Assembly: GCF_013283645.1 (NCBI RefSeq)
Contig: NZ_JABEKV010000001.1
Coordinates: 1,356,577 to 1,420,576, forward strand
From: Sinorhizobium psoraleae
GTDB lineage: Bacteria > Pseudomonadota > Alphaproteobacteria > Rhizobiales > Rhizobiaceae
Direction of reading: 5' to 3'
Length of the DNA: 64,000 nt
The stretch's first letter is position 1. The number at the start of each line of letters is the position of its first letter. Below are positions 1 to 64,000 of the stretch, one piece after another. The notes beneath the pieces are model-generated. The model saw only the letters and a list, made by a program, of their open reading frames with translations, was not told the origin of the DNA and searched no databases. The position numbers and the translations under genes were made by a program.

Positions 1-1
1 A

Positions 2-703
2 AGCGTACTTTGCGTGATGGGACCGAAGGCGCGCGAGCTGATGCAGAAGGTCAGCCCCAACGACTTCTCCAATCAGGCGCATCCTTTCGCTACGGCGCGC
101 GAAATCGAAATCGGCATGGGGCTCGCCCGCGCCCACCGCGTCACCTATGTCGGCGAGCTCGGCTGGGAACTCTACGTCTCTACCGACCAGGCGGCGCATG
201 TGTTCGAAACGCTGGAAGCGGCAGGTGGCGACATGGGGCTCAAGCTCTGCGGTCTTCACACGCTCGACAGCTGCCGGATCGAGAAGGCGTTCCGCCATTT
301 CGGCCACGACATCACCGACGAGGATCATGTGCTCGAAGCCGGCCTTGGCTTTGCGGTGAAGCAGGACAAGGGCGATTTCATGGGCCGGGAAGCAGTGCTC
401 GCCAAGGCGAACAAGGGGCTGTCACGCCGGCTGGTGCAGTTCCGGCTTGCCGACCCGGAGCCGCTGCTCTTCCACAACGAAGCGATTGTCCGCGATGGCG
501 AGATCGTCGGCACGATCACGTCTGGCAATTACGGCCACTATCTCGGTGGCGCGGTCGGTCTTGGTTACGTGTCCTGCGAGGGAGAGAGCGAGGCGGATGT
601 GCTCAGGTCGAGTTACGAGATCGAAATCGCCGGAACGCGCGTCAAGGCCGAGGCTTCGCTGAAGGCCATGTATGATCCGAAGGCGGAGCGGGTCCGGGCC
701 TGA
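2..703 (+). CDS. GcvT-type aminomethyltransferase domain, C-terminal part of a demethylating (dimethylglycine/sarcosine dehydrogenase-like) oxidoreductase; 5' truncated
   Basis: The frame is open from the window edge, so the N-terminus is missing. The visible part is a tetrahydrofolate-binding GcvT fold: YVGELGWELYV, then LDSCRIEKAFRHFGHDI and the C-terminal barrel with GTITSGNYGHYLGGAVGLGYV. In rhizobia this module is often the C-terminal half of FAD-dependent dimethylglycine or sarcosine dehydrogenases, which move a methyl carbon from N-methylglycines to tetrahydrofolate. The missing part probably carries the FAD domain, but a stand-alone GcvT cannot be excluded from what is visible. It precedes an MttB-family gene on the same strand, consistent with a methylated-amine theme. 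Confidence 0.8.
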   Translation, partial: SVLCVMGPKARELMQKVSPNDFSNQAHPFATAREIEIGMGLARAHRVTYVGELGWELYVSTDQAAHVFETLEAAGGDMGLKLCGLHTLDSCRIEKAFRHFGHDITDEDHVLEAGLGFAVKQDKGDFMGREAVLAKANKGLSRRLVQFRLADPEPLLFHNEAIVRDGEIVGTITSGNYGHYLGGAVGLGYVSCEGESEADVLRSSYEIEIAGTRVKAEASLKAMYDPKAERVRA

Positions 704-715
704 AAATGGACCGCC

Positions 716-832
716 CATCATCCGCCTGCCGGCACCTTCTCCCCGTTTTGACGGGGAGAAGGGAGATGCCGCGCCGTCCAGCCCCTTCTCCCTCGCGTGC
801 GGGGAGAGGGTTAGTCTTCGGTTAAAACCCGA
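716..832. repeat. RIME-type palindromic intergenic repeat (copy 1)
   Basis: Begins CATCATCCGCCTGCCGGCAC and contains two hairpins: CTTCTCCCCGTTTTGACGGGGAGAAG, and a second around CTCTCCC/GGGGAGAGGG. The same modules recur near 12.96, 31.65, 33.35, 42.54 and 47.06 kb. It matches the description of the Rhizobium-specific intergenic mosaic element RIME1, recognised from memory. It lies between the truncated GcvT gene and the MttB-family gene. Confidence 0.85.
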
Positions 833-895
833 GGAGAGGGACAAATCCGCCGGCAAGCGCGAGCGGCAAAGAGCTATGGCGCCATTGGGAGATGA

Positions 896-2443
896 ATGAT
901 GGCTGACGAATGCGCAGTTGCGGTTTCGAGACGGTCAGGCGGACGGGCAGCGCGCGTGGCGCTTCGCTCCGCACCGCTTGCGGAAAACATCCGGCCGGTG
1001 CGACCGGGCCTTCCCGGCGGCCAGTACAAGCCTCTGAGCGAGGCGAATGTCCAGCGCATCCATGAAGCGGCGCTTGATGCGCTGGAGCAGATCGGGCTTG
1101 CCAATGCGCCGAAATCCGGCATTGAGATCATGACCGACGCCGGCGCTGTTCTCGGCGATGATGGGCGCATCCGCTTTCCCCGCGCGCTGGTCGAGGACAT
1201 GCTGGCCATTGCCGCCCGCGACATCACGCTTCATGCCCGCGATCCGAAGCAGGATCTCGAGCTAAGCGGCACGCGGGTCTACTACGGCACCGCCGGTGCG
1301 GCGGTTCACGTCGTCGATGTCGAGAAGCGGGAATACCGCGAGTCGACTGCCAAGGACCTGCTGAACGCCGCCCAGCTCGTTCACCATCTCGACAATGTCC
1401 ACTTCTTCCAGCGGGCAATGGTGTGCCGGGACATTCCCGATAACTTCCTGATGGACATCAATACGCTCTATGCCTGTTGCGCCGGAACGACGAAGCATGT
1501 CGGCACCAGCTTTTCCGATCCGTCGCATGTCGAGGGCTGTTTCGACCTGATCCATATGATCGCCGGCGGAGAGGACAAGTGGCGGGCGCGGCCCTTCGTT
1601 TCCAATTCCAACTGCTTCGTCGTGCCGCCGATGAAATTCGCCGAGGAAAGCTGCATCACCATGGAGGCCTGCATCCGCGGCGGCATGCCGGTGCTCCTGC
1701 TTTCGGCAGGGCAGGCGGGCGCGACTGCGCCGGCGCCGCTTGCGACCGCGATCGTGCAGGCGGTTGCCGAATGCCTGGCGGGTGTCGTCTACGTCAATGC
1801 CATGTCGCCCGGCCATCCGGCGATCTTCGGCACTTGGCCTTTCGTTTCGGACTTGAGGACAGGGGCGATGTCGGGTGGTTCCGGCGAGCAGGCGCTGCTG
1901 ACGGCCGGCTGCGCGCAGATGCACCAGTTCTATCGCCTGCCGGGCGGGGCCGCCGCCGGCATCGCTGACGCGAAGCTGCCGGACATGCAGGCCGGCTGGG
2001 AGCAGGCGATCTCCAACGTCATGGCGGGACTTTCCGGCCTCAACATGGTCTACGAAGCCGTCGGCATGCATGCCTCGCTTCTCGGCTTCTGTCTGGAATC
2101 GCTGGTGCTCGGCGACGACCTGCTCGGTCAGGTGCAGCGCTGCATCCGCGGCATCGACGTCACTGAGGATTCGGTTTCGCTCGAAACCATGCGCTCCGTC
2201 TGCCTCGACGGTCCCGGTCACTATCTCGGTCACCCGCAGACGCTCGGGCTGATGCAGACCGAGTATATCTATCCGGCGGTCGCTGATCGCACGAGCCCGA
2301 AGGAGTGGGTCGAGATCGGCCGTCCGGACCTTGTCGCCCGCGCGATCGAGAGAAAGAACCGCATTCTGTCGGAAGCGGCACCTTCGGTGATCGCGCCGGA
2401 GATCGATCGGGCGATCCGCGAAAAGTTCAGGATCTATTGCTGA
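896..2443 (+). CDS. Trimethylamine methyltransferase (MttB/MtgB) superfamily protein, non-pyrrolysine type
   Basis: A 515-residue protein with the MttB-family TIM-barrel features, including SNSNCFVVPPMKFAEESC, a glycine-rich GAMSGGSGEQALLTAG segment and GPGHYLGHPQTL near the C-terminus. The frame has no internal amber codon, so this is the pyrrolysine-free branch. Characterised members of that branch demethylate quaternary amines such as glycine betaine with a corrinoid protein. No corrinoid protein is visible here, so the substrate and methyl acceptor are open. A Shine-Dalgarno GGGAG lies just before two tandem ATGs (896 and 899); either could start the protein. The partial demethylase gene upstream on the same strand supports a role in betaine or methylamine use. 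Confidence 0.85.
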   Translation: MMADECAVAVSRRSGGRAARVALRSAPLAENIRPVRPGLPGGQYKPLSEANVQRIHEAALDALEQIGLANAPKSGIEIMTDAGAVLGDDGRIRFPRALVEDMLAIAARDITLHARDPKQDLELSGTRVYYGTAGAAVHVVDVEKREYRESTAKDLLNAAQLVHHLDNVHFFQRAMVCRDIPDNFLMDINTLYACCAGTTKHVGTSFSDPSHVEGCFDLIHMIAGGEDKWRARPFVSNSNCFVVPPMKFAEESCITMEACIRGGMPVLLLSAGQAGATAPAPLATAIVQAVAECLAGVVYVNAMSPGHPAIFGTWPFVSDLRTGAMSGGSGEQALLTAGCAQMHQFYRLPGGAAAGIADAKLPDMQAGWEQAISNVMAGLSGLNMVYEAVGMHASLLGFCLESLVLGDDLLGQVQRCIRGIDVTEDSVSLETMRSVCLDGPGHYLGHPQTLGLMQTEYIYPAVADRTSPKEWVEIGRPDLVARAIERKNRILSEAAPSVIAPEIDRAIREKFRIYC

Positions 2444-2505
2444 CGACACTGATGCAGCGCGGTTCCGTTTTCGAGTTGAAGACGGAACCGGGGGGACATT
2501 CGAGA

Positions 2506-3000
2506 TCAGCCTCGGCGGTCGAAATGCGTCCTGAGCGTCACATGCGTCTGGACGGTGGCGACACCCGGAATCGTGGCAATCTTTCGCCGGATCGTGTCGA
2601 GTTCGCCGTTGGACTCGCATTCGACCAGCAGCATCAGATCCGTTGCGCCTGCGAGCGACCAGCAACTGACGACATGCGGCATGCCGGAAAGATGCGGCAC
2701 GACATGGTCGCAATTCTTGCCCGGCTGGAAGGCGACGGCGACAAGCGCCCGCACGACCGGCGATTTGTCCTCCTGACCGAGGCGGATCGTATAGCCCGCA
2801 ACGACGCCCTTCGCCTCGAGCCGGCGAAGCCGCTCGTGCGTGGCGCTGCGCGAAAGACCGGCATGGCGGGCAAGCGCGACAAGGCTCTGGCGTGAATCCT
2901 TTCGCAGGGCGGCAATCAATAGCCGGTCCTTTTCATCGAGTTCAGTCAAATCGTCGTCCCCTGCCGTTGTTGCCGGACGAATGTCCGGCCCAGGCAGCAT
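2506..3000 (-). CDS. Lrp/AsnC-family transcriptional regulator
   Basis: Has the typical Lrp layout. An N-terminal winged HTH contains LDEKDRLLIAALRKDSRQS and HAGLSRSATHERLRRLEAKG; a C-terminal RAM/ACT-like domain contains VSCWSLAGATDLMLLVEC and VQTHVTLRTHF. Such proteins form dimers to octamers and respond to amino acids. The ATG at 3000 gives 164 residues. A TTG at 2949, preceded by AGGGGACGACGAT and starting directly at the usual family N-terminus (147 residues), is an equally credible start. It is divergent from the isochorismatase-like gene with only 60 bp between them, so control of that gene and of itself is likely (inference). Confidence 0.88.
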   Translation of the reverse strand: MLPGPDIRPATTAGDDDLTELDEKDRLLIAALRKDSRQSLVALARHAGLSRSATHERLRRLEAKGVVAGYTIRLGQEDKSPVVRALVAVAFQPGKNCDHVVPHLSGMPHVVSCWSLAGATDLMLLVECESNGELDTIRRKIATIPGVATVQTHVTLRTHFDRRG

Positions 3001-3060
3001 CGTGCTGAGTGAAACCGGACGATAGGGCAGTTACGGTTCGGGAACAACGAAGGAGCTTGA

Positions 3061-3648
3061 ATGATGAACAGCTTGAAATTGCCCGACAATGCCGTCCTGC
3101 TACCGATCGACATGCAGCAGGCCTTTGACGCCGCGCCGTGGCCGCCGCGCTGGAACGATCGCGTCGACGAGAACGGTCTTGCGCTTCTTGCCGCCTGGCG
3201 CGCCGCCAAACGGCCGATCATCCATGTCCGCCATGACAGCGTCGAGGAAGGATCGACACTTCGTCCGGACCGGCCGGGCAATGCATTCCGCGCGGGGTTC
3301 GGTCCGAAGGGCGAGGAGCCGCTCGTGACCAAGAGCGTCAACGCCGCTTTCATCGGCACCGACCTCGACTTGCGGCTCCGGCGTCTCGGCGCCAATACTG
3401 TCGTGCTTTTCGGCATCTCCACGGACATGTGTGTTTCGACATCGGTACGGGTGGGCGCCAATATGGGTTATCGCATGATCCTGGTGGAGGATGCCTGCGA
3501 CTGCTTCGATCTGCCGGACGGCGCGGGCGGCGTGGTTCCCGCGCGCGATATCCATCGCGCGCATGTGGCGACGCTGAGGGCGGAATTCGCTTCGGTCGTG
3601 ACGACGGGCGAATTGCTTGCGACGCTCGGCCCTGCCGTGGCTGCGTGA
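3061..3648 (+). CDS. Isochorismatase-like cysteine hydrolase
   Basis: This 195-residue protein has the isochorismatase/nicotinamidase fold and its three catalytic residues: Asp17 (LPIDMQQAF), Lys91 (VTKSVNAAF) and Cys124 (GISTDMCVSTS), in the usual order and spacing. Family members hydrolyse amide, N-carbamoyl or ester bonds, for example nicotinamide, N-carbamoylsarcosine or isochorismate. The substrate cannot be named from sequence. The nearby demethylase genes make N-carbamoylsarcosine-type substrates conceivable, but that is speculation. A good ribosome site, AAGGAG, lies 6-7 bases before the ATG. It is divergent from the Lrp/AsnC gene. Confidence 0.85.
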   Translation: MMNSLKLPDNAVLLPIDMQQAFDAAPWPPRWNDRVDENGLALLAAWRAAKRPIIHVRHDSVEEGSTLRPDRPGNAFRAGFGPKGEEPLVTKSVNAAFIGTDLDLRLRRLGANTVVLFGISTDMCVSTSVRVGANMGYRMILVEDACDCFDLPDGAGGVVPARDIHRAHVATLRAEFASVVTTGELLATLGPAVAA

Positions 3649-3693
3649 CGGTCGGCTTCAACGAATTTCGCGCTTCACAGGCACTCTCCAGGG

Positions 3694-4212
3694 CTAACGG
3701 GTCGCCGTACCTCTCACCTGGCTTATCTCGTAGGTCCATTTCGGCGCGGTGGGTGCCTCTCCGTCCCGGAACGGGAAGGTGAGGAACGTCTCGAAGGGGC
3801 GGCTCTGGCCGCCCGGCACTCGGACGAGGATGAGCGCCGTGTCGTCGCCGATCCGCTCGCAGGTACCGCCGGGGCAGTCTTCGAGGGTGACGGTGAGCCG
3901 GAAATATTCAAGCGAGAGAGCGGAGCTGTTGCGAACGGTGCCGCGGACACGATAGCTCCGCTCGGACTGGTTGCGTTCGAAGCTCACGCCCTCAAGCGCG
4001 ACGTCGTTGGCCGTGAGGCCGGCAGGGCGGGTTGGCTGTGGCGCCGGCGGTTGCTGATTGCCGCGCTCGCTCAGCCAGATCACGAAGGCGATGGTCAGGC
4101 CGAGGGCGACGGCGATTGACAGGACCAGTTCGGCCCGGTTGCGAAAGCGGCTGTATCGGGCCGCGAGATATACGACCGCCACCGCGACCAGCAGCACAAT
4201 CAACCACAGCAT
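3694..4212 (-). CDS. Hypothetical membrane-anchored protein
   Basis: A 172-residue protein with two N-terminal hydrophobic segments (residues about 1-18 and 29-46). A Pro-rich linker (QQPPAPQPTRPAG) follows, then a beta-rich soluble domain likely exposed to the periplasm, with a Cys pair in EDCPGGTCERIG. I do not recognise a named family; similar small proteins occur in rhizobia. The start is supported by GAGGAG upstream of the ATG. It shares its strand with the siderophore operon that ends upstream of it in transcription order, but a 156-bp gap makes co-transcription uncertain. Confidence 0.7.
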   Translation of the reverse strand: MLWLIVLLVAVAVVYLAARYSRFRNRAELVLSIAVALGLTIAFVIWLSERGNQQPPAPQPTRPAGLTANDVALEGVSFERNQSERSYRVRGTVRNSSALSLEYFRLTVTLEDCPGGTCERIGDDTALILVRVPGGQSRPFETFLTFPFRDGEAPTAPKWTYEISQVRGTATR

Positions 4213-4368
4213 GGAGCTCCTCCTCGCGGAACCTTATATGGCGTCGAGCGCACCTGGCAATTGCCAGGCGCTCGCATCCGCTCGGAGGAAGAGAACTCGA
4301 ACAAGATGCCTTGGAATCAACGCGCTAGGCGCCGCTGCCTTCGCGCTCTTTTCCGGCCGCAGGCCGTG

Positions 4369-5508
4369 CTATTTTCTCGTCTTCAGGCTGATCCAGTAGC
4401 TGCCCTCGAATGGGACCGCGGCGAAGCGGGTGTTGATTTCCGCAAGGCTCGCCGCCGGATCGACATCCGGAAAAAGGTCCGGGCGCAGCCAGGAGGCGAA
4501 GGCTTCCGCTGCGAGGACGTTCAGCGGCACGGCATTGAAGAAATTCCAGAGGCCATGGACGCGGCCGTTGCGGACCGCTGCGGTGCTCGTCATCACCGGC
4601 GTCGTCACCGCTTCCGCCAGGGTCCGCTCGGCATCTTCCGACTTCACGCCGGGACCGATGGAGAAGCCGCTGTATTTTCCGCCCGGCGAGGAGGTGGCGA
4701 TGTAGACATCGGGATTTTCGGCCATGATCGCTTCCGCGTTGACCATGCCGCCCGGGCGGGGCAGCTTTCCTTCGACGATATTACGGCTGCCGGTAATGCT
4801 GACGAATTCGCCGAGGCCGCCGACGCCATAGGCCCAGCAACAGGCGGCTGCACCGGGGAACGCTTCCATGAGCACCGTCGGTCCCGGCTCGGAATGCTTC
4901 GCAACCCGTTCGCGAATGCGGGCGATGCGCTCTTCATAGAAGCGGGCGAAATCTTCGGCCTGCTTCTCTCGCTCGAAGATCTTGCCGAGCAGGCGCATGT
5001 TGCCGGCGGTGTTCTTCAAGGGGTCGCCGTTGAAGTCCACGACGACCACCGGCACGCCGACGTTTTCGAGATATTCGATCGCACGCTTGCCCGCTTCCGT
5101 GTCGGCTTGCCAATTGGCAAGGATCGCGAGATCGGCCTTGAGCGTCAGGAGCGCCTCGAAGGACAGGCCGGCTCCGCTGCCGTCATCGATCAACGGTACC
5201 TCTGCGAGCCTCGGGAACTTGCGGACGAAGCTTTCGTAGATTTCCGGATTGTCGTTCTTCATGTCACCCGACCAGCCGGCGAGGAGGCTTACGGGATCCG
5301 GATGGATGAGCGAAAGGGCGACAAGATTGAAACCGCTGCCGAGCAGAACCGCCTTGGGTGGGGCCGGAATCGTCACTTGCCGGCCAACCGCATCGGTGAC
5401 GGTCATGGGCCATTGGGCATCCGCACGGGCGGCAAGGCAGAACAGTGTCATCGACAGAAGTGCGATGGCCCGGACGATGGTCACAAAGCGGAAATTAGGG
5501 CGAGACAA
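4369..5508 (-). CDS. fhuP: Periplasmic iron-siderophore (hydroxamate) binding protein, FhuP-like
   Basis: A 379-residue class III (FhuD/BtuF-like) periplasmic binding protein. It has a signal peptide (IVRAIALLSMTLFCLAARADA), the family start MTVTDAVGRQVTIPAPPKAV, and a C-terminal lobe with NAEAIMAENPDVYIATSSPG. It would bind ferric siderophore in the periplasm for an ABC permease. No permease or ATPase gene is adjacent, so it must use one encoded elsewhere. The start is a TTG directly after the fhuF stop codon, with AAAGGAA 6-7 bases upstream; an internal GTG at 5484 also gives a workable signal peptide. Third gene of the fhuA2-fhuF-fhuP operon, matching the S. meliloti order as I recall it. 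Confidence 0.88.
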   Translation of the reverse strand: MSRPNFRFVTIVRAIALLSMTLFCLAARADAQWPMTVTDAVGRQVTIPAPPKAVLLGSGFNLVALSLIHPDPVSLLAGWSGDMKNDNPEIYESFVRKFPRLAEVPLIDDGSGAGLSFEALLTLKADLAILANWQADTEAGKRAIEYLENVGVPVVVVDFNGDPLKNTAGNMRLLGKIFEREKQAEDFARFYEERIARIRERVAKHSEPGPTVLMEAFPGAAACCWAYGVGGLGEFVSITGSRNIVEGKLPRPGGMVNAEAIMAENPDVYIATSSPGGKYSGFSIGPGVKSEDAERTLAEAVTTPVMTSTAAVRNGRVHGLWNFFNAVPLNVLAAEAFASWLRPDLFPDVDPAASLAEINTRFAAVPFEGSYWISLKTRK

Positions 5509-6264
5509 CTATTGTTTCCTTTGGCTGGGAAGGGCGCAAAGACTGCCGCAACTTGGGATGCCGGGGAGAAGGTATCGCAGGCAGCAGATCTTGCGTCGGC
5601 AGACGCGCGTCCCATCCTCTTCCTCGTGGCGCAGGCAATCGAAGAAGGGGTTGGGCGCGCCGCTCGGCATCAGGCGGCAGCCGACCATGGCATCGGCCTG
5701 ATCGCTCAAGGGCTCGGTTCCGGCGGTGCGGAGCGCATAGTCGATATAGACCGCGGCATTGTTCCAGGCGAGCCTGGGTGAAATCCCGCCGACGGTCTTC
5801 AGATGGCTGACGACCCTGGCGAGATGTCCTTCCATCAACGGAGCCAGCACGGAGAAAATCTCCCGCTGGTCGTCATCCCGCCAGTCGCCGGGCGTCGCGA
5901 CGCCGAAGGCGCGGGGGAGGCCGTCGGCCGAAAGCGCCACCGTCATCTCGTCGAAGCCGACGGGCAGTGTCTGATGATCCAGCACCCGCGCGACGACATA
6001 GGGGATGGTGAGACAGGAGAAATAATAGAGCGACCACATGGACGCGACGGCACGCCGGTCGGTACCGTGCGAGGTCTCCGCATAGGTCGCAAGCGCTCGC
6101 TCGAAGGCGCCCGACGCGAAAAACGTAGTCAGGGGAATGCCGTCGGAGAGGTCTTCCGCCAGCATCATCTTCTCGTTGCACCAGGCATGGGGACCGGCAA
6201 AGGCCGCCGATAGGAGCTTTGCCCCGCCGGATTCCGTCATGCTCGCATGCCCGCCCGTTGCCAT
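5509..6264 (-). CDS. fhuF: Siderophore-iron reductase FhuF ([2Fe-2S])
   Basis: A 251-residue protein ending in the FhuF iron-sulfur signature C-C-x10-C-x2-C (CCLRYLLPGIPSCGSLC), which ligates the 2Fe-2S cluster. FhuF reduces cytoplasmic ferric hydroxamate siderophores to release Fe(II). Its ATG at 6264 lies 4 bp after the receptor stop and its stop abuts the fhuP start, so the three genes are translationally linked. Two further Cys (in FFDCLRHEEEDGTRVCRR) precede the cluster motif. Family assignment is firm; hydroxamate specificity is inferred from the neighbours. Confidence 0.92.
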   Translation of the reverse strand: MATGGHASMTESGGAKLLSAAFAGPHAWCNEKMMLAEDLSDGIPLTTFFASGAFERALATYAETSHGTDRRAVASMWSLYYFSCLTIPYVVARVLDHQTLPVGFDEMTVALSADGLPRAFGVATPGDWRDDDQREIFSVLAPLMEGHLARVVSHLKTVGGISPRLAWNNAAVYIDYALRTAGTEPLSDQADAMVGCRLMPSGAPNPFFDCLRHEEEDGTRVCRRKICCLRYLLPGIPSCGSLCALPSQRKQ

Positions 6265-6268
6265 GGTA

Positions 6269-8467
6269 CTACCAGTTGTAGCGCAGCGAGCCGATGACGG
6301 TGCGGCCCTGGTCGCGATAGCAGAACCCGGCCGAGCAGACGGGCTCGCGCCGGTCGAAAAGATTGGTGGCGTTCACCTGAAGCCGCAGGCCGTCGTACTT
6401 CTCGTCAAGCGCGGCGAAGTCGTAGTGCACCGCGGCATCGAAAAGGACACGCCCGGAATTGCGGATAGTGTTCGCGTCGTTGCCGTAGCTCGATCCAATG
6501 AACCGAGCGCCTGCGCCGAAGCCCAACCCGGCACCCGGACCATCTTCCGGCAGCGTGTAGTCGGCCCAGATCGCCGCCATGTGGCGCGGGACGGAGGAGA
6601 CGTAATTCCCGACCGTGCCTGCCGGGCCCTGAATGATCTTCATATCGGTGTAGGAGTAGGCGGCAGTAAGTGAAAGGCCATTGTCGAGGCTCGTGTTCGC
6701 CTCGATCTCGAAGCCGCGCGAGCGCAGCTTGCCGCGCTGCACCTGGATATTTGCCGGGCCCGAAGGCAGGTTGACGACCTCGTAGTACAGCCCGTTCTTC
6801 TGGTCGATATTGAACAAGGCGGCGGAGATCAGCGTGTTGCTGTTCGGCAAAAGCCATTTGACGCCGATTTCCTCCTGGCTGCTTTCCGTCGGCTTGAATG
6901 GCTGGTTCGTTTCCAGGTTGAGGCCGGCATTCGGCGCGAAGGCCGTCGAGTAGCTGATATAGGGCGCAAGGCCAAAATCGGTCTCATAGGTCAAGCCGAT
7001 GCGGCCGGAGAATTCCTTGTCCGTCTGAGACACTGTGGTGAGCGTGTCCGTCAGCAGGTCGGTCGTATCTGTATCGGACGAGACCCAATCGTAGCGACCG
7101 CCGATCGTCAGCGTCCAGGCGTCGTAGCGGATCTGGTCCTGCAGATAGGTGCCGACCTGCCACTGGTCCTGTACGACGCGCGTTTGGAAGTCTATCGGAG
7201 CGACGGCATCGCCGCGTGTGGGGTTCTTCGTGTCGAGCGGCGGCGAGACGCCGCGACCGTCGAGCGAGCGCCAGCGCAGTTTGGTGAAGTCGACGCCGGT
7301 AAGCAGCGTGTGGTCGAGGGCGCCCGTTTCGAAGTTCGATTCGAGCTGGTTGTCGATCACAATGGCGTTCAGTCGCTCGTCGAACGTTCCGGCGCTGCGG
7401 TCGATAAGCGTCGGATCGACAGCATTAGGCGCATAGGCGAAGGCCCAATCGGCATCGATGTTCAGCGTGGACACGCGTGCATTCTGACGGAAGACGAACG
7501 TGTCGTTGAACCGATGCTCGAATTCATAGCCAACCCGGCCTTGCGTCTGTATCGAGTCGTTGAAGGCGGGATTGCCGGCGAAGAAGTCCGTCACCTTGCC
7601 CGTGGTGGTATCGTAGTAGTAGGCCGCCGTGCCGCCGGTCTTGGTGCGCGAATACTCACCGAGAATGGTAAGGCTGGTGTCCTCGTCCGGCTTCCAGGTG
7701 AAGGCGGGCGCGATATAGGCGCGATCGTCCGGAACACCGACTTGCTCCGTATCGGCATCGCGCAGGAGACCGGTCAGGCGGTAATAGACCGGATCGGTTT
7801 CATTGACCGGGCCGGAGAAATCGAACTGACCCTGATAACGATCGTGACTGCCGTATTGAACCTGCACCTCGCGCAACGTCTCTTCAGTTGGACGCTTGCT
7901 GATCAGGTTGAAAAGCCCTCCGGCTCCTGACGCACCATAGAGGGCCGAAGAGGGGCCGCGCAGGATTGATACGCCTTCCAGACCATAGGGTTCGGTCTTG
8001 AACAGCGATGAGCCCGCACCCGGCTGACGCAGGTTGTCGCGGAAAACGCCGGTATAAGTCACGTCGAAACCACGCACGGTAAAGCTGTCGAAGCGCGGGT
8101 CGAAGCCGTAGGCGCCGACACGCGTGCCCGGCGTATAGGCGAGCGTTTCGAGCAGCGTCTGCGGGTTGCGGTCCTTCAACTGCTGTTCCGTTACCGACGA
8201 GATCGACTGCGGCGTTTCAAGAAAGGGCGTGTCGACCTTGGCGCCAGTGGCGCTGCTGATGCCGACATAACCTTCCGCCGTGATGACGCCGCCGCTGCCG
8301 CCGTTGACGACCAGCGTTTCGAGCGCAGTCGAATCACCGCTGGACGTCGTCTCCTGCTGTGGTTCCTGTGCCTGCGCGGAGGCGACGAGAGCGAGGGCGG
8401 ACGTGCCGGCGAGGGCGGCGCGGACGAGCGGCAGGAGAAGGGTTCTCGTGGCGGGCATGCGATGCAA
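6269..8467 (-). CDS. fhuA2: TonB-dependent outer-membrane ferric-siderophore receptor
   Basis: A 732-residue receptor: signal peptide ending ALVASAQAQ; a TonB-box-like LETLVVNGG; a plug domain with TPQSISSVTEQQLKDRNPQ, RGFDVTYTGVF and ILRGPSSALYGASGAGGLFN; then a beta-barrel closing on the terminal aromatic (SLRYNW). This is the FhuA/FoxA-type siderophore receptor pattern. It is the first gene of the operon with fhuF and fhuP, which points to a hydroxamate such as ferrichrome or ferrioxamine. A TGA-N9-TCA iron box lies 31 bases upstream of the ATG. The symbol follows S. meliloti gene order from memory; the exact ligand is not determinable here. Confidence 0.88.
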   Translation of the reverse strand: MHRMPATRTLLLPLVRAALAGTSALALVASAQAQEPQQETTSSGDSTALETLVVNGGSGGVITAEGYVGISSATGAKVDTPFLETPQSISSVTEQQLKDRNPQTLLETLAYTPGTRVGAYGFDPRFDSFTVRGFDVTYTGVFRDNLRQPGAGSSLFKTEPYGLEGVSILRGPSSALYGASGAGGLFNLISKRPTEETLREVQVQYGSHDRYQGQFDFSGPVNETDPVYYRLTGLLRDADTEQVGVPDDRAYIAPAFTWKPDEDTSLTILGEYSRTKTGGTAAYYYDTTTGKVTDFFAGNPAFNDSIQTQGRVGYEFEHRFNDTFVFRQNARVSTLNIDADWAFAYAPNAVDPTLIDRSAGTFDERLNAIVIDNQLESNFETGALDHTLLTGVDFTKLRWRSLDGRGVSPPLDTKNPTRGDAVAPIDFQTRVVQDQWQVGTYLQDQIRYDAWTLTIGGRYDWVSSDTDTTDLLTDTLTTVSQTDKEFSGRIGLTYETDFGLAPYISYSTAFAPNAGLNLETNQPFKPTESSQEEIGVKWLLPNSNTLISAALFNIDQKNGLYYEVVNLPSGPANIQVQRGKLRSRGFEIEANTSLDNGLSLTAAYSYTDMKIIQGPAGTVGNYVSSVPRHMAAIWADYTLPEDGPGAGLGFGAGARFIGSSYGNDANTIRNSGRVLFDAAVHYDFAALDEKYDGLRLQVNATNLFDRREPVCSAGFCYRDQGRTVIGSLRYNW

Positions 8468-8498
8468 CTTTCTGATCGATAAGCGAAATCCTATAAGA

Positions 8499-8513
8499 TG
8501 AGCTATTCACTCA
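8499..8513 (-). promoter_or_regulatory. Iron-responsive operator (IRO/RirA box) of the fhuA2 operon
   Basis: Reads TGAGCTATTCACTCA, a perfect TGA-N9-TCA, 31 bases upstream of the receptor start codon in an AT-rich stretch. In Rhizobium and Sinorhizobium this motif is bound by the Fe-S repressor RirA when iron is sufficient. A second perfect copy lies upstream of the other TonB receptor gene (54410-54424). Confidence 0.75.
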
Positions 8514-8640
8514 TGTTTTTTGCTCGCGCAAGAGCCTTTCATGACTCAAAGAGTCATGTTTCCGGATTTGTGGGAAATCTGCAACAGGCGCGGCGGCGAA
8601 GCCTCGCTGGCTCACGTTGCTGAACTATCGATCAAGGCGA

Positions 8641-8682
8641 CAAAAGAATTGCCCTCCGGCCGTCTTTCGACGATCGAAGGGC
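8641..8682 (-). terminator. Rho-independent terminator of the ydc/patD-like operon
   Basis: On the minus strand a 14-bp stem (GCCCTTCGATCGTC pairing with GACGGCCGGAGGGC, with two G-U pairs and one mismatch) closes a GAAA tetraloop and is followed by AATTCTTTTG. It sits 57 bases after the dehydrogenase stop and before the fhuA2 promoter, separating the two operons. Confidence 0.75.
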
Positions 8683-8738
8683 AAACCGGCTCCTTATGTG
8701 TAGCGATCAGCGGTTAGGGGCGTCGCTACCGATCGGCA

Positions 8739-10166
8739 TCAGCCGTGATTAATCATGATGTGGCGAACGGCGGTATAATCCTCGAGCGCATAGACCGACA
8801 TGTCCTTGCCGTAGCCGGACTGCTTGACGCCGCCATGCGGCATCTCATTGGTCAGCATGAAATGCGTGTTGATCCAGGTGCAGCCGTATTGCAGTCGGGA
8901 GGCCGCCCGCATCGCCTTGGTGATGTCTTTCGTCCAGACGGAGGAGGCGAGGCCGTAGTCGCTGTCGTTCGCCCAGGCGATGGCGTCATCGTTGCCGGTG
9001 AAGCGGGTGACGGAAACGACCGGCCCGAACACCTCGCGGCGGACGATTTCGTCTTCCTGCGTGGCGCCGGCGACGACGGTCGGCTGGAAGAAGAAGCCAT
9101 CCTTGCTGCCGGCGCCGCCGCCGGTGGTGATCTCGATGTGCTTCTGATCCGCCGCCCGTTCGACAAAGCTCGCGACGCGATCGCGCTGGCGCTTGGAGAT
9201 CAGCGGACCGATCTCGTTTTCCGTATCTTCGTCAAGGTTGTAGCGGATCGTCGAGACGGCGGACGTCAGGTCGGCAACGAACTTCTCGTAGATGCCGGCT
9301 TCCGCATAGATGCGGCAGGCGGCCGTGCAGTCCTGGCCTGCATTATAATATCCGAAGGTGCGGATGCCGTTCACAACAGCTTCCAGATCCGCGTCGTCAT
9401 AGACGATGACCGGCGCCTTGCCGCCGAGCTCGAGATGGGTACGCTTCACCGTCTTGGCGGCCGCGGCGAGCACCTTCTTGCCGGTTGCGATGTCGCCGGT
9501 GATCGAGACCATCGAGATCTTCGGATGGTTGATGAGCGTATTGCCGACTGTTTCGCCGCGGCCGGTAACGACGTTGACGACGCCTTCGGGCAGGATCTCC
9601 GCCAGCAGCCGCGCGAGCTTCAGCGCCGTCAGCGGCGTCTGTTCGGAAGGCTTGAAGACCACCGTATTGCCGCCGCCGATGGCGGGCGCCAGCTTCCAGG
9701 CCATCATCATCAGCGGGTAGTTCCAGGGCGCGATCGAGCCGACGATGCCGATCGGGTCGCGGCGGATCATCGAGGTGTGGCCCGGCAGGTATTCACCCGC
9801 CGCCGGGGCATGCAGGTTGCGCACCGCGCCGGCGAAGAAGCGCCAGCAGTCGATGATCGCCGGCAATTCGTCGTTCTTTACGGCGTTGATCGGCTTGCCG
9901 CAGTTCAGCGCCTCCAGCGCGGCGAAACCGTCGGCATTCTTCTCGATCGCATCGGCGATCTTCAGGAGGTAGTTCGAGCGCTCGGCGGGCGCCGTCTGCG
10001 ACCAGGCGACGAAGGCGCGCTCGGCCGCGTCGACGGCGACGTCGAGCTGCGCATGGGAAGCCTCCGCGACATCGATGATCTTGGCGCCCGTCCTCGGGTT
10101 CAGGATGTGCTCCTCGACCTCGGTTCCGGCTTCGAAGCGCGATCCGATCAAGAGTTGGGTGTCCAT
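8739..10166 (-). CDS. Gamma-aminobutyraldehyde dehydrogenase-like aldehyde dehydrogenase (PatD type; betaine-aldehyde dehydrogenase family)
   Basis: A full-length (475 aa) NAD(P)-dependent aldehyde dehydrogenase. It shows the N-terminal NAD fold with [16 protein letters not shown], the general-base Glu in [16 protein letters not shown], and the nucleophile Cys in [36 protein letters not shown] and the overall pattern resemble E. coli PatD (YdcW), which oxidises 4-aminobutyraldehyde to GABA after putrescine transamination; betaine aldehyde is the main alternative. It is the last gene of a five-gene operon whose other members match YdcS, YdcT, YdcU and YdcV in the same order, supporting the polyamine reading. 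Ribosome site GGGAGA precedes the ATG. A hairpin terminator follows. Confidence 0.88.
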
Positions 10167-10191
10167 GTCTGTTCTCCCTTTACGTTCGATG

Positions 10192-11007
10192 TCATTTGCC
10201 GGCGCCGGCGATCTGGTCGCCGTCGCGCGTCAGGTAATAGGCGCCGAGGATCGGCAGGAAGGTGACGACGACCACGATCATGGCGACGACATTGGTCACC
10301 GGACGCTGACGCGGGCGGATCAACTCCTCCAGCATCCAGATCGGCAGGGTCGATTGCTGCCCGGCGGTAAAGGTCGTGACGATCACCTCATCGAAGGAAA
10401 GCGCGAAGGCAAGCATGCCGCCGGCAAGCAGCGCCGTGCCGATGTTCGGCAGGATCACGTGGCGGAACGTCTGGAAGCCGTCGGCGCCGAGATCCATCGA
10501 GGCCTCGATCAGCGAGCCGGAGATCCGCCGGAAGCGGGCGACAGCATTGTTGTAGACGACGACGATACAGAAGGTCGCGTGGCCGAGGACGATGGTCCAG
10601 AAGGAAAACGGGATGTCCGCCATCGAGAAGGCGGAACGCAGCGCGATGCCGGTGATGATGCCAGGAAGCGCAATTGGCAGGATGACGAGCAGCGAAATCG
10701 TCTCGCGGCCGAAGAAGCGGGTCTGGCTGACGGCGGCGGCACAGAGCGTGCCGAGCACCAGAGCCGTGGCCGTCGCGATCGAGGCGACCTTCACCGAGAG
10801 CGTCAGCGCCGCCCACACGTCGGGCCGGTTCCAGGCGACGGCAAACCATTGCGCCGTCAGTCCCGGCGGCGGGAACTGGTAGCTCTTCTCCTCGGTCGTG
10901 AAAGCGTAGAGGAAGATCAGGAGGATCGGCAGATGCATGAAGGCCAGGCCGGCTGCCGCCGCGACCTTCAGGCCCAGGGGAGCGCGGTTCGATTTCTCAG
11001 AGCGCAT
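10192..11007 (-). CDS. ABC transporter inner-membrane permease, PotC/YdcV-like
   Basis: A 271-residue MetI-type permease with about six membrane helices, beginning [14 protein letters not shown]. The cytoplasmic EAA loop that contacts the ATPase is visible as [20 protein letters not shown]. The ATG at 11007 overlaps the end of the upstream permease gene by 11 bases, the usual arrangement for coupled subunits. Upstream in-frame sequence only reads out-of-frame residues of the neighbour, so 11007 is preferred. It pairs with the YdcU-like permease to form the membrane channel for a polyamine-type substrate. Confidence 0.88.
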
Positions 11008-11947
11008 CGAAAGCCCCCATGCGTTTGGCCATCCAGAGATAGAGGCCCATGATGACGATCGGCACGACCGTGAAGGCGGCGGCGAGCGGGATGTTGCCGG
11101 CGGTGCCCTGCTGGGCATAGACCGCCTGGCCTATGAAGAGCCGCGACGAGCCGATGATCTGCGGAATGATGTAGTCGCCGAGCGTCAGCGAGAAGGTGAA
11201 GATCGATCCGGCGACGATGCCCGGCAGCGCCAGCGGAAAGAGCACGTGGCGGAAGGTCTGGGCCGGCGTGCCGCCGAGATCCGACGACGCTTCGATCAGG
11301 TTTATCGGCACCCGCTCCAGCGCCGCCTGGATCGGCAGGATCATGAAGGGCATCCAGACATAGACGAAGACGATGAAGGTGCCGGTGTAGCTGACCGACA
11401 GCGAATTGCCGCCGACGACCGGAAGCGCGAGCCATGCATCGAGCAGCCAGAGGAGATTAAGCTTCTCGAAGAACCAGTTGAGAATGCCTTCCTTGGCGAG
11501 GATCAGCTTCCACGCATAGATCTTGACCAGATAGCTCGACCAGAGCGGCAGCATGACGCCGAGATAGAACAGCACCTTCCATTTTCCGCGCGCATAGCGG
11601 GCCGCATAATAGGCGATCGGGAAGGCGATGAGCGCGGAGACGAGCGTCACCACCGCGGCCATTGTGACGGTGCGGATGATGATGTCGAGATTGGTCTCGC
11701 TGAGGAGTTGCCGGTATGTGGCGAGCGTGAATTCGTAATTGATGAGGCCGGAGAAATCGTCGATCGAGAAAAAGCTCTGCATCAACAGCGCGAAGAGCGA
11801 GCCGAGATAGACGACACCCAGCCAAAGGAGCGGCGGGCCGAGCAGCATCGCGAGGAGCGCATACGGGTGCCTCCAGAAGAAATCCGAGAGACGGCCGGCC
11901 GCGCCGCGGCGTTCCGGGAGGATGATGCTTTCGGCGACGATGGTCAT
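10997..11947 (-). CDS. ABC transporter inner-membrane permease, PotB/YdcU-like
   Basis: A 316-residue permease with six predicted helices. The first follows a short cytoplasmic N-terminus ([19 protein letters not shown]), and the EAA loop is [20 protein letters not shown]. The ATG overlaps the TGA of the ATPase gene as ATGA, so translation is coupled. Same operon as the YdcT-like ATPase, YdcV-like permease and dehydrogenase. Substrate specificity follows from the operon, not from this protein. Confidence 0.88.
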
Positions 11948-12942
11948 GCGTCCTCCATCGGGTGAAGGTCGCGCGCGGCGAAGCTGATCGTGACCGGGCT
12001 GCCGATGGCCGGGACCACGTGTGCGGCGGGGGATGCCACAGCGATACGCGCGCCATCGACATCGACGACGACTCGGTTCGTCGCGCCAAGGAAGCTTTGG
12101 CCGGCGATGGTCCCGGCGAGGCTGAGCGCGCCGTTGCTCGGGGCCGCGAGCGCGATCGCTTCCGGCCGCAGACTGGCGAAGGCCGCCTTCACCCCAAGCC
12201 TTTGGCAGAGCTTCGTCGAGAGGACGTTGGACGAGCCGACGAAATCGGCGACGAAGCGGGTCTTCGGCTGGTTATAGACCTCTTCCGGCCTGCCGAGCTG
12301 CTGGATCCGGCCCTCGTTGAAGACCGCGATGCGATCGGCCATCGAGAGCGCCTCGCCCTGATCGTGGGTGACGAAGACGAAGGTGATACCGAGCGATTTC
12401 TGCAGGCTCTTCAGTTCTTCCTGCATCTGTTCGCGGAGCTTCAGATCGAGCGCTCCAAGCGGCTCGTCGAGGAGCAGCACCTTGGGCTTGTTGACGAGCG
12501 CGCGGGCAAGGGCCACGCGCTGGCGCTGGCCGCCGGAGAGCTGGCCGGGCCGGCGCGTGCCATAGCCCGGCAGCTTGACCATCGCGAGAGCATCCTCGGC
12601 GGCCTTGCGGCGTTCCTCGCGGCCGGCGCCCTTGACCATCAGGCCGTAGGCAACATTGTCGAGGATCGAGAGGTGCGGGAAGAGGGCGTAGTCCTGGAAC
12701 ACGGTGTTGACGCTGCGCCGATAGGGCGGCACGCCCTCGGCCGTCTCGCCGAAGATTTCGATATGACCGCCGGTCGGCTGCTCGAAGCCGGCCATCAGCC
12801 GGAGGCATGTGGTCTTACCGGAGCCTGAAGGTCCGAGCATGGCGAAGAATTCGCCCTCGACGATGTCGAGGTTCACGCGGTCGACGGCGCGGACCGCGCC
12901 GAAGTAGCGGGAAACATTGTCGAAGAGGACGGCGGTGGTCAT
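11944..12942 (-). CDS. ABC transporter ATPase, PotA/YdcT-like
   Basis: A 332-residue ATPase with Walker A (GPSGSGKTT), Q-loop (VFQDYALFPHL), signature (LSGGQRQRVALARAL), Walker B (LLLDEPLGALD), His switch (FVTHDQGEALS) and a C-terminal TOBE domain from about residue 240. PotA-type ATPases power spermidine/putrescine and related importers. It is separated from the upstream binding-protein gene by a RIME repeat, while its own stop overlaps the next permease start. Confidence 0.9.
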   Translation of the reverse strand: MTTAVLFDNVSRYFGAVRAVDRVNLDIVEGEFFAMLGPSGSGKTTCLRLMAGFEQPTGGHIEIFGETAEGVPPYRRSVNTVFQDYALFPHLSILDNVAYGLMVKGAGREERRKAAEDALAMVKLPGYGTRRPGQLSGGQRQRVALARALVNKPKVLLLDEPLGALDLKLREQMQEELKSLQKSLGITFVFVTHDQGEALSMADRIAVFNEGRIQQLGRPEEVYNQPKTRFVADFVGSSNVLSTKLCQRLGVKAAFASLRPEAIALAAPSNGALSLAGTIAGQSFLGATNRVVVDVDGARIAVASPAAHVVPAIGSPVTISFAARDLHPMEDA

Positions 12943-12961
12943 TGCGATACTCCGGGATCTG

Positions 12962-13102
12962 GCCCCTCATCCGCCTGCCGGCACCTTCGCCCGCAGGCGG
13001 GGTGAAGGGACGCAACTGGCGCCTCGCCCAAGATTTACACCGCGGCTTTGCCGGAGGCGTTCCCTCTCCCCGCTAGCGGGGAGAGGGTTGGGGTGAGGGG
13101 CA
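12962..13102. repeat. RIME-type palindromic repeat (copy 2) inside an ABC operon
   Basis: Starts CCCCTCATCCGCCTGCCGGC and ends with GGGGAGAGGGTTGGGGTGAGGGG, with a hairpin in each half. It lies between the binding-protein gene and the ATPase gene of the YdcSTUV-like operon, a position where REP-type stems stabilise upstream mRNA or attenuate downstream expression in other systems. Confidence 0.85.
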
Positions 13103-13128
13103 AATGCTTGCGATGCGGAAGCGGAGGC

Positions 13129-14289
13129 TTACCGCCCGCCGATCACGCCGATATAGTCCGAAACCCAGCGGTGATAGGGCACGCATTCGCCCTGGCTTTC
13201 GCACTTCGTCACCGGCGTCTTCCAGAACTTAACCTTTTCGAAGTCGTCGTAGCCGTTGGTCTTGCAGCCGGCGTCGGTCAGGAGATCATTGCCCTTGCAG
13301 GCGGCGCCGACCGAGGGGTTCGCGCCGAACCAGGCGGAAACGTCGCCCTGCACCTTCGGCGAAAGGGTGTGTTCCATCCACATGTAGGCGCAGTTTGGAT
13401 GCTCGCTGTCGGCATGCAGCATGGTCGTATCGGCCCAGCCCGTTACCCCTTCTTCCGGGATGACCGAGGCGATCGGAAGCTTCTCGGCTTCCATCAGGTT
13501 GACCTGGAACGGCCAGGAGCCGGAAGCGACGACGCCTTCGTTCTTGAAGTCGTCGATCTGGATCATCGCGTCGTGCCAGTAGCGGCCGACGAGGGTGCGT
13601 TGGGTGCGAAGCAGGTCAAGCGCGGCTTTGTACTGATCTTCGTTGAGCTCGTAAGGATCCTTGATGCCGAGTTCGGGCTTGTGCGCCATCAGGTAATTGG
13701 CGGCGTCGGCGACATGGATCGGACCGTCATAGGCCTGGACGCGGCCCTTGTTGGACTTGCCGTCGGGCAGCGTCATTTCCTCGAAGACGACGTTCCAGCT
13801 CTTCGGCGCTTCGCCCTTGAAGGCTTCCTTGTTGTACATCAGCACGTTCGGACCCCAGACATAGGGGGTGCCGTAGTGGACGCCGTTGACCGTGTGCCAT
13901 GGCGCATTCTGCATGCGCTCGTCGATCGTCTTCCAGCTCGGGATGAGGTCGGTGTTGATCGGCTGGACGCGCTTGCCGGCCACGAGGCGGAGGGAAGCGT
14001 CGCCGGAAGCAGTGACGAGGTCGAAGCCGCCTTCGTTCATCAGCGCGACCATTTCATCCGAGGTGGCGGCGGTCTTGACGCTGACCTTGCAGCCCGTCTT
14101 TTTCTCGAAGTCGGTGACCCAGTCGTAGTTCTTGTCGGTTTCGCCGCGCTCGATATAGCCGGCCCAGGCGACGATCGACAGTTCGCCTTCGCCCTTGCCC
14201 AATTCCTTCAGCGGCTCCTGCGCGAGCGCAGGGGCGACGAGGCCCAGCGAAAGAGTAAGCGCCGTGCAGGATTTCAACATCTGCTTCAT
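13129..14289 (-). CDS. ABC transporter periplasmic binding protein, YdcS/PotD-like
   Basis: A 386-residue family 1 extracellular binding protein with a signal peptide (MLKSCTALTLSLGLVAPALAQ). The mature start resembles E. coli YdcS (EPLKELGKGEGELSIVAW, then GYIERG). The lobes carry VASGSWPFQVNLM and a Cys-containing C-terminal region (Cys in AACKGNDLLTDAGCK and VTKCESQGECVPY). It delivers substrate, probably a polyamine, to the YdcTUV-like complex. The start at 14289 is chosen over an ATG 15 bases upstream because GGGGAG sits 7 bases before it. First gene of the operon; the LysR gene lies immediately upstream on the same strand. Confidence 0.88.
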   Translation of the reverse strand: MKQMLKSCTALTLSLGLVAPALAQEPLKELGKGEGELSIVAWAGYIERGETDKNYDWVTDFEKKTGCKVSVKTAATSDEMVALMNEGGFDLVTASGDASLRLVAGKRVQPINTDLIPSWKTIDERMQNAPWHTVNGVHYGTPYVWGPNVLMYNKEAFKGEAPKSWNVVFEEMTLPDGKSNKGRVQAYDGPIHVADAANYLMAHKPELGIKDPYELNEDQYKAALDLLRTQRTLVGRYWHDAMIQIDDFKNEGVVASGSWPFQVNLMEAEKLPIASVIPEEGVTGWADTTMLHADSEHPNCAYMWMEHTLSPKVQGDVSAWFGANPSVGAACKGNDLLTDAGCKTNGYDDFEKVKFWKTPVTKCESQGECVPYHRWVSDYIGVIGGR

Positions 14290-14440
14290 CGGAAGTCTCC
14301 CCATTTACGCCGCGTTCCGCAGCTTTGTTCCCGATCGAAGCGTGCCTTGATTTCTCCGTATTCGCAAATTCATTAAACAGAATGGCGTTATCGGTTTTTC
14401 CGATATCTTCCAGTGAGAAGCGCGGAGCGCTTATTCAAGC

Positions 14441-15349
14441 TCAACGGGGGCGGGCGCTGCGCAGGGCTTCCGCGATGCCGACGAAATCGCGTGCCGATTG
14501 CGGCAGGCTCGAGCCCTTGCGCCAGACCATGCCGACCTGCACGACCGGCAGCGCGCCGGAGACGTCGCGGCTCTCGATCCGGTCGCCTTCGAGCGACCAG
14601 GGGCGGTAGACGAGATCCGGAAGCAGGGCGATGCCGGCGCCGGTGGCGACCAGGCTTCTGACCGCTTCGACCGAGCGCGTGCGGAACGCAACATGCGGGC
14701 GGGCGCCGAGCGCCGTCAGGAGCTTGCCGGTATTCTCCTCGATCTCGTCCACCGTCAGCATGATCAGCGGCTCCTTGGCGATGTCGTCGACCGAGATGAT
14801 GTCGGCGCTCACCAGCGGATGGCCGATCGGCAGCCAGAGGCGATAGGGCGAGGTTTCGAGGATTTCCGCCTGCAGCGCCATGCGGTCGCGCAGGTTAGAG
14901 ATCACCATGACCGCGACGTCGAGCTCGCCGCCGATCAGCAGATGCTCGAGATAAGAGCCATTGTCCTCTATGGCGCTCACTTCGACCCCAGGGCAGGCGC
15001 GCCGATAGCGCGCCAGCAGGTCAGAGAGCACATAACCGGCGACGAGCGAGGTAACGCCGAGATTGAGCTTGCCTCCAAGTTCCTCGCGGTTGTCGGAAAA
15101 GCTGCGCCGCGCATCGGAGACGTCGGCGAGGATCTTCGTCGCGTGGCGAAGGAACTGATGGCCGTTATGGGTGATCGACAGGCCGCGCGGATGGCGATCG
15201 AAGAGTTCGACGCCGAGGTCGGTTTCAAGTTCCTTGATCGCTTCGGTGATCGAGGACTGCGAGATCGACAGATTTTGCGCCGCGCGGGTAACAGAGCCCT
15301 GTTCGGCGACGGCGATGAAGTACTGCAACTGCCGGAGTGTGAATGCCAT
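14441..15349 (-). CDS. LysR-family transcriptional regulator
   Basis: A 302-residue LysR protein. The N-terminal HTH is visible from MAFTLRQLQYFIAVAEQGSV through SISQSSITEAIKELETDLG and LFDRHPRGLSIT; the C-terminal effector-binding domain starts near residue 90. The frame is open further upstream, but the family N-terminus fixes the start at 15349. It is upstream of and on the same strand as the YdcSTUV-like operon, 150 bp away, so it is a candidate regulator of that operon (inference). The effector is unknown. Confidence 0.9.
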   Translation of the reverse strand: MAFTLRQLQYFIAVAEQGSVTRAAQNLSISQSSITEAIKELETDLGVELFDRHPRGLSITHNGHQFLRHATKILADVSDARRSFSDNREELGGKLNLGVTSLVAGYVLSDLLARYRRACPGVEVSAIEDNGSYLEHLLIGGELDVAVMVISNLRDRMALQAEILETSPYRLWLPIGHPLVSADIISVDDIAKEPLIMLTVDEIEENTGKLLTALGARPHVAFRTRSVEAVRSLVATGAGIALLPDLVYRPWSLEGDRIESRDVSGALPVVQVGMVWRKGSSLPQSARDFVGIAEALRSARPR

Positions 15350-15460
15350 GATCGGACTTAACACCGGTCGGGGACCCGAAGGCAAGCGAGGCGAAACGGC
15401 TGCGCCGTGCCCTGCCGCATTTTGTCGTGCGTCGGACAACGCCGATGGTAAGCTCTCTTC

Positions 15461-15550
15461 TACAGCGCCGTGCTTCTTTTCAGACTCAAAGGTCGCTGTA
15501 GCACTTTGAATTGCTGCATGTTTTTTTCCTAAAATCGGCAACGATCTAAG
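15461..15550. repeat. Dispersed nested-stem repeat (copy a, degenerate inner stem)
   Basis: Outer stem TACAGCG...CGCTGTA, then GCACTTTGAATTGCTGCATG and a tail ending near AAATCGGCAACGATCTAAG. Other copies: 19078-19137, 50622-50709, 59248-59335, with fragments near 55530 and 56236. In better copies an inner hairpin of GTGCGTCT/AGACGCAC type sits between the outer arms; here it has decayed. Lies between divergent genes. Confidence 0.75.
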
Positions 15551-15574
15551 GAAACATGCAGTCGGGAGGGCAGG

Positions 15575-16498
15575 ATGGATTCGAAAATACCGCGACCAAT
15601 GCCGACCGAGCCGGGCATTCTCGCCTTTCATGAACGCTGCGAAGCGTTCTATCCCGCCGATGCTGTAAACGCATCAATCGAGCAACAGCGCCAGTGGTAC
15701 GACGCGCTTTGCGCCGAGTTCGACGCACCCTCTCCGGCGGGACTGACACGGCAGGACGAGCGCTTGGCCGGGCGGATCCCGGTGCGGCGCTATCGTCCGG
15801 CGGAGGTCGCCACCGAATCGCGGATCTTCTACATCCATGGCGGCGGTTTCGTCGTAGGCTCGCTCGACAGCCATGATGCGATCTGCGCCGAGCTTGCGCA
15901 TGGGGCGCGGGCGGAACTCGTCTCGGTCGACTATCGGCTTGCGCCCGAACATGTCTGGCCGGCGGCGTTCGATGACTGCTACGACGTGCTGAGAAGCCTG
16001 CTTGCTGGAGGCCGCCCGCTGGTTGTCGCCGGCGACAGTGCCGGTGGCAACCTCGCGGCCGGGGTCGTGCTCAAAGCGAGGGCCGAGGGGCTTTCGGGTA
16101 TCGTCGGTCAGGTGCTGATCTATCCGGCTCTTGGCGGCGATCTCGTCAGCGGTTCCTATGTCGAGATGGCGGAGGCGCCCGGCCTTGCGACGGCGGACGT
16201 CGCCTATTACCGTGAGGTCCTGAAGGCGCCGGCGGATAATCCTTTCGCCTATCCGCTGAAGGCGAGCGATCTTTCCGCGTTGCCGCCGGCCTATATCACG
16301 GCGGCGAACTTCGATCCCCTGCGGGATGACGCGCGGAATTACGCGGCGCGGCTCGCGCAGACTGGCGTCGGCGTTACTTACCGGGAAGAACCGCAGATGA
16401 TCCATGCATGGCTGAGAGCCCGGCACATGAGCCCGGGCGCGGAAGAGGGCTTTCGCCACCTTGTCCATGGCGTGGCGCGGCTGCTCGGGACAAGGTGA
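15575..16498 (+). CDS. Alpha/beta-hydrolase, hormone-sensitive-lipase (type IV esterase) family
   Basis: A 307-residue esterase-type hydrolase with the oxyanion motif HGGGFVVGSLDSHD, the nucleophile elbow GDSAGGN, and the acid and base near FDPLRDDA and MIHAWL. These proteins hydrolyse short-chain esters; the physiological substrate is unknown. The start is supported by GGGAGGGCAGG directly upstream. An ACT-domain gene follows after 9 bp, so the two are probably co-transcribed. Confidence 0.85.
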   Translation: MDSKIPRPMPTEPGILAFHERCEAFYPADAVNASIEQQRQWYDALCAEFDAPSPAGLTRQDERLAGRIPVRRYRPAEVATESRIFYIHGGGFVVGSLDSHDAICAELAHGARAELVSVDYRLAPEHVWPAAFDDCYDVLRSLLAGGRPLVVAGDSAGGNLAAGVVLKARAEGLSGIVGQVLIYPALGGDLVSGSYVEMAEAPGLATADVAYYREVLKAPADNPFAYPLKASDLSALPPAYITAANFDPLRDDARNYAARLAQTGVGVTYREEPQMIHAWLRARHMSPGAEEGFRHLVHGVARLLGTR

Positions 16499-16507
16499 GG
16501 GGTAAGC

Positions 16508-16945
16508 GTGAGCGGAGAGACCGATCTAGCCCGCCTGTTGGCGGAGATGAACCCGATCCTGCGGGAAGGCGAATATGTCTACTGCGCGGTTCAAGGCGAC
16601 GCGCCGTCGTGGTTTGCACTGGAGCCGATCGGCACCTTCCGCGAGGTCGAGGGCCTGACGCTCATTCTCGAACGACCGCAGGCGGAAGCGGCCGGGCTCT
16701 CCTACGGCCCGGTTCTGCGTCTTATCACGCTCAGCGTGCATTCCGCGCTGGAAGCCGTGGGTTTGACGGCTGCGGTTTCCGGCGCGCTGACGCGAGCGGG
16801 CATCAGCGCCAATGTCGTCGCGGCCTATTACCACGACCACATCTTTGTTCCGGCGGCCGACGCGGAGCGAGCGGTCGAGGTATTGCGGGCATTAAGCTCT
16901 GAGCTTGCCTCTCACCCTAACCCTCTCCCCGCGGGGAGGCGATAG
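16508..16945 (+). CDS. ACT-domain protein (COG3602-like)
   Basis: A 145-residue protein with tandem ACT-like folds: an N-terminal half with EGEYVYCAVQGDAPSWFAL and a C-terminal half with LTLSVHSALEAVGLTAAVS and AGISANVVAAYYHDHIFVP. Such proteins are thought to bind amino acids or similar small ligands; no enzyme domain is attached. The start is GTG with GAGGGG upstream. The last residues (SHPNPLPAGRR) are encoded by a RIME half-element, so the original C-terminus was probably replaced or extended when the repeat inserted. Confidence 0.8.
   Translation: MSGETDLARLLAEMNPILREGEYVYCAVQGDAPSWFALEPIGTFREVEGLTLILERPQAEAAGLSYGPVLRLITLSVHSALEAVGLTAAVSGALTRAGISANVVAAYYHDHIFVPAADAERAVEVLRALSSELASHPNPLPAGRR
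16910..16942. repeat. RIME half-element overlapping the end of a coding sequence
   Basis: CTCACCCTAACCCTCTCCCC followed by the complementary GCGGGGAGG. This is one half of the RIME unit and encodes the C-terminal tail of the ACT-domain protein. Confidence 0.8.
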
Positions 16946-16997
16946 CCGTATCGGCAGGCCGGATGAGCGGCTGTTGACCCACTCGGAAACCCGCCGC

Positions 16998-18995
16998 CTA
17001 CATGAAGTCCCGCTTGATGCGCTTTTCGAAGCTCTTCTCGAAAATTTTCTGTTCGCCCTCGAAAGCCTCGACTTTTGCCGACGTGATCCACTCCGTCTGC
17101 GTACAGGCCAAACGTGACGTCGAAACCGTCCTGACCGACCAGTCGTCGCGGCGCGCGACGCAGGTCCAGGTGGAAAGGCCCGTCATCGAATGCGGGTCGC
17201 CAGGCGCGATGGACCAGGTCTCGTCGCGGATATCCTGGGTGGCATAGCCGGTGTCCGGATGTTCGGAAAGCCCGGTGTCCTCGTAGATCCGATAGTGAGT
17301 CAATCCCTTCGTCATGTCGCGCTCGACGGTGCGGCGCGTTTTCCCCGGCGAATGCTCGATGTAGTGCGGCAGCGGGTTCGGGTTTGCGGGCTGCGGCACG
17401 ACGATTTCGCGATGGTCGCCCAGGAGTGGCAGCGACAGCGAAAGGGTGGCGGTGTCGATTGTCAGGCCCGGATCGGTCGGCGGCGGCAGGATCATCGGCC
17501 AGTAGGACGTCGAGAGCGACAGGCGGATGCGGTGACCGGCGCGGAAACGATAGCCGCAGGCGTCGAGCACCAGCGCCACACGCGCCTTGTGGTTCTTCTC
17601 CATCGGTATCGGCTTCGCATTGCCGTTGCGATGGGCGAGATTGAGGACGCCGAAGGCGACGCGCGTCGCCGTGCCGTCGGGATGGACATCGACGAGGCGT
17701 GCGACGAGGTTGGCGGTGTCGGCGCCGCAGGCTACATCGAGACTGAGGACCGGCTGTCCGAGATAATCCTGCGCTTCGAGAAGCGGGTGCGTTTCGAAGG
17801 TGAGGGACCCGGCGTCATCCATGCGCTGGTCGCCTGCCATTTCGGCATCCGGCTTCAGCGTAAAATATTCGCCGGCAGCCGTGCCGGTGTCGAGCGGTGA
17901 GCGGAGGTAGACGTCGCCGACGCCCTTCGCCGAAGAAGCTCCGGCGGTCAGACTGCCGTCGCCCGCGATCGCAAAGTTGCGCATTTCCGGCGAGGTCCAG
18001 ACGTCCTTGCCGATCCATCGCCCCGGATCCTCGTTTCGTCTGAGCGCAGGGCTCGGACCATCGAGGATGTAGGCGCGCATTTGCGGCAGCTGTTCTGCGT
18101 CGTTTTTCTCGTCCCTCAGCCAGCGGTTCCACCAGCGGATCGCCTCGCTGTGGAAATCGGCACGCGGCTTCGGCCAGGCGAAATGCGGGTATTTATGAAC
18201 CCAGGGACCGATTAGCGCCTTTGCCTTGCCGCCGAGGCCCTCGACAGCCTTGATCGGGGTATTGCGATAGCCGTCCGCCCAACCGGCGATCACCAGGGCG
18301 GGGATCGGGAATCCGTCGAAATTCTCCGAGATCGAGCCGTGGCGCCAGAAATCGTCGCGGCGCTGGTGTTCGAGCCACTCCTCCATGAAGAAGGCCTCAT
18401 TCTCCAGCCGCTCCAGCCACATCTCCTTCCATTGTTCACCGACGAGCACCGGATCCGGAGAACGCGATTGATAGGCGAGCATGGTCGCCGCCCAGGAGAG
18501 CTGCGCCGAGAGATGGCAGCCGTTCTTGTAATGGATGTCGTCATTGTAGCGATCGACGGTTGACGCGATCGAGATGACCGCCTTCAGTGCCGGCGGCTTG
18601 AGGGCGGCCACCTGCAGGCAGTTGAAGCCACCCCAGGAAATGCCCATCATGCCGACCTTGCCGTTGGACCAAGGCTGCGACGCGATCCATTCGATGATCT
18701 CGCACCCATCGGAAAGTTCGCGCGGCGTGTATTCGCCGTCGATCACGCCATCGGATTCGCCTGAGCCTCGGATGTCGACGCGCACGCCGGCGATGCCGGC
18801 AGCCGCGAAGACCGGATAGGTGGATTCGTCGCGTGCACAGGTGCCGTCGCGCTTGCGATAGGGCAGATATTCGAGCACGGCCGGCACCGGGTTCTGCTCC
18901 GTGCCTTCGGGCATCCAGATGCGCGCGGCAAGCCGCGTCCCGTCCTTGAGCGTGATCCATTCGTTCTCGATGACGGTGAAATTGCGATCGGCCAC
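16998..18995 (-). CDS. CocE/NonD-family hydrolase (X-Pro dipeptidyl-peptidase S15-like)
   Basis: A 665-residue protein. An alpha/beta-hydrolase domain has the nucleophile elbow GISWGGFN, with VRVDIRGSGESDG upstream and GPWVHKYPH near the catalytic His. A C-terminal jelly-roll typical of the CocE/PepX group follows (PVLSLDVACGAD, GHRIRLSLSTSYWP). Members act as serine esterases or aminopeptidases; the substrate is not predictable. Start is GTG with GGAAGG upstream. It is convergent with the ACT-domain gene and lies downstream of a binding-protein gene on the same strand, separated by a dispersed repeat. Confidence 0.87.
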   Translation of the reverse strand: MADRNFTVIENEWITLKDGTRLAARIWMPEGTEQNPVPAVLEYLPYRKRDGTCARDESTYPVFAAAGIAGVRVDIRGSGESDGVIDGEYTPRELSDGCEIIEWIASQPWSNGKVGMMGISWGGFNCLQVAALKPPALKAVISIASTVDRYNDDIHYKNGCHLSAQLSWAATMLAYQSRSPDPVLVGEQWKEMWLERLENEAFFMEEWLEHQRRDDFWRHGSISENFDGFPIPALVIAGWADGYRNTPIKAVEGLGGKAKALIGPWVHKYPHFAWPKPRADFHSEAIRWWNRWLRDEKNDAEQLPQMRAYILDGPSPALRRNEDPGRWIGKDVWTSPEMRNFAIAGDGSLTAGASSAKGVGDVYLRSPLDTGTAAGEYFTLKPDAEMAGDQRMDDAGSLTFETHPLLEAQDYLGQPVLSLDVACGADTANLVARLVDVHPDGTATRVAFGVLNLAHRNGNAKPIPMEKNHKARVALVLDACGYRFRAGHRIRLSLSTSYWPMILPPPTDPGLTIDTATLSLSLPLLGDHREIVVPQPANPNPLPHYIEHSPGKTRRTVERDMTKGLTHYRIYEDTGLSEHPDTGYATQDIRDETWSIAPGDPHSMTGLSTWTCVARRDDWSVRTVSTSRLACTQTEWITSAKVEAFEGEQKIFEKSFEKRIKRDFM

Positions 18996-19077
18996 CTTGT
19001 CTACCTTCCATGCCTGACTATTGAGATGCGGGATGCGGGCGGAAAACCGCCCGCATCTTTTTCTTCATCCCGCTTTG

Positions 19078-19137
19078 CAGCGCCGCGCGTCCAATCGGAC
19101 GCGCAAAGCTCGCTGTAGCACTTTGAATTGCTGCATT
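19078..19137. repeat. Dispersed nested-stem repeat (copy b)
   Basis: CAGCGCCGCGCGTCC, AATC, GGACGCGCAAAGCTCGCTG, then TAGCACTTTGAATTGCTGCAT. The inner stem GCGCGTCC/GGACGCGC is perfect and the outer arms CAGCG/CGCTG flank it. It lies just after the stop of the binding-protein gene and could also act as a terminator. Confidence 0.8.
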
Positions 19138-19176
19138 TGTGCGACGTCAGGTGATTCCACCTGACTGCAAAATGCT

Positions 19177-20760
19177 TTAGCTTTCGAACCAGACGCGGCT
19201 TCCGACATAGCCGTTCGAAAGGTCGTTGCCGATATCGTGCACGAAGCCCTTCAGCGAGGCGGAGGCGGCGTTCACGTAGTCGTTGAAGACGGGCAGGATC
19301 AGGCCGCCTTCGTCGCGCACCATAATCGCCATCGTATGATAGAGTTCCTTGCGCTTGGCGTCGTCAAGCTCGGACCTTGCCTGGAGCAGGAGTTTGTCGA
19401 AATCCTTCCGCTTGAAGCGCGTGTCGTTCCACTCGGCGCTGGAGAGATACGAGGTCGAGTAACGGGAATCCTGCGTCGGGCGGCCGCCCCAGTAGGAGGC
19501 GCAGAAGGGCTGGACGTTCCAGACATTGGTCCAGTAGCCGTCCTCCGGTTCACGCCGGACTTCAAGCTCGATGCCGGCCTTCTTGGCGCTTTCCTGGAAG
19601 AGAACCGCCGCATCGACGGCGCCCGGGAAGGCGGCGTCGGAAGTGCGCAGCAGGATCGGCCGGTCATGACCGGATTTCTTGTAATGGAATGCAGCCTTGT
19701 CCGGGTCATAGACGCGCTGTTCGATTCCCTCCGGCGCGAGCGCGTAGTTCTCGTTGACCGGGTAATCGTTACCGAGCTTGCCGTAACCGCCGACAGCCCG
19801 GTCCAGGATGGCCTGCCGATCGATCGCGTATTTCAGCGCCATCCTGAGGTCGTTGTTGTCGAAGGGCGCCGTGTCGCAATGCATCAGGAAGCTGTAGAAG
19901 CCCTTGCCTGGCGTCTGGAGGATCTGGACGCGCGGCGCACGCTTGAGAAGCGATACGGTTTTCGGATCCACGTTGTTGATGAAGTGCACCTGGCCGGAGG
20001 AAAGGGCCGCGATGCGCGCCGAGTTGTCGTTCATGACGATGATCTCGACGCTGTCGACATAGCCGCGGTCCGAGCGCCAGTCGGCTGCGTTCTTTTCAAA
20101 GGTGGCGCGGATGCCGGCCTCGTAGCTTACGAGCTTGTATGGACCCGTTCCGATCGGCGAGGCAGGATTTTCGACGCCGCCGCCCGGCTGGATGATCAGG
20201 TGGTAATCGGTGAGAAGCAGCGGCAGGTCGGCATTGCCTTCCGAGAGCGTCAGAACGAGATCGCCGGCCTTTTCCTCGATCGTCTTGATCGAGCGCATGA
20301 GGCCTAGCGCACCCGATTTCGAACCCTCGTCGGAATGGCGCTTCAGCGTCGCGACGACGTCCGCCACCGTCAGCTTGCGTCCGTCATGGAAGGAGATGTC
20401 GTTGCGGATCTTGAAGGTCCACACCGAAGCATCCGCGGAAGGCTCCCAGGAAGAAGCGATCGAGGGCAGGGGCGCGCCGGTCACCGGATCGGATTCGACG
20501 AGCTTGTCGCCCCAGAGATGGCCGATCACGAAGGAGACGGAGCCGGTATAGGCGGCGGGATCCAGGGAATCGGTTGTCGCGCCTCCCTTGAGGCCGAGCT
20601 TCAAGTGGCCGCCGCGTTTCGGCTCCTGTGCCTGGGCTTTGCCCGGCAAGCTACCGAGGCCGGCGGCGATGCCGAGTGCTGCGGTGCCCGCGAGGAAGCC
20701 GCGGCGGTTGATGCCGGCCGGAACGATAAGGCCGTCGGGACGCTTCGTGAATTCGGTCAT
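19177..20760 (-). CDS. ABC transporter periplasmic binding protein, family 5 (dipeptide/opine/nickel type), Tat-exported
   Basis: A 527-residue SBP_bac_5 protein with a twin-arginine signal (NRRGFLAGTAALGIAAGLG) and mature start EPKRGGHLKLGLKGG. It is closely similar along its whole length to the product at 25356-26945 (shared blocks such as LSSGQVH, NNDLRMALKYA, YDPDKAAFHYKKSGH, YWTNVWNVQPF), so the two are paralogues from a duplication. It has no permease genes of its own next to it; the nearest transporter genes are the DppBCDF-like set beyond the XRE gene, which it probably serves. The start at 20760 has AAGGGGAA about 9 bases upstream. Substrate unknown; quaternary amines are possible from context. 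Confidence 0.85.
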   Translation of the reverse strand: MTEFTKRPDGLIVPAGINRRGFLAGTAALGIAAGLGSLPGKAQAQEPKRGGHLKLGLKGGATTDSLDPAAYTGSVSFVIGHLWGDKLVESDPVTGAPLPSIASSWEPSADASVWTFKIRNDISFHDGRKLTVADVVATLKRHSDEGSKSGALGLMRSIKTIEEKAGDLVLTLSEGNADLPLLLTDYHLIIQPGGGVENPASPIGTGPYKLVSYEAGIRATFEKNAADWRSDRGYVDSVEIIVMNDNSARIAALSSGQVHFINNVDPKTVSLLKRAPRVQILQTPGKGFYSFLMHCDTAPFDNNDLRMALKYAIDRQAILDRAVGGYGKLGNDYPVNENYALAPEGIEQRVYDPDKAAFHYKKSGHDRPILLRTSDAAFPGAVDAAVLFQESAKKAGIELEVRREPEDGYWTNVWNVQPFCASYWGGRPTQDSRYSTSYLSSAEWNDTRFKRKDFDKLLLQARSELDDAKRKELYHTMAIMVRDEGGLILPVFNDYVNAASASLKGFVHDIGNDLSNGYVGSRVWFES

Positions 20761-20831
20761 TTTCGAGTTCCCCTTTGTGTGTTTGTTCAAGGAAAAACCT
20801 AGCGCCTGCCGGACAGCATGCAATTTCGCGA

Positions 20832-20860
20832 CTTGACGTTGGTTTACGCTAGTTTACGCT
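20832..20860 (+). promoter_or_regulatory. Putative promoter with overlapping direct-repeat operator for the XRE gene
   Basis: A rhizobial-type -35 CTTGAC at 20832-20837, 17 bases, then TACGCT at 20855-20860. The spacer and -10 contain two direct repeats GTTTACGCT (20842-20850 and 20852-20860), one helical turn apart. A repressor bound there would block the promoter, so self-control by the XRE protein is plausible. Confidence 0.5.
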
Positions 20861-20889
20861 GCCAGCATCAAAGGTTTGGGAATACCGAC

Positions 20890-21684
20890 GTGGAGCAGGC
20901 CGATACATTCGTCATCAATTTGCGGTTCGCCTGCGCCACCCGGCGCTCGATCTCGCAGATTTGCCGCGAGATTGGCATCAATCGCCAGCAGTTCAATCGC
21001 TACATCAGCGGCGAGGCGCGGCCGTCGGCGCACAATGTCGCGCGGATCGCCGCCTTCTTCGGGCTTTCGGCACAGGATTTCTCATTGTCGCCGAAATTGT
21101 TCGAAGCGCGCATGACGCGCCCTGGGCGCGACCGCTCGGAGGCGCGGCTGCTGTTCGAAGGCTTTCCGGGCGACATCTCGGCGCTCAGGCGGCACATCGG
21201 CTATTACCAAACCTATCACATTTCTCCGTCGTGGCCCGGCCTTGTTGTCTGCTCTTGCGCGCGGATATACGAAGACGGCGGCTCCATCCGCGTGAAATCC
21301 ATTGAACGCATCCGCGACGCCGCCAACGAAATCCAGCAGTTCTCGAAATATGTCGGTCTCGTCACTTTCTGGCGAAACCGCATCTTCATCACCGAGCGAA
21401 GCGTCGGTCGGGAGCCAATGCTTTCGCAAACGATCCTGATGCCGTTCGAAGTGCATCAGCGCATCTACCTCCGGGGTACGACCATGGGCGTTTCCTGGCG
21501 CAAGGAAAATCAGCCATACGCATCGCGCATGATCTGGCGCCATATCGGGCAGGAGCCGAATATCCGCCAGATGCTCGAGCGTTGCGGTGTGCTCGCCTTC
21601 GGCTCGCGGCAATTGCCAGCGACGGTTAGGAGCTTTCTCGACACACCGGCCGCCGAGGTGTTGACCGTACCGAGCGAATATTGA
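20890..21684 (+). CDS. XRE-family (Cro/CI-type HTH) transcriptional regulator
   Basis: The N-terminal HTH reads SISQICREIGINRQQFNRYI followed by SGEARPSAHNVARIAAFFGL. The remaining 200 residues form a ligand- or oligomerisation-type domain I do not recognise, with YYQTYHISPSWPGLVVCSC and MGVSWRKENQPYASRMIW. An ATG at 20818 would extend the frame but precedes the candidate promoter, so the GTG at 20890 (264 aa) is preferred. The gene is divergent from one family 5 binding-protein gene and convergent with the fused ATPase gene of the transporter, and is the natural candidate to regulate both (inference). Confidence 0.8.
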   Translation: MEQADTFVINLRFACATRRSISQICREIGINRQQFNRYISGEARPSAHNVARIAAFFGLSAQDFSLSPKLFEARMTRPGRDRSEARLLFEGFPGDISALRRHIGYYQTYHISPSWPGLVVCSCARIYEDGGSIRVKSIERIRDAANEIQQFSKYVGLVTFWRNRIFITERSVGREPMLSQTILMPFEVHQRIYLRGTTMGVSWRKENQPYASRMIWRHIGQEPNIRQMLERCGVLAFGSRQLPATVRSFLDTPAAEVLTVPSEY

Positions 21685-21764
21685 GGGGCGGTGCCGCGAG
21701 GGTGCCGACCGAACGCAGTTCCAGGAAAGCTGTCGCGGTTCCTGTCCGAGTTGCGTCTCGCCAA

Positions 21765-21792
21765 CTTTCTCTCCCCGCGCGGGGAGAGAAAG
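21765..21792. terminator. Perfect 28-bp palindrome between convergent genes, likely bidirectional terminator
   Basis: CTTTCTCTCCCCGC followed directly by its exact reverse complement. It resembles the inner stem of the RIME element. It lies 80 bp after the XRE stop and 3 bp after the ATPase stop on the other strand. T-rich ends flank the stem in both directions. Confidence 0.65.
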
Positions 21793-21795
21793 CGA

Positions 21796-23427
21796 TCAGT
21801 TTCCAGCGCTTTCCATGCGCCGGGTCTTCAGCACCTTTTCCAGCCAGCCGATTTCCATCTCCGGCACAGACTTCAAGAGTAGGTCGGTATAGTCGTCGAA
21901 GGGCGGCGAAAGCACCTTCGACTTCGGACCGAAACGCACCAGGCGACCGCGGTGCATAACCGCGACACTGTCCGCGATGGCCCGCACAATGGCGATGTCG
22001 TGGGTGATAAAGACATAGGAAACAGCGGTTTCCTCCTGAAGCCTGAGAAGCAGATTCAGGATGCCCTCCGCCACGAGTGGATCGAGGGCCGAGGTCGGCT
22101 CGTCGCAGAGAATGAGTTCCGGCTTGGCGGCAAGCGCCCGGGCGATGGCGACCCGCTGCTTCTGGCCGCCGGAAAGTTCGGCCGGATAACGGTCGAGGAA
22201 GCGCGGCCCCATTTCGATCTGGTCGAGCAGCTCCTTGACCCGCTCACTTTTCTCGGCGCCGTGCATGCCGAAATAGAAGGAGAGCGGCCGGCCTATGATG
22301 TCGCGCACCGTCTGGCGCGGGTTCATCGCCGTATCCGCCATCTGATAGATCATCTGGATGCGGCGCAGCTCGTCGCGCGTCCGGCCTTTGAGCGCTTTCG
22401 GCAATTCCTTGCCTTCGAAGGTGATGCGGCCCTCGCTCGGCGGCAAAAGGCCGGTAATGACGCGGGCAAGTGTCGACTTGCCGGAGCCGGATTCGCCGAC
22501 GATCGCCAGCGTCTGGCCCTTCGGCAGGTGCATCGATACGTCGTGCAGCACCTTGAAGCCATTGGCATAGCCGGCATGAACATGCTCGATTTTGAGAAGC
22601 GTGCCGGACTGATCGCCCGCCTCGTCGCGCTTGGTCTGGCGGACGCTGACGAGCGCGCGGGTATAGTCTTCGACCGGTGCCTCGATCACCTGCTTGGTCG
22701 TGCCGTATTCGACGGTCTTGCCATGGCGCAGCACCATGATGTCGTCGGACACTTGCGCGACCACGGCGAGATCGTGGGTGATGTAGAGCGCCGCCGTATG
22801 CGTCTCCTCGATCGCGTGCTTGATCGCGGCAAGCACGTCGATCTGGGTGGTGACGTCTAGCGCCGTGGTCGGTTCGTCGAAGACGATCAGTTCGGGGTTC
22901 GGGCAAAGCGCCATGGCGGTCATTGCACGCTGCAATTGTCCGCCTGAAACCTGGTGGGGGTAGCGCTCGCCGAAAGTTTCGGGATTGGGAAGGCCGAGTA
23001 CACGGAAGAGATAGAGCGCACGTTTCCGGGCTTCGTCCCGCGTCATGATGCCGTGTCGGAGTGAGGCCTCGATGACCTGATCGCCGAGCTTGTGGGCCGG
23101 GTTGAAGGCTGCTGCTGCGGATTGCGCCACATAGCAGACCTGGGCGCCGCGCACCGAGTTGATGCCGGAGCGATCGAGATTCAAGATGTCGCGGCCATTG
23201 AGCAGCACCTCGCCACCGATGATGCGGCAGCCGCCGCGGCCATAAGCAAGTGCCGAGAGGCCGATCGTTGATTTGCCGGCGCCGGACTCGCCGATGAGAC
23301 CAAGCACCTTGCCCTTCTGCAGGTCGAAAGACACGCCTTCGACCAGGGTCACGACCTTGGGCGGCTCGCCCGGCGGATAGCTCGTCGCCTCGATCTTCAG
23401 GTTCTTGACGGAAAGCAACTCAGGCAT
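21796..23427 (-). CDS. ABC transporter ATPase with two fused nucleotide-binding domains (DppD-DppF type)
   Basis: A 543-residue fusion. Domain 1 has GESGAGKST, signature [15 protein letters not shown] and [12 protein letters not shown]. Domain 2 (from about residue 270) has [24 protein letters not shown] and [12 protein letters not shown]. Both nucleotide sites look intact. It powers the family 5 importer formed with the two permeases upstream. Its start overlaps the DppC-like gene end by 8 bases. In many bacteria DppD and DppF are separate proteins; fused versions are common in rhizobia. Confidence 0.92.
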
Positions 23428-24247
23428 CGCCGCGCCCTCCTTTCAGGCTCGAGGTCCGCTTCATCAGCCAGTCGACGACGAGGTTGACGCAGATCGCGAG
23501 CGTTGCGATCGCCGCGCCTGGAACGAGCGCCGCGGAAATGCCGAAGATGATGCCGTCCTTGTTGTCCTTCACCATGCCGCCCCAGTCAGCGGCCGGCGGC
23601 TGAATGCCGAGGCCGAGGAAGGAGAGGGTAGAGAGGAACAGGATCGAGAAGGCGAACCGCAGCCCGAATTCGGCAAGCAGCGGCGAAAGCGTGTTCGGCA
23701 GGATCTCCCGGAAGATGATCCAGAGCGAGCCTTCGCCGCGCAGTCGCGCCGCCTCGACGAACTCCATCACGGCGACGTCGAGCGCGACGGCGCGTCCGAT
23801 GCGGAAAACGCGGGTGGAATCGAGCACCGCCATCACGAGGATCAGGATCCAAAGATGCTGCGGCAGAACGGCGAGGACGACGAGGGCGAAGATCAGCGTC
23901 GGGATCGCCATCATCAGGTCGTTGAAACGCGAGAAGAGCTGGTCGACAAAGCCGCCCATCACGGCTGCGGCGAAGCTCAGGATCATGCCGAGGCAGAACG
24001 AGAGGACGGTTGCTGCCAGCGCCACGAGAATGGTGGTGCGGGCGCCATAGATCAGGCGCGAGAGCAGGTCACGCCCGAGATTGTCGGTGCCGAGCAGAAA
24101 GTCGCCGCCGGCGGGCAGCCAGATATCGCCGACAACGTCCCGCTCGCCATAGGGCGCGATAACAGGCGCGAAAATCGCGCAGAGAATGGCGATCGCGATG
24201 CCCGCGATGCCGATCCAGGCGCTCAAGGGAATAGATCTCAGATTCAT
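23420..24247 (-). CDS. ABC transporter permease, DppC-like
   Basis: A 275-residue permease with a first helix at about residues 9-30 (LSAWIGIAGIAIAILCAIFA), the DppC hallmark LLGTDNLGRDLLSRLIYGAR, and the EAA loop EAARLRGEGSLWIIFREILP. It pairs with the DppB-like permease. Its ATG overlaps the upstream stop as ATGA. Substrate follows the binding proteins and is unknown. Confidence 0.9.
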   Translation of the reverse strand: MNLRSIPLSAWIGIAGIAIAILCAIFAPVIAPYGERDVVGDIWLPAGGDFLLGTDNLGRDLLSRLIYGARTTILVALAATVLSFCLGMILSFAAAVMGGFVDQLFSRFNDLMMAIPTLIFALVVLAVLPQHLWILILVMAVLDSTRVFRIGRAVALDVAVMEFVEAARLRGEGSLWIIFREILPNTLSPLLAEFGLRFAFSILFLSTLSFLGLGIQPPAADWGGMVKDNKDGIIFGISAALVPGAAIATLAICVNLVVDWLMKRTSSLKGGRGDA

Positions 24248-25356
24248 CGCGGGTGCCTCAGTCTCGGGTTGGCGAGAATGGCGAGAATGTCTGCCGCCAT
24301 GTTGAGGAAGATGTAGAAGGCCGCAAAGATCAGGCCGCAGGCCTGGACGACCGGCATGTCACGCACGGTCACCGCATCCACCATGTATTGCCCCATGCCC
24401 GGATAGACGAAGACCACTTCGACGACGACGACGCCAACAACCAGATAGGCCAGGTTGAGTGCGATGACGTTGATGACCGGTGCCACGGCGTTCGGAGCGG
24501 CGTGGCGGGCAATGATGCGGAAGGTGCCGAGACCTTTGAGCTCAGCGGTCTCGACATAGGCGGAGGACATGACGTTGAGGATCGCCGCCCGCGTCATGCG
24601 CATCATGTGAGCGAGGACAACAAGAACGAGGGTTGCCACTGGAAGGGCGATCGCAGACAGTCGCTCGCCCAATGACATGCTGTCGTAGACGGTCGCCGGG
24701 AACGTCGCCACACCCCATTGGACGGCGAAGAACATGATCAGCAGGTAGCCGATGAAGAATTCAGGCAGCGAGATCGCCGCGAGCGATATCACATTGATGA
24801 TCTTGTCCGGCATTCGATTGCGGAATTGCACGGCCAGCATGCCGAGCCCGACGGCGAGCGGCACCGAGATGAGCGCGGCGAAGAAGGCGAGGAACAGCGA
24901 ATTGCCGAGGCGATTGCCGATCTGCTCGCTGACGGAGTTCTTGCTTGCCCAGGAGGTACCGAAGTCACCCTGGACGGCGCCGCCGAGCCAAGTGAGATAA
25001 CGCTCGGTCCAGGGCCGGTCGAGGCCAAGGTCCTTGCGAATGTTTTCGACCGCCTGCGGCGTCGCCGATTGGCCGAGATAGGTGGTGGCGAAATCGCCCG
25101 GCAGGGCTTCGATGCCGCCGAAGATCATCAGCGACACGGCAAAAAGCAACCCGACACTCAGTCCGAGGCGCTGAAGGATCAGCGCCACGAGAGGACGGCG
25201 AAAGACGAAACGCCGCCAGAAGGTGCCACCGATCGCGCCAGTTGCTGCGGTGGGGTTGGGTTTTGCTGGCACTCCGGAAAGGTCGGCGGACCGCGGTTGC
25301 TCACCCGCGGTCCCATCCGTCAGAACCGGACCAGTCATTGGTCCGCTTTCCATCAT
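24244..25356 (-). CDS. ABC transporter permease, DppB-like, with long N-terminal extension
   Basis: About 370 residues. The DppB core begins near residue 55 (LILQRLGLSVGLLFAVSLMI) with LGLDRPWTERYLTWLGGA and the EAA loop ETAELKGLGTFRIIARHAAP. The first ~50 residues are a hydrophilic Pro/Ala-rich extension absent from E. coli DppB. Start at 25356 is chosen because its ATG overlaps the binding-protein stop as TGATG; ATGs at 25353 and 25338 are alternatives. Partner of the DppC-like permease. Confidence 0.88.
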   Translation of the reverse strand: MMESGPMTGPVLTDGTAGEQPRSADLSGVPAKPNPTAATGAIGGTFWRRFVFRRPLVALILQRLGLSVGLLFAVSLMIFGGIEALPGDFATTYLGQSATPQAVENIRKDLGLDRPWTERYLTWLGGAVQGDFGTSWASKNSVSEQIGNRLGNSLFLAFFAALISVPLAVGLGMLAVQFRNRMPDKIINVISLAAISLPEFFIGYLLIMFFAVQWGVATFPATVYDSMSLGERLSAIALPVATLVLVVLAHMMRMTRAAILNVMSSAYVETAELKGLGTFRIIARHAAPNAVAPVINVIALNLAYLVVGVVVVEVVFVYPGMGQYMVDAVTVRDMPVVQACGLIFAAFYIFLNMAADILAILANPRLRHPR

Positions 25357-26945
25357 CAGGCGTCCAGCCACACTCGGGTTGCGACATAGCCGTTCGACAT
25401 GTCGTTGCCGATGTCGTGGACATAGCCCTTCACCTGCTTGCCAGCGGCGTTCACGAAGTCGTTGAACATGGGCAGGATCACGCCGCCCTCGTCACGCACC
25501 ATCGTCGCCATGGTGCGGTACATGTCCTTGCGCTTGGCCTCGTCGAGTTCGGATCGCGCCTCGAGCAGGATCTTGTCGAAGTCGGCCCGCTGGAAGCGCG
25601 TATCGTTCCAATCAGCGTTCGAGAGGTAGGCGGTCGAATACATCTGGTCCTGGGTCGGGCGGCCACCCCAATAGGAGGTCGAGAAGGGCTGGACGTTCCA
25701 GACATTGGTCCAGTAGCCGTCACCCGGCTCGCGCTTGACCTCGATCTCGATGCCGGCCTTCTTGGCGCTTTCCTGATAAAGAACGGCCGCGTCCACCGCG
25801 CCAGGGAAGGCGACATCGGAAGTGCGCAGCAGCACCGGGCCGCTGTGACCTGATTTCTTGTAGTGGAAGGCGGCCTTGTCCGGATCATAGGCGCGTTGCT
25901 CGATCCCTTCCGGGAAGAGTGCGTAGGTGTCGTTGATCGGGAAGTCGTTGCCGACTTTGCCGTAGCCGCCGAGAATGCGCTCAACCATGGTTTCACGGTC
26001 CATCGCGTATTTCAGCGCCATGCGAAGGTCGTTATTGTCGAACGGCGCGGTGTTGCAATGCATGATGAAGACGTAATGGCCACGGCCGGACGTGTTGAGG
26101 ATTTCGACGGTCGGCGCACGCTTGAGAAGGCTTACGGTCTTCGGGTCGACGCGGTTGATGTAGTGCACCTGGCCGGAAGAAAGCGCGGCGATGCGTGCCG
26201 TCGCGTCATTCATGGCGATCAGTTCGATCGAATCCACGTAGCCGCGATCCGTCCGCCAGTCGTCGGCATTCTTTTCAAAGGTGGCGCGCACACCCGGTTC
26301 GAAGCTGGCCACCTTGTACGGGCCGGTACCGATCATCGCGTCCGGATTGTCGAGGCCGCCATTCGGCTGGATGATGAGGTGGTAGTCCGTCAAAAGCAGC
26401 GGCAGGTCGGCATTGCCTTCCGTCAGCGTCAGGACAAGCTTGTCGCCATCCGCCTTGATTTCCTTGATCGACTTCATCACGCCGAGCGCGCCCGATTCCG
26501 ACTTGTCGTCGGTGTGGCGCTGCAGGGTCTTGATGACGTCGTCGACTGTCAGTTCCTTGCCATCATGGAATTTGACGCCCTTACGAATCGCAAAGGTCCA
26601 GGTTGCCGCGTCGGCGGAAGGTTCCCAGGATTCGGCGAGTGCCGGAACGGGCGCACCGGTGGTCGGATGGCTTTCGACAAGCATGTCGCCCCAGTTACGG
26701 CCGACGACGAACATGAACTGCGAGAGGGCCTTAGCCGGATCCTTCGAGTCGGTTGCAGCAGCGCCTTCGAGGCCGAGCTTCAGATGACCGCCGCGTTTCG
26801 GCTCCTGCGCCGCGGCACTGGTCGCGAAAAGCGTGCCGGCGGTCGAGGCGGCAATGCCGAAAGCGGCTGTGCGTCCGAGAAACTCACGCCGGTTCATTTT
26901 GCCGAGCATGACCTGTCGTGTCAGATAATCCTTGTAATCGCTCAT
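25356..26945 (-). CDS. ABC transporter periplasmic binding protein, family 5, Tat-exported
   Basis: A 529-residue SBP_bac_5 protein with a twin-arginine signal (NRREFLGRTAAFGIAASTAG) and mature start EPKRGGHLKLGLEGA. First gene of a binding protein-DppB-DppC-DppDF operon with overlapping reading frames. It is a close paralogue of the protein at 19177-20760. The operon lies directly downstream, on the same strand, of the carnitine/gamma-butyrobetaine genes, which suggests a linked substrate such as a betaine or peptide derivative, but nothing in the sequence proves it. AAGGGAA and GGGGA precede the ATG. Confidence 0.87.
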   Translation of the reverse strand: MSDYKDYLTRQVMLGKMNRREFLGRTAAFGIAASTAGTLFATSAAAQEPKRGGHLKLGLEGAAATDSKDPAKALSQFMFVVGRNWGDMLVESHPTTGAPVPALAESWEPSADAATWTFAIRKGVKFHDGKELTVDDVIKTLQRHTDDKSESGALGVMKSIKEIKADGDKLVLTLTEGNADLPLLLTDYHLIIQPNGGLDNPDAMIGTGPYKVASFEPGVRATFEKNADDWRTDRGYVDSIELIAMNDATARIAALSSGQVHYINRVDPKTVSLLKRAPTVEILNTSGRGHYVFIMHCNTAPFDNNDLRMALKYAMDRETMVERILGGYGKVGNDFPINDTYALFPEGIEQRAYDPDKAAFHYKKSGHSGPVLLRTSDVAFPGAVDAAVLYQESAKKAGIEIEVKREPGDGYWTNVWNVQPFSTSYWGGRPTQDQMYSTAYLSNADWNDTRFQRADFDKILLEARSELDEAKRKDMYRTMATMVRDEGGVILPMFNDFVNAAGKQVKGYVHDIGNDMSNGYVATRVWLDA

Positions 26946-27268
26946 TCCCCTGTTCCCTTCTTTCAGTCGGCATTCGCCGTTCGTTGTGATTGGTAGAGAC
27001 TGTTGCGTATCACCATCGTATGAAATGGCCTCGAGATGTCGTCCGCTTTCTCCTTCCTCCGCGATCTTTGACGGCGATACAGCTGTTCCGATCCATAAGG
27101 CTAATCGTTCGGAGCAGGCTTGTAACGTCCTAAATTATAAATCTTTTCCATAAGTTCGCCTCATGGAACGACAATGCATTCCGCGTGCGTCAATGCTCGC
27201 GGCGCGCCACGTTGAACGCCGGTTTTCGCCGGCCGAAACTTCGTTCCGCGGCCATTGGCGGCCGTGTC
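26946..27268. other. 323-bp non-coding stretch upstream of the binding-protein operon
   Basis: Holds the leader of the ABC operon on the minus strand and the 3' flank of the hydratase gene. It includes an AT-rich patch near 27130 (TAAATTATAAATC) and small GC-rich stems (GCCGG/CCGGC) just after the hydratase stop. I see no convincing gene, RNA or operator. Confidence 0.6.
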
Positions 27269-28060
27269 TCAGCGCCCCTTCCAGACGGGATCGCGCTTCT
27301 CGGCGAAGGCGCGTGCTCCTTCGAGCTGGTCTTCGCTCGAATAGAGGATGTCGACCGTCTTGAACTGCCTGCGGGTGATCTTGTTCATCGTCGTCTGGAA
27401 ATCGCGGCCTTCCGCCTCGCGCACGACTTCCTTGATCGCGGCGTAGACGAGCGGCGGACCGCTTTCGAGCAGGCGGGCGAGTTCCCAGGCGCGTTCGATC
27501 AGCCGGGCGGCTGGCAGGATCTCGTTGACGAAGCCCCAGCGGTTCGCCTCGCTCGCATCGAGCCAGCGTCCAGTCAGCAGCATGTCCATGGCGATATGGT
27601 AGGGAATGCGCTTCGGCAATTTGATCGAAGCGGCATCGGCGACCGTGCCGGAACGGATTTCCGGAAGCGCGAAGGTCGCGTGTTCGGCGGCAAGGATGAT
27701 GTCGGTCGAAAGCGCGATTTCCAGCCCACCACCGCAACAGATGCCGTTGACGGCGGCGATGATCGGCTTGTTGAGGTCACGCAGTTCCTGAATGCCGCCG
27801 AAACCGCCGACGCCATAATCGCCGTCGACAGCGTCACCTTCGGCGGCGGCCTTGAGATCCCAGCCGGGGCAGAAGAATTTTTCGCCCGCGCCGGTGATGA
27901 TCGCCACGCGCAAGGTGGGTTCGTCGCGAAATTCGCGGAAGATTTCGCCCATGATCCGGCTCGTCTTCAGATCGATGGCATTGGCTTTCGGTCGATCGAT
28001 CGTGACTTCGAGAATGCCGCCTTCGCGGCGGGTAAGGATCGGTCCGGTCATAGGCGTCAT
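27269..28060 (-). CDS. Enoyl-CoA hydratase/isomerase, carnitinyl-CoA dehydratase (CaiD)-like
   Basis: A 263-residue crotonase. The two acidic residues expected for hydration, Glu114 (CGGGLEIALSTD) and Glu134 (ALPEIRSG), are present, and length and pattern fit CaiD, which interconverts crotonobetainyl-CoA and carnitinyl-CoA. The ATG overlaps the stop of the acyl-CoA ligase gene (ATGA); a second ATG 9 bases later is possible. With the ligase, acyl-CoA dehydrogenase and carnitine dehydrogenase upstream, it would convert gamma-butyrobetaine or crotonobetaine to carnitine. Crotonases are broad, so the assignment rests largely on context. Confidence 0.8.
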   Translation of the reverse strand: MTPMTGPILTRREGGILEVTIDRPKANAIDLKTSRIMGEIFREFRDEPTLRVAIITGAGEKFFCPGWDLKAAAEGDAVDGDYGVGGFGGIQELRDLNKPIIAAVNGICCGGGLEIALSTDIILAAEHATFALPEIRSGTVADAASIKLPKRIPYHIAMDMLLTGRWLDASEANRWGFVNEILPAARLIERAWELARLLESGPPLVYAAIKEVVREAEGRDFQTTMNKITRRQFKTVDILYSSEDQLEGARAFAEKRDPVWKGR

Positions 28061-30120
28061 TTCCTCCGGCGGATCAGAGCGTCAGCGGCGATGGCCCCTT
28101 GGCCTTCCGCTAACACCATAACAGGATTGATATCGAGTTCGTCGAGCTTTGAAGCGTTTGAAACGACATAGAATGCCGCTGCGGCGACAGTTCTGGTCAG
28201 CGCCGCGATATCTCCCTTCGGGCCACCGCGATAGCCGTCCAGCAGCTTTCTGACTTTAAGGCTGTCGATCGCCTCCGAAATCGCCCTTTCGGTGGTCGGA
28301 AGCGTCAGGATCGCGGAATCATCGAGCAACTCCACGAGGATTCCGCCCGCGCCGATGGTGAGTACCGGGCCGGCAAAGGGATCGTGCATTGCCCCGATGA
28401 TGAGCTCCGCTACCGGCTTCGCGACCATCTTTTCCACAAGATAACCGGAAGCGACGGCGGCCATCGCTGTTGCCGCGTCGTGAACCTCCTCGCGGCTCGC
28501 GAGGTTCAGCTTGACCGCACCGGCTTCGCTCTTGTGGGCAACACCGAGACCTTTGAGCACCACAGGGAAGCCGAGCGCCTCGGCGGCGGTGGCGGCTTCC
28601 TCGGGCGTGGCGGCCGTCCTGCCCCGAGGCACTTCGACGCCGGATTCGAGGAGCTCCGCCTTTGCTTCGGCCTCGGTCAGCGTGACGGCGTCGCCCGCTT
28701 CGGCGCGCACCTTGAGGAGGGGCGGTGGGACGGTCCGTGCCCAGGCGGCGCCGATCTCGGCCGCAGTTTCGGCGGCGGCGAGCGCTTCGTCGATGCCGAA
28801 GAAGGGAACAACGCCCGCCGCCATCAGTGACAGCGCGGTCGCTTCCGGCATGTTCTCGCCGAGGCTTGCGACGATGCCCGCGACAGCACCGGTCGCATTC
28901 GCCGAGGCGATGACGGCCTCGCAGGTCGTCACCCAATCGGCGGCGTCGCAACGGTCGAGACGCGGAAAATCGAGCACGATCAGGTTCAATGCGTAGTCGC
29001 CCTTCATCATCGCGGTGAAGGCGGCCGTCTGTTTCTCGCGATTGCCCCAGACGAAAGTGTGATAGTCGAGCGGATTGGCGATCGTCACCATCTCGCCCAG
29101 GCTTTCCTTGAGCGGCCGGCGCTGTTCCTCGCGAAGGGGCCGAAAATTGATTTTGCGGCGGACGCCGGCATCCGCCACCAGCGACGCTTCGCCGCCGGAG
29201 CAACTCATCGAGGAGATGTCGGCGCTGGGAAGGGGCCCGTGAAGATGCAGGAGCTTCAGCGTTTCAAGGAGCTCGGGCAGGGTGTCGACCCGGCCAATGC
29301 CGAGGCGGGCCAGCAGCGCCGATGAGACACGGTCATTGCCGGCGAGCGAGGCCGTGTGGGAGACGGTCGCAAGCTGCGCGGCCTCGGACTTGCCGACCTT
29401 CAGCGTCACGACGGGCTTGCGCAGTTCGCGGGCGCGGGTCGCCAGCCGCTCGAGCGCCTCGATGCTGTCGAAGCCTTCGATATGGAGGCCGACGGCGGTG
29501 ACGCGCGGATCCTCGAGCACGGCGCAGGCGATGTCCGAGAGGCCGGTCTGGGCCTGGTTGCCGGCGGTCATGACATAGGCGAGGGGCAGCCCGCGTGTCT
29601 GCATGGAGATGTTGCAGGCAATGTTGGAGGATTGGGTGAGGATCGCCACGCCGTGATCGACGCGAAGCATGCCGTGCTGGTCCGGCCAGAGCAGGGCGCC
29701 GTCGAGCATGTTGATGAAACCGTAGCAATTCGGTCCGACGATCGGCATGTCGCCGGCAGCGGCAACCAGCGCCTCCTGTAGGTCATTGCCGTCGGCAAGC
29801 TCGCTGGCCGCCTCGCGGAAGCCCGATGCGTAGCAGACGGCGCCGCCGGCGCCGCGTGTCGCCAGATCCCGGATGATATCGATCGTCAGCGCCCGGTTGA
29901 CGCCGACGAACGAGGCATCCGGCGCATCCGGCAGGTCGGCCACCGAGCGGTAGCAGCGGCGGCCGAGGATTTCTTCTTCACGCGGATGGACCGGCCAGAT
30001 TTCGCCGGCAAAGCCCATCTTGTCGCATTGTTCGATGACGCGCCGCGCTTCCTTGCCGCCGAAGACAGCGATGGAGCGGGGGCGGATCAGTCGGTCGAGG
30101 GAGCGGGGGGAGGTGGTCAT
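28057..30120 (-). CDS. Acyl-CoA ligase, NDP-forming (acetate-CoA ligase family, fused alpha-beta)
   Basis: A 687-residue fused enzyme. The N-terminal CoA-binding Rossmann domain starts RPRSIAVFGGKEARRVIEQC. Succinyl-CoA-ligase-like domains carry the phospho-His motif VSHTASLAGND near residue 255. A C-terminal ATP-grasp domain (from about 470) includes FPVVLKGLGVAHKSEAGAVK and PVLTIGAGGILVEL. Such enzymes form acyl-CoA from acid, CoA and ATP, giving ADP and phosphate. Here a gamma-butyrobetaine or crotonobetaine CoA ligase role is inferred from the operon; E. coli CaiC is an unrelated AMP-forming enzyme, so this would be an alternative solution. Overlaps the hydratase gene by 4 bases. Confidence 0.82.
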   Translation of the reverse strand: MTTSPRSLDRLIRPRSIAVFGGKEARRVIEQCDKMGFAGEIWPVHPREEEILGRRCYRSVADLPDAPDASFVGVNRALTIDIIRDLATRGAGGAVCYASGFREAASELADGNDLQEALVAAAGDMPIVGPNCYGFINMLDGALLWPDQHGMLRVDHGVAILTQSSNIACNISMQTRGLPLAYVMTAGNQAQTGLSDIACAVLEDPRVTAVGLHIEGFDSIEALERLATRARELRKPVVTLKVGKSEAAQLATVSHTASLAGNDRVSSALLARLGIGRVDTLPELLETLKLLHLHGPLPSADISSMSCSGGEASLVADAGVRRKINFRPLREEQRRPLKESLGEMVTIANPLDYHTFVWGNREKQTAAFTAMMKGDYALNLIVLDFPRLDRCDAADWVTTCEAVIASANATGAVAGIVASLGENMPEATALSLMAAGVVPFFGIDEALAAAETAAEIGAAWARTVPPPLLKVRAEAGDAVTLTEAEAKAELLESGVEVPRGRTAATPEEAATAAEALGFPVVLKGLGVAHKSEAGAVKLNLASREEVHDAATAMAAVASGYLVEKMVAKPVAELIIGAMHDPFAGPVLTIGAGGILVELLDDSAILTLPTTERAISEAIDSLKVRKLLDGYRGGPKGDIAALTRTVAAAAFYVVSNASKLDELDINPVMVLAEGQGAIAADALIRRRK

Positions 30121-30165
30121 GCTGCGCCCTCGTTGAATGCGTCAAGGGGGCGCGATCCGCGGAAT

Positions 30166-30389
30166 ACCCCCCTCTGCCCTGCCGGGCATCTCCCCCACAA
30201 GGGGGGAGATTGGACGGGGCGCTGTCTTTGCCAGTCAGTGACCGTCGAGGAGTGGGGTGTTTTTAGTGGGCGATGGATTGCGGGAATGATGCGGCAGATG
30301 GCAGGGATGGCCTGCGGATCAAGAAGCTGGGTGGTCGCTTGCCAATCTCCCCCCTTGTGGGGGAGATGCCCGGCAGGGCAGAGGGGGGT
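30166..30389. repeat. Perfect 48-bp inverted repeats flanking a 128-bp spacer
   Basis: Left arm 30166-30213 (ACCCCCCTCTGCCCTGCCGG, continuing to AGATTGG) is the exact reverse complement of the right arm 30342-30389. Each arm also has its own hairpins (CCTGCCGGGC; CTCCCCCACAAGGGGGGAG). The arms look like a dispersed rhizobial palindrome in opposite orientations. The spacer has no recognisable gene. It lies between the acyl-CoA dehydrogenase and ligase genes of one presumed operon. Confidence 0.85.
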
Positions 30390-30413
30390 GACTTGCGGAA
30401 ACTCGCCCATCCC

Positions 30414-31574
30414 TCAAGCTCCCAGCGGCCGCAGCAGGTCGCGGCTGATGATGTGGCGCTGGATTTCCGACGTTCCGTCCCAGATGCGCTCGACGCGGGC
30501 ATCGCGCCAGAAGCGGGCGAGCGGCAGGTCGTCCATCAGACCCATGCCGCCAAAGATCTGGATCGCCTCGTCGGTGACGCGGGCGAGCATTTCCGTCGCA
30601 TAGACCTTTGCCGACGCGACCTCGCGGTTCGAGGGCAGGCCCTGGTCGAGCCGCCAGGCGGCCGAGAGCGTCAGCAGGTCGGCGGCGTCGATCTCGGTGA
30701 TCATGTCGGCAAGCTTGAAGGAGACGCCCTGATTGGCGCCGATCGGCTTGCCGAACTGCTTGCGTTCGGCGGCGTAGGAGAGCGCATAGTCGAAGGCGCG
30801 GCGAGCGCGCCCGACCGAAGTGGCGGCGACCGTCAGGCGTGTCGCATAGAGCCAATCGTTGGCGAGATCAAAGCCCTTGTGGACCTCACCGAGAATCTGC
30901 GCGGAGGGCAGCCGGCAATCGTCGAAGGTCAGGATGCAATTCTTGTAGCCGCGATGCGAGACGGAGTTGTAGCCCTCGCGGATCTGGAAGCCCGGCGTGC
31001 CGCGATCGACCAGGAAACAGGTGATCTTCTTCTTCGGCCCGCGCGGCGTCTGCTCCTCGCCGGTGGCGATGAAGACGATGACGAAATCGGCGATATCGGC
31101 GTGACTGATGAAGTGCTTCGTGCCGTTGACGATCCAGTCGTCGCCGTCCTGCCTGGCGAAGCATTTCATGCCGCGAACGTCCGAGCCGGCGTCCGGTTCG
31201 GTCATGGCAAGCGCATCGAACTTTTCGCCTTTAACGGCAGGCAGCAGGTAACGCTCGCGCTGCTCATCGTTGCAGGCCATCAGGATACCGGAGGGGCGGC
31301 CGAAGAATACGGTCAAGCCCATCGAACCGCGGCCAAGCTCACGCTCGACGAGCGTAAATGTCAGGTGATCGAGCCCGGCGCCGCCGACTTCTTCCGGGAA
31401 ATTGCAGGCGAAGAAGCCTAGCTCCCTGCACTTGCGGGCAATTTCCTCGCCGAGCTCGCGCGGTACGATGCCTGTACGCTCGACCTCGTTTTCATGCGGA
31501 TAGATCTCGGTCTCGACGAAGGTGCGGACCGTGTCGACGATCATCTGCTGTTCTTCGGTCAGTGCGAAATTCAT
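30414..31574 (-). CDS. Acyl-CoA dehydrogenase (probable gamma-butyrobetainyl-CoA dehydrogenase)
   Basis: A 386-residue FAD enzyme with the N-terminal helical domain, the FAD/substrate motif ALAMTEPDAGSDVRG, and C-terminal RKQFGKPIGANQGVSFKLAD and IQIFGGMGLMDDLPLARFWRD. Where many family members have Y-E-G-T carrying the catalytic Glu, this one has WDGTSEIQRHII, so the base is Asp or lies elsewhere. Start at 31574 follows GGGAGA; upstream in-frame residues are repeat-like. Between the carnitine dehydrogenase and the acyl-CoA ligase, a role in oxidising gamma-butyrobetainyl-CoA to crotonobetainyl-CoA is the best guess. Confidence 0.83.
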   Translation of the reverse strand: MNFALTEEQQMIVDTVRTFVETEIYPHENEVERTGIVPRELGEEIARKCRELGFFACNFPEEVGGAGLDHLTFTLVERELGRGSMGLTVFFGRPSGILMACNDEQRERYLLPAVKGEKFDALAMTEPDAGSDVRGMKCFARQDGDDWIVNGTKHFISHADIADFVIVFIATGEEQTPRGPKKKITCFLVDRGTPGFQIREGYNSVSHRGYKNCILTFDDCRLPSAQILGEVHKGFDLANDWLYATRLTVAATSVGRARRAFDYALSYAAERKQFGKPIGANQGVSFKLADMITEIDAADLLTLSAAWRLDQGLPSNREVASAKVYATEMLARVTDEAIQIFGGMGLMDDLPLARFWRDARVERIWDGTSEIQRHIISRDLLRPLGA

Positions 31575-31651
31575 TGTTCTCCCTCGTATTCTTTTGGTCC
31601 GCCTGCCATCGGCCGATCTCCTCATCGGCCGGCGGCGTTTTTGGCTTTTCG

Positions 31652-31806
31652 CCCCTCACCCTAGCCCTCTCCCCGCGCGCGGGGAGGGAGAGGGGACGCT
31701 TTTGCTGGCCGCTCCCCACGCGCGACGGAAGAGGGGTGCGAGCGGCTGTCGCGAGTCCCTTCTCCCCGTCAGAACGGGGAGAAGGTGCCGGCAGGCGGAT
31801 GAGGGG
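31652..31806. repeat. RIME-type repeat (copy 4, expanded centre)
   Basis: CCCCTCACCCTAGCCCTCTC at one end and GCCGGCAGGCGGATGAGGGG at the other, with hairpins CCCTCTCCCCGCGCGCGGGGAGGG and CCTTCTCCCCGTCAGAACGGGGAGAAGG. Located between the carnitine dehydrogenase and acyl-CoA dehydrogenase genes. Confidence 0.85.
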
Positions 31807-31827
31807 CGATCGTCCGCCCCATCACCT

Positions 31828-33318
31828 TCACCGTTTCTGCCCCACGTGCCGCCCAGCGCCCTCCGGCGCAGCGAGTTTGGCATGCCCTTCGGCAATCGGC
31901 TTCAGCTTCGCCAGCACTTCCGTCGGCGCCGGCACTGATTTGCCGGCCTTGGCGTCGACGTGCAGCATCATCTGCTCGGCGGTCGCGATCACTTCGCCCG
32001 ATGCGGCATCGTGGATCCTGGTGAAGAATTGAATGCGCTTCTCGTCGGCGGCGAGAAGCTGCAGCGTCGTGTAAAGCGCCTGACCGAGCTTGGCCTCGCC
32101 GAGATGGCGGATATGCGTTTCTACTGTGTAGTAGCTGTGGCCGGCTTCGACATAGGCGAAGTCGACGCCGATCAGCCGCAACAGCGCATCGGAGGTGTCG
32201 CCGAAGAGCTGCAGATAGCGGTGCTCGGTCATGTGGCCGTTGTAGTCGACCCAGGCGGCGTTGACCTTGGTTTCGAGGAGACGCAGCGGGCCGGAGGCGT
32301 CATGGGTTTTCGCCTGATTGCCGCCCTTGGCCCAAAGACGCTTCTCGAAATCGGCGAGCAGCTTGCCGGCGCCCCAGCCTTCGCCGCCATTGCCGGCTTT
32401 CAGCGCATGCATGATGCCGACGAGGTTTTCGTCTCGGATGCGTTCGAGTTCGCGGATCGAGCGGCCGGCGGCTTGCGCATCCGACTGCGCGCCAATCTTT
32501 TCGACGAGCGCGTCGTCGAGATCGACGACGTCGGTAAACTTGGTCCAGGGCCATTTCAGGCACGGGCCGAACTGGGCGAGGAAGTGGCGCATGCCAGCCT
32601 CGCCACCGGCGATACGATAGGTCTCGAACAGGCCCATCTGTGCCCAGCGCATACCGAAGGAATAACGCATGACATCGTCGAGCGTCTCCGTATCGCAGAT
32701 GTCGTCCTGGATCAGCCACAAAGCTTCGCGCCACAGCGCCTCGAGCAGGCGGTCGCCGACGAAAGCCTCTATCTCCTTGGCGATAACGACGCCCTTCATG
32801 CCGATTTCGGCAACGCCTTCCTCCGCCCGCTTGATCGTTTGCGCGGAGGTCTTCTTGCCGCCGACGAGTTCGACCAGCGGCAGCAGATAGACCGGGTTAT
32901 AGGGATGCGCCACGAACATGCGTTCGGGGTATTTCATGTCGGCCTGCAGGTCCGACGGCAGGAGGCCCGAGGTCGAGGAACCGATGAGTGCGTCGGGGCG
33001 GGCAAAGGCGTCGATCTCGGTGATGACGCCGCGCTTCAGCTCCAGCCGCTCGGGAACGCTTTCCTGAATCCAGTCAACGCCTTCGACTGCTTGCTGGATG
33101 GTCTTGCAGAAGGTGAGCTTGCCGCGTGGCGGCAGCGGCGCCATGGTCAGCATGCCATAGGCCTTCTCGGCATTGGCCATGACCTCGCCGATAATGCGCT
33201 CGGCTTCCGGATGCGGATCGAAGATGTTGACGTCGATGCCGGCAAGCGCGAAGCGCGCCGCCCAGGCTCCGCCGATGACGCCGCCGCCGACGCAGGCGGC
33301 CTTGGTGATGATGCTCAT
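31828..33318 (-). CDS. lcdH: L-carnitine 3-dehydrogenase fused to a hotdog thioesterase
   Basis: A 496-residue bifunctional protein. Residues 1-320 are a 3-hydroxyacyl-CoA-dehydrogenase-type NAD enzyme with VGGGVIGGAWA (Rossmann), His138 in VAHPYNPVYLLPLVE and Glu150. Residues 345-470 are a hotdog thioesterase (AAWVDYNGHMTEHRYLQLF, VETHIRHLGEAKLGQALYT). In Sinorhizobium the dehydrogenase oxidises L-carnitine to 3-dehydrocarnitine, and the thioesterase is proposed to hydrolyse betainyl-CoA released by the next enzyme. That next enzyme (DUF849) is adjacent upstream, a strong contextual match. The symbol is by analogy. Confidence 0.92.
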   Translation of the reverse strand: MSIITKAACVGGGVIGGAWAARFALAGIDVNIFDPHPEAERIIGEVMANAEKAYGMLTMAPLPPRGKLTFCKTIQQAVEGVDWIQESVPERLELKRGVITEIDAFARPDALIGSSTSGLLPSDLQADMKYPERMFVAHPYNPVYLLPLVELVGGKKTSAQTIKRAEEGVAEIGMKGVVIAKEIEAFVGDRLLEALWREALWLIQDDICDTETLDDVMRYSFGMRWAQMGLFETYRIAGGEAGMRHFLAQFGPCLKWPWTKFTDVVDLDDALVEKIGAQSDAQAAGRSIRELERIRDENLVGIMHALKAGNGGEGWGAGKLLADFEKRLWAKGGNQAKTHDASGPLRLLETKVNAAWVDYNGHMTEHRYLQLFGDTSDALLRLIGVDFAYVEAGHSYYTVETHIRHLGEAKLGQALYTTLQLLAADEKRIQFFTRIHDAASGEVIATAEQMMLHVDAKAGKSVPAPTEVLAKLKPIAEGHAKLAAPEGAGRHVGQKR

Positions 33319-33350
33319 TCCCTCTCCCCGATTTCTGAAATCTCAGTCTG

Positions 33351-33462
33351 CCCCTCACCCTAGCCCTCTCCCCGCAGGCGGGGAGAGGGAACTGGACGCC
33401 TACGGCTTGCATCCTTCTCCCCGTCTCTACGGGGAGAAGGTGCCGGCAGGCGGATGAGGGGC
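33351..33462. repeat. RIME-type repeat (copy 5)
   Basis: CCCCTCACCCTAGCCCTCTC, hairpin, spacer ACTGGACGCC, second hairpin CCTTCTCCCCGTCTCTACGGGGAGAAGG, ending GCAGGCGGATGAGGGG. Between the DUF849 and carnitine dehydrogenase genes. Confidence 0.85.
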
Positions 33463-33473
33463 CGAACTCGCTC

Positions 33474-34376
33474 TTACCGCTTCTTCAGCTTCAGCTTCTC
33501 GCGGACCTCTTCCGGCCCGATGATCTTCGCGCCCATACCCTCGATGACCGAGACCGCCTTTTCGACGAGCTGGCCGTTGGTCGCGAGTTGGCCCTTGCCG
33601 ACATAGAGATTGTCTTCGAGGCCGACGCGGACGTTGCCGCCGGCAAGGATCGCCGCCGCCGGGTAGGCGAGCGCATTGCGGCCGATCGAGAAGGCCGAGA
33701 AGGTCCAGTTCGCCGGTACGTTGTTGACCATCGCCATAAAGGTGTTGAGGTCGTCCGGCGCGCCCCACGGAATGCCCATGCAGAGCTGGATCAGCACCGG
33801 ATCCTCGATCAGGCCTTCCTCGACGAGCTGCTTGGCGAACCAGAGATGGCCGGTATCGAAGGCCTCGATCTCGGGGCGGACGCCGAGTGCGGTCATCTGG
33901 CGCGCCATCTCGCGCAGCATCGACGGCGTGTTGGTCATGACATAGTCGCCGAGCGAGAAGTTCATCGTGCCGCAGTCGAGGGTGCAGATTTCCGGCAGGC
34001 ATTCGGCAACATGGGCGACGCGCTCGGTGGCGCCGGCCATGTCCGTGCCTTTCTCGTTGACCGGCAACGGGCTTTCGACATTGCCGAACACGAGGTCCCC
34101 GCCCATGCCCGCGGTCAAATTCAGCACAACGTCGACGTCGGCGGAGCGGATACGGTCGGTGACCTCTTTGTAGAGATCGAGGCGGCGGGCCGGCGCGCCG
34201 GTTTCCGGATCGCGAACATGGCAGTGAGCGACCGCGGCACCCGCCTTGGCGGCCTCGATCGCCGCGTCGGCGATCTGTTTCGGTGTGATCGGAACGTGGC
34301 CGGATTTCGAAACGGTGTCTCCCGAACCGGTGACGGCGCAGGTGATGAATACCTCGCGGTTCATGCTGAGCGGCAT
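33474..34376 (-). CDS. Beta-keto acid cleavage enzyme (DUF849/BKACE), probable dehydrocarnitine cleavage enzyme
   Basis: A 300-residue TIM-barrel protein with the BKACE zinc ligands in AHCHVRDPETG (His51 and His53) and characteristic blocks LNLTAGMGGDLVFG and GGNVRVGLEDNLYVGKGQLA. BKACE enzymes condense a beta-keto acid with acetyl-CoA and split it to acetoacetate and a new acyl-CoA. With 3-dehydrocarnitine the products would be acetoacetate and betainyl-CoA, fitting the fused dehydrogenase-thioesterase next door. Start at 34376 is supported by GGGAGAC. First gene of the minus-strand locus, divergent from an AraC/GlxA regulator. Confidence 0.9.
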   Translation of the reverse strand: MPLSMNREVFITCAVTGSGDTVSKSGHVPITPKQIADAAIEAAKAGAAVAHCHVRDPETGAPARRLDLYKEVTDRIRSADVDVVLNLTAGMGGDLVFGNVESPLPVNEKGTDMAGATERVAHVAECLPEICTLDCGTMNFSLGDYVMTNTPSMLREMARQMTALGVRPEIEAFDTGHLWFAKQLVEEGLIEDPVLIQLCMGIPWGAPDDLNTFMAMVNNVPANWTFSAFSIGRNALAYPAAAILAGGNVRVGLEDNLYVGKGQLATNGQLVEKAVSVIEGMGAKIIGPEEVREKLKLKKR

Positions 34377-34443
34377 TGCTGTCTCCCTTTTATTGAGAGC
34401 CATTACGAGCCAGAAAAGCCGTCTCTGCTTTTCATCATCAGCG

Positions 34444-34459
34444 ACATTCTATACATTCT
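34444..34459. promoter_or_regulatory. Direct repeat ACATTCT-N2-ACATTCT in the regulator/BKACE intergenic region
   Basis: Two exact heptamers 9 bp apart in the 108-bp space between the divergent BKACE and AraC-family genes. AraC proteins often bind such half-site pairs. No experimental site is known to me; this is a candidate operator only. Confidence 0.4.
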
Positions 34460-34484
34460 CGGAAGTTCGGGAGGAAGTTTCACA

Positions 34485-35456
34485 ATGGATCAATCCGTTT
34501 CGCAGTCGCAGCATGTGGATCTGCTTGTCCTCCCGGAGACGAACCTGATCCTCGTCGCCTCGGTCATCGAGCCGCTGCGGGCTGCCAACCGCATTGCCGG
34601 ACACGCGCTTTACACCTGGACAATCTTCAGTCCGGACGGCGAAGCAATCGAGACCAAGAGCGGCATCCCGATCCCCGTCGCCGGGCCCTTCCGGCCCCAG
34701 CGCGAGACGGCGCCGCTCTTCGTGCTGTCGAGCTACAGCTGGGAGCGCAGCGCCACCTCGCAACTCAGGATGCTGCTCTCGCAAACGGCGCGGCATCGGG
34801 AAGTCATGGCCGGGATCGAATCCGGCTCCTGGCTGCTCGCCGAGACCAGCCTGCTCGACAATTTTTCCGCCACCACCCATTGGGAGGACTTCGAGGATTT
34901 CGCCGCGGCCTATCCGCAGGTGACCATGGTGCGCGAGCGTTTCGTCATCGACGGCAAACGCATCACCACCGGCGGCTCGCTGCCGACGCTCGATCTGATG
35001 CTCGAACTGATCCGTCGTGCGCACGGCTATTCGCTGGCGCTCGAAGTCTCCCGCCTCTTTATCTACGAGCAGGAGCGCACGCGCGGCGATCTGCTGCAGG
35101 TGCCGGCGATCGGCAATATGCGCATTCTCGATGCCCGCGTCGGTGCGGCGGTCAAGCTGATGGCCGAGACGGTCGAGGCGCCGCTGACGCTCGCGCGCCT
35201 CGCACGCCGTGTCGGCGTCAGCGCCCGGCATCTGCAGGACCTCTTCAAGGAGGCGATGGGTGTGGCTCCGCACGAGCATTATCTCGCTCTCCGCCTCAAT
35301 GCCGCGCGCCGCAAGGTGATCGAGACGCGGATGGAGTTTGCGGACATCGCCGCGATCGCCGGGTTCAATTCCTCGTCCTCGTTCTCACGCAGCTACCGCG
35401 CCCACTATCGCGAGAGCCCCAGCGAAACGCGCCGGCGCCTGAAGCTCAAGATTTGA
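34485..35456 (+). CDS. GlxA/AraC-family transcriptional regulator, CdhR-like (carnitine regulator)
   Basis: A 323-residue regulator: an N-terminal DJ-1/PfpI-like amidotransferase domain (residues ~10-190, with VDLLVLPETNLILVASVIEP and FVIDGKRITTGGSLPTLDLM) plus a C-terminal AraC HTH pair (LTLARLARRVGVSARHLQDL and FADIAAIAGFNSSSSFSRSY). This architecture is that of GbdR and CdhR, the betaine and carnitine activators of Pseudomonas. Divergence from the carnitine genes supports a carnitine-sensing role. The ATG at 34485, with GGAGG upstream, is chosen although the frame is open much further. Confidence 0.88.
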   Translation: MDQSVSQSQHVDLLVLPETNLILVASVIEPLRAANRIAGHALYTWTIFSPDGEAIETKSGIPIPVAGPFRPQRETAPLFVLSSYSWERSATSQLRMLLSQTARHREVMAGIESGSWLLAETSLLDNFSATTHWEDFEDFAAAYPQVTMVRERFVIDGKRITTGGSLPTLDLMLELIRRAHGYSLALEVSRLFIYEQERTRGDLLQVPAIGNMRILDARVGAAVKLMAETVEAPLTLARLARRVGVSARHLQDLFKEAMGVAPHEHYLALRLNAARRKVIETRMEFADIAAIAGFNSSSSFSRSYRAHYRESPSETRRRLKLKI

Positions 35457-35539
35457 CCGGCAGCTTCAGGTCTTGATACACCCGGCGCCGGATCAGCGAG
35501 TCGGATCAGCGGCTTGTAGCGGCCGCGTACCAAGGTGAT

Positions 35540-36781
35540 TCAAGTGCGGGCGGCTCCGCTTTTCATCATCCTGAACATGGCTTCGCCGGCCTGGGCCCAA
35601 AGCGCCTTTCGCGGCCAGACGAGGGTCAGGGATTGTTTGTAGGCGGGGGCGAGGCGGATCATCGCGGGCGGGCGATGGACGCGTGCGAGCGAGCTTTCCG
35701 GCAATATCGAGAGATAACCGTGATGGCTGACCAGATTGATGATCACCGGGATGGAGTCAACCTCGATCAGGGTGACGCGCCGGCGCTCGCTTTCACTGAG
35801 CGTGTCTTCCAGAAAGCGCGTCGCCTCGCGCCTCAGGCCGCTCTTGGCGCTTGGAACGGCGATCGGCGTGGTGCAGAGCAGATGGGCGAAGTCGCCGCTG
35901 ATTTCGGACAATGTTGCCGCGGCGCCTGCGAGCGCCAGCGGCGTCTCCGACACGAGCCGGCCTTCGAATTCAGTCGGAAAGTCGGCGACGTCGAGGAGCG
36001 CGGCATCGAAGCGCCGGCTCTTCAGTCCGGCGATGAGTTCATCCGCAGTCGTGCTTGAAATGAAGAGGTGCTGGCGAGGGCGGGCCGCATGCCAGGCGGC
36101 CGTCAGCGCCGCCAGCATGCGCGCGATCTCGCTCTCGGGACCGAGCGGCATCACCGCACCGAGACGCCATGTCGTCGCGTCGCGGCGAAAGCGGTCGTCC
36201 GATGCGCGCATCAGGCGTCCCCAGGATTGAAGCAGCTTTTCCACGAGCGGGATGACGGCAAGCGCTTCCTCGGTGCAGACCATCCCATGATAAGCGCGCT
36301 CGAACAGCCGGTAACCGAGATGGCGTTCGAGGCCCGCCATCTGACGCGTGAGCTGGGGTTGGCCGAGACCGAGCATCCGCGCGACGGATCGTATGCTGCC
36401 GTTGCGGGCGATCTTCACGAAACGATCAAGCGCGGCCAGGCTAACCGGAGGAATTAAGCCTGTCCTCTGGCGCTCATGGCTCCCCACAAGAAGCCTTGCG
36501 GTTTCCGCTGCCTCTGCGATTTCCGCGATGCGTGCCTGGGCCTCGAGCGTCGGCACGAGCATGGCGCCTTCGCGGCGGAGCAGCGGCACGGAAATTGTCT
36601 GCTCGAAGCGCCGTACGGCGGCGCTGACACTCGACGGCGGGCGTCCGCTGTGTTTTGCCGCACGCCGTATGCCGCCTTCACGCAGCGTCGCGTCGACAAG
36701 GACGATCGTCGCAATATCCACGATATCTACCCACGCTTCGAACAGGGATGTCGATCTGCCCTGTTCGGATTTCGGCATCAT
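35540..36781 (-). CDS. LysR-family regulator with two N-terminal helix-turn-helix domains
   Basis: At 413 residues it is about 100 longer than a standard LysR. Two HTH-like regions are visible: residues ~24-80 (VDATLREGGIRRAAKHSGRP, then AVRRFEQTISVPLLRREGAM) and ~113-172 (LDRFVKIARNGSIRSVARML, then QMAGLERHLGYRLFERAYHG). The effector domain follows from about 195. Both look like winged LysR HTHs, so this is a tandem-HTH protein. It is divergent, 74 bp away, from the ergothionase-like operon and is its likely regulator. A second ATG (36778) is equally usable. Confidence 0.85.
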   Translation of the reverse strand: MMPKSEQGRSTSLFEAWVDIVDIATIVLVDATLREGGIRRAAKHSGRPPSSVSAAVRRFEQTISVPLLRREGAMLVPTLEAQARIAEIAEAAETARLLVGSHERQRTGLIPPVSLAALDRFVKIARNGSIRSVARMLGLGQPQLTRQMAGLERHLGYRLFERAYHGMVCTEEALAVIPLVEKLLQSWGRLMRASDDRFRRDATTWRLGAVMPLGPESEIARMLAALTAAWHAARPRQHLFISSTTADELIAGLKSRRFDAALLDVADFPTEFEGRLVSETPLALAGAAATLSEISGDFAHLLCTTPIAVPSAKSGLRREATRFLEDTLSESERRRVTLIEVDSIPVIINLVSHHGYLSILPESSLARVHRPPAMIRLAPAYKQSLTLVWPRKALWAQAGEAMFRMMKSGAART

Positions 36782-36855
36782 TCGTTCCGAATTTGGGATA
36801 TATCACGCATTGGCACTGTGCGCATAGCATGCTCGCAAAAGAGGTTCGTTCCGGC

Positions 36856-38394
36856 ATGCTGCAATCGGTCAAGACCATCGTCCTGTGCGGAAAACCGCTC
36901 GACTTCGGGGTACTCGAAGAGATCGGCGTCGGGTTGGCGCGGCCGGTCGCCGACGATAGCGGCATGGAGCGGGTTGCCGCCGCCCACAAGGTGGTTGCCG
37001 ACCGCGTCGCCATGGGGTTGCCGGTCTATGGCTCCAACACCGGCGTCGGTTCGATGAAGGACCGCCTCTGGACGGCCGACGATCTCGCCGAATTCAACAC
37101 GTCGCTTGTGCGCGCCCATCACTTCGGCACGGGCGAATTCTTTGCCGCGCCGATCATCCGCAAGGCGATCGCCATCCGCGTGAACACCGCGATGCGCGGG
37201 CATACCGGATGCAGCCCCGAACTTATCAACGCCTTCCTCGCGCTTCTGGAGCGCGGAATCGTTCCGGCTGTGCGCCGCCACGGCTCGATGGGCTGCGCCG
37301 ACATCGGGCTGATGGGGCAGGTGGCCTCAGTATTGACCGGTGTCGGCGACGCCTATTTCAACGGCCAGCTCATGACGGCCGAATCGGCGTTGAAAGAAGC
37401 GGGGCTGAGCCCTTTCGTCATGCGGCCGCGCGATGCGCTGGCCGCGCTGAGCGTCAATGCGATCTCCTATGCGGCCGCCGCAGATGTCCTGCGCGAGGCG
37501 GCGGCGGCGATCCGCGTCCTGCTCGTCACCGGCGTCATGTCGTCGCGCGCGCTCGGCGCCTCCGCCGATCCCTGGCTCGTTGCGGCGACGCTTTCGACCC
37601 GCGGCGAAGCGCTTGTCGGGTCCTGGCTCTACGGCCAGTCGGGCATCGCCGATTGGCCGCTGCCGACCGCGATCCACGATCCGTTGAGCCTTCGCATGAC
37701 CGCCCAGGTCTTTGGCGCGGTCGTCGATACCCTGCTGGTGGCCGCCGGCCGGCTTGTCGAGGCAACCTATCTCTCGGATGACAACCCGGTGGTGCTTGGG
37801 GGGCAGGTGCATTCATCCGGCGCTTCCCTGCCATTGACGACGACGCTCTATATCGAGGCGGCGCAGGTCGCCTTCTCGCATGTGGCGCGCAATGTCTTGA
37901 ACCGCTGTATCCTGCTTTCCAACGGCGGGCGGCGCAATCTCTCGGTCAATCTCGTCGCGCCCGGGGAGGTCGCCACGGGGCTTGGGCCGTTGATGAAGCT
38001 CGCGGTCGAGCTCTATATGCGCGTCCAGTCACTCGCCGTTCCCTTGTCCGCCCAATCGATCGTCGTCGCCGGAGGGCTGGAAGAGGAGGCGACCTTCCTG
38101 CCGCTGATTGTCGAGCGCATGGAAACGCAGGTCCGCGATCTCAGGCAGCTCGCGGCAATCGAGGCGATGCTGTCGGCGCAGGCGATGGATCTCGTCGGCG
38201 ACGAGCCGTGGGGCGTCGTCAAGCTGGCCTACGATCGCACTCGCACGGTCAGCCCGATCTACCTCAAGGACCGGCCGCTTTCGAAGGAGATCGAAGCGCT
38301 GCAGGCGGCGTTCACTGATCACGACCTGTCGCGCGCTTTCGTCGAGACGGCGCCGATGCCGGAATTCGACGACTTTTTTGCGCTGGCCAAATAA
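36856..38394 (+). CDS. HAL/PAL-superfamily lyase lacking the MIO tripeptide; probable ergothionase (ergothioneine trimethylamine-lyase)
   Basis: A 512-residue member of the histidine/aromatic ammonia-lyase fold (VYGSNTGVG with Tyr58; LSVNAISYAAAADVLREAAA; YLSDDNPVV). The position of the Ala-Ser-Gly that forms the MIO electrophile in real ammonia-lyases reads Cys147-Ala148-Asp149 (HGSMGCADIGLMGQ, codons 37294-37302), so MIO cannot form by the known route. Ergothionases, which eliminate trimethylamine from ergothioneine to give thiourocanate, are MIO-free members of this fold. The downstream genes encode the remaining steps of that pathway. Start at 36856 fits AAGAGG upstream; ATG 36829 lacks a site. 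First gene of the operon. Confidence 0.82.
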   Translation: MLQSVKTIVLCGKPLDFGVLEEIGVGLARPVADDSGMERVAAAHKVVADRVAMGLPVYGSNTGVGSMKDRLWTADDLAEFNTSLVRAHHFGTGEFFAAPIIRKAIAIRVNTAMRGHTGCSPELINAFLALLERGIVPAVRRHGSMGCADIGLMGQVASVLTGVGDAYFNGQLMTAESALKEAGLSPFVMRPRDALAALSVNAISYAAAADVLREAAAAIRVLLVTGVMSSRALGASADPWLVAATLSTRGEALVGSWLYGQSGIADWPLPTAIHDPLSLRMTAQVFGAVVDTLLVAAGRLVEATYLSDDNPVVLGGQVHSSGASLPLTTTLYIEAAQVAFSHVARNVLNRCILLSNGGRRNLSVNLVAPGEVATGLGPLMKLAVELYMRVQSLAVPLSAQSIVVAGGLEEEATFLPLIVERMETQVRDLRQLAAIEAMLSAQAMDLVGDEPWGVVKLAYDRTRTVSPIYLKDRPLSKEIEALQAAFTDHDLSRAFVETAPMPEFDDFFALAK

Positions 38395-38425
38395 GCGGGC
38401 AGAGTGAACGGGAAGGGAAAGAGCA

Positions 38426-39808
38426 ATGTCCGATTTCGATCTCGTTCTGAAAGGCACCGTCGTCCTGCCGCACCGTATCGTCGAGGGCGGACACGTGGCG
38501 GTCCGCGACGGCAAGGTCGTGCATGTCGGGCAGGGCGCTGCACCGGCGGCTCGCGAACGGCACGACCTCGGCAAGGCGCTGATCCTGCCCGGCGCGATCG
38601 ATGCCCAGGTGCATTCGCTGTCGCAGAAGAATCAGGAAGACTTCATCTGGTCGACGCGCTCGGCTGCCGCTGGTGGGGTGACGACGATTGTCGACATGCC
38701 CTACGACGAGGGCAATCTCGTCTCATCGGCGGAAGCGGTCAGGCGCAAGATCGCCCATGCCGCTCCGCGGGCCCGCGTCGACTTTGCGCTCTATGGCACC
38801 ATTGATCCCGAGGAGGGACCGTCACGGATCGGCGAGATGGTGGAGGCAGGTGTTGCCGCCTTCAAGTTCTCGACATTTGGAACGGACCCGAAACGTTTTC
38901 CGCGAATTCCTGCCGCGCTATTGGAAGAGTGCTTCCGGGCTATCGCTCCGACGGGACTGACCGCCGGCGTTCACAATGAGGATGATGAGGCGGTGCGGGC
39001 CGCGATCGATAAGGTCAAGGCAGCAGGGATCACGGACTATCGGGCGCATGGGCTTTCGCGTCCGCCTCTGACGGAGCTGCTTGCCACCAACCAGATCTAT
39101 GAAACGGGGGCGGCAACTGGCTGCCCAGCACATGTGGTGCATTGCTCGCTCGGGCGTGGCTACGAAATCGCTGCCGCCTACCGGGCGCTGGGTCATGCGG
39201 CGACGATCGAGTGCTGTATTCACTATCTGACGCTGGACGAGGAAAACGACGTGCGCCGCCTCGGCGGCAAGGCCAAGATCAACCCGCCGATCCGGCCGCG
39301 CGCGGAGGTGGAAAAACTCTGGCGGCATGTGGCTGGCGGCAATGTCACTCTGGTTTCGACCGATCATGTGAGCTGGTCGGAGGATCGCAAGACCAATCCG
39401 GATATGCTCGCCAACGCCTCCGGAGTGCCGGGCCTTGAGGTGATGGTGCCGCTTTTCGTCAAGGGTGCGCTGGAGCGCGGCATTCCGCTGACGCGCGCCG
39501 CCGAGCTTATGGCGCTCAACCCCGCACGGCACTTCCACCTCGACCATTGCAAGGGGGCACTCGAAGCCGGCAAGGATGCCGATATCATCGTCATGACGCC
39601 GGAATCCTATGTCTATGATGCGGCCGAAAGCGGTAACAATGTCGTCGGCTGGTCGCCCTATAACGGTATCCGCCTGCCGTGGCGGGTCTCCGCCACCTAT
39701 CTGCGCGGCCGGCTCGCCTTCGATGGCAGCCGGGTCGTGGCCGAGCCCGGTACCGGAGCGTTCGTGCGGCCGTTGCCGAGCCTGCCACTTCAGGAGGCGC
39801 GGCAATGA
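38426..39808 (+). CDS. Amidohydrolase, dihydropyrimidinase/hydantoinase type; probable hydantoin-5-propionate hydantoinase
   Basis: A 460-residue cyclic amidohydrolase. Metal-site residues: Asp59-x-Gln61-x-His63 (PGAIDAQVHS, where most members have HxH), carbamylated Lys147 (AAFKFSTFG), His183 (GVHNEDDE), His239 (HVVHCSLGRG) and Asp313 (VSTDHVSWSED). Gln for the first His is known in some dihydroorotase-like proteins but departs from D-hydantoinases. In the proposed pathway it opens hydantoin-5-propionate to N-carbamoylglutamate. It lies 31 bp after the lyase gene with GGGAAGGGAAAG upstream, and its stop overlaps the next start (ATGA). Confidence 0.82.
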   Translation: MSDFDLVLKGTVVLPHRIVEGGHVAVRDGKVVHVGQGAAPAARERHDLGKALILPGAIDAQVHSLSQKNQEDFIWSTRSAAAGGVTTIVDMPYDEGNLVSSAEAVRRKIAHAAPRARVDFALYGTIDPEEGPSRIGEMVEAGVAAFKFSTFGTDPKRFPRIPAALLEECFRAIAPTGLTAGVHNEDDEAVRAAIDKVKAAGITDYRAHGLSRPPLTELLATNQIYETGAATGCPAHVVHCSLGRGYEIAAAYRALGHAATIECCIHYLTLDEENDVRRLGGKAKINPPIRPRAEVEKLWRHVAGGNVTLVSTDHVSWSEDRKTNPDMLANASGVPGLEVMVPLFVKGALERGIPLTRAAELMALNPARHFHLDHCKGALEAGKDADIIVMTPESYVYDAAESGNNVVGWSPYNGIRLPWRVSATYLRGRLAFDGSRVVAEPGTGAFVRPLPSLPLQEARQ

Positions 39809-41073
39809 CCGCAACGCAAACCAATCTGCCGATCGATGCGCGGCGCATCGCCGAGATCGTCAAAGGGCTCGCGCGTATCACCGAGCCCGATCGCCCCTAT
39901 ACCCGGCGGGCCTTCACCCCGCTCTTCCTCGAAGGTCGTGCCTTCCTCGAAGAGCACTTCAGGGCGGCGGGCCTCGACACGAGGATCGATGCGGCCGGTA
40001 ACCTCATCGGCCGGCGCAAGGGCCGCAAGCCGGCACTCGGCACGATCATGCTCGGCTCGCATTCCGACACGGTGCCGGAGGGCGGCCGCTTCGACGGGAT
40101 CGCCGGCGTCGCAGCGGCGCTCGAAGTAGCGCGATCGCTCGCGGATGCCGGCATCGAGCTCGATCATGATCTGGAGATCGTTGATTTCCTTGCCGAGGAG
40201 GTGTCGATCTTCGGCGTTTCCTGCGTCGGCAGCCGCGGCATGGCCGGGCTTATTCCGGATGGCTGGCTGAGCCGCACTCACGACGAGCTGACGCTCCGCC
40301 AGGGTATCGTCGAGGCCGGCGGCGATCCTTCCCGTCTGCCGTCGTTGAAGCGGTCCGACATCAAGGCGTTTCTGGAGCTGCACATCGAACAGGGGCCGGT
40401 GCTCGAGGCCGAGCGCCTCGATATCGGCGTCGTAACGGCAATCTCCGGCATCACCCGCATCGAGATCATCGTCGAGGGGCAGGCGGATCATGCGGGCACG
40501 ACCCCGATGGGCCGCCGCCGCGATGCGCTGGTCGCCGCCTCGCGGCTTGTGCTCGAGATCGAGAAGCTCGGCTTTGCCCATGCTGCAGGCGAGGGCCACT
40601 TCACCGCGACCGTCGGCGAATTCGAGATCGAACCCAATGCCGCCAATGTCGTGCCCTCGCGGGCACGGCTCTTGATCGATGCCCGCGCGGAACTGAGGTC
40701 GCAGATGGAGGTGTTCATCAGCGACATCGAGGCGCTTGCCGCCCGCATCGCCGAGGAAACCGGCGTCGCGATCACGCCGCCGAAGGTGATCTCCGACAAT
40801 CACCCGACACCCGGAGACCCCTGGGTTCTTGCGACGCTGGAAGCGGCCTGTGGGCGCGTCGGCGCTCGACATCGGCTGATGGCTTCCGGCGCCGGACACG
40901 ACACGGCATGGATGGGCCGGATAACGAAGGCCGCGATGATCTTCATTCCCTGTCGCGACGGCCGGTCGCATGCGCCCGAGGAATGGGCGGAGAATGACGA
41001 CATCGCGCTTGGCGCGGCCGTGCTGTTCGAGGCCGTGCGACGGCTCGACGGGCAATTGCAGGAGAAGACGTAG
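39805..41073 (+). CDS. M20-family N-carbamoyl-amino-acid amidohydrolase; probable N-carbamoylglutamate amidase
   Basis: A 422-residue HyuC/AllC-type metal-dependent hydrolase. Seen: metal ligands in GSHSDTVPEGGRFDGIAGV, the acidic pair FLAEEVS, ELHIEQGPVLE, the dimer-domain substrate motif QADHAGTTPMGRRRDA and the C-terminal His in GRSHAPEEW. The family hydrolyses N-carbamoyl-L-amino acids to amino acid, CO2 and ammonia. Next to a hydantoinase and a DUF917 gene, N-carbamoyl-L-glutamate is the expected substrate, giving glutamate as pathway end product. AGGAGGC precedes the ATG at 39805; the frame is open further upstream but overlaps the hydantoinase gene. Confidence 0.88.
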   Translation: MTATQTNLPIDARRIAEIVKGLARITEPDRPYTRRAFTPLFLEGRAFLEEHFRAAGLDTRIDAAGNLIGRRKGRKPALGTIMLGSHSDTVPEGGRFDGIAGVAAALEVARSLADAGIELDHDLEIVDFLAEEVSIFGVSCVGSRGMAGLIPDGWLSRTHDELTLRQGIVEAGGDPSRLPSLKRSDIKAFLELHIEQGPVLEAERLDIGVVTAISGITRIEIIVEGQADHAGTTPMGRRRDALVAASRLVLEIEKLGFAHAAGEGHFTATVGEFEIEPNAANVVPSRARLLIDARAELRSQMEVFISDIEALAARIAEETGVAITPPKVISDNHPTPGDPWVLATLEAACGRVGARHRLMASGAGHDTAWMGRITKAAMIFIPCRDGRSHAPEEWAENDDIALGAAVLFEAVRRLDGQLQEKT

Positions 41074-42171
41074 ATGGGCCGGATACTGACGGAAAAGGAT
41101 GTCGAGGCGGCGGTCAAGGGCGGTTCCGTCTATGCTGCGGGCGGCGGCGGCTGGGCCGATCACGGGCGCATGCTCGGATATGCGGCCGTTTCGATCGGCA
41201 AACCGGAACTGGTTTCGATCAACGAGCTGGAGCCGGACGACTGGGTGGCGACCGCCGCTGCAATCGGCGCGCCGGCTTCGACGACGCCGTGGGAGATGCG
41301 CGGCGTCGATTACGTGAAGGCGGTGGAACTGCTTCAGGAGGCGCTCGGTGAAAAACTCACCGGCCTGATCGTCGGGCAGAACGGCAAATCCTCGACGCTG
41401 AATGGCTGGTTGCCCTCGGCGATCCTCGGAACCAAGGTGGTGGATGCCGTCGGCGATATCCGCGCCCATCCGACGGGAGATATGGGGTCGATCGGCCTTG
41501 CCGGTTCGCCCGAACCGATGATCCAGACGGCGGTCGGGGGAAACCGTGAGGAGAACCGCTATATCGAGCTCGTGGTCCGGGGTGCGACGGCAAAGGTGTC
41601 GCCGATCCTGAGGACCGCGGCAGACATGTCAGGCGGCTTCATCGCCTCCTGCCGCAATCCTGTCCACGCGTCCTACGTCAAGGCCAATGCCGCGCTCGGC
41701 GGCATTTCCATGGCGCTGACTCTGGGAGAGGCGATTATCGCTGCGGAAGGCAAGGGCGGCAGCGCCGTAATCGATGCGATCGCAAATACCACCAACGGCT
41801 CCATTCTTGCCGAGGGAACGATCACGGATAAATCCGTCGTCTATACCAAGGAGGCCTTCGACATCGGCACGGTCACGCTCGGGAGGGGCGATGACTCAAC
41901 GGTACTTCATGTAATGAACGAGTACATGGCCGTGGAAACGCCGGACGGTGCGCGCCTTGCGACCTTCCCGGACGTCATCACCACGCTGTCGCCGGAGGGT
42001 GAACCTTTAAGCGTCGGGCAGTTGCAGGTGGGCATGACGGTCTTCGTGCTGCATGTGCCGAAGTCGGTGATCCCGCTCGCCTCCAGCGTACTCGACCCGT
42101 CCGTCTATCCGTCGGTCGAAAAGGCGATGGGGATCGATATTGCACGCTACGCCCTGGCGGGGAAGCGTTGA
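41074..42171 (+). CDS. DUF917 protein; probable thiohydantoin (or S-methyl-thiohydantoin) desulfurase
   Basis: A 365-residue DUF917 protein with family blocks GGSVYAAGGGGWADHG, INELEPDDWVATAAAIGAPA, TPWEMRGVDYVKAVELLQEA and GAAVTL-type C-terminal folds. DUF917 has been renamed for S-methyl-thiohydantoin desulfurase activity, the step that replaces sulfur by oxygen on the thiohydantoin ring. Here it would convert 3-(5-oxo-2-thioxoimidazolidin-4-yl)propionate to hydantoin-5-propionate with release of sulfide or methanethiol. The ATG follows the previous stop codon with no gap. The function is inferred from the family name and operon; single-protein DUF917 members are poorly characterised. Confidence 0.8.
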   Translation: MGRILTEKDVEAAVKGGSVYAAGGGGWADHGRMLGYAAVSIGKPELVSINELEPDDWVATAAAIGAPASTTPWEMRGVDYVKAVELLQEALGEKLTGLIVGQNGKSSTLNGWLPSAILGTKVVDAVGDIRAHPTGDMGSIGLAGSPEPMIQTAVGGNREENRYIELVVRGATAKVSPILRTAADMSGGFIASCRNPVHASYVKANAALGGISMALTLGEAIIAAEGKGGSAVIDAIANTTNGSILAEGTITDKSVVYTKEAFDIGTVTLGRGDDSTVLHVMNEYMAVETPDGARLATFPDVITTLSPEGEPLSVGQLQVGMTVFVLHVPKSVIPLASSVLDPSVYPSVEKAMGIDIARYALAGKR

Positions 42172-42183
42172 CGGGAGGGCGAT

Positions 42184-42513
42184 GTGGCGCGCGATACCGG
42201 GCTTGAGGAACTGGTGAAGCAAGACCTCGGCGATCAGCCGGGGCTTTCGGAAAAGCCGATGTTCGGTGGTTTGGCCTTTCTCCTGAACGGCAATTTGCTC
42301 TGCGGCGCCCGCGAGGATGGAATGCTGGTGCGGCTTGGCAAGGGCAACGACCACTGGGCCTTGGCGCTGCCCGGCATCGTGCAGATGGTGATGGGCGAGC
42401 GCCGGATGCACGGCTGGGTGCGCGCCGGGGTGGAGGCCTATGGCGATGATGCTTTGCGTCGGCGCCTGCTGGATGCGGCGCTCAGCTACGTGTTTTCGCT
42501 GCCGCCGAAGTGA
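42184..42513 (+). CDS. TfoX/Sxy N-terminal-domain protein
   Basis: A 109-residue protein matching the TfoX N-terminal domain (KPMFGGLAFLLNGNLLCGAR, MLVRLGKGND, MHGWVRAGVEAYGDD). TfoX regulates competence in gamma-proteobacteria, but small stand-alone versions are widespread with unknown roles. The start is GTG with GGGAGG upstream. It lies 12 bp after the DUF917 gene and before a RIME repeat, inside the ergothionase-like operon; its link to the pathway is unclear and may be accidental. Confidence 0.8.
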   Translation: MARDTGLEELVKQDLGDQPGLSEKPMFGGLAFLLNGNLLCGAREDGMLVRLGKGNDHWALALPGIVQMVMGERRMHGWVRAGVEAYGDDALRRRLLDAALSYVFSLPPK

Positions 42514-42536
42514 ATGAACGAGGGTGTTGTGGTGCG

Positions 42537-42646
42537 CCCCTCATCCGCCTGCCGGCACCTTCTCCCCGCAGGACGGGGAGAAGGGACATGCCTCGCCCTT
42601 CCCGTCCGATCTCCCCGCTCGCGGGGAGAGGGTTAGGGTGAGGGGC
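42537..42646. repeat. RIME-type repeat (copy 6) inside the ergothionase-like operon
   Basis: CCCCTCATCCGCCTGCCGGC with hairpin CCTTCTCCCCGCAGGACGGGGAGAAGG, then CTCCCCGCTCGCGGGGAG and GGTTAGGGTGAGGGG. It separates the TfoX-like and urocanase-like genes; its in-frame reading makes a false N-terminal extension of the latter. Confidence 0.88.
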
Positions 42647-42682
42647 AAAGACACGACCGCCACGCACAAAGGAACGACCGCC

Positions 42683-44341
42683 ATGCCCAAGCCCAATCCC
42701 CGTCATCCGAACTTTCCGATTCCCGGCGGGCCGGGCCTGCGTGCCAAGGGCTGGCGGCAGGAAGCGCTGCTGCGGCTTCTCGAAAACGTCCTTTCCGTCG
42801 GGGAGGATCCGGACAATCTCGTCGTCTACGCCGCCCTCGGCAAGGCCGCGCGCAACTGGCCGTCCCATCGGGCCATCGTCAAGACGCTCACCGAGATGGA
42901 CGAGGACCAGACGCTGGTCATCCAGTCGGGCAAGCCGGTCGGTCTGTTGAGAACCCATGCCAAGGCGCCGCTCGTCATCATGGCGAATTGCAACATCGTC
43001 GGCCAATGGGCCAAAGCCGAGGTCTTCTATGAGCTGCAGCGAAAGGGGCTGATCTGCTGGGGTGGGCTGACGGCAGGCGCCTGGCAATATATTGGCAGCC
43101 AGGGGGTGATCCAGGGCACCTATGAGATCTTCATGCGGATTGCCGAGCGCCGCTTCGGCGGCGATCTTTCCGGACGTTTCGTGCTGACCGCCGGGCTCGG
43201 CGGCATGGGTGGCGCACAGCCGCTTGCCGGCCGCATGGCGGGGGCCGCCATCCTCTGCGTCGATATCGATCCGGAACGCGCAAAGAAGCGCCAGCAGGTC
43301 GGCTATCTTCAGGAGATCGCGCCTGACCTCGACGCGGCGCTCGCGATGATCGACGCGGCGGTCAGGGAGAAAAAAGCCCTCTCGGTCGGGCTCGTCGGTA
43401 ATGCCGCCGAGATCTATCCGGAGATCGCCCGGCGCGGTGTCGTTCCCGACGTGGTGACCGACCAGACCTCTGCGCATGATCTCGTCTACGGCTACGTGCC
43501 GAAGGGGATGAGTCTCGACCAGGTGCGGTCGCTGCGCGAAGACGGACAGGGCCAGCTGATGGCGGCAAGCCGCGCGTCGATCGTCGAGCACGTGAAGGCG
43601 ATGCTCGATTTTCAGAGAAAGGGCGCCGAGGTCTTCGACAACGGCAACCTGATCCGCACGCAGGCGCGGGAAGGGGGTGTTGCCAACGCCTTCGACATCC
43701 CGATCTTCGCCGAAGCATATCTCCGTCCGCTTTTTGCCCGCGCCATCGGCCCGTTCCGCTGGATGGCGCTTTCCGGCGAGGAGAGCGACATCGCGCGGAT
43801 CGACGACCTGCTCCTCGAAATGTTCCCGGAAAACCGGATCATCACCAACTGGATCCGGCTCGCGCGGCAGCATATCCCTTTCGAGGGGCTGCCGGCGCGC
43901 ATTGCCTGGCTCGGCCATGGCGAACGCACCGCGCTCGCGCGGAGCGTCAATCAACTGGTCGCCAGCGGTGAACTCAAGGGGCCGATCGCGTTTTCGCGCG
44001 ATCACCTCGATGCCGGCGCGATGGCGCATCCGAACATCATGACGGAGCGGATGAGGGATGGCTCGGACGCGATCGCCGATTGGCCGCTCCTCGACGCCAT
44101 GCTGCTCTGCTCCTCGATGGCCGACCTTGTCGTCGTCCATTCTGGCGGCGGTGGCTATGCCGGTTACATGACGAGCTGCGGCGTGACGGTCGTTGCCGAC
44201 GGCACGAAGGCGGCCGACGAAAGGCTCGACCACGCGCTGACCAACGACACGTCGCTAGGGGTCATCCGTTATGCCGATGCCGGCTATGACGAGAGTTTCG
44301 AGGAGATCGCCAGCAAGGGCATCGGCCACGTGCGGGTGTGA
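42683..44341 (+). CDS. Urocanase-family hydratase lacking the signature cysteine; probable thiourocanate hydratase
   Basis: A 552-residue urocanase-fold protein with the NAD-binding stretch LGGMGGAQPLAGRMAGAA, WGGLTAGAWQYIGSQG, DQTSAHDLVYGYVPKG and RDHLDAGAMAHPN. In urocanases the signature F-Q-G-L-P-A-R-I-C-W holds a conserved active-site-region Cys (Cys410 in Pseudomonas putida). Here it reads FEGLPARIAW, with Ala408 (codon 43904-43906). With an MIO-less lyase upstream and hydantoin enzymes in the operon, hydration of thiourocanate rather than urocanate is likely. The ATG at 42683 has AAAGGA upstream; longer frames read through the RIME repeat. No hutI gene is present. Confidence 0.83.
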   Translation: MPKPNPRHPNFPIPGGPGLRAKGWRQEALLRLLENVLSVGEDPDNLVVYAALGKAARNWPSHRAIVKTLTEMDEDQTLVIQSGKPVGLLRTHAKAPLVIMANCNIVGQWAKAEVFYELQRKGLICWGGLTAGAWQYIGSQGVIQGTYEIFMRIAERRFGGDLSGRFVLTAGLGGMGGAQPLAGRMAGAAILCVDIDPERAKKRQQVGYLQEIAPDLDAALAMIDAAVREKKALSVGLVGNAAEIYPEIARRGVVPDVVTDQTSAHDLVYGYVPKGMSLDQVRSLREDGQGQLMAASRASIVEHVKAMLDFQRKGAEVFDNGNLIRTQAREGGVANAFDIPIFAEAYLRPLFARAIGPFRWMALSGEESDIARIDDLLLEMFPENRIITNWIRLARQHIPFEGLPARIAWLGHGERTALARSVNQLVASGELKGPIAFSRDHLDAGAMAHPNIMTERMRDGSDAIADWPLLDAMLLCSSMADLVVVHSGGGGYAGYMTSCGVTVVADGTKAADERLDHALTNDTSLGVIRYADAGYDESFEEIASKGIGHVRV

Positions 44342-44371
44342 GGGCCTCCGCAACATGCCGGCCCTCACCCC

Positions 44372-44497
44372 TCTGCTTATCACAGGGATCCAGCGGCGCC
44401 GCGTCGGCGGCGCGGGAGGCTCTGTCCTGTCCTGCAGCAAGTCATTCACGGCGCGGACGCGCCGTGGCTGGATTCCTGTGACAAGCACAGGAATGAG
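44372..44497. repeat. Dispersed inverted-repeat element between convergent genes
   Basis: TCACAGGGATCCAG at 44380-44393 and CTGGATTCCTGTGA at 44468-44481 are inverted copies (13 of 14). GC-rich stems such as CGGCGCGGACGCGCCG lie between, and a second CACAGGAATGAGG half follows. It resembles another widespread rhizobial intergenic repeat and may serve as a bidirectional terminator. Confidence 0.65.
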
Positions 44498-44581
44498 GAG
44501 GGGGCGGGCGGCCACGTTGCCCCATTTCAGGCCTCGCCAGCGGCATCGGAGCGATGGGCTGTAGCCGTGTGCGTCTGAAAA

Positions 44582-45343
44582 TCAGACCACAGTCTCCCCG
44601 CCATCGACCACCAGAATCTGCCCGGTCATGTAGGACGAGCGGTCGGAGACCAGGAAGAGGATCGACTCGGCAATTTCGTCGACGCTTGCCCATCGGCCGA
44701 GCGGCACCTTCTCGCGGATATAGGCCTCGATGGCACTCCGTCCGCCCATCTGGGCGATGAAAGGTTCGTTGAAGGGCGTATCCACCCAGCCGGGGCAGAG
44801 CGCGTTCACCCTGATACCGTATTTCGCATAGTCGCCGGCCATCTGCCGCGTCATGGCGATGACGGCGTGTTTGGTCGTCGTATAGGCGATCATCTCGCGA
44901 TCGTAGAGCACGCCGGAGGAAGAGGACGTATTGACGATCACGCCGCTGCCAGCCGCCTTCATCGACGGCATGACGAGGCGGGCGGCCATGAAGTGGGCGC
45001 GGACATTGAGGCTCCAGGAGCGGTCGAAGCCTGCCACTTCGACTCCTTCAAGGTCGCCGGCTACCTGCGCGCCGGCATGATTATGCAGGATGTCGATGCC
45101 GCCGTGGCGGTAGAGAATGTCGGCGATGCCGTCCGATAGCGCCACGTCGTCGGTGACGTCCAATGGGAGCGCCTCGGCGCTGCCTCCCTTTGCTGCGATC
45201 GCCCCGACCGTTGCTTCCGCGGCCTTCCGGCTGCGGTCGACGACAATCACATGGGCGCCTTCGCGCGCCATGATGGCGGCGCCCGCCTGACCGATGCCGG
45301 AGCCTGCTCCGGTGACGACCGCGACCCGGTCTTTCAGGATCAT
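44582..45343 (-). CDS. SDR-family NAD(P)-dependent oxidoreductase
   Basis: A 253-residue classical short-chain dehydrogenase: TGAGSGIGQ (cofactor), NHAG in place of NNAG, Ser and Y-x3-K in NTSSSSGVLYDREMIAYTTTK, and PGWVDTPF. It is the last gene of the minus-strand operon with the Pot-type transporter, 4 bp after the permease stop, so it may act on the imported compound or its product. The substrate alcohol is unknown. Confidence 0.87.
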   Translation of the reverse strand: MILKDRVAVVTGAGSGIGQAGAAIMAREGAHVIVVDRSRKAAEATVGAIAAKGGSAEALPLDVTDDVALSDGIADILYRHGGIDILHNHAGAQVAGDLEGVEVAGFDRSWSLNVRAHFMAARLVMPSMKAAGSGVIVNTSSSSGVLYDREMIAYTTTKHAVIAMTRQMAGDYAKYGIRVNALCPGWVDTPFNEPFIAQMGGRSAIEAYIREKVPLGRWASVDEIAESILFLVSDRSSYMTGQILVVDGGETVV

Positions 45344-45347
45344 TGTT

Positions 45348-46166
45348 TCACTCCCCGGATTTGCTTTTCTTTTCGCGCATCAGAAGGCGCGCTGTCAGGA
45401 TCAGGAGCAGCGAGGCGACCAGAACCAGGGTCGCGATCGCATTGATTTCCGGCGTCACGCCGCGGCGGATCGAGGCGAAGACATAGATCGGCAGGGTCGT
45501 CTTCGAACCCGCGACGAAGAAGGCGATGATGAAATCGTCGAAGGAGAAGGTGAAGGCGAGCAGGAAGCCGGCGAGGATCGACGGCAGGATCTGCGGCAGC
45601 ACAATCAGGCGGAAGGTGGTGAGTGGCGTCGCGTAGAGGTCGCTCGACGCCTCGACGATGTCGCGGCCTAGGCTCGCGATCCGCGCCTTGACGATCATGG
45701 TCACCAGCGCCATCGAGAAGAGACCGTGGGCGGCGATGATCGAGCCGTAGCCGAGACCGAGCTGCGGTGGCCGATTGCCCGGCCAGATCGTCGCGAGGGC
45801 GGGATTGACGAAGGAGAAGACGGCGACCAACGCAACCAGCGTGGCAATGCCGATGACCACGCCTGGCACAACGATCGCCGCAGCGAACAGGGCATCGAAG
45901 ACGGCGCGTGTGCGCGGCCCGAGCCGCTCCATGCCGAGTGCTGCCATGGTGCCGAAGATGGCGGCGAGCGCAGCACTCGTAAAGGCGATCATCAGGCTGT
46001 TTTGCAGGGCTGCGACCAGGAACGTATTGCCGAGGGCCTTGCCATACCAGGCTGTCGAGAAGCCGGTGAACTCGCTCGCATTGCGGCCGGCATTGAAGGA
46101 GAACAGCACGACCGGCGCGATCGGCGCGTAGAGAAAGAGATAGACGGAGAAGACGAAGGCGCGCAT
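45348..46166 (-). CDS. ABC transporter permease, PotC-like
   Basis: A 272-residue permease with a leading helix (FVFSVYLFLYAPIAPVVLF) and EAA loop EASSDLYATPLTTFRLIVLP. The ATG overlaps the PotB-like stop (ATGA). It forms the channel with that permease in a binding protein/ATPase/permease/SDR operon of the spermidine/putrescine-betaine class. Substrate undetermined. Confidence 0.88.
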   Translation of the reverse strand: MRAFVFSVYLFLYAPIAPVVLFSFNAGRNASEFTGFSTAWYGKALGNTFLVAALQNSLMIAFTSAALAAIFGTMAALGMERLGPRTRAVFDALFAAAIVVPGVVIGIATLVALVAVFSFVNPALATIWPGNRPPQLGLGYGSIIAAHGLFSMALVTMIVKARIASLGRDIVEASSDLYATPLTTFRLIVLPQILPSILAGFLLAFTFSFDDFIIAFFVAGSKTTLPIYVFASIRRGVTPEINAIATLVLVASLLLILTARLLMREKKSKSGE

Positions 46167-47032
46167 CAGACGAGATCCACCTGTCTTGTGCCGGCGACTT
46201 TCCAGGCGATCCGCATCGCCACCATCAGCACCACGACGACCACGGCGACGAGCGTGACGGCGATCGCGGACCCGAAAGGCCAGTTGCGCGATTGCAGGAA
46301 GAGGTCGACCAGCGCATTACCGATGAAGAAGACCTTGCCGCCGCCGAGGAGCTGCGGGATCAGGTATTCGCCAAGGAGCAGGATGGTGACGAGCGCGACT
46401 CCGGTCATCACGCCCGGCAGGGAGAGCGGCAGCGTGACGCCGAGGAAGGTGGAGACCGGTCTGCCGCCAAGATCGGCGGAGGCCTCGAGCAGCCGGCGGT
46501 CGAGCTTTTCCAGGCTTACATAAATCGGCATGATCATCAGCGGCAGATAGCCGTAAACGATGCCGAGCAGCACGGCGCCTGGCGTGTTCAGCATACGAAC
46601 ATCCTCGATGCCGATCATCGAGAGGAGATTGGGGATGCCGCGCGAACCGAGGATGTACATCCATGCGTAGGTGCGCACGAGCAGGCTCGTCCAGAACGGC
46701 ACGACCACAAGCGAAACGAGGATGAGGCGATAGCGCGGGTTCGCCTTGACGGCGAGGTAATAGGCGACGGGGTAGGCGACCAGCAGGCAGAGCAGGGCGC
46801 CGGCGGGCGCCAGCACCAGCGTATTCCAGAAGGCTGCCGCCCGCGTTGGCAGGTTGGCGAACTGCGCGAAGGTGAAGGCGGCCTGGTAACCACCCTCCGG
46901 TGCGCGCTCGCCGAAGGCAAAGACCAGCATGGCGATGAAGGGGAGTACGAGAAAGACCGAAAGCCACGCCGCCGCCGGCGCCACCAGCGCCGCCGTCACC
47001 AGGTTTCTCTTCGTGTTCATTGCCGCTTGCAT
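46166..47032 (-). CDS. ABC transporter permease, PotB-like
   Basis: A 288-residue permease starting MQAAMNTKRNLVTAALVAPA, with EAA loop EASADLGGRPVSTFLGVTLP. The frame is open into the RIME repeat upstream, so that extension is discarded. Starts at 47032 and 47020 are both weakly supported by ribosome sites. It pairs with the PotC-like permease. Confidence 0.86.
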   Translation of the reverse strand: MQAAMNTKRNLVTAALVAPAAAWLSVFLVLPFIAMLVFAFGERAPEGGYQAAFTFAQFANLPTRAAAFWNTLVLAPAGALLCLLVAYPVAYYLAVKANPRYRLILVSLVVVPFWTSLLVRTYAWMYILGSRGIPNLLSMIGIEDVRMLNTPGAVLLGIVYGYLPLMIMPIYVSLEKLDRRLLEASADLGGRPVSTFLGVTLPLSLPGVMTGVALVTILLLGEYLIPQLLGGGKVFFIGNALVDLFLQSRNWPFGSAIAVTLVAVVVVVLMVAMRIAWKVAGTRQVDLV

Positions 47033-47063
47033 GAGATCCGGTCCGTCAGAATGCACTTGAAAG

Positions 47064-47225
47064 CCCCTCATCCGGCCTGCCGGCCACCTTCTCCCCGCAA
47101 GCGGGGCGAAGGGGACTCGTCGCGCCGCTTCGTTTCCTCTCGTCGCTGGCGTGAAGAGGGCTCTCGCGGCTTGTCCCTTCTCCCCGTCAGAACGGGGAGA
47201 AGGTCGCGGCAGCGGGATGAGGGGC
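47064..47225. repeat. RIME-type repeat (copy 7, two facing halves) inside an ABC operon
   Basis: Starts CCCCTCATCCGGCCTGCCGG and ends with the inverted CGCGGCAGCGGGATGAGGGG. Both ends are versions of the same half facing each other, unlike copies 2 and 6. It lies between the binding-protein and permease genes. Confidence 0.85.
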
Positions 47226-47244
47226 AAACGCGCCCTATTCTCGC

Positions 47245-48405
47245 TCACGCCGACTTGAAGCGCGCCATCAGCTCGGCGCGGCCAGGGTCGGTCAACGTCA
47301 CGGCGGCGCCAAATTCGAGCGGGGTCAGCGCCGCTTCGTCCGGATAGACGATCTTGTTCGAGGTTACCTCGGCCGGCAGCAGCTTCAGGACGCGACTGTC
47401 GGTCGTCGGTGCGCCGTTGGCGATGTGTTCCTTGACGGCGTTTTCCGGCGTCATCAGGTAGTTGAGCAGCGCATAGCCGGCGGCCTTGTTGGCGGCGCTC
47501 TTCGGGATGGCATAGAAATCCGACCAGATCTCGCCGCCGTCCTTGCCGAGCACGAACTGAATTTCCGGCATGTCACGGTTGAGCTGGGCGCCGTCATTGG
47601 TCCAGCACATGGTCATCCAGGCGTCGGTCGCGCGCATCGACGGCTGGTAATCGCTGTTGATCGCATAAAGATGCGGCTTCACCTTGATCAGGAGTTCCTC
47701 GGCCTTGGCAAGTTCGTCCGGCTTGACGGAGTTGAAGGAGTAGCCGAGCGAAACGAGCGCATTGCCGATAGTGGTGAGCTGGTAGTCGTGCACCATGGCG
47801 CGGCCGTCCGCCTCGGTCATCGCCACTTCGAAGAACTCCTTCCAGCTCGTGACCGGCGCCTTGATCTTGGAAGAGTTCACCGCGATGCCGGTCGTGCCCC
47901 AGTTCTTCGGCACGGCATAGGTCTTGCCGTCGACGATGCCTTCGTTGGTGAAGCGCGCGGTCTCGGTCGAGGCGTCATAGTTCGGCAGTTTCGACATATC
48001 GAGCTCATCGATGAGGCCGAGCTTCACATAGGTCGAAATCGTGTAGTTCGTCGGCACGAAGAGATCCCAGCCGGTGCCGCCCGCCTGGAGCTTCGCCAGC
48101 ATTTCCTCGTTCGAGCCGAAGACATTGACCTCGACGGCAACGCCGGTCGCGGCCGTAAAGGCCTCGAAGGTGGCGGGATCGTGGTAGTTCGGCCAGGTCG
48201 CGATCGACATCTGCGTGCCGAGATCGCCGGCGAAGGCGGTGGAATTGAAGAGGCCGGGCTGGCGCGCGAAGACGGCGGTCGCAAGGCCGAGGCCGGTGAC
48301 GCCGAGGAAGTGCCGGCGGGTGACCGAACCGCGCTTCAGACGCATCAACTCGTCGGCAAGCTTGTCGGCGGTAACCGGGGCATTCTCTCTGTACCACTTG
48401 GTCAT
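47245..48405 (-). CDS. ABC transporter periplasmic binding protein, PotD/PotF-like, Tat-exported
   Basis: A 386-residue family 1 binding protein with a twin-arginine signal (TRRHFLGVTGLGLATAVFA) and mature start resembling the polyamine binders (MSIATWPNYHDPATFEAFTA). Further motifs are WDLFVPTNYTISTYVK and VPKNWGTTGIAVNSSK. It would bind a cationic amine or betaine in the periplasm. Second gene of the operon after the ATPase; followed by a RIME repeat. Because the operon ends convergent with the ergothionase-like operon, ergothioneine uptake is a testable but unsupported idea. Confidence 0.86.
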   Translation of the reverse strand: MTKWYRENAPVTADKLADELMRLKRGSVTRRHFLGVTGLGLATAVFARQPGLFNSTAFAGDLGTQMSIATWPNYHDPATFEAFTAATGVAVEVNVFGSNEEMLAKLQAGGTGWDLFVPTNYTISTYVKLGLIDELDMSKLPNYDASTETARFTNEGIVDGKTYAVPKNWGTTGIAVNSSKIKAPVTSWKEFFEVAMTEADGRAMVHDYQLTTIGNALVSLGYSFNSVKPDELAKAEELLIKVKPHLYAINSDYQPSMRATDAWMTMCWTNDGAQLNRDMPEIQFVLGKDGGEIWSDFYAIPKSAANKAAGYALLNYLMTPENAVKEHIANGAPTTDSRVLKLLPAEVTSNKIVYPDEAALTPLEFGAAVTLTDPGRAELMARFKSA

Positions 48406-48456
48406 GATGCTGTTCCCTTATCGTTGACGTGCAGTGATGGCAGCAGATCCGGCAGC

Positions 48457-49536
48457 TCAGGCCGGGAAGACGTGAAGCGCGTTCGGGTCGAAGGCGAGCC
48501 CGATTCTTTCGCCGGGTTCCGCGAGATCGTTTTCGTTGAGGCTCCGGCGGTCGGCAGTCACCAGAAAGTCGCCGAGGCCATCGACCTCAATCGAGTATTC
48601 AACCGACGAGCCCAGGAAGATGCGGTGCGTCACGGTGCCTTGAAGCGTCGCTCTCCCATTGCGGACGAGGCTGATCGCTTCCGGGCGGAGTGCAACCATG
48701 GCCGCGCCGAGCGTACCGTTTGCGCTCGCTGGTTTCGCAAGGCCGACGCCGTTCGCCAGCCGGATCGAATTCGTGCCGGCGTCAATGGTGGCGGCAATGC
48801 GGTTGGTCTTGCCGACGAAGTCGGCGACGAAGAGGCTCGCCGGGCGGTCGTATATCTCCTCCGGCGGGCCGATCTGGACGATCCGGCCGGTGCTCATGAC
48901 GCAGACGAGATCACTCATCGACAGCGCCTCTTCCTGATCATGGGTGACCAGCACGAAGGTGATGCCGAGTTCACGTTGTAGGCTCTGGAGCTCGATCTGC
49001 ATGGCCGTCCGCAGCTTCTTGTCGAGAGCGGCTAGCGGTTCGTCGAGGAGCAGCACCTTCGGCTTGTTGACGATGGCGCGGGCGAGCGCCACGCGCTGCT
49101 GCTGTCCGCCTGACATTTCGTGAATGCGGCGCTTGCCGAAGCCGCCGAGGCGGACCATCTCCAGCGCCTCCTGCGCCCGGCGGGCAATTTCGGCGGCGGC
49201 GATGCGCGGGCGCATCTGCTTCAAGCCATAGGCGACGTTCTGTTCGACATCGAGGTGCGGGAACAGCGCATATTGCTGGAACACCATGTTGACCGGCCGC
49301 CGATAGGCAGGCACGCCGTTCATCGGATGACCGCCGATAAAGACCGTGCCCTCGCTCGGTTGCTCGAAGCCGCCGATCATGCGCAGGCATGTCGTCTTGC
49401 CGCAGCCGGAGGGGCCAAGCAGCGCAACGAACGCACCCTTTGGTACAGCGAGGTTGATGTCCGATACGGCCGTGACGCTGCCATAGCGTTTGGCGACCGA
49501 ACGGAATTCGATGTCGTTCGTCGAAGCGGATGTCAC
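48457..49536 (-). CDS. ABC transporter ATPase, PotA-like
   Basis: A 359-residue ATPase with Walker A GPSGCGKTT, Q-loop VFQQYALFPHL, signature MSGGQQQRVALARA, Walker B LLLDEPLAALD, switch LVTHDQEEALS and a C-terminal TOBE region. First gene of the transporter operon. Start is GTG at 49536 with AGGGAAC upstream. It is divergent from the LuxR gene; the intergenic region holds TATACCCC repeats. Confidence 0.9.
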   Translation of the reverse strand: MTSASTNDIEFRSVAKRYGSVTAVSDINLAVPKGAFVALLGPSGCGKTTCLRMIGGFEQPSEGTVFIGGHPMNGVPAYRRPVNMVFQQYALFPHLDVEQNVAYGLKQMRPRIAAAEIARRAQEALEMVRLGGFGKRRIHEMSGGQQQRVALARAIVNKPKVLLLDEPLAALDKKLRTAMQIELQSLQRELGITFVLVTHDQEEALSMSDLVCVMSTGRIVQIGPPEEIYDRPASLFVADFVGKTNRIAATIDAGTNSIRLANGVGLAKPASANGTLGAAMVALRPEAISLVRNGRATLQGTVTHRIFLGSSVEYSIEVDGLGDFLVTADRRSLNENDLAEPGERIGLAFDPNALHVFPA

Positions 49537-49634
49537 GTTTGTTCCCTGCGGTTATCTTTGGAGATCGCTTGCGGTTCTTACGCCGCTTCTTCCCGCCGCT
49601 ATTACCATGCAGCCTAGTCAAAGGCGGCCGCGCC

Positions 49635-49693
49635 GGTATATACCCCAAGAGAGGTATTTCAACCCGGATTGCCCTGTGGAAGGAGTATACCCC
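49635..49693. promoter_or_regulatory. Repeated TATACCCC elements in the LuxR/ABC intergenic region
   Basis: GGTATATACC (a perfect 10-bp palindrome, 49635-49644) followed by CC, and GTATACCCC at 49685-49693, with a weaker GGTATTTC between. The shared TATACCCC half-site near both divergent promoters suggests an operator, possibly for the LuxR-type protein. No known motif was matched. Confidence 0.4.
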
Positions 49694-49722
49694 GAAGCGG
49701 GAAAATCGGCCGGGAGCGCGAT

Positions 49723-50524
49723 TTGAGTATCGACCTCGATGGACTTTTTCAGGCACTCGCACCCTTGATCGACGGTATGCCGATGGACGATGGGGCCGTC
49801 GGCGGCGCATTTCGCCGGCTGATGTCGACGCTGATGAATTTCGACTATGTCGTCGTCTTCGCCTATCGCGGCAAGGAGCGCCCGATCGATCTCTACAGCA
49901 CCTTCGACGCGAAGGACCATGTCCTCTTCGTCAGCCTCTATCAGGCCGGGCCCTATCTGCTCGATCCTCTATCATGCCGCATGCGCACCGAAGCCCGGCG
50001 TCTGGCGGATGCGGGAGCTTGCGCCCGATCGATTCTTCTCCAGCGAATACTATCGGACCTACTATGTTCAGACAGGGCTCGCGGAGGAGATCGGCTTCTT
50101 TGTGCCGATCAGCGATCAGATCACCGTCGTTCTCTCGCTGATGCGGCGCGAGGCGACCGGCACCTTCAGCGCGGCGGAATTCGCGCTTCTCAAGAAGGCC
50201 GAGCCGCTGGTGGCGGCGCTGGTGCGCCACCACTGGGCCGATCTCGGCCGCCGCTTCGACGCGGCGCTGGCAAAAACGGGACGGAGCCGCCGCAAAGCGT
50301 CGCATCCGCCCGCCGATGGCGTCTGGCAACATCTGAACCTGACGGAAAGGGAGGCTGCGATCATTGAGCTGGTGCTCCAGGGGCATTCGTCGGAATCGAT
50401 CGGCCTCAAGCTCGGCATCTCGACCGGAACGGTCAAGGTTCACCGGCGCAATGTCTATCGCAAGCTAGGCATCTCCTCGCAGACCCAGCTTCTTTCGCTC
50501 TACATCAAGAATCTCGGCCATTGA
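49723..50524 (+). pseudogene. LuxR-family transcriptional regulator split by a frameshift
   Basis: The N-terminal part (LSIDLDGLFQALAPLIDGMP to QAGPYLLDPL) reads in one frame from a TTG with GGGAG upstream. The rest (YHAACAPKPGVWRMRELAPD to the end) continues in the +1 frame. The switch is near 49966-49972 (GATCCTCTATCATG), as if two bases were lost or one gained. The C-terminus has a normal LuxR HTH (LTEREAAIIELVLQGHSSES, LGISTGTVKVHRRNVYRKLG). Together they make one ~265-residue regulator with an N-terminal sensory domain. Either a real inactivating mutation or a sequencing error. It is divergent from the Pot-type operon and was likely its regulator. Confidence 0.75.
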
Positions 50525-50621
50525 GGCGTTACACGCGTTTCGACGCCATTTCAAATGTGCGGCCTTGACTGGTTTCCGATGAATAATTGAGGATGGTCGC
50601 ATTCCCTTCTGCTGTCTCCTC

Positions 50622-50709
50622 GAATCGGAGCCGATTTAAGGAAGAAACATGCAGTAATTCAAAGTGCTACAGCGAACTTTGTGCGTCTGAAAGATGCGCG
50701 GCGCCGTAG
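50622..50709. repeat. Dispersed nested-stem repeat (copy c)
   Basis: GAATCGGAGCCGATTTAAGG, AACATGCAGTAATTCAAAGT, GCTACAGCGAACTTTGTGCG, then TCTGAAAGATGCGCGGCGCCGTAG. Opposite orientation to copies a and b. It lies between the LuxR gene and ltrA-like gene, ending 18 bp before the latter's start, so it forms part of its leader or blocks readthrough. Confidence 0.8.
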
Positions 50710-50727
50710 AAAAGCCGGAGCGCTTCA

Positions 50728-52005
50728 ATGTCCGAGACCCCGCCGCCCAAGCCGCATTCGATTGCCCACCATGTCGCCAGGATGAGCGGGCGGGATCCGC
50801 ACGAGGGGCATCGCGCCGCCACGCCGCTGGAGCTGCTCTTTGACCTGACCTTCGTCATCGCTTTCAGTCTTGCTGCCGCGCAGCTCGCCCATCTCCTGGC
50901 CGAGGGACATTTCAAAGCCGGCCTGATCGGCTTCGGCTTCGCGAGTTTCGCGATCTGCTGGGCTTGGGTGAATTTCTCCTGGTTCGCTTCCGCCTATGAC
51001 ACCGACGACTCGGCGTTTCGTTGCGTCACCATGGTGCAGATGGCCGGCGTCCTCATTCTCGCCATCGGGCTGCCGCCGATGTTCGAGTCGATCGACAAGG
51101 GAGAATATCTCGACAATCGCATCATGGTGCTAGGCTATGTCGTGATGCGGGTCGCCATGGTGTTTCAGTGGCTCAGGGCGGCGCGACAGGACCCGCACCG
51201 TCGTAAGGCCTGCACCACCTACGCCACAGCGGTCTCCATCGCCCAGATTGGCTGGATCGTGCTGATCTTCATCGATTTCTCCCTGCTGGTGACGCTTGCG
51301 TTCGTGGTCGTGCTGACGGCGATCGAAATGGCGGGGCCAGTGATCGCGGAGTCGCGGCAGGGCGGAACGCCGTGGCATGCGCACCACATCGCCGAGCGCT
51401 ACGGCCTGCTCGCCATCATCGCGCTCGGCGAAGGGGTGGTCGGAACGGTCGCCTCGGTCACGGCGGTGGTCGAGGGGCGGGGATGGAACCTTGACGTGGC
51501 GCTTGTCTGCATCGCAGGCACCGGGCTGACCTTCGGCATGTGGTGGATCTATTTCACGCTCCCGAGCGCGGAAATCCTTCACAAGTTTCGCAAGCGCGCC
51601 TTCGTCTGGGGTTACGGGCACATGCTGATCTTCGCCGCAGTCGTGGCGACGGGCGCCGGGCTGCACGTCGCTGCCTACTATATCGAGCACAAGGCGCATA
51701 TCTCGTCCGTCGCGACGGTGTTGACCGTTGCCGTTCCCGTCGCGATCTACATAGGCCTGATCTACGCCATGTACGTCTATCTGGTCAGGGCGATGGAGCG
51801 TCGCCACGTCTGGCAGTTCTGCGCGACGGTCCTTGTGCTGGCCGCATCGGTGGGAGCGGCGATGGCAGGCATCGACATGGCGACCTGCCTTATCATCCTG
51901 ATGTTCGCGCCGGTGATCACCGTCATCGGTTACGAACGCGCCGGCCATCGGCATAAAGCGCGGGCACTCGAACGCGCGCTCGGTGGCGGGCAGAGCGCGC
52001 ATTGA
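50728..52005 (+). CDS. Low-temperature-requirement A (LtrA)-like membrane protein
   Basis: A 425-residue integral membrane protein of about ten helices with the LtrA hallmarks LELLFDLTFVIAFSLAAAQL near the N-terminus and HHIAERYGLLAIIALGEG in the middle. The family was named from a Listeria mutant unable to grow in the cold; its biochemical role is still unclear. It is a single gene, convergent with the downstream TonB receptor, with a dispersed repeat directly before it. Confidence 0.88.
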   Translation: MSETPPPKPHSIAHHVARMSGRDPHEGHRAATPLELLFDLTFVIAFSLAAAQLAHLLAEGHFKAGLIGFGFASFAICWAWVNFSWFASAYDTDDSAFRCVTMVQMAGVLILAIGLPPMFESIDKGEYLDNRIMVLGYVVMRVAMVFQWLRAARQDPHRRKACTTYATAVSIAQIGWIVLIFIDFSLLVTLAFVVVLTAIEMAGPVIAESRQGGTPWHAHHIAERYGLLAIIALGEGVVGTVASVTAVVEGRGWNLDVALVCIAGTGLTFGMWWIYFTLPSAEILHKFRKRAFVWGYGHMLIFAAVVATGAGLHVAAYYIEHKAHISSVATVLTVAVPVAIYIGLIYAMYVYLVRAMERRHVWQFCATVLVLAASVGAAMAGIDMATCLIILMFAPVITVIGYERAGHRHKARALERALGGGQSAH

Positions 52006-52104
52006 GGTCCTGCTTCGGCATGCAATTGCCTAAGTCGCATCAAGGCTTTGCGTGAGGCGCCTGACGATCCGATTCAAGCGCTTCACGAGGCGATTCAACA
52101 GCGC

Positions 52105-54330
52105 TTACCACGTCTTGCTGAGCTTCAGCGTGAAGGTGCGGCTTTCCCCGTAGCCGCAGGTCAGGAGTCCCTGGCATCCCTTGACATATTCCTTGTCGAA
52201 GAGGTTGGCGACGTTGAGGGAGGCCGCCCAGTCGTTCTTCTCGTAGCGGATCGCGGCATCGACGAGCGTCGCCGCCGGGACTTTCTTCGTGTTCTCGGCG
52301 TCAGCCCAGGACTCGCCCTGGCGGCGTACGCCTGCGCCGAGGCTCACGCCTTCGAACGTGCCGCTGGTCACCGTGTAGTCGAGCCACAAGGCAGCCTGGG
52401 TTTCAGGGATGAGGTAGGGCGACTTGCCGGTGAGCGCGGGGTTGGCGTCCTCCGTAACCTCGAGGTCCGTATAGCTGAAAGCGGAAATAATCTTCCAGTT
52501 TTCGTCCAGGTTGATCTTGCCCTCGAGCTCGATCCCGCGGGAGCGCACCTCGCCCAGCTGCGTGGAGATCCCAAGGGTGGGGCTCGTCACCTGGACATTC
52601 TGCTTGGTTATCTCGAATATGGAGGCGGTGAACAATCCGTCGACGAACGACGGCTCGTATTTGATTCCCGCTTCGTACTGATAGCCTTCTTCGGGTTTCA
52701 AGGGTACCAAAGTCGTAATCGCGGCATCCGGGTTCGAGTCACGTGAGCCCACGAGCGGGTTGAAGAAGGTGGCGACGCTCACATAAGGCGTAATGCCGTT
52801 GTCGAACTCGTAAGCGAGGCCGGCCCGGCCGCTGAGCGCGACGTCATCATATCCGAAGTTGGACGGACCGGACCAGGCGGTGGGGCCGTTCTTGAGATCG
52901 GTATCGACGTAGTCGTAGCGACCGTTGAGCGTGAGGAGCCAACCGTCGCCGAAGCGAACCTGGTCTTGAGCGTAAACGCCGATCTGCTGTTGCGTGAAAA
53001 TCTGATTAACGTAGACAGATTTCGGCCCCTGCGGGACGCCATAAACCGGATCGGTGGGGCTGATAGGGTTCGCGCCTCCCGTGGCGCCTATATGGTCGAG
53101 CCGGTAGTATTTGTAGTCCAGGCCGACGAGAAAAGCATGGTTCGTCGCGCCGATTTCAAAGTCCGTCTCCGCCCGGTTGTCGATCGCGAAGCTGTCGACC
53201 TTCGACGTCGCCTCGAAGCCGATGCGGTTCAGGAGGTAGTCCGGAGCGAGAGGCTCTGGGTTTTCGAACGTCGGCCCCACATAGCCGAAGGGATACGGAT
53301 AGTTCTCATGCTTGTGCAGATGAGCGTAGCGGGCGTTCTGGGTGAGACTCCAACCGTTGTCAAAATCGTGCTTGAACTCATAGCCGAGCATCTGCTGGGC
53401 GTAGGTTCCCTCATCGATATCGGGTTCGCCGAAGTAGGCATCCCGATCGATCTTGCCGAAGGGGGCGTCGACCACCGTTCCGACATAGGGCAGGAAGCCG
53501 TTGCCGACATGGACCTGGTCGAGCCCTTGCAGCAGTCCGAATACCGTCAGGCTAGTCGCATCGTCGGGGGCATAGGTGACTTGCGGAAGGATGAAGCCCC
53601 GCAGGTCTTCGGAGAAATCTGAGTAATTGTCGCCGCCGGCGATCTTGCCGGTCAGACGGTAGCGAACAGTCCCGTCTTCGGTCAGCCGGTCGTTAACGTC
53701 GAAGCCGGTGAAGGCGTTGCCATCACTGTTGATGCCGACTTCCGTGTAGTAGAGCGGCTCGTCAAGCGGCCGCTTGCTGATCAGATTGATGATGCCGCCG
53801 GGATTGGCGCCGCCATAGAGCACGGAGGCCGGCCCCTTCAGCACCTCGATCCGCTCCAGCATGAAGGGGTCGATCTGGAAGTTGCCGAAGGCGTAGCTGA
53901 AGAGGGAGAGCCCGTCGAGAAAAACGCCGGTCTGTGCCGCATCGAAGCCGCGGATATAGAACCAGTCCGTATCGGCGTCGACGCCGAAGGGCGCGGCCAT
54001 GACGCCGGGCGTATAGCGCAAGGCTTCATCGACCTTGTTGACCACGGCGCGATCGTCCATTTCCTCGCGACCGACGACGGAGACCGACTGGGGGATTTCG
54101 CTCAGCGGCGTGGCGGTCTTCGACCCGGTTGCGGTCGCCTTGGCCACGTAGCCGTCAACCGGGCCGGTGGCGCTGCCGTTCGCCTGCGCCCCGCCTTCGA
54201 CCACCAATCTTTCAAGCTCGGTGGCGCCGCCGTCCTGAGCCTGCGCCGTACTGGCGATCAGCAGTGCGGCAAATGCCGCCCCGCCTGCCAATAGGTCTTT
54301 CAAACGCGCCCCGCTGCCATTGCTTTGCAT
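52105..54330 (-). CDS. TonB-dependent outer-membrane siderophore receptor
   Basis: A 741-residue receptor: signal peptide (FAALLIASTAQAQ), TonB-box-like LERLVVEGG, plug with PQSVSVVGREEMDDRA, IRGFDAAQTGVFLDGLS and VLKGPASVLYGGANPGGIIN, and a barrel ending LKLSKTW. It belongs to the ferrichrome/ferrioxamine-type siderophore receptors and differs clearly from the fhuA2-like one. A TGA-N9-TCA box 79 bases upstream predicts RirA iron control, and an AraC-family activator gene lies directly upstream on the same strand, as is usual for siderophore-inducible receptors. Ligand unknown. Confidence 0.88.
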   Translation of the reverse strand: MQSNGSGARLKDLLAGGAAFAALLIASTAQAQDGGATELERLVVEGGAQANGSATGPVDGYVAKATATGSKTATPLSEIPQSVSVVGREEMDDRAVVNKVDEALRYTPGVMAAPFGVDADTDWFYIRGFDAAQTGVFLDGLSLFSYAFGNFQIDPFMLERIEVLKGPASVLYGGANPGGIINLISKRPLDEPLYYTEVGINSDGNAFTGFDVNDRLTEDGTVRYRLTGKIAGGDNYSDFSEDLRGFILPQVTYAPDDATSLTVFGLLQGLDQVHVGNGFLPYVGTVVDAPFGKIDRDAYFGEPDIDEGTYAQQMLGYEFKHDFDNGWSLTQNARYAHLHKHENYPYPFGYVGPTFENPEPLAPDYLLNRIGFEATSKVDSFAIDNRAETDFEIGATNHAFLVGLDYKYYRLDHIGATGGANPISPTDPVYGVPQGPKSVYVNQIFTQQQIGVYAQDQVRFGDGWLLTLNGRYDYVDTDLKNGPTAWSGPSNFGYDDVALSGRAGLAYEFDNGITPYVSVATFFNPLVGSRDSNPDAAITTLVPLKPEEGYQYEAGIKYEPSFVDGLFTASIFEITKQNVQVTSPTLGISTQLGEVRSRGIELEGKINLDENWKIISAFSYTDLEVTEDANPALTGKSPYLIPETQAALWLDYTVTSGTFEGVSLGAGVRRQGESWADAENTKKVPAATLVDAAIRYEKNDWAASLNVANLFDKEYVKGCQGLLTCGYGESRTFTLKLSKTW

Positions 54331-54409
54331 CGTACTTCTGCCCCGAAATCAGCCGTCCGGCGCCCCATCCCCGGAGAACGCGGCACGGCCAGTCTTCACC
54401 TTGATAAGA

Positions 54410-54424
54410 TGAGCGTTTATCTCA
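54410..54424 (-). promoter_or_regulatory. Iron-responsive operator (IRO/RirA box) of the second TonB receptor
   Basis: TGAGCGTTTATCTCA, a perfect TGA-N9-TCA, between the AraC gene and the receptor gene. The flanking GATAAGATGAG resembles the flank of the fhuA2 box (TATAAGATGAG). Confidence 0.75.
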
Positions 54425-54516
54425 AGTATGCCGGCCGGGCTTGTCCGGACTCTGGAAAATTGAACGATCCTGGGCAAATTTCCGCACCGCACACAGGCAG
54501 CGCGGGCACTATCTCG

Positions 54517-55401
54517 TCAGGAGAGACGGCTCTTTTTCCAGAGCGCCGGCGTCGTGCCGACCGTCTTGCGGAACACGCGGGTGAAGTGTGCCTGATCGGC
54601 GAAACCTGTTTCCGCCGCCACTGTGGTCAGCGATGCGTTGTTCTCAAGCAGCATCTCTTTTGCGCGCTCGATCCGGGCGCTTGTCTGCCACTGATGCGGC
54701 GCCATGCCGGTAGATGCCTTGAAGGCGTGGCTGAAATGCGATTGCGATAGGCCGGTGAGGTTTGCCAGTTCTTCCAGCCGGACGTTGCGGGCGACGTTCT
54801 CCCCGATGTAGTCCACCGCGCGGCGCAGCTGCCAGGCCGCCAGCTGGCTGCGCTTGCGACCGGCGCTCCGGTTGATCTTCATCAGGTCGATGAACAGCGC
54901 CAGCGTCAGCCCGTCGCCGTAGAGGTCGTGCAGCGGCTGCGGATTGAGGCATTCGGCGGCGATCAATTCTGCAAGCTGGAGAAAACGAGGGTCCTGGAAC
55001 ATCAGCCGCGGCGTTTCGATCGCGCTGGGGTGGAGATCTTCCATCAGACGGCGGCTGAGCACATCGACATCGAAATGCAGGTCGAGATGCCGCAGGTATT
55101 GGATATCGACGACATCGGTCCAGAGCTCCACGCCGGCCGGTATGTAGGAGAGAGCCTGCCGATGATAGTTCTGGACAGCGCTTCTGCCGTTCGAGGCTAG
55201 CTTGACGCGGCAATTGCCTCCGCCCCTGGCGTCGAGCACGATAAACATACGCGGATCTTCCGCGACGTAATATCCGCCGGCGTGAGGAACGCACTCGACA
55301 TCCCACACGTCGGCGACAACGCCGTTCCAATGACGCCGGTGCAGCCCGCCTATGACAGAGAAACCGCTGATCTTGTTTTGCATGCGCGGCTGAAATGTCA
55401 T
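54517..55401 (-). CDS. AraC-family transcriptional regulator (siderophore-receptor activator type)
   Basis: A 294-residue AraC protein. The C-terminal HTH pair is clear (VRLEELANLTGLSQSHFSHA and LTTVAAETGFADQAHFTRVF, with WKKSRLS at the end). The N-terminal ~180 residues form a sensing domain I cannot name. Located 186 bp upstream of, and in line with, the TonB receptor, it probably activates that gene in response to the ferric siderophore. Upstream sequence contains a near-match to the iron box (TTCATCTTATAGTCA) that lacks one arm. Confidence 0.86.
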   Translation of the reverse strand: MTFQPRMQNKISGFSVIGGLHRRHWNGVVADVWDVECVPHAGGYYVAEDPRMFIVLDARGGGNCRVKLASNGRSAVQNYHRQALSYIPAGVELWTDVVDIQYLRHLDLHFDVDVLSRRLMEDLHPSAIETPRLMFQDPRFLQLAELIAAECLNPQPLHDLYGDGLTLALFIDLMKINRSAGRKRSQLAAWQLRRAVDYIGENVARNVRLEELANLTGLSQSHFSHAFKASTGMAPHQWQTSARIERAKEMLLENNASLTTVAAETGFADQAHFTRVFRKTVGTTPALWKKSRLS

Positions 55402-55529
55402 CGTCGCATTCCCGTGAGCAGGGGCCTTCGGCCCCGGCGCAGTTCTTAATCTTTCATCTTATAGTCAAGTTTCCATACTGCAGGAGATCGGGATTTTCAA
55501 TCGCGCCAATTGCGTTTGCATCGCTCCGA

Positions 55530-55579
55530 TTCAATGAAACATGCAGCAGGGGCACGACCGCCGCCGGTCGCGCCCCTGC
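55530..55579 (-). terminator. Terminator after ribH2
   Basis: On the minus strand a 15-bp stem (GCAGGGGCGCGACCG pairing with CGGTCGTGCCCCTGC, one G-U pair) closes a GCGG loop and runs into TGCATGTTTCATTG. It lies about 20 bases after the ribH2 stop; the tail overlaps a fragment of the dispersed repeat. Confidence 0.7.
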
Positions 55580-55600
55580 TCATGACTGCAAAGGTCGTCG

Positions 55601-56365
<765 letters not shown>

Positions 56366-56460
56366 TCAAACGCGCGCAACGACGCCGAAGTGAAAAAACG
56401 CGACAGATTTTTCCAAAGCAGGCGCGTTGCCGAACAATTCATTCCGGCAATCAGCGGCCC

Positions 56461-57522
56461 CTATTCACGGATGACGAGCAGGTCCTTGGCGGCGAAGCGC
56501 AGGGTGACGTTTTCACCCGAGACCGGCAGCGTGAGACCGGGGTCGTTGAACGTGTCGAATGAGATGATGTCGCTGCCGACACGCAATTTTGTCCGGATGA
56601 CCGAGCCGAGGAAGCTCGTGGAGACGACTTCGCCGATAAGCGCGGTATCGCCCCTGGCGCCTTCGGCAATCGAGCCCGCTTCCGGGCGCAGTGCAAGCGA
56701 GATGCTGTCGCCGCCCTTCAGGCCGGCGATCGACTCCTTCAGCGAAATCCTCTGGCCGCCAATTGTGACTGCGCCGGCGGAGGGGTCTGCGACCTTGCCC
56801 TCGATGATGTTCAGCGTCCCGACGAAAGATGCGACGAAACGGGTTGCCGGCGTGTTGTAGATCTCGAAGGGGGTGCCGATCTGGTCGGCGTGGCCGGCGT
56901 TCATGACGACGATGCGGTCGGAGATCGACAGCGCCTCCTCCTGGTCGTGCGTCACGAAGACGGTGGTAATGCCGAGCTGCTGCTGGATCTGCCGGATCTC
57001 TTCGCGCAGCGACACGCGGATCTTCGCGTCGAGTGCGGAGAGGGGCTCGTCGAGCAGCAGCACTTGCGGCTTGACCGCAAGCGCGCGGGCAAGCGCCACG
57101 CGTTGCTGCTGGCCGCCGGATAATTGATAGGGGAAGCGGTCCGCCAGGTGCTCGAGCTTGATCAGCCCGAGCATCTGCTTCACCCGTTGATCAATTTCCG
57201 TTTTGGAAGCGCCCGCGACCTTGAGGCCGAAGGCGACATTGTCGTGCACGTTCATGTTCGGGAACAGCGCATAGGCCTGAAACACCATGCCGATATTGCG
57301 CTGGTTCGGCTTCAGTGAGCCCTGGTTCTTGCCGTCGATGATAACGGAGCCGCCGGACGGGGTCTCGAAGCCGGCAATCATCCGCAGGATCGTGGTCTTG
57401 CCGCAGCCGGAGGGCCCGAGAAAGGAAACGAACTCGCCCTTGTTGATGCCCATGTTGAAGTTGTGCACGACCTGAACCGGGCCGAAGGACTTCTGGATGT
57501 TGGTCAGTGTCAGGAATGCCAT
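56461..57522 (-). CDS. ABC transporter ATPase, PotA/FbpC-like
   Basis: A 353-residue ATPase with GPSGCGKTT, VFQAYALFPNM, LSGGQQQRVALARAL, LLLDEPLSALD, FVTHDQEEALS and a TOBE domain (QRISLKESI, LALRPEAGSIAE). Last gene of a binding protein-permease-permease-ATPase operon under a possible RpiR regulator. Class: polyamine/iron/phosphonate-type importers; the substrate is open. Confidence 0.9.
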   Translation of the reverse strand: MAFLTLTNIQKSFGPVQVVHNFNMGINKGEFVSFLGPSGCGKTTILRMIAGFETPSGGSVIIDGKNQGSLKPNQRNIGMVFQAYALFPNMNVHDNVAFGLKVAGASKTEIDQRVKQMLGLIKLEHLADRFPYQLSGGQQQRVALARALAVKPQVLLLDEPLSALDAKIRVSLREEIRQIQQQLGITTVFVTHDQEEALSISDRIVVMNAGHADQIGTPFEIYNTPATRFVASFVGTLNIIEGKVADPSAGAVTIGGQRISLKESIAGLKGGDSISLALRPEAGSIAEGARGDTALIGEVVSTSFLGSVIRTKLRVGSDIISFDTFNDPGLTLPVSGENVTLRFAAKDLLVIRE

Positions 57523-57526
57523 GTGA

Positions 57527-58315
57527 TCAAGCCTTGGCCGGAGCGGATTTCTGGAAACGGGAGACGAGCTGGATCAGACCCATGCTGAGCCAGGTGATGG
57601 CAAACGCGATAACGGCGAGCGCCGAGGGCTCGTAGGCCTTGTTGGCGCCGACGAGCTGCAGGTAGGGACCGAATGCCGGCCGGTTGAGCAGCGCGGCCAT
57701 GGTGAATTCGCCCATCACGATCGCGAAGGTGATGAAGGAGCCGGACAGCACGCCGCTCATCACGTTCGGGAAGATGCAGCGGAAGAGGACTGTCGGCCAT
57801 TTGGCGCCAAGGCTCTCGGCCGCTTCCGTCAGCGTCCTGACGTCGATCGCCCGCATGGCTGTATCGACCGCACGATACATGTAGGGAAGCGACAGCGTCA
57901 TGTAGGAAAACATCAGGAGCGCATTCGTCCCCGAGGTCGAGCCGGTCAGCGGCAGCACCGAGGAGGAGTTGTAAAGGCGCAGATAGCCGAAGACGATGAC
58001 GATTGCCGGAATGACGAGCGGCAGCAGCGTGATGAATTCGACGACCGGGCGGACCTGCGGCAGGCGCAGCCGCACCCAGTAGGCGGTCGGCACGACGAGC
58101 AGCATGCCGAAGATGATGGTCAGCAGCGCCATCAGCATCGAATAGCCGAAGGTCTCGCGGAACTGGATATCGGCGAAAACCGACTGGTAGGCGTCGAAGG
58201 AATATTCGCCGCGGCGCATGCGCAGCGAGAATTCCAGTGTGCCGAGCAGCGGAATGATGAAGTAGCTCGCTCCGATGGCGATGGCGATCCAGGCGCCGAG
58301 GCGTTGTGCTTTCAT
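57527..58315 (-). CDS. ABC transporter permease, PotC-like
   Basis: A 262-residue permease beginning MKAQRLGAWIAIAIGASYFI, with EAA loop EAAESLGAKWPTVLFRCIFP. The start at 58315 overlaps the upstream stop as ATGA; the longer open frame upstream is the neighbour read out of frame. Located 4 bp before the ATPase gene. Confidence 0.87.
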   Translation of the reverse strand: MKAQRLGAWIAIAIGASYFIIPLLGTLEFSLRMRRGEYSFDAYQSVFADIQFRETFGYSMLMALLTIIFGMLLVVPTAYWVRLRLPQVRPVVEFITLLPLVIPAIVIVFGYLRLYNSSSVLPLTGSTSGTNALLMFSYMTLSLPYMYRAVDTAMRAIDVRTLTEAAESLGAKWPTVLFRCIFPNVMSGVLSGSFITFAIVMGEFTMAALLNRPAFGPYLQLVGANKAYEPSALAVIAFAITWLSMGLIQLVSRFQKSAPAKA

Positions 58316-59187
58316 TTCTGCCACCGTTCGGCGCGCATCCGCAGCCAGATGTAGAGAATGTTGGAGATGCCGGTGATGACGATCATGCCGAGCGCCAGCG
58401 CATAGCCAAGATTGGGGTTGTGCAGCACGTCGCCGCGGATCTGCGCATAGAGCAGGATCGGCACGATGTTGAGCGAGCTGCCGGTCAGCGCATATGCCGT
58501 TGCGATGGCGCCGAAGGCGTTGGCGAAAAGCAGAAGTGTCGTGCCGAGCAAGCTCGGCCAGAGGATCGGCAGGGCCACCATGCGCCAGTATTGCCATGTC
58601 GAGGCGCCGAGGATCTCGGAGGCTTCACGCCACTCCTTCTTCAAGCCATCGAGCGCCGGCGTCAGGATGAGTACCATCAGCGGGATCTGGAAATACATGT
58701 AGGTGATGGTGAGACCGAAGAAACTCAGGAGATTAAAACCGGTCGAGTAGAGATTGAAACCGAACCAGTCGCGCAGGAAAACCGTGACAAGGCCGGTCCG
58801 GCCGAGCGTCGCCAGAAAGGCAAAGGCGAGCGGCACGCCGGCGAAGTTCGAGGCGACCCCGGAAAAGGTGAGAAGGCCGGAACGGACCCAGGTCGGCACG
58901 CCGCCGAGCACGACAGCCCAGGCGAGGAAGAAGCCGATCAGCGCTCCCCCGAGCGACGAAGCGACCGATACCCGGATCGAGATCCAGTAGGCGCTGAGGA
59001 TCGAGGGCGTGAAGAGATCGGCGAGGTTCTTGAAGGTGAATTCGCCTTCCGGCGTCAGGAAGGCGCCGGTAACGAGATAGAGCGTCGGCACCACCAGGAA
59101 CATCAGCGCGAAAATCATGAAGGGCGCAATGCCGAGCCAATCGATGATGGCGCGTCTGCTGATCAAGGGCGTTGCAACGGTGCTCAT
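58312..59187 (-). CDS. ABC transporter permease, PotB-like
   Basis: A 291-residue permease starting MSTVATPLISRRAIIDWLGI, with EAA loop EASEILGASTWQYWRMVALP. Alternative in-frame ATGs at 59208 and 59283 run into the dispersed repeat and lack family similarity, so 59187 is preferred, though its ribosome site is weak. Confidence 0.85.
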   Translation of the reverse strand: MSTVATPLISRRAIIDWLGIAPFMIFALMFLVVPTLYLVTGAFLTPEGEFTFKNLADLFTPSILSAYWISIRVSVASSLGGALIGFFLAWAVVLGGVPTWVRSGLLTFSGVASNFAGVPLAFAFLATLGRTGLVTVFLRDWFGFNLYSTGFNLLSFFGLTITYMYFQIPLMVLILTPALDGLKKEWREASEILGASTWQYWRMVALPILWPSLLGTTLLLFANAFGAIATAYALTGSSLNIVPILLYAQIRGDVLHNPNLGYALALGMIVITGISNILYIWLRMRAERWQK

Positions 59188-59247
59188 ATGGTTCGGTTGT
59201 CCCGGCATCGGAAAAGAAATGCCTCCCCGCCCACTGCCTGGCTCCTT

Positions 59248-59335
59248 AAATCGGAACGATTTAACGACAAAGCCATGCAGCATTCAAAGTGCTACAGCGA
59301 CCTTTGTGCGTCTGACAAGACGCACGGCGCTGTAG
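59248..59335. repeat. Dispersed nested-stem repeat (copy d) between binding-protein and permease genes
   Basis: TTAAATCGGAACGATTTAAC, GCCATGCAGCATTCAAAGTG, then CTACAGCGACCTTTGTGCGTCT-GACA-AGACGCACGGCGCTGTAG. The inner stem GTGCGTCT/AGACGCAC and the outer arms CTACAGCG/CGCTGTAG are both perfect, the best-preserved copy in the window. Confidence 0.85.
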
Positions 59336-59359
59336 ATCGCGGGGAGGCGATGACAGTGA

Positions 59360-60463
59360 CTACTGCACGTTGGCGCCGACGACGCTGTCCCACTTGGTGG
59401 TGATCGCCTCCTTGCCGGCTGCCTGCTCTTCGAGCGTCGGGAAGACGGCCTTTTCATAGGCCGCTGCCGGCGGCAGCTTGTCGAGCATCTCCTGCGGGAT
59501 CTTGCCGTTCTTGGCGAGATCGTTGAAGCGGATCGGATGGCAATAGCCCTTCAGCCAGCCGAGCTGGCCTTCGTCCGAATAGAGATATTCCATCCAGAGC
59601 TTGGCAGCGTTCGGATGCGGAGCGAAGGCCGAGATCGCCTGCACGTAGACGCCGGCGACGACGCCCGAAGCCGGAACGACGACTTCGACCGGCGGGTTGC
59701 CGTTGAGGCTGTCGCGCCAGGAGAGGCCGTTATAATCCCAGGCGATGATGATCGGGGTGGAGCCTTGCGCCAGCGAGGCGGACTTGCCGATGACCGGAAC
59801 GAAGTTGCCAGCCTTGTTGACTTCGGCGAAGAAGGCGAGGCCGGCTTCGCCAGCTTTTGCAGCGTCTTTTTCGCCGGCAGCGAGACCGGCTGCGTAGACG
59901 GCCTGCACAGCCTGGTTCGACGCACGCGGATCACCGGCCATGGCGATCGAGTTCGCGTAGTCCGACTTCTTGAGATCGGCCCAATCCTCCGGTACTTCCT
60001 TGACGATATCGGTGTTCACCACGAAGGACAGAACACCGTAATAATCGCCGTACCAGAAGCCTTCAGGATCCTTGGCGCTATCCGGGATCGTGTCCCAGGT
60101 CGAGACCTTGTAGGGCTGGATGAGGCCTTCGGCCTTGGCCGACGGACCGAAGGACAGACCGACGTCGATCACGTCGGGCGCCTGCGGGCCGGTGTTGCCC
60201 TTGTTGGCCTTGATGGCTTCGATTTCGTCACCTGAACCTGCGTCCGGGTTCAGTTCGTTGACCTCCAGACCGTACTTGGCCTTGAAGCCGGCGATCACGT
60301 CGCCGTATCCGCACCAGCTGTGCGGAAGCGCGATGGTGGTCAGCGTGCCTTCCTTCTTGGCGGCGGCGATGAGCTCCTCGCTCGGCTCGGCGACGGCAAT
60401 CGCCGTCGTTGCGAGCAGCATGGCGCTGGAAAGCGAGAGCAGGCGTTGAGTCTTTGAAATCAC
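59360..60463 (-). CDS. ABC transporter periplasmic binding protein, family 1
   Basis: A 367-residue binding protein with a Sec signal (LLSLSSAMLLATTAIAVA) and mature start EPSEELIAAAKKEGTLTTIA. Internal blocks are VIDVGLSFGPSAKAEGLIQP and PIIIAWDYNGLSWRDSLNGN. This style is seen in the iron(III)/2-aminoethylphosphonate/thiamine-like subgroup, but no specific ligand can be assigned. First gene of the operon, followed by the best copy of the dispersed repeat. Confidence 0.85.
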   Translation of the reverse strand: MISKTQRLLSLSSAMLLATTAIAVAEPSEELIAAAKKEGTLTTIALPHSWCGYGDVIAGFKAKYGLEVNELNPDAGSGDEIEAIKANKGNTGPQAPDVIDVGLSFGPSAKAEGLIQPYKVSTWDTIPDSAKDPEGFWYGDYYGVLSFVVNTDIVKEVPEDWADLKKSDYANSIAMAGDPRASNQAVQAVYAAGLAAGEKDAAKAGEAGLAFFAEVNKAGNFVPVIGKSASLAQGSTPIIIAWDYNGLSWRDSLNGNPPVEVVVPASGVVAGVYVQAISAFAPHPNAAKLWMEYLYSDEGQLGWLKGYCHPIRFNDLAKNGKIPQEMLDKLPPAAAYEKAVFPTLEEQAAGKEAITTKWDSVVGANVQ

Positions 60464-60675
60464 TGACGTTCTCCTTGTGTGCTTTCAACTAAATCGTGCG
60501 TTGTAATTTCGGCGATGCTGTTAAAGAGGCGCGATGAAGCTTGTGTGACAGGTCCTGTCCCGTTCGCGCCATACGTGTCGGCGGCGAGACGGCGGTCGCC
60601 TCCATCTGCCAACCGCTCGCAGCATCGCGGTGAATTCCGCTTCCCGGCGGGACCTGTAATCACAGCCGGTTCCTC

Positions 60676-61602
60676 CTAGACCGGCTTGCGAAAGATGCGC
60701 GTCGAATCGAACAGGCCTTCAAGCATCTTCATTCGATCCCGTGTTTCGTCCCAGTTCATGTTCTGCACGGCCTCGATCAGCGCCTCGACGAGAAAGAGCA
60801 GCATGACCGAACTGTCCCAGGCCGAGGGCACTTCGATGTGCACGCGGAAGACCTTGGAAGCGGCCTTGGCGACGGGCGAACCCCACTGGTCTGTGAAAAG
60901 GATGATTTCGACGCCCCGATCGCGGGCGAAGCGGGCAAGCGTTTCCATCTCCTGCTCGTAGCGGCGGATGTCGAACAGGATCAGGACATCGCCCTGTTTC
61001 ATGTCCAGCACGTAGTGCGGCCAGGAACTCGGATTGGCCGCGATCTGCGTCACGCCGGTGCGGATGACCTGGAGATGGGTGAAGAAGTAGTCCGCCATCG
61101 AGCGGGTGATGCGTCCACCGGCAAGATAGATATTGCGCTTGCAATCGGCGATGAGGGTAGCCGCCTGATCGAATTCGCGCGGCTCTATCTGGGACAGCGT
61201 CTGGCGCATATTTCCCATGACAGCGTCGGCGAAGCGATTGAGCGTGTGCGTGCCGGGCGCGCTCGCGGCCCAACGATCATGCTTGGCGATCGGGTTGGAG
61301 ATCGTCGCCTCGAGTTCCTGGTGGAGCCGTGATTGAAAGTCGGGAAATCCGCGGAAGCCCAGCTTCTGGACCATGCGCGCCACGGTCGGCGTGGAAACTC
61401 CGGCGTTCTCGGCGACCGTGGTGATCGAGCCGAGCCCGGAGACGGGATAGTTATCGAGAAGTGTCTCCGCCAATCGCTTCTCGGCGCGCGTCAGCGCCCC
61501 GAAATGTGCGTTGATCACATCCGACACCGTCATGGATGCCGTTTTGCTGGTCAATGTCGTGCCCCTGAGCTGGTCTCCGCCAGCTTGTGAGGAATTAAAC
61601 AT
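60676..61602 (-). CDS. RpiR-family transcriptional regulator (HTH-SIS)
   Basis: About 308 residues: an N-terminal HTH_6 domain (LTRAEKRLAETLLDNYPVSG, then ENAGVSTPTVARMVQKLGF) and a C-terminal SIS domain (RNIYLAGGRITRSMADYFFT, PHYVLDMKQGDVLILFDIRR) that binds phosphosugars or other small ligands. The start is uncertain: ATGs at 61602 and 61533 both lack a good ribosome site. It sits upstream of the ABC operon on the same strand and is divergent from the N-formylglutamate amidohydrolase-like gene, so it could control both. Confidence 0.87.
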   Translation of the reverse strand: MFNSSQAGGDQLRGTTLTSKTASMTVSDVINAHFGALTRAEKRLAETLLDNYPVSGLGSITTVAENAGVSTPTVARMVQKLGFRGFPDFQSRLHQELEATISNPIAKHDRWAASAPGTHTLNRFADAVMGNMRQTLSQIEPREFDQAATLIADCKRNIYLAGGRITRSMADYFFTHLQVIRTGVTQIAANPSSWPHYVLDMKQGDVLILFDIRRYEQEMETLARFARDRGVEIILFTDQWGSPVAKAASKVFRVHIEVPSAWDSSVMLLFLVEALIEAVQNMNWDETRDRMKMLEGLFDSTRIFRKPV

Positions 61603-61656
61603 CGCTGTCACAATCGGAGTCAATCGCCTTTTTGAAGAGATCGTTTCAGATTTTCG

Positions 61657-61685
61657 TTGACACCCACTGATTCGTGAAGAATTCT
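61657..61685 (+). promoter_or_regulatory. Putative sigma-70-type promoter for the amidohydrolase-like gene
   Basis: TTGACA at 61657-61662, a 17-base spacer, then AATTCT at 61680-61685, about 30 bases before the start codon. A plausible housekeeping promoter in the divergent space next to the RpiR gene. Confidence 0.45.
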
Positions 61686-61713
61686 TTTCATTAAGATCGT
61701 CTGACGAGGCAAT

Positions 61714-62502
61714 TTGGGGGTGCCGGTTTTGACGGGACTTTTGACGCGCGTAGAGGGTGATCCGGTCGCCATCGACAATGCGGACGCGGAGGGAGAGTTC
61801 CTCTTCGTCTGCGAACACGCGTCGCCCCGCCTGCCGGAGCGTCTTGGGACGCTCGGCCTTTCAAAGGAAGCACTGGAGAGCCATATCGCCTGGGACCCCG
61901 GCGCGCTGGCGGTCGCCAGGCATCTCGCCGAGAAGCTCGATGGTACGCTCATCCATCAGCGCTTTTCGCGCCTTGCCTATGACTGCAACCGGCCGCCCGA
62001 GTCCGACGCGGCGATGCCGGCTGTCAGCGAAGTCTACGAGGTGCCGGGAAACAGGGCGATGTCGGCAGCAGAACGGGAGGCGCGGGTCAATGAGATCTAC
62101 CGACCGTTCCACGACGCGATATTGCGGTTCGTTTCCGACCGCAAGGCGGCCGGGCGGCACCCGGTCCTTGTTACCATGCACAGTTTCACGCCGGTCTATT
62201 TCGGCAAGCCGCGCACTGTCGAAATCGGCATCCTGCACGATGCCGACAGCCGGCTCGCGGACCGCATGCTGGCGATCGCGACGGATGGAGAGGTCGCCTA
62301 CGACATACGCCGGAACGAACCCTATGGGCCGGCCGACGGCGTAACGCACAGCCTGGTGGAATACGGCGTGCGAAACGGACTGCCGAACGTGATGATCGAG
62401 ATCAGAAACGATCTCATCCGGGACGAGGTCAGCCAAAGGGTCATGGCTGACTATCTGGAGGGGCTGCTCGTGAAGAGCATGGCCGCCCTTCCGGCACGAT
62501 AA
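61714..62502 (+). CDS. N-formylglutamate amidohydrolase (HutG)-family protein
   Basis: A 262-residue FGase-family zinc hydrolase with blocks FLFVCEHASPRLPERLG, HIAWDPGALAVARHLAEKLD, DCNRPP, VTMHSFTPVYFG and NVMIEIRNDLI. The family removes formyl or similar acyl groups from amino acids; HutG makes glutamate from N-formylglutamate. No hut genes are near, so the substrate may differ. Start is TTG at 61714 or GTG at 61720, both behind GAGG. An APC-type permease gene follows after 110 bp, suggesting uptake and hydrolysis of an N-acylated amino acid. Confidence 0.85.
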   Translation: MGVPVLTGLLTRVEGDPVAIDNADAEGEFLFVCEHASPRLPERLGTLGLSKEALESHIAWDPGALAVARHLAEKLDGTLIHQRFSRLAYDCNRPPESDAAMPAVSEVYEVPGNRAMSAAEREARVNEIYRPFHDAILRFVSDRKAAGRHPVLVTMHSFTPVYFGKPRTVEIGILHDADSRLADRMLAIATDGEVAYDIRRNEPYGPADGVTHSLVEYGVRNGLPNVMIEIRNDLIRDEVSQRVMADYLEGLLVKSMAALPAR

Positions 62503-62612
62503 AAAGACCCTGGGGAGCGGCAAAGCCGCGGTCCCGTTCCGGAGACCGGAGCGGGTGTGATGGGGCCTCCTGCAATAGCGCGCGAGGTCAAGGAGAAAAC
62601 AGGGGAAAGAAG

Positions 62613-64000
62613 ATGTCAGACTACACCGATATCGATAAGAAGCAGGACCTGCAGGTCTTGCATTCGATGGGCTACGCCCAGGAACTCGAGCGGCGCATGA
62701 GCCAGTTCTCGAACTTCGCCGTGTCATTCTCGATCATTTGCATTCTGTCTGGCGGCATCAACTCGCTGGCGCAGGCGACATCCGGTGCGGGTGGCGCGGC
62801 GATCGGCATCGGGTGGCCGCTCGGATGCTTCATCTCGCTGGTCTTCGCCGTCGCCATGGCGCAGATCGGCTCGGCCTATCCGACCGCCGGCGGCCTCTAT
62901 CACTGGGGCTCGATCCTCGGCAACCGCTTCACCGGCTGGTTGACGGCCTGGTTCAATCTCCTTGGCCTGGTGACGGTCCTCGGCGCCATCAACGTCGGCA
63001 CCTACTACTTCTTCATGGGGTCGTTCGGCGCACCTTATTTCGGTCTGGAAGACACGACGACCACTCGCATCGTCTTCCTGGCGATCATTACCGGCGCGCA
63101 GGCGCTGGTGAACCATATGGGTATCGGATTGACGGCGAAGCTTACCGACTTTTCCGGCTACCTGATCTTCGCGACATCGATCCTGCTTGCCATCGTTTGC
63201 CTTGCTGCTGCCGACAGCTACGAGATCGGCAGGCTCTTCACCTTCTCCAACTATTCGGGCGAAACGGGCGGCAACGTCTGGCCGCAGACATCCGGAACCT
63301 GGGTCTTCCTGCTCGGCCTCCTGCTGCCGATCTATACGATCACTGGCTACGACGCTTCGGCGCACACGTCGGAGGAAACGGTCAAGGCCGCGCATTCCGT
63401 GCCGCGCGGCATGGTTTCGTCGGTCCTCTGGTCGGCGCTTTTCGGCTACATCATGCTGTGCTCCTTCGTCCTGATGATCCCGAACATGGACGAGGCAGCA
63501 AAGCAGGGCTGGAACGTGTTCTTCTGGGCGATGGACGCGCAGGTGAACCCTGTCATCAAGGACATTCTCTATCTCGCTATCTTCGTCAGCCAGTGGCTGT
63601 GCGGTCTTGCGACGGTGACCTCGGTCTCGCGTATGATCTTCGCCTTCTCGCGTGACGGCGGCCTTCCGGCCTCAAAGGCGCTTGCCAAGGTCAGCCCGAA
63701 CTATCGTACGCCGGTAGCGGCGATCTGGACCGGGTCGATCCTCGCGGTGCTCTTCGTCTGGGGCTCGTCGCTGGTCTCGATCGGCGATACGCCGGTCTAC
63801 ACCATCGTCGTCTCGTGCACGGTCATCTTCCTGTTCTTCTCCTTCGCGATCCCGATCACGCTCGGCTTTTTCGCCTGGGGCACTTCGAAGTGGGACAAGA
63901 TGGGGCCATGGAACCTCGGCGAGGGTACATTCAAGCTCTTTGCCATCCTGTCGCTCATCGCGATGGTGCTGATCTTCGTGCTCGGCATCCAGCCGCCGAA
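62613..64000 (+). CDS. APC-superfamily amino acid/amine permease, truncated by the window end
   Basis: Open from the ATG at 62613 (AGGGGAAAG upstream) to the last base, 462 codons visible. The N-terminus (GYAQELERRMSQFSNFAVSF) and many hydrophobic helices, with SGGINSLAQAT, MAQIGSAYPTAGGLYHWGS and GYDASAHTSEETVKAAHSVP, match the amino acid-choline transporter/GABA permease group. It likely forms an operon with the amidohydrolase-like gene upstream. The substrate is probably an amino acid or derivative; the C-terminal helices lie outside the window. Confidence 0.88.
   Translation, partial: MSDYTDIDKKQDLQVLHSMGYAQELERRMSQFSNFAVSFSIICILSGGINSLAQATSGAGGAAIGIGWPLGCFISLVFAVAMAQIGSAYPTAGGLYHWGSILGNRFTGWLTAWFNLLGLVTVLGAINVGTYYFFMGSFGAPYFGLEDTTTTRIVFLAIITGAQALVNHMGIGLTAKLTDFSGYLIFATSILLAIVCLAAADSYEIGRLFTFSNYSGETGGNVWPQTSGTWVFLLGLLLPIYTITGYDASAHTSEETVKAAHSVPRGMVSSVLWSALFGYIMLCSFVLMIPNMDEAAKQGWNVFFWAMDAQVNPVIKDILYLAIFVSQWLCGLATVTSVSRMIFAFSRDGGLPASKALAKVSPNYRTPVAAIWTGSILAVLFVWGSSLVSIGDTPVYTIVVSCTVIFLFFSFAIPITLGFFAWGTSKWDKMGPWNLGEGTFKLFAILSLIAMVLIFVLGIQPP

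Follow-up and report, generated by a model that had tools for sequence, protein, structure and literature searches.

Ergothioneine is an antioxidant of fungi, and the order of the five reactions by which bacteria degrade it is established. This five-step catabolism was reportedly reconstituted by Beliaeva, Leisinger and Seebeck in 2021, and an ergothionase of Burkholderia sp. HME13 is said to have been described by Muramatsu in 2013. The window (the whole stretch of 64,000 nucleotides of Sinorhizobium psoraleae DNA that was analysed) very probably harbors an ergothioneine-utilisation (ert) operon, whose products, judged by their sequences, would convert ergothioneine to glutamate. Given the 2021 reconstitution, the operon belongs to a known kind: its type is already described, and the window provides a further example of a known pathway. 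All five enzyme families are present, four of them above the NCBIfam equivalog cut-offs written for the ergothioneine pathway. To these the window operon adds a divergent lyase, a TfoX_N gene, and a LysR-type regulator with tandem helix-turn-helix (HTH) domains together with its element. The present analysis contributes this tandem-HTH LysR, the operator-like element, the fast-evolving branch of rhizobial lyases, and clusters that occur without a lyase.

Operon layout and downstream enzymes

The locus comprises the following features:

35540..36781, - strand: divergently oriented LysR-type protein with two HTH_1 domains (Pfam) at its N-terminus, probable operon regulator
36792..36806, + strand: operator-like element TTTGGGATATATCAC, conserved in the locus comparison
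36822..36831, + strand: second conserved block GCATAGCATG, visible in aligned upstream sequences, possibly a promoter -10 or a second regulator half-site
36856..38394, + strand: MIO-less ammonia-lyase homologue, probable ergothionase (ergothioneine trimethylamine-lyase), 512 aa; best PDB match and top fold match 6s7j
38426..39808, + strand: predicted hydantoin-5-propionate amidohydrolase (ErtD type), 460 aa; NF058538, 794.6 bits, cut-off 600
39805..41073, + strand: predicted M20 N-carbamoyl-L-glutamate amidohydrolase (ErtE type), 422 aa; NF058540, 608.6 bits, cut-off 520
41074..42171, + strand: predicted thiohydantoin desulfurase of the DUF917/S-Me-THD family, 365 aa; NF058529, 599.4 bits, cut-off 440
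42184..42513, + strand: small TfoX_N-domain protein, 109 aa; PF04993, 38.6 bits, cut-off 30.1
42683..44341, + strand: predicted thiourocanate hydratase (urocanase family, Ala in place of the catalytic Cys), 552 aa; NF058530, 1058.6 bits, cut-off 930

An earlier note, made from the DNA letters and their reading frames, had placed five enzyme genes on one strand between 36856 and 44341, and both end coordinates are exact. The overlapping or abutting middle frames it described are likewise found, with a 4-base overlap between the hydantoinase and M20 amidase frames and the DUF917 frame abutting the latter. Its inventory is right for the five enzymes and overlooked a sixth open reading frame, the TfoX_N gene between the DUF917 and urocanase homologue genes, which is matched in 33 of the 56 loci found via the lyase. 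The operon is complete, as claimed, with regard to enzymes; no transporter gene lies within it. All five enzyme genes occur in the same order and on the same strand in 53 of these 56 loci, which exceeds a chance arrangement; in the other three, the contig stops before the last gene (L084) or single pieces fall below the 70% coverage rule (L117, L118).

In the proposed pathway, the lyase would split ergothioneine into thiourocanate and trimethylamine, and the hydratase would turn thiourocanate into 2-thiohydantoin-5-propionate. The DUF917 enzyme would then exchange sulfur for oxygen, yielding hydantoin-5-propionate and sulfide, the hydantoinase would open the ring to N-carbamoyl-L-glutamate, and the M20 amidase would strip off the carbamoyl group to give glutamate, ammonia, and CO2.

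By family, the four downstream enzymes are predicted members of this pathway. The urocanase homologue reaches the score listed above with the thiourocanate hydratase model vs 694.8 bits with hutU, although the hutU cut-off of 375 is also passed. Its best PDB match is 7ned (E 3.1e-245), which carries the name urocanate hydratase in the PDB file and which we take to be thiourocanate hydratase. It reads GLPARIAW vs GLPARICW in the genome's own HutU and hence lacks the catalytic Cys of HutU (presumably C410 of Pseudomonas putida), in line with the earlier description of a Cys-less homologue. For the M20 amidase, the less specific model NF009531 (‘Zn-dependent hydrolase’) outscores NF058540 with 683.7 vs 608.6 bits. 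A pathway via S-methyl intermediates was considered and rejected, with both S-methyl thiourocanate hydratase (744.7 bits, cut-off 880) and S-methyl thiohydantoin desulfurase (286.3 bits, cut-off 450) below cut-off. The pAt plasmid of Agrobacterium tumefaciens Ach5 (L135) groups DUF917, urocanase, M20, and hydantoinase homologues as the window does (40-65% identical), but additionally encodes a molybdopterin S/N-oxide reductase and a glutathione S-transferase family protein and shows no lyase match; this cluster possibly serves S-methyl ergothioneine or ergothioneine sulfonate.

The lyase and its substrate

The closest solved relative of the lyase is the ergothionase of Treponema denticola (6s7j, E 6.1e-57), which also leads the matches of the predicted fold (Z 35.7 vs 35.2 for a histidine ammonia-lyase (HAL), where Z differences below 1 are ties); the structure model has low confidence at the active-site loops. 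The window lyase resembles this enzyme (6s7j/6s7q) in fold, in lacking the MIO triad and being one residue shorter at that site, and in the S-x-N-A and D-P-L motifs, but carries Cys147-Ala instead of Glu-Gly as pseudo-MIO and His274 instead of Gln before D-P-L, at 28.8% identity. As the earlier note had seen, the protein is MIO-less: G-C-A-D stands in place of the G-A-S-G-D of the genome's HutH, so that the Ala-Ser-Gly triad is absent. A two-residue pseudo-MIO is found in 74 of 75 surveyed lyases. A Burkholderia arboris plasmid locus (L128), probably of the HME13 type, serves here as proxy for that system. Its lyase shares the S-x-N(-A) and D-P-L motifs with the other two enzymes and lies near its own thiourocanate core, whose hydratase and desulfurase share 70% and 69% identity with the window enzymes. 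The lyase itself is, however, 30.7% identical, and hydantoinase and M20 amidase are divergent (47% and 44%) and on the opposite strand.

By its active-site residues, the window lyase is thus kin to ergothionase. Since its identity to the T. denticola enzyme and the Burkholderia lyase reaches only about 29-31%, we can only infer that ergothioneine is its substrate. Absence of the MIO triad and presence of D-P-L also mark the second HAL-like protein of the genome, so these two traits alone are no proof of an ergothionase. In the NCBIfam 20.0 profile search, no ergothioneine-pathway model exceeds its cut-off for the lyase. In an unrooted tree with long branches, a single branch with support 100/99 separates ergothionase-type from HAL sequences, with the T. 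denticola and Burkholderia sequences meeting at an open fork. Taken together, the earlier reading as ergothioneine catabolism is supported by four of five equivalog cut-offs, the ergothionase as nearest solved relative of the lyase, and the shared active-site changes.

An alternative, which we consider improbable, retains thiourocanate processing by the four downstream enzymes but lets the lyase of the rhizobial clade prefer a different thiourocanate-yielding thio-imidazole betaine or amino acid (e.g. a less methylated 2-thiohistidine), or an oxidised or S-modified ergothioneine first. It would account for the lyases of distant rhizobial loci being about 52-54% identical to that of the window vs 82-89% for the hydratase; on these identities, the rhizobial lyases form a fast-evolving branch that diverges much faster than the core. 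At what is presumably the position of Gln277 in HAL, the window clade moreover has His, while Gln is kept in 18 of the 19 lyases beyond it. Against this, the divergence forms a continuum with largely constant motifs: identities to the window lyase run from 99 to 68%, from 55 to 50%, at 42-43%, and then at about 31%, gradations that do not support a sharp lyase swap between clades. The S-methyl models remain below cut-off as given above, and betaine transporters are linked to the lyase in two loci. A published catabolic pathway for ergothioneine sulfonate, cited for Agrobacterium radiobacter, also speaks for the alternative.

That the locus is instead a divergent histidine-utilisation set, with hutH and hutU paralogues and accessory hydrolases, is hardly credible. 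The hutU cut-off is passed and the lyase belongs to Pfam Lyase_aromatic; superfamily and fold are indeed common to HutH/HutU and the window proteins. Yet both the MIO triad and the catalytic Cys are gone, and the lyase scores 199.9 bits with the hutH model, far under the cut-off of 539. The genome has hutH and hutU grouped at another site, and a third site holds a hutF locus with the second HAL-like gene. The closest relatives are hence not a true HAL and urocanase, the outcome that the earlier note had named as speaking against its reading, and an origin in histidine utilisation was rejected. To our knowledge, DUF917 proteins, hydantoinases, and carbamoylases have no role in histidine use, which counts against this explanation as well.

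Regulation and cluster variants

Returning to the ergothioneine reading, the divergent LysR would probably turn the operon on via TTTGGGATAT. Two HTH_1 stretches are recognised by Pfam in the window protein, the one protein so searched, and the N-terminal segment is kept in an alignment of 65 sequences including that of the window (rows below 80% coverage dropped). The conserved operator-like region upstream of the lyase spans 36792-36831, and TTTGGGATATATCAC contains what we take to be a LysR-type T-N11-A box. An exact copy of TTTGGGATATNNCA occurs once only in the genome, and within the window TTTGGGATATNNCAC is matched at a single place when two mismatches are allowed, namely before the lyase. 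A regulon beyond the operon was considered and dropped: ten genome matches at up to one mismatch compare with eight for the reversed control, so that the exact site alone is meaningful. The operator consensus was drawn mainly from the window clade, with 6 of 17 ‘other’ loci already in view at its choice; 8 of the remaining 11, several of which share a genus, carry the operator with up to two mismatches. L063 was excluded from this comparison because its lyase has no adjoining core genes. No published description of the tandem-HTH LysR and its element was found in the literature searched; the pair is a candidate for sensing ergothioneine or thiourocanate.

Lyases of the window kind were found in 31 of 297 sampled Rhizobiaceae genomes, that of the window included (E <= 1e-60). 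Loci from separate surveys overlap in genomes (e.g. L037/L079), so the 90 hydantoinases counted are not 90 independent genomes. The arrangement varies: L063 has a 51% identical lyase around which no other gene of the five occurs within 20 kb, the hydantoinase and M20 genes are absent from the stretch of L059, and in L136 the desulfurase directly follows the lyase. On the plasmids pAMI4 of Paracoccus aminophilus and pCSC3H3 of Thalassospira marina, the LysR and the four downstream genes occur close to a TRAP transporter, and the stretch contains no lyase. One broader conjecture, which we regard as rather unlikely, makes the rhizobial lyases a separate branch of MIO-less betaine lyases, with a catalytic site remodelled to suit some other leaving group or thio-imidazole through the Cys-Ala pseudo-MIO and, in the window clade, the change of Gln277 to His. 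These lyases would feed a transferable ‘thiourocanate module’ with its own tandem-HTH LysR sensor and single conserved operator, existing also without a lyase as a thiourocanate scavenger.

That the core chiefly scavenges thiourocanate excreted by other microbes, with the lyase as a secondary addition, is very improbable: the two plasmid clusters, lyase-less in the plasmid stretches searched, and thiourocanate cross-feeding between gut bacteria, as described in PMC13405746, would fit it, but both in the window and in 53 of 56 loci the lyase heads the five-gene series, adjoining the conserved upstream element.

Probable under-counting, trimethylamine, and uptake

According to a 2026 paper, only a limited set of genera possesses ergothionase, as judged by BLAST with one Burkholderia sequence; the same text cautions that divergent homologues are uncounted. 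As the present lyases share about 30% identity with the characterised type and had no NCBIfam model of their own in the profile search, soil and root bacteria probably possess the trait more often than has been counted, given 31 of 297 genomes of the family with a lyase and the downstream four attached in 53 of 56 loci. A plasmid search with the lyase returned 222 of 223 records below 60% identity; among the 40 of 223 matches listed, the annotated ones are hutH/histidine ammonia-lyase save one mixed row. The earlier expectation that automatic annotation hides the pathway is partly right: four of the genes have NCBIfam 20.0 models, but in the PLSDB records seen related clusters still bear generic names (‘DUF917’, ‘urocanate hydratase’, ‘amidohydrolase’) and the sole annotated record seen with such a lyase reads ‘aromatic amino acid ammonia-lyase’.

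Since no EgtB exceeds its cut-off in the genome, the substrate would come from outside; a weak EgtD-like match (38.8 bits) is without any NCBIfam match. Released trimethylamine would probably be oxidised by enzymes encoded on another contig, where trimethylamine monooxygenase (Tmm), TMAO demethylase (Tdm), and a TMAO permease, all above cut-off, and a haem-type N-demethylase are found. Together with the operon, these enzymes could form a testable complete route that would let a Sinorhizobium draw nitrogen and sulfur from a fungal thiol. That the operon generally goes along with trimethylamine use was rejected: Tmm is present in 14 of 31 lyase-bearing genomes vs 43 of 266 others (Fisher p 0.0004; 17 of 31 without Tmm), but in 5 of 13 vs 17 of 96 genera (p 0.13, not significant), so shared ancestry may explain the genome-level association.

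An uptake route and growth on ergothioneine are presumed, as is its use as nitrogen, carbon, and sulfur source, which the earlier note had suggested. The neighbouring polyamine-type ABC transporter (45348-49536, - strand) is not supported as cognate uptake system: none of its subunits is named for ergothioneine, the single window match of TTTGGGATATNNCAC is that before the lyase, and some loci, e.g. L082 and L083, showed none of its genes in the stretch (flank lengths differ). At two of 13 distant loci (L059, L061; the other 11 were judged by gene matches and spacing alone), lyase and core are separated by an OsmF-type glycine-betaine ABC transporter, a linkage that fits a betaine substrate. 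Elsewhere, at about 982 kb of contig C23, the window's genome encodes an OsmF-type binding protein, which is 75% identical.

Operon layout and core enzymes

The earlier note had described a complete five-enzyme operon and read it as a route of ergothioneine catabolism to glutamate. The operon is borne out, with all five genes present on the + strand, and the catabolic reading is well supported, since the four core enzymes (encoded downstream of the lyase) exceed their NCBIfam cut-offs and the lyase, a MIO-less ammonia-lyase homologue, has an ergothionase as its best PDB match.

36856-44341, + strand: lyase, hydantoinase, M20 amidase, DUF917 protein, small TfoX_N protein and urocanase homologue, in this order
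38426-39808: hydantoinase gene
42184-42513, + strand: TfoX_N-domain gene within the operon

The reading frames of the hydantoinase and the M20 enzyme share 4 bases, and the DUF917 frame starts directly after the M20 stop. The TfoX_N gene was matched in 33 of the 56 named-record loci found through the window's lyase (the window clade) and in the distant loci L053-L056.

Families were assigned by NCBIfam 20.0 model scores relative to the model cut-offs. The hydantoinase reaches 794.6 with the ErtD model (cut-off 600) and the DUF917 protein 599.4 with the thiohydantoin desulfurase model (cut-off 440). For the M20 enzyme, the ErtE model gives 608.6 (cut-off 520) and is outscored by a less specific 'Zn-dependent hydrolase' model. 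The urocanase homologue scores 1058.6 with the thiourocanate hydratase model (cut-off 930) and passes the hutU cut-off too. The S-methyl hydratase and S-methyl desulfurase models both stay under cut-off for the window proteins. In all 90 hydantoinases read (from partly redundant loci), the motif is D-[AG]-Q-x-H or similar. The two solved hydantoinases aligned for comparison have H-x-H at this place; thus the first metal-binding His is replaced by Gln.

The operon is well supported as a further case of an established pathway; its lyase belongs to a divergent branch, the substrate of which is worth assaying. Published work dates the five-step reconstitution of ergothioneine breakdown to 2021, already includes the T. 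denticola and Burkholderia enzymes, cites an ergothioneine sulfonate pathway for Agrobacterium radiobacter and, in a review citing a 2011 thesis, places an ergothionase in that species. Given these A. radiobacter reports, ergothioneine degradation in Rhizobiaceae is not new as such. Among the open-licence PMC texts listed by the literature searches, no paper on the Sinorhizobium operon, the tandem-HTH regulator or the upstream element was met.

The lyase branch

The eight NCBIfam families listed for the lyase do not include an ergothionase model, and its hutH score is under cut-off (199.9 of 539 bits). As to its closest relative, a check named in the earlier note, T. denticola ergothionase (6s7j, E 6e-57) ranks ahead of HALs among the PDB matches. 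It is also the top match of the AlphaFold model (mean pLDDT 76.8, active-site loops weak) in both fold searches, but its lead over HALs counts as a tie in one program (Z 35.7 vs 35.2) and amounts to E 8.5e-24 vs 3.0e-22 in Foldseek. Residue comparison is more telling than these fold matches. At the HAL G-A-S-G-D site, the lyases of the window (G-C-A-D), T. denticola (G-E-G-D) and Burkholderia arboris (G-E-A-D) are all one residue shorter; HAL N-G-T-Q is replaced by S-V-N-A, S-C-N-A and S-S-N-A, respectively, and D-P-Y by D-P-L in all three. Among 75 lyases surveyed, 74 possess the two-residue site, as Cys-Ala in 69, Cys-Gly in 4 and Glu-Ala in 1; the remaining lyase (L118) is broken. The S/G-x-N motif is present in 73, and D-Q-L replaces D-P-L in one. 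The preceding residue is His in all 56 loci and L138, and Gln in the other 18. In an unrooted tree with long branches, a single branch (100/99) parts the lyases from the HALs.

Loss of the triad and D-P-L alone are no proof of an ergothionase, as both also occur in a second HAL-like protein of the genome, located in a hutF/ABC transporter locus:

C1:853340-854710 (about 9254-10711 of the own-genome stretch L144): second HAL-like gene

This protein lacks the Ala-Ser-Gly triad (GSVGYLTDA), has D-P-L, keeps N-G-T and is under the hutH cut-off (463 of 539).

Distribution and upstream control

All five genes are found in the same order on one strand in 53 of the 56 loci. In a search of named genomes, from which the record of the window itself may be missing, the nearest lyase is 99% identical (record titled Sinorhizobium sp. 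8-89), followed by S. terangae at 96%. Conservation is far higher in hydratase, desulfurase and hydantoinase than in the lyase; four distant loci from a single genus show 89% identity for the hydratase and 54% for the lyase. Of 13 distant loci, two have lyase and core separated by an OpuAC/OsmF glycine-betaine ABC transporter, which fits a betaine as lyase substrate. Against strict linkage, L063 holds the lyase without core genes, hydantoinase and M20 genes are missing from the L059 stretch, and the desulfurase gene directly follows the lyase in L136. The lyase occurs in 31 of 297 genomes of the family sample. The sample contains four further genomes from the genus of the window, and none of them has it, although other named Sinorhizobium and Ensifer genomes do. 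Pathway genes look broken in some strains (L117, L118, L119; partial coverage or pieces).

35540-36781, - strand: LysR-type gene, divergent from the lyase gene
36792-36831: TTTGGGATATNNCA ... GCATAGCATG, a conserved element preceding the operon

A CATAGCAT-like block follows about 30 bases past the start of TTTGGGATATNNCA, upstream of the first gene. Of 75 upstream regions, 43 contain an exact match; in the others the best match has 1 mismatch (10 regions), 2 (16), 3 (3) or 5-6 (3). The genome holds one exact copy. Outside the window clade, 14 of 17 loci match with at most 2 mismatches, compared with 37 of 3400 dinucleotide-preserving shuffles; the pattern had been chosen with 6 of these loci already known, and 8 of the other 11 pass. 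The element still precedes the catabolic genes in L053-L056, whose stretches yielded no LysR gene, and in L131 and L129, where the LysR gene and the first gene are not divergently arranged. The window's LysR protein, with two tandem HTH_1 domains, probably binds this element. Its N-terminal segment is kept across an alignment of 65 sequences (window included), which takes in lyase-less clusters of Paracoccus and Thalassospira.

These clusters (L129, Paracoccus aminophilus pAMI4; L130, Thalassospira marina pCSC3H3) comprise LysR, hydantoinase, M20, DUF917 and hydratase genes with a TRAP transporter nearby; the lyase is absent from the stretches examined, and thiourocanate scavenging is possible. 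A related DUF917/urocanase/M20/hydantoinase set lies on Agrobacterium tumefaciens Ach5 pAt (L135), together with a molybdopterin S/N-oxide reductase and a glutathione S-transferase family protein; its stretch has no lyase match.

Metabolic setting

The genome (7.43 Mb in total, with the window on contig C1) has its own hutH and hutU elsewhere. No EgtB over cut-off was found in it (best 67.5 of 360 bits), and there is one weak EgtD-like match. The first step of the pathway would release trimethylamine, which could be used, given a monooxygenase, demethylases and a permease on contig C2:

C2, 415-11723 of stretch L164: trimethylamine/TMAO cluster with FolD, GcvT-like protein, N-demethylase subunits, Tmm, Tdm and TMAO permease

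Trimethylamine monooxygenase (850.7, cut-off 675), TMAO demethylase (1268.9, cut-off 1100) and TMAO permease (842.1, cut-off 690) are encoded there along with a haem-type N-demethylase subunit. The monooxygenase is missing from 17 of the 31 lyase-bearing sample genomes.

31828-35456: carnitine dehydrogenase-thioesterase, BKACE enzyme and GbdR-like AraC regulator, directly adjoining the operon

The operon and these carnitine-type genes are two adjoining trimethylammonium catabolic units. Of the 56 loci, 54 have a match to the dehydrogenase gene and 55 to the genes for the BKACE enzyme and the regulator.
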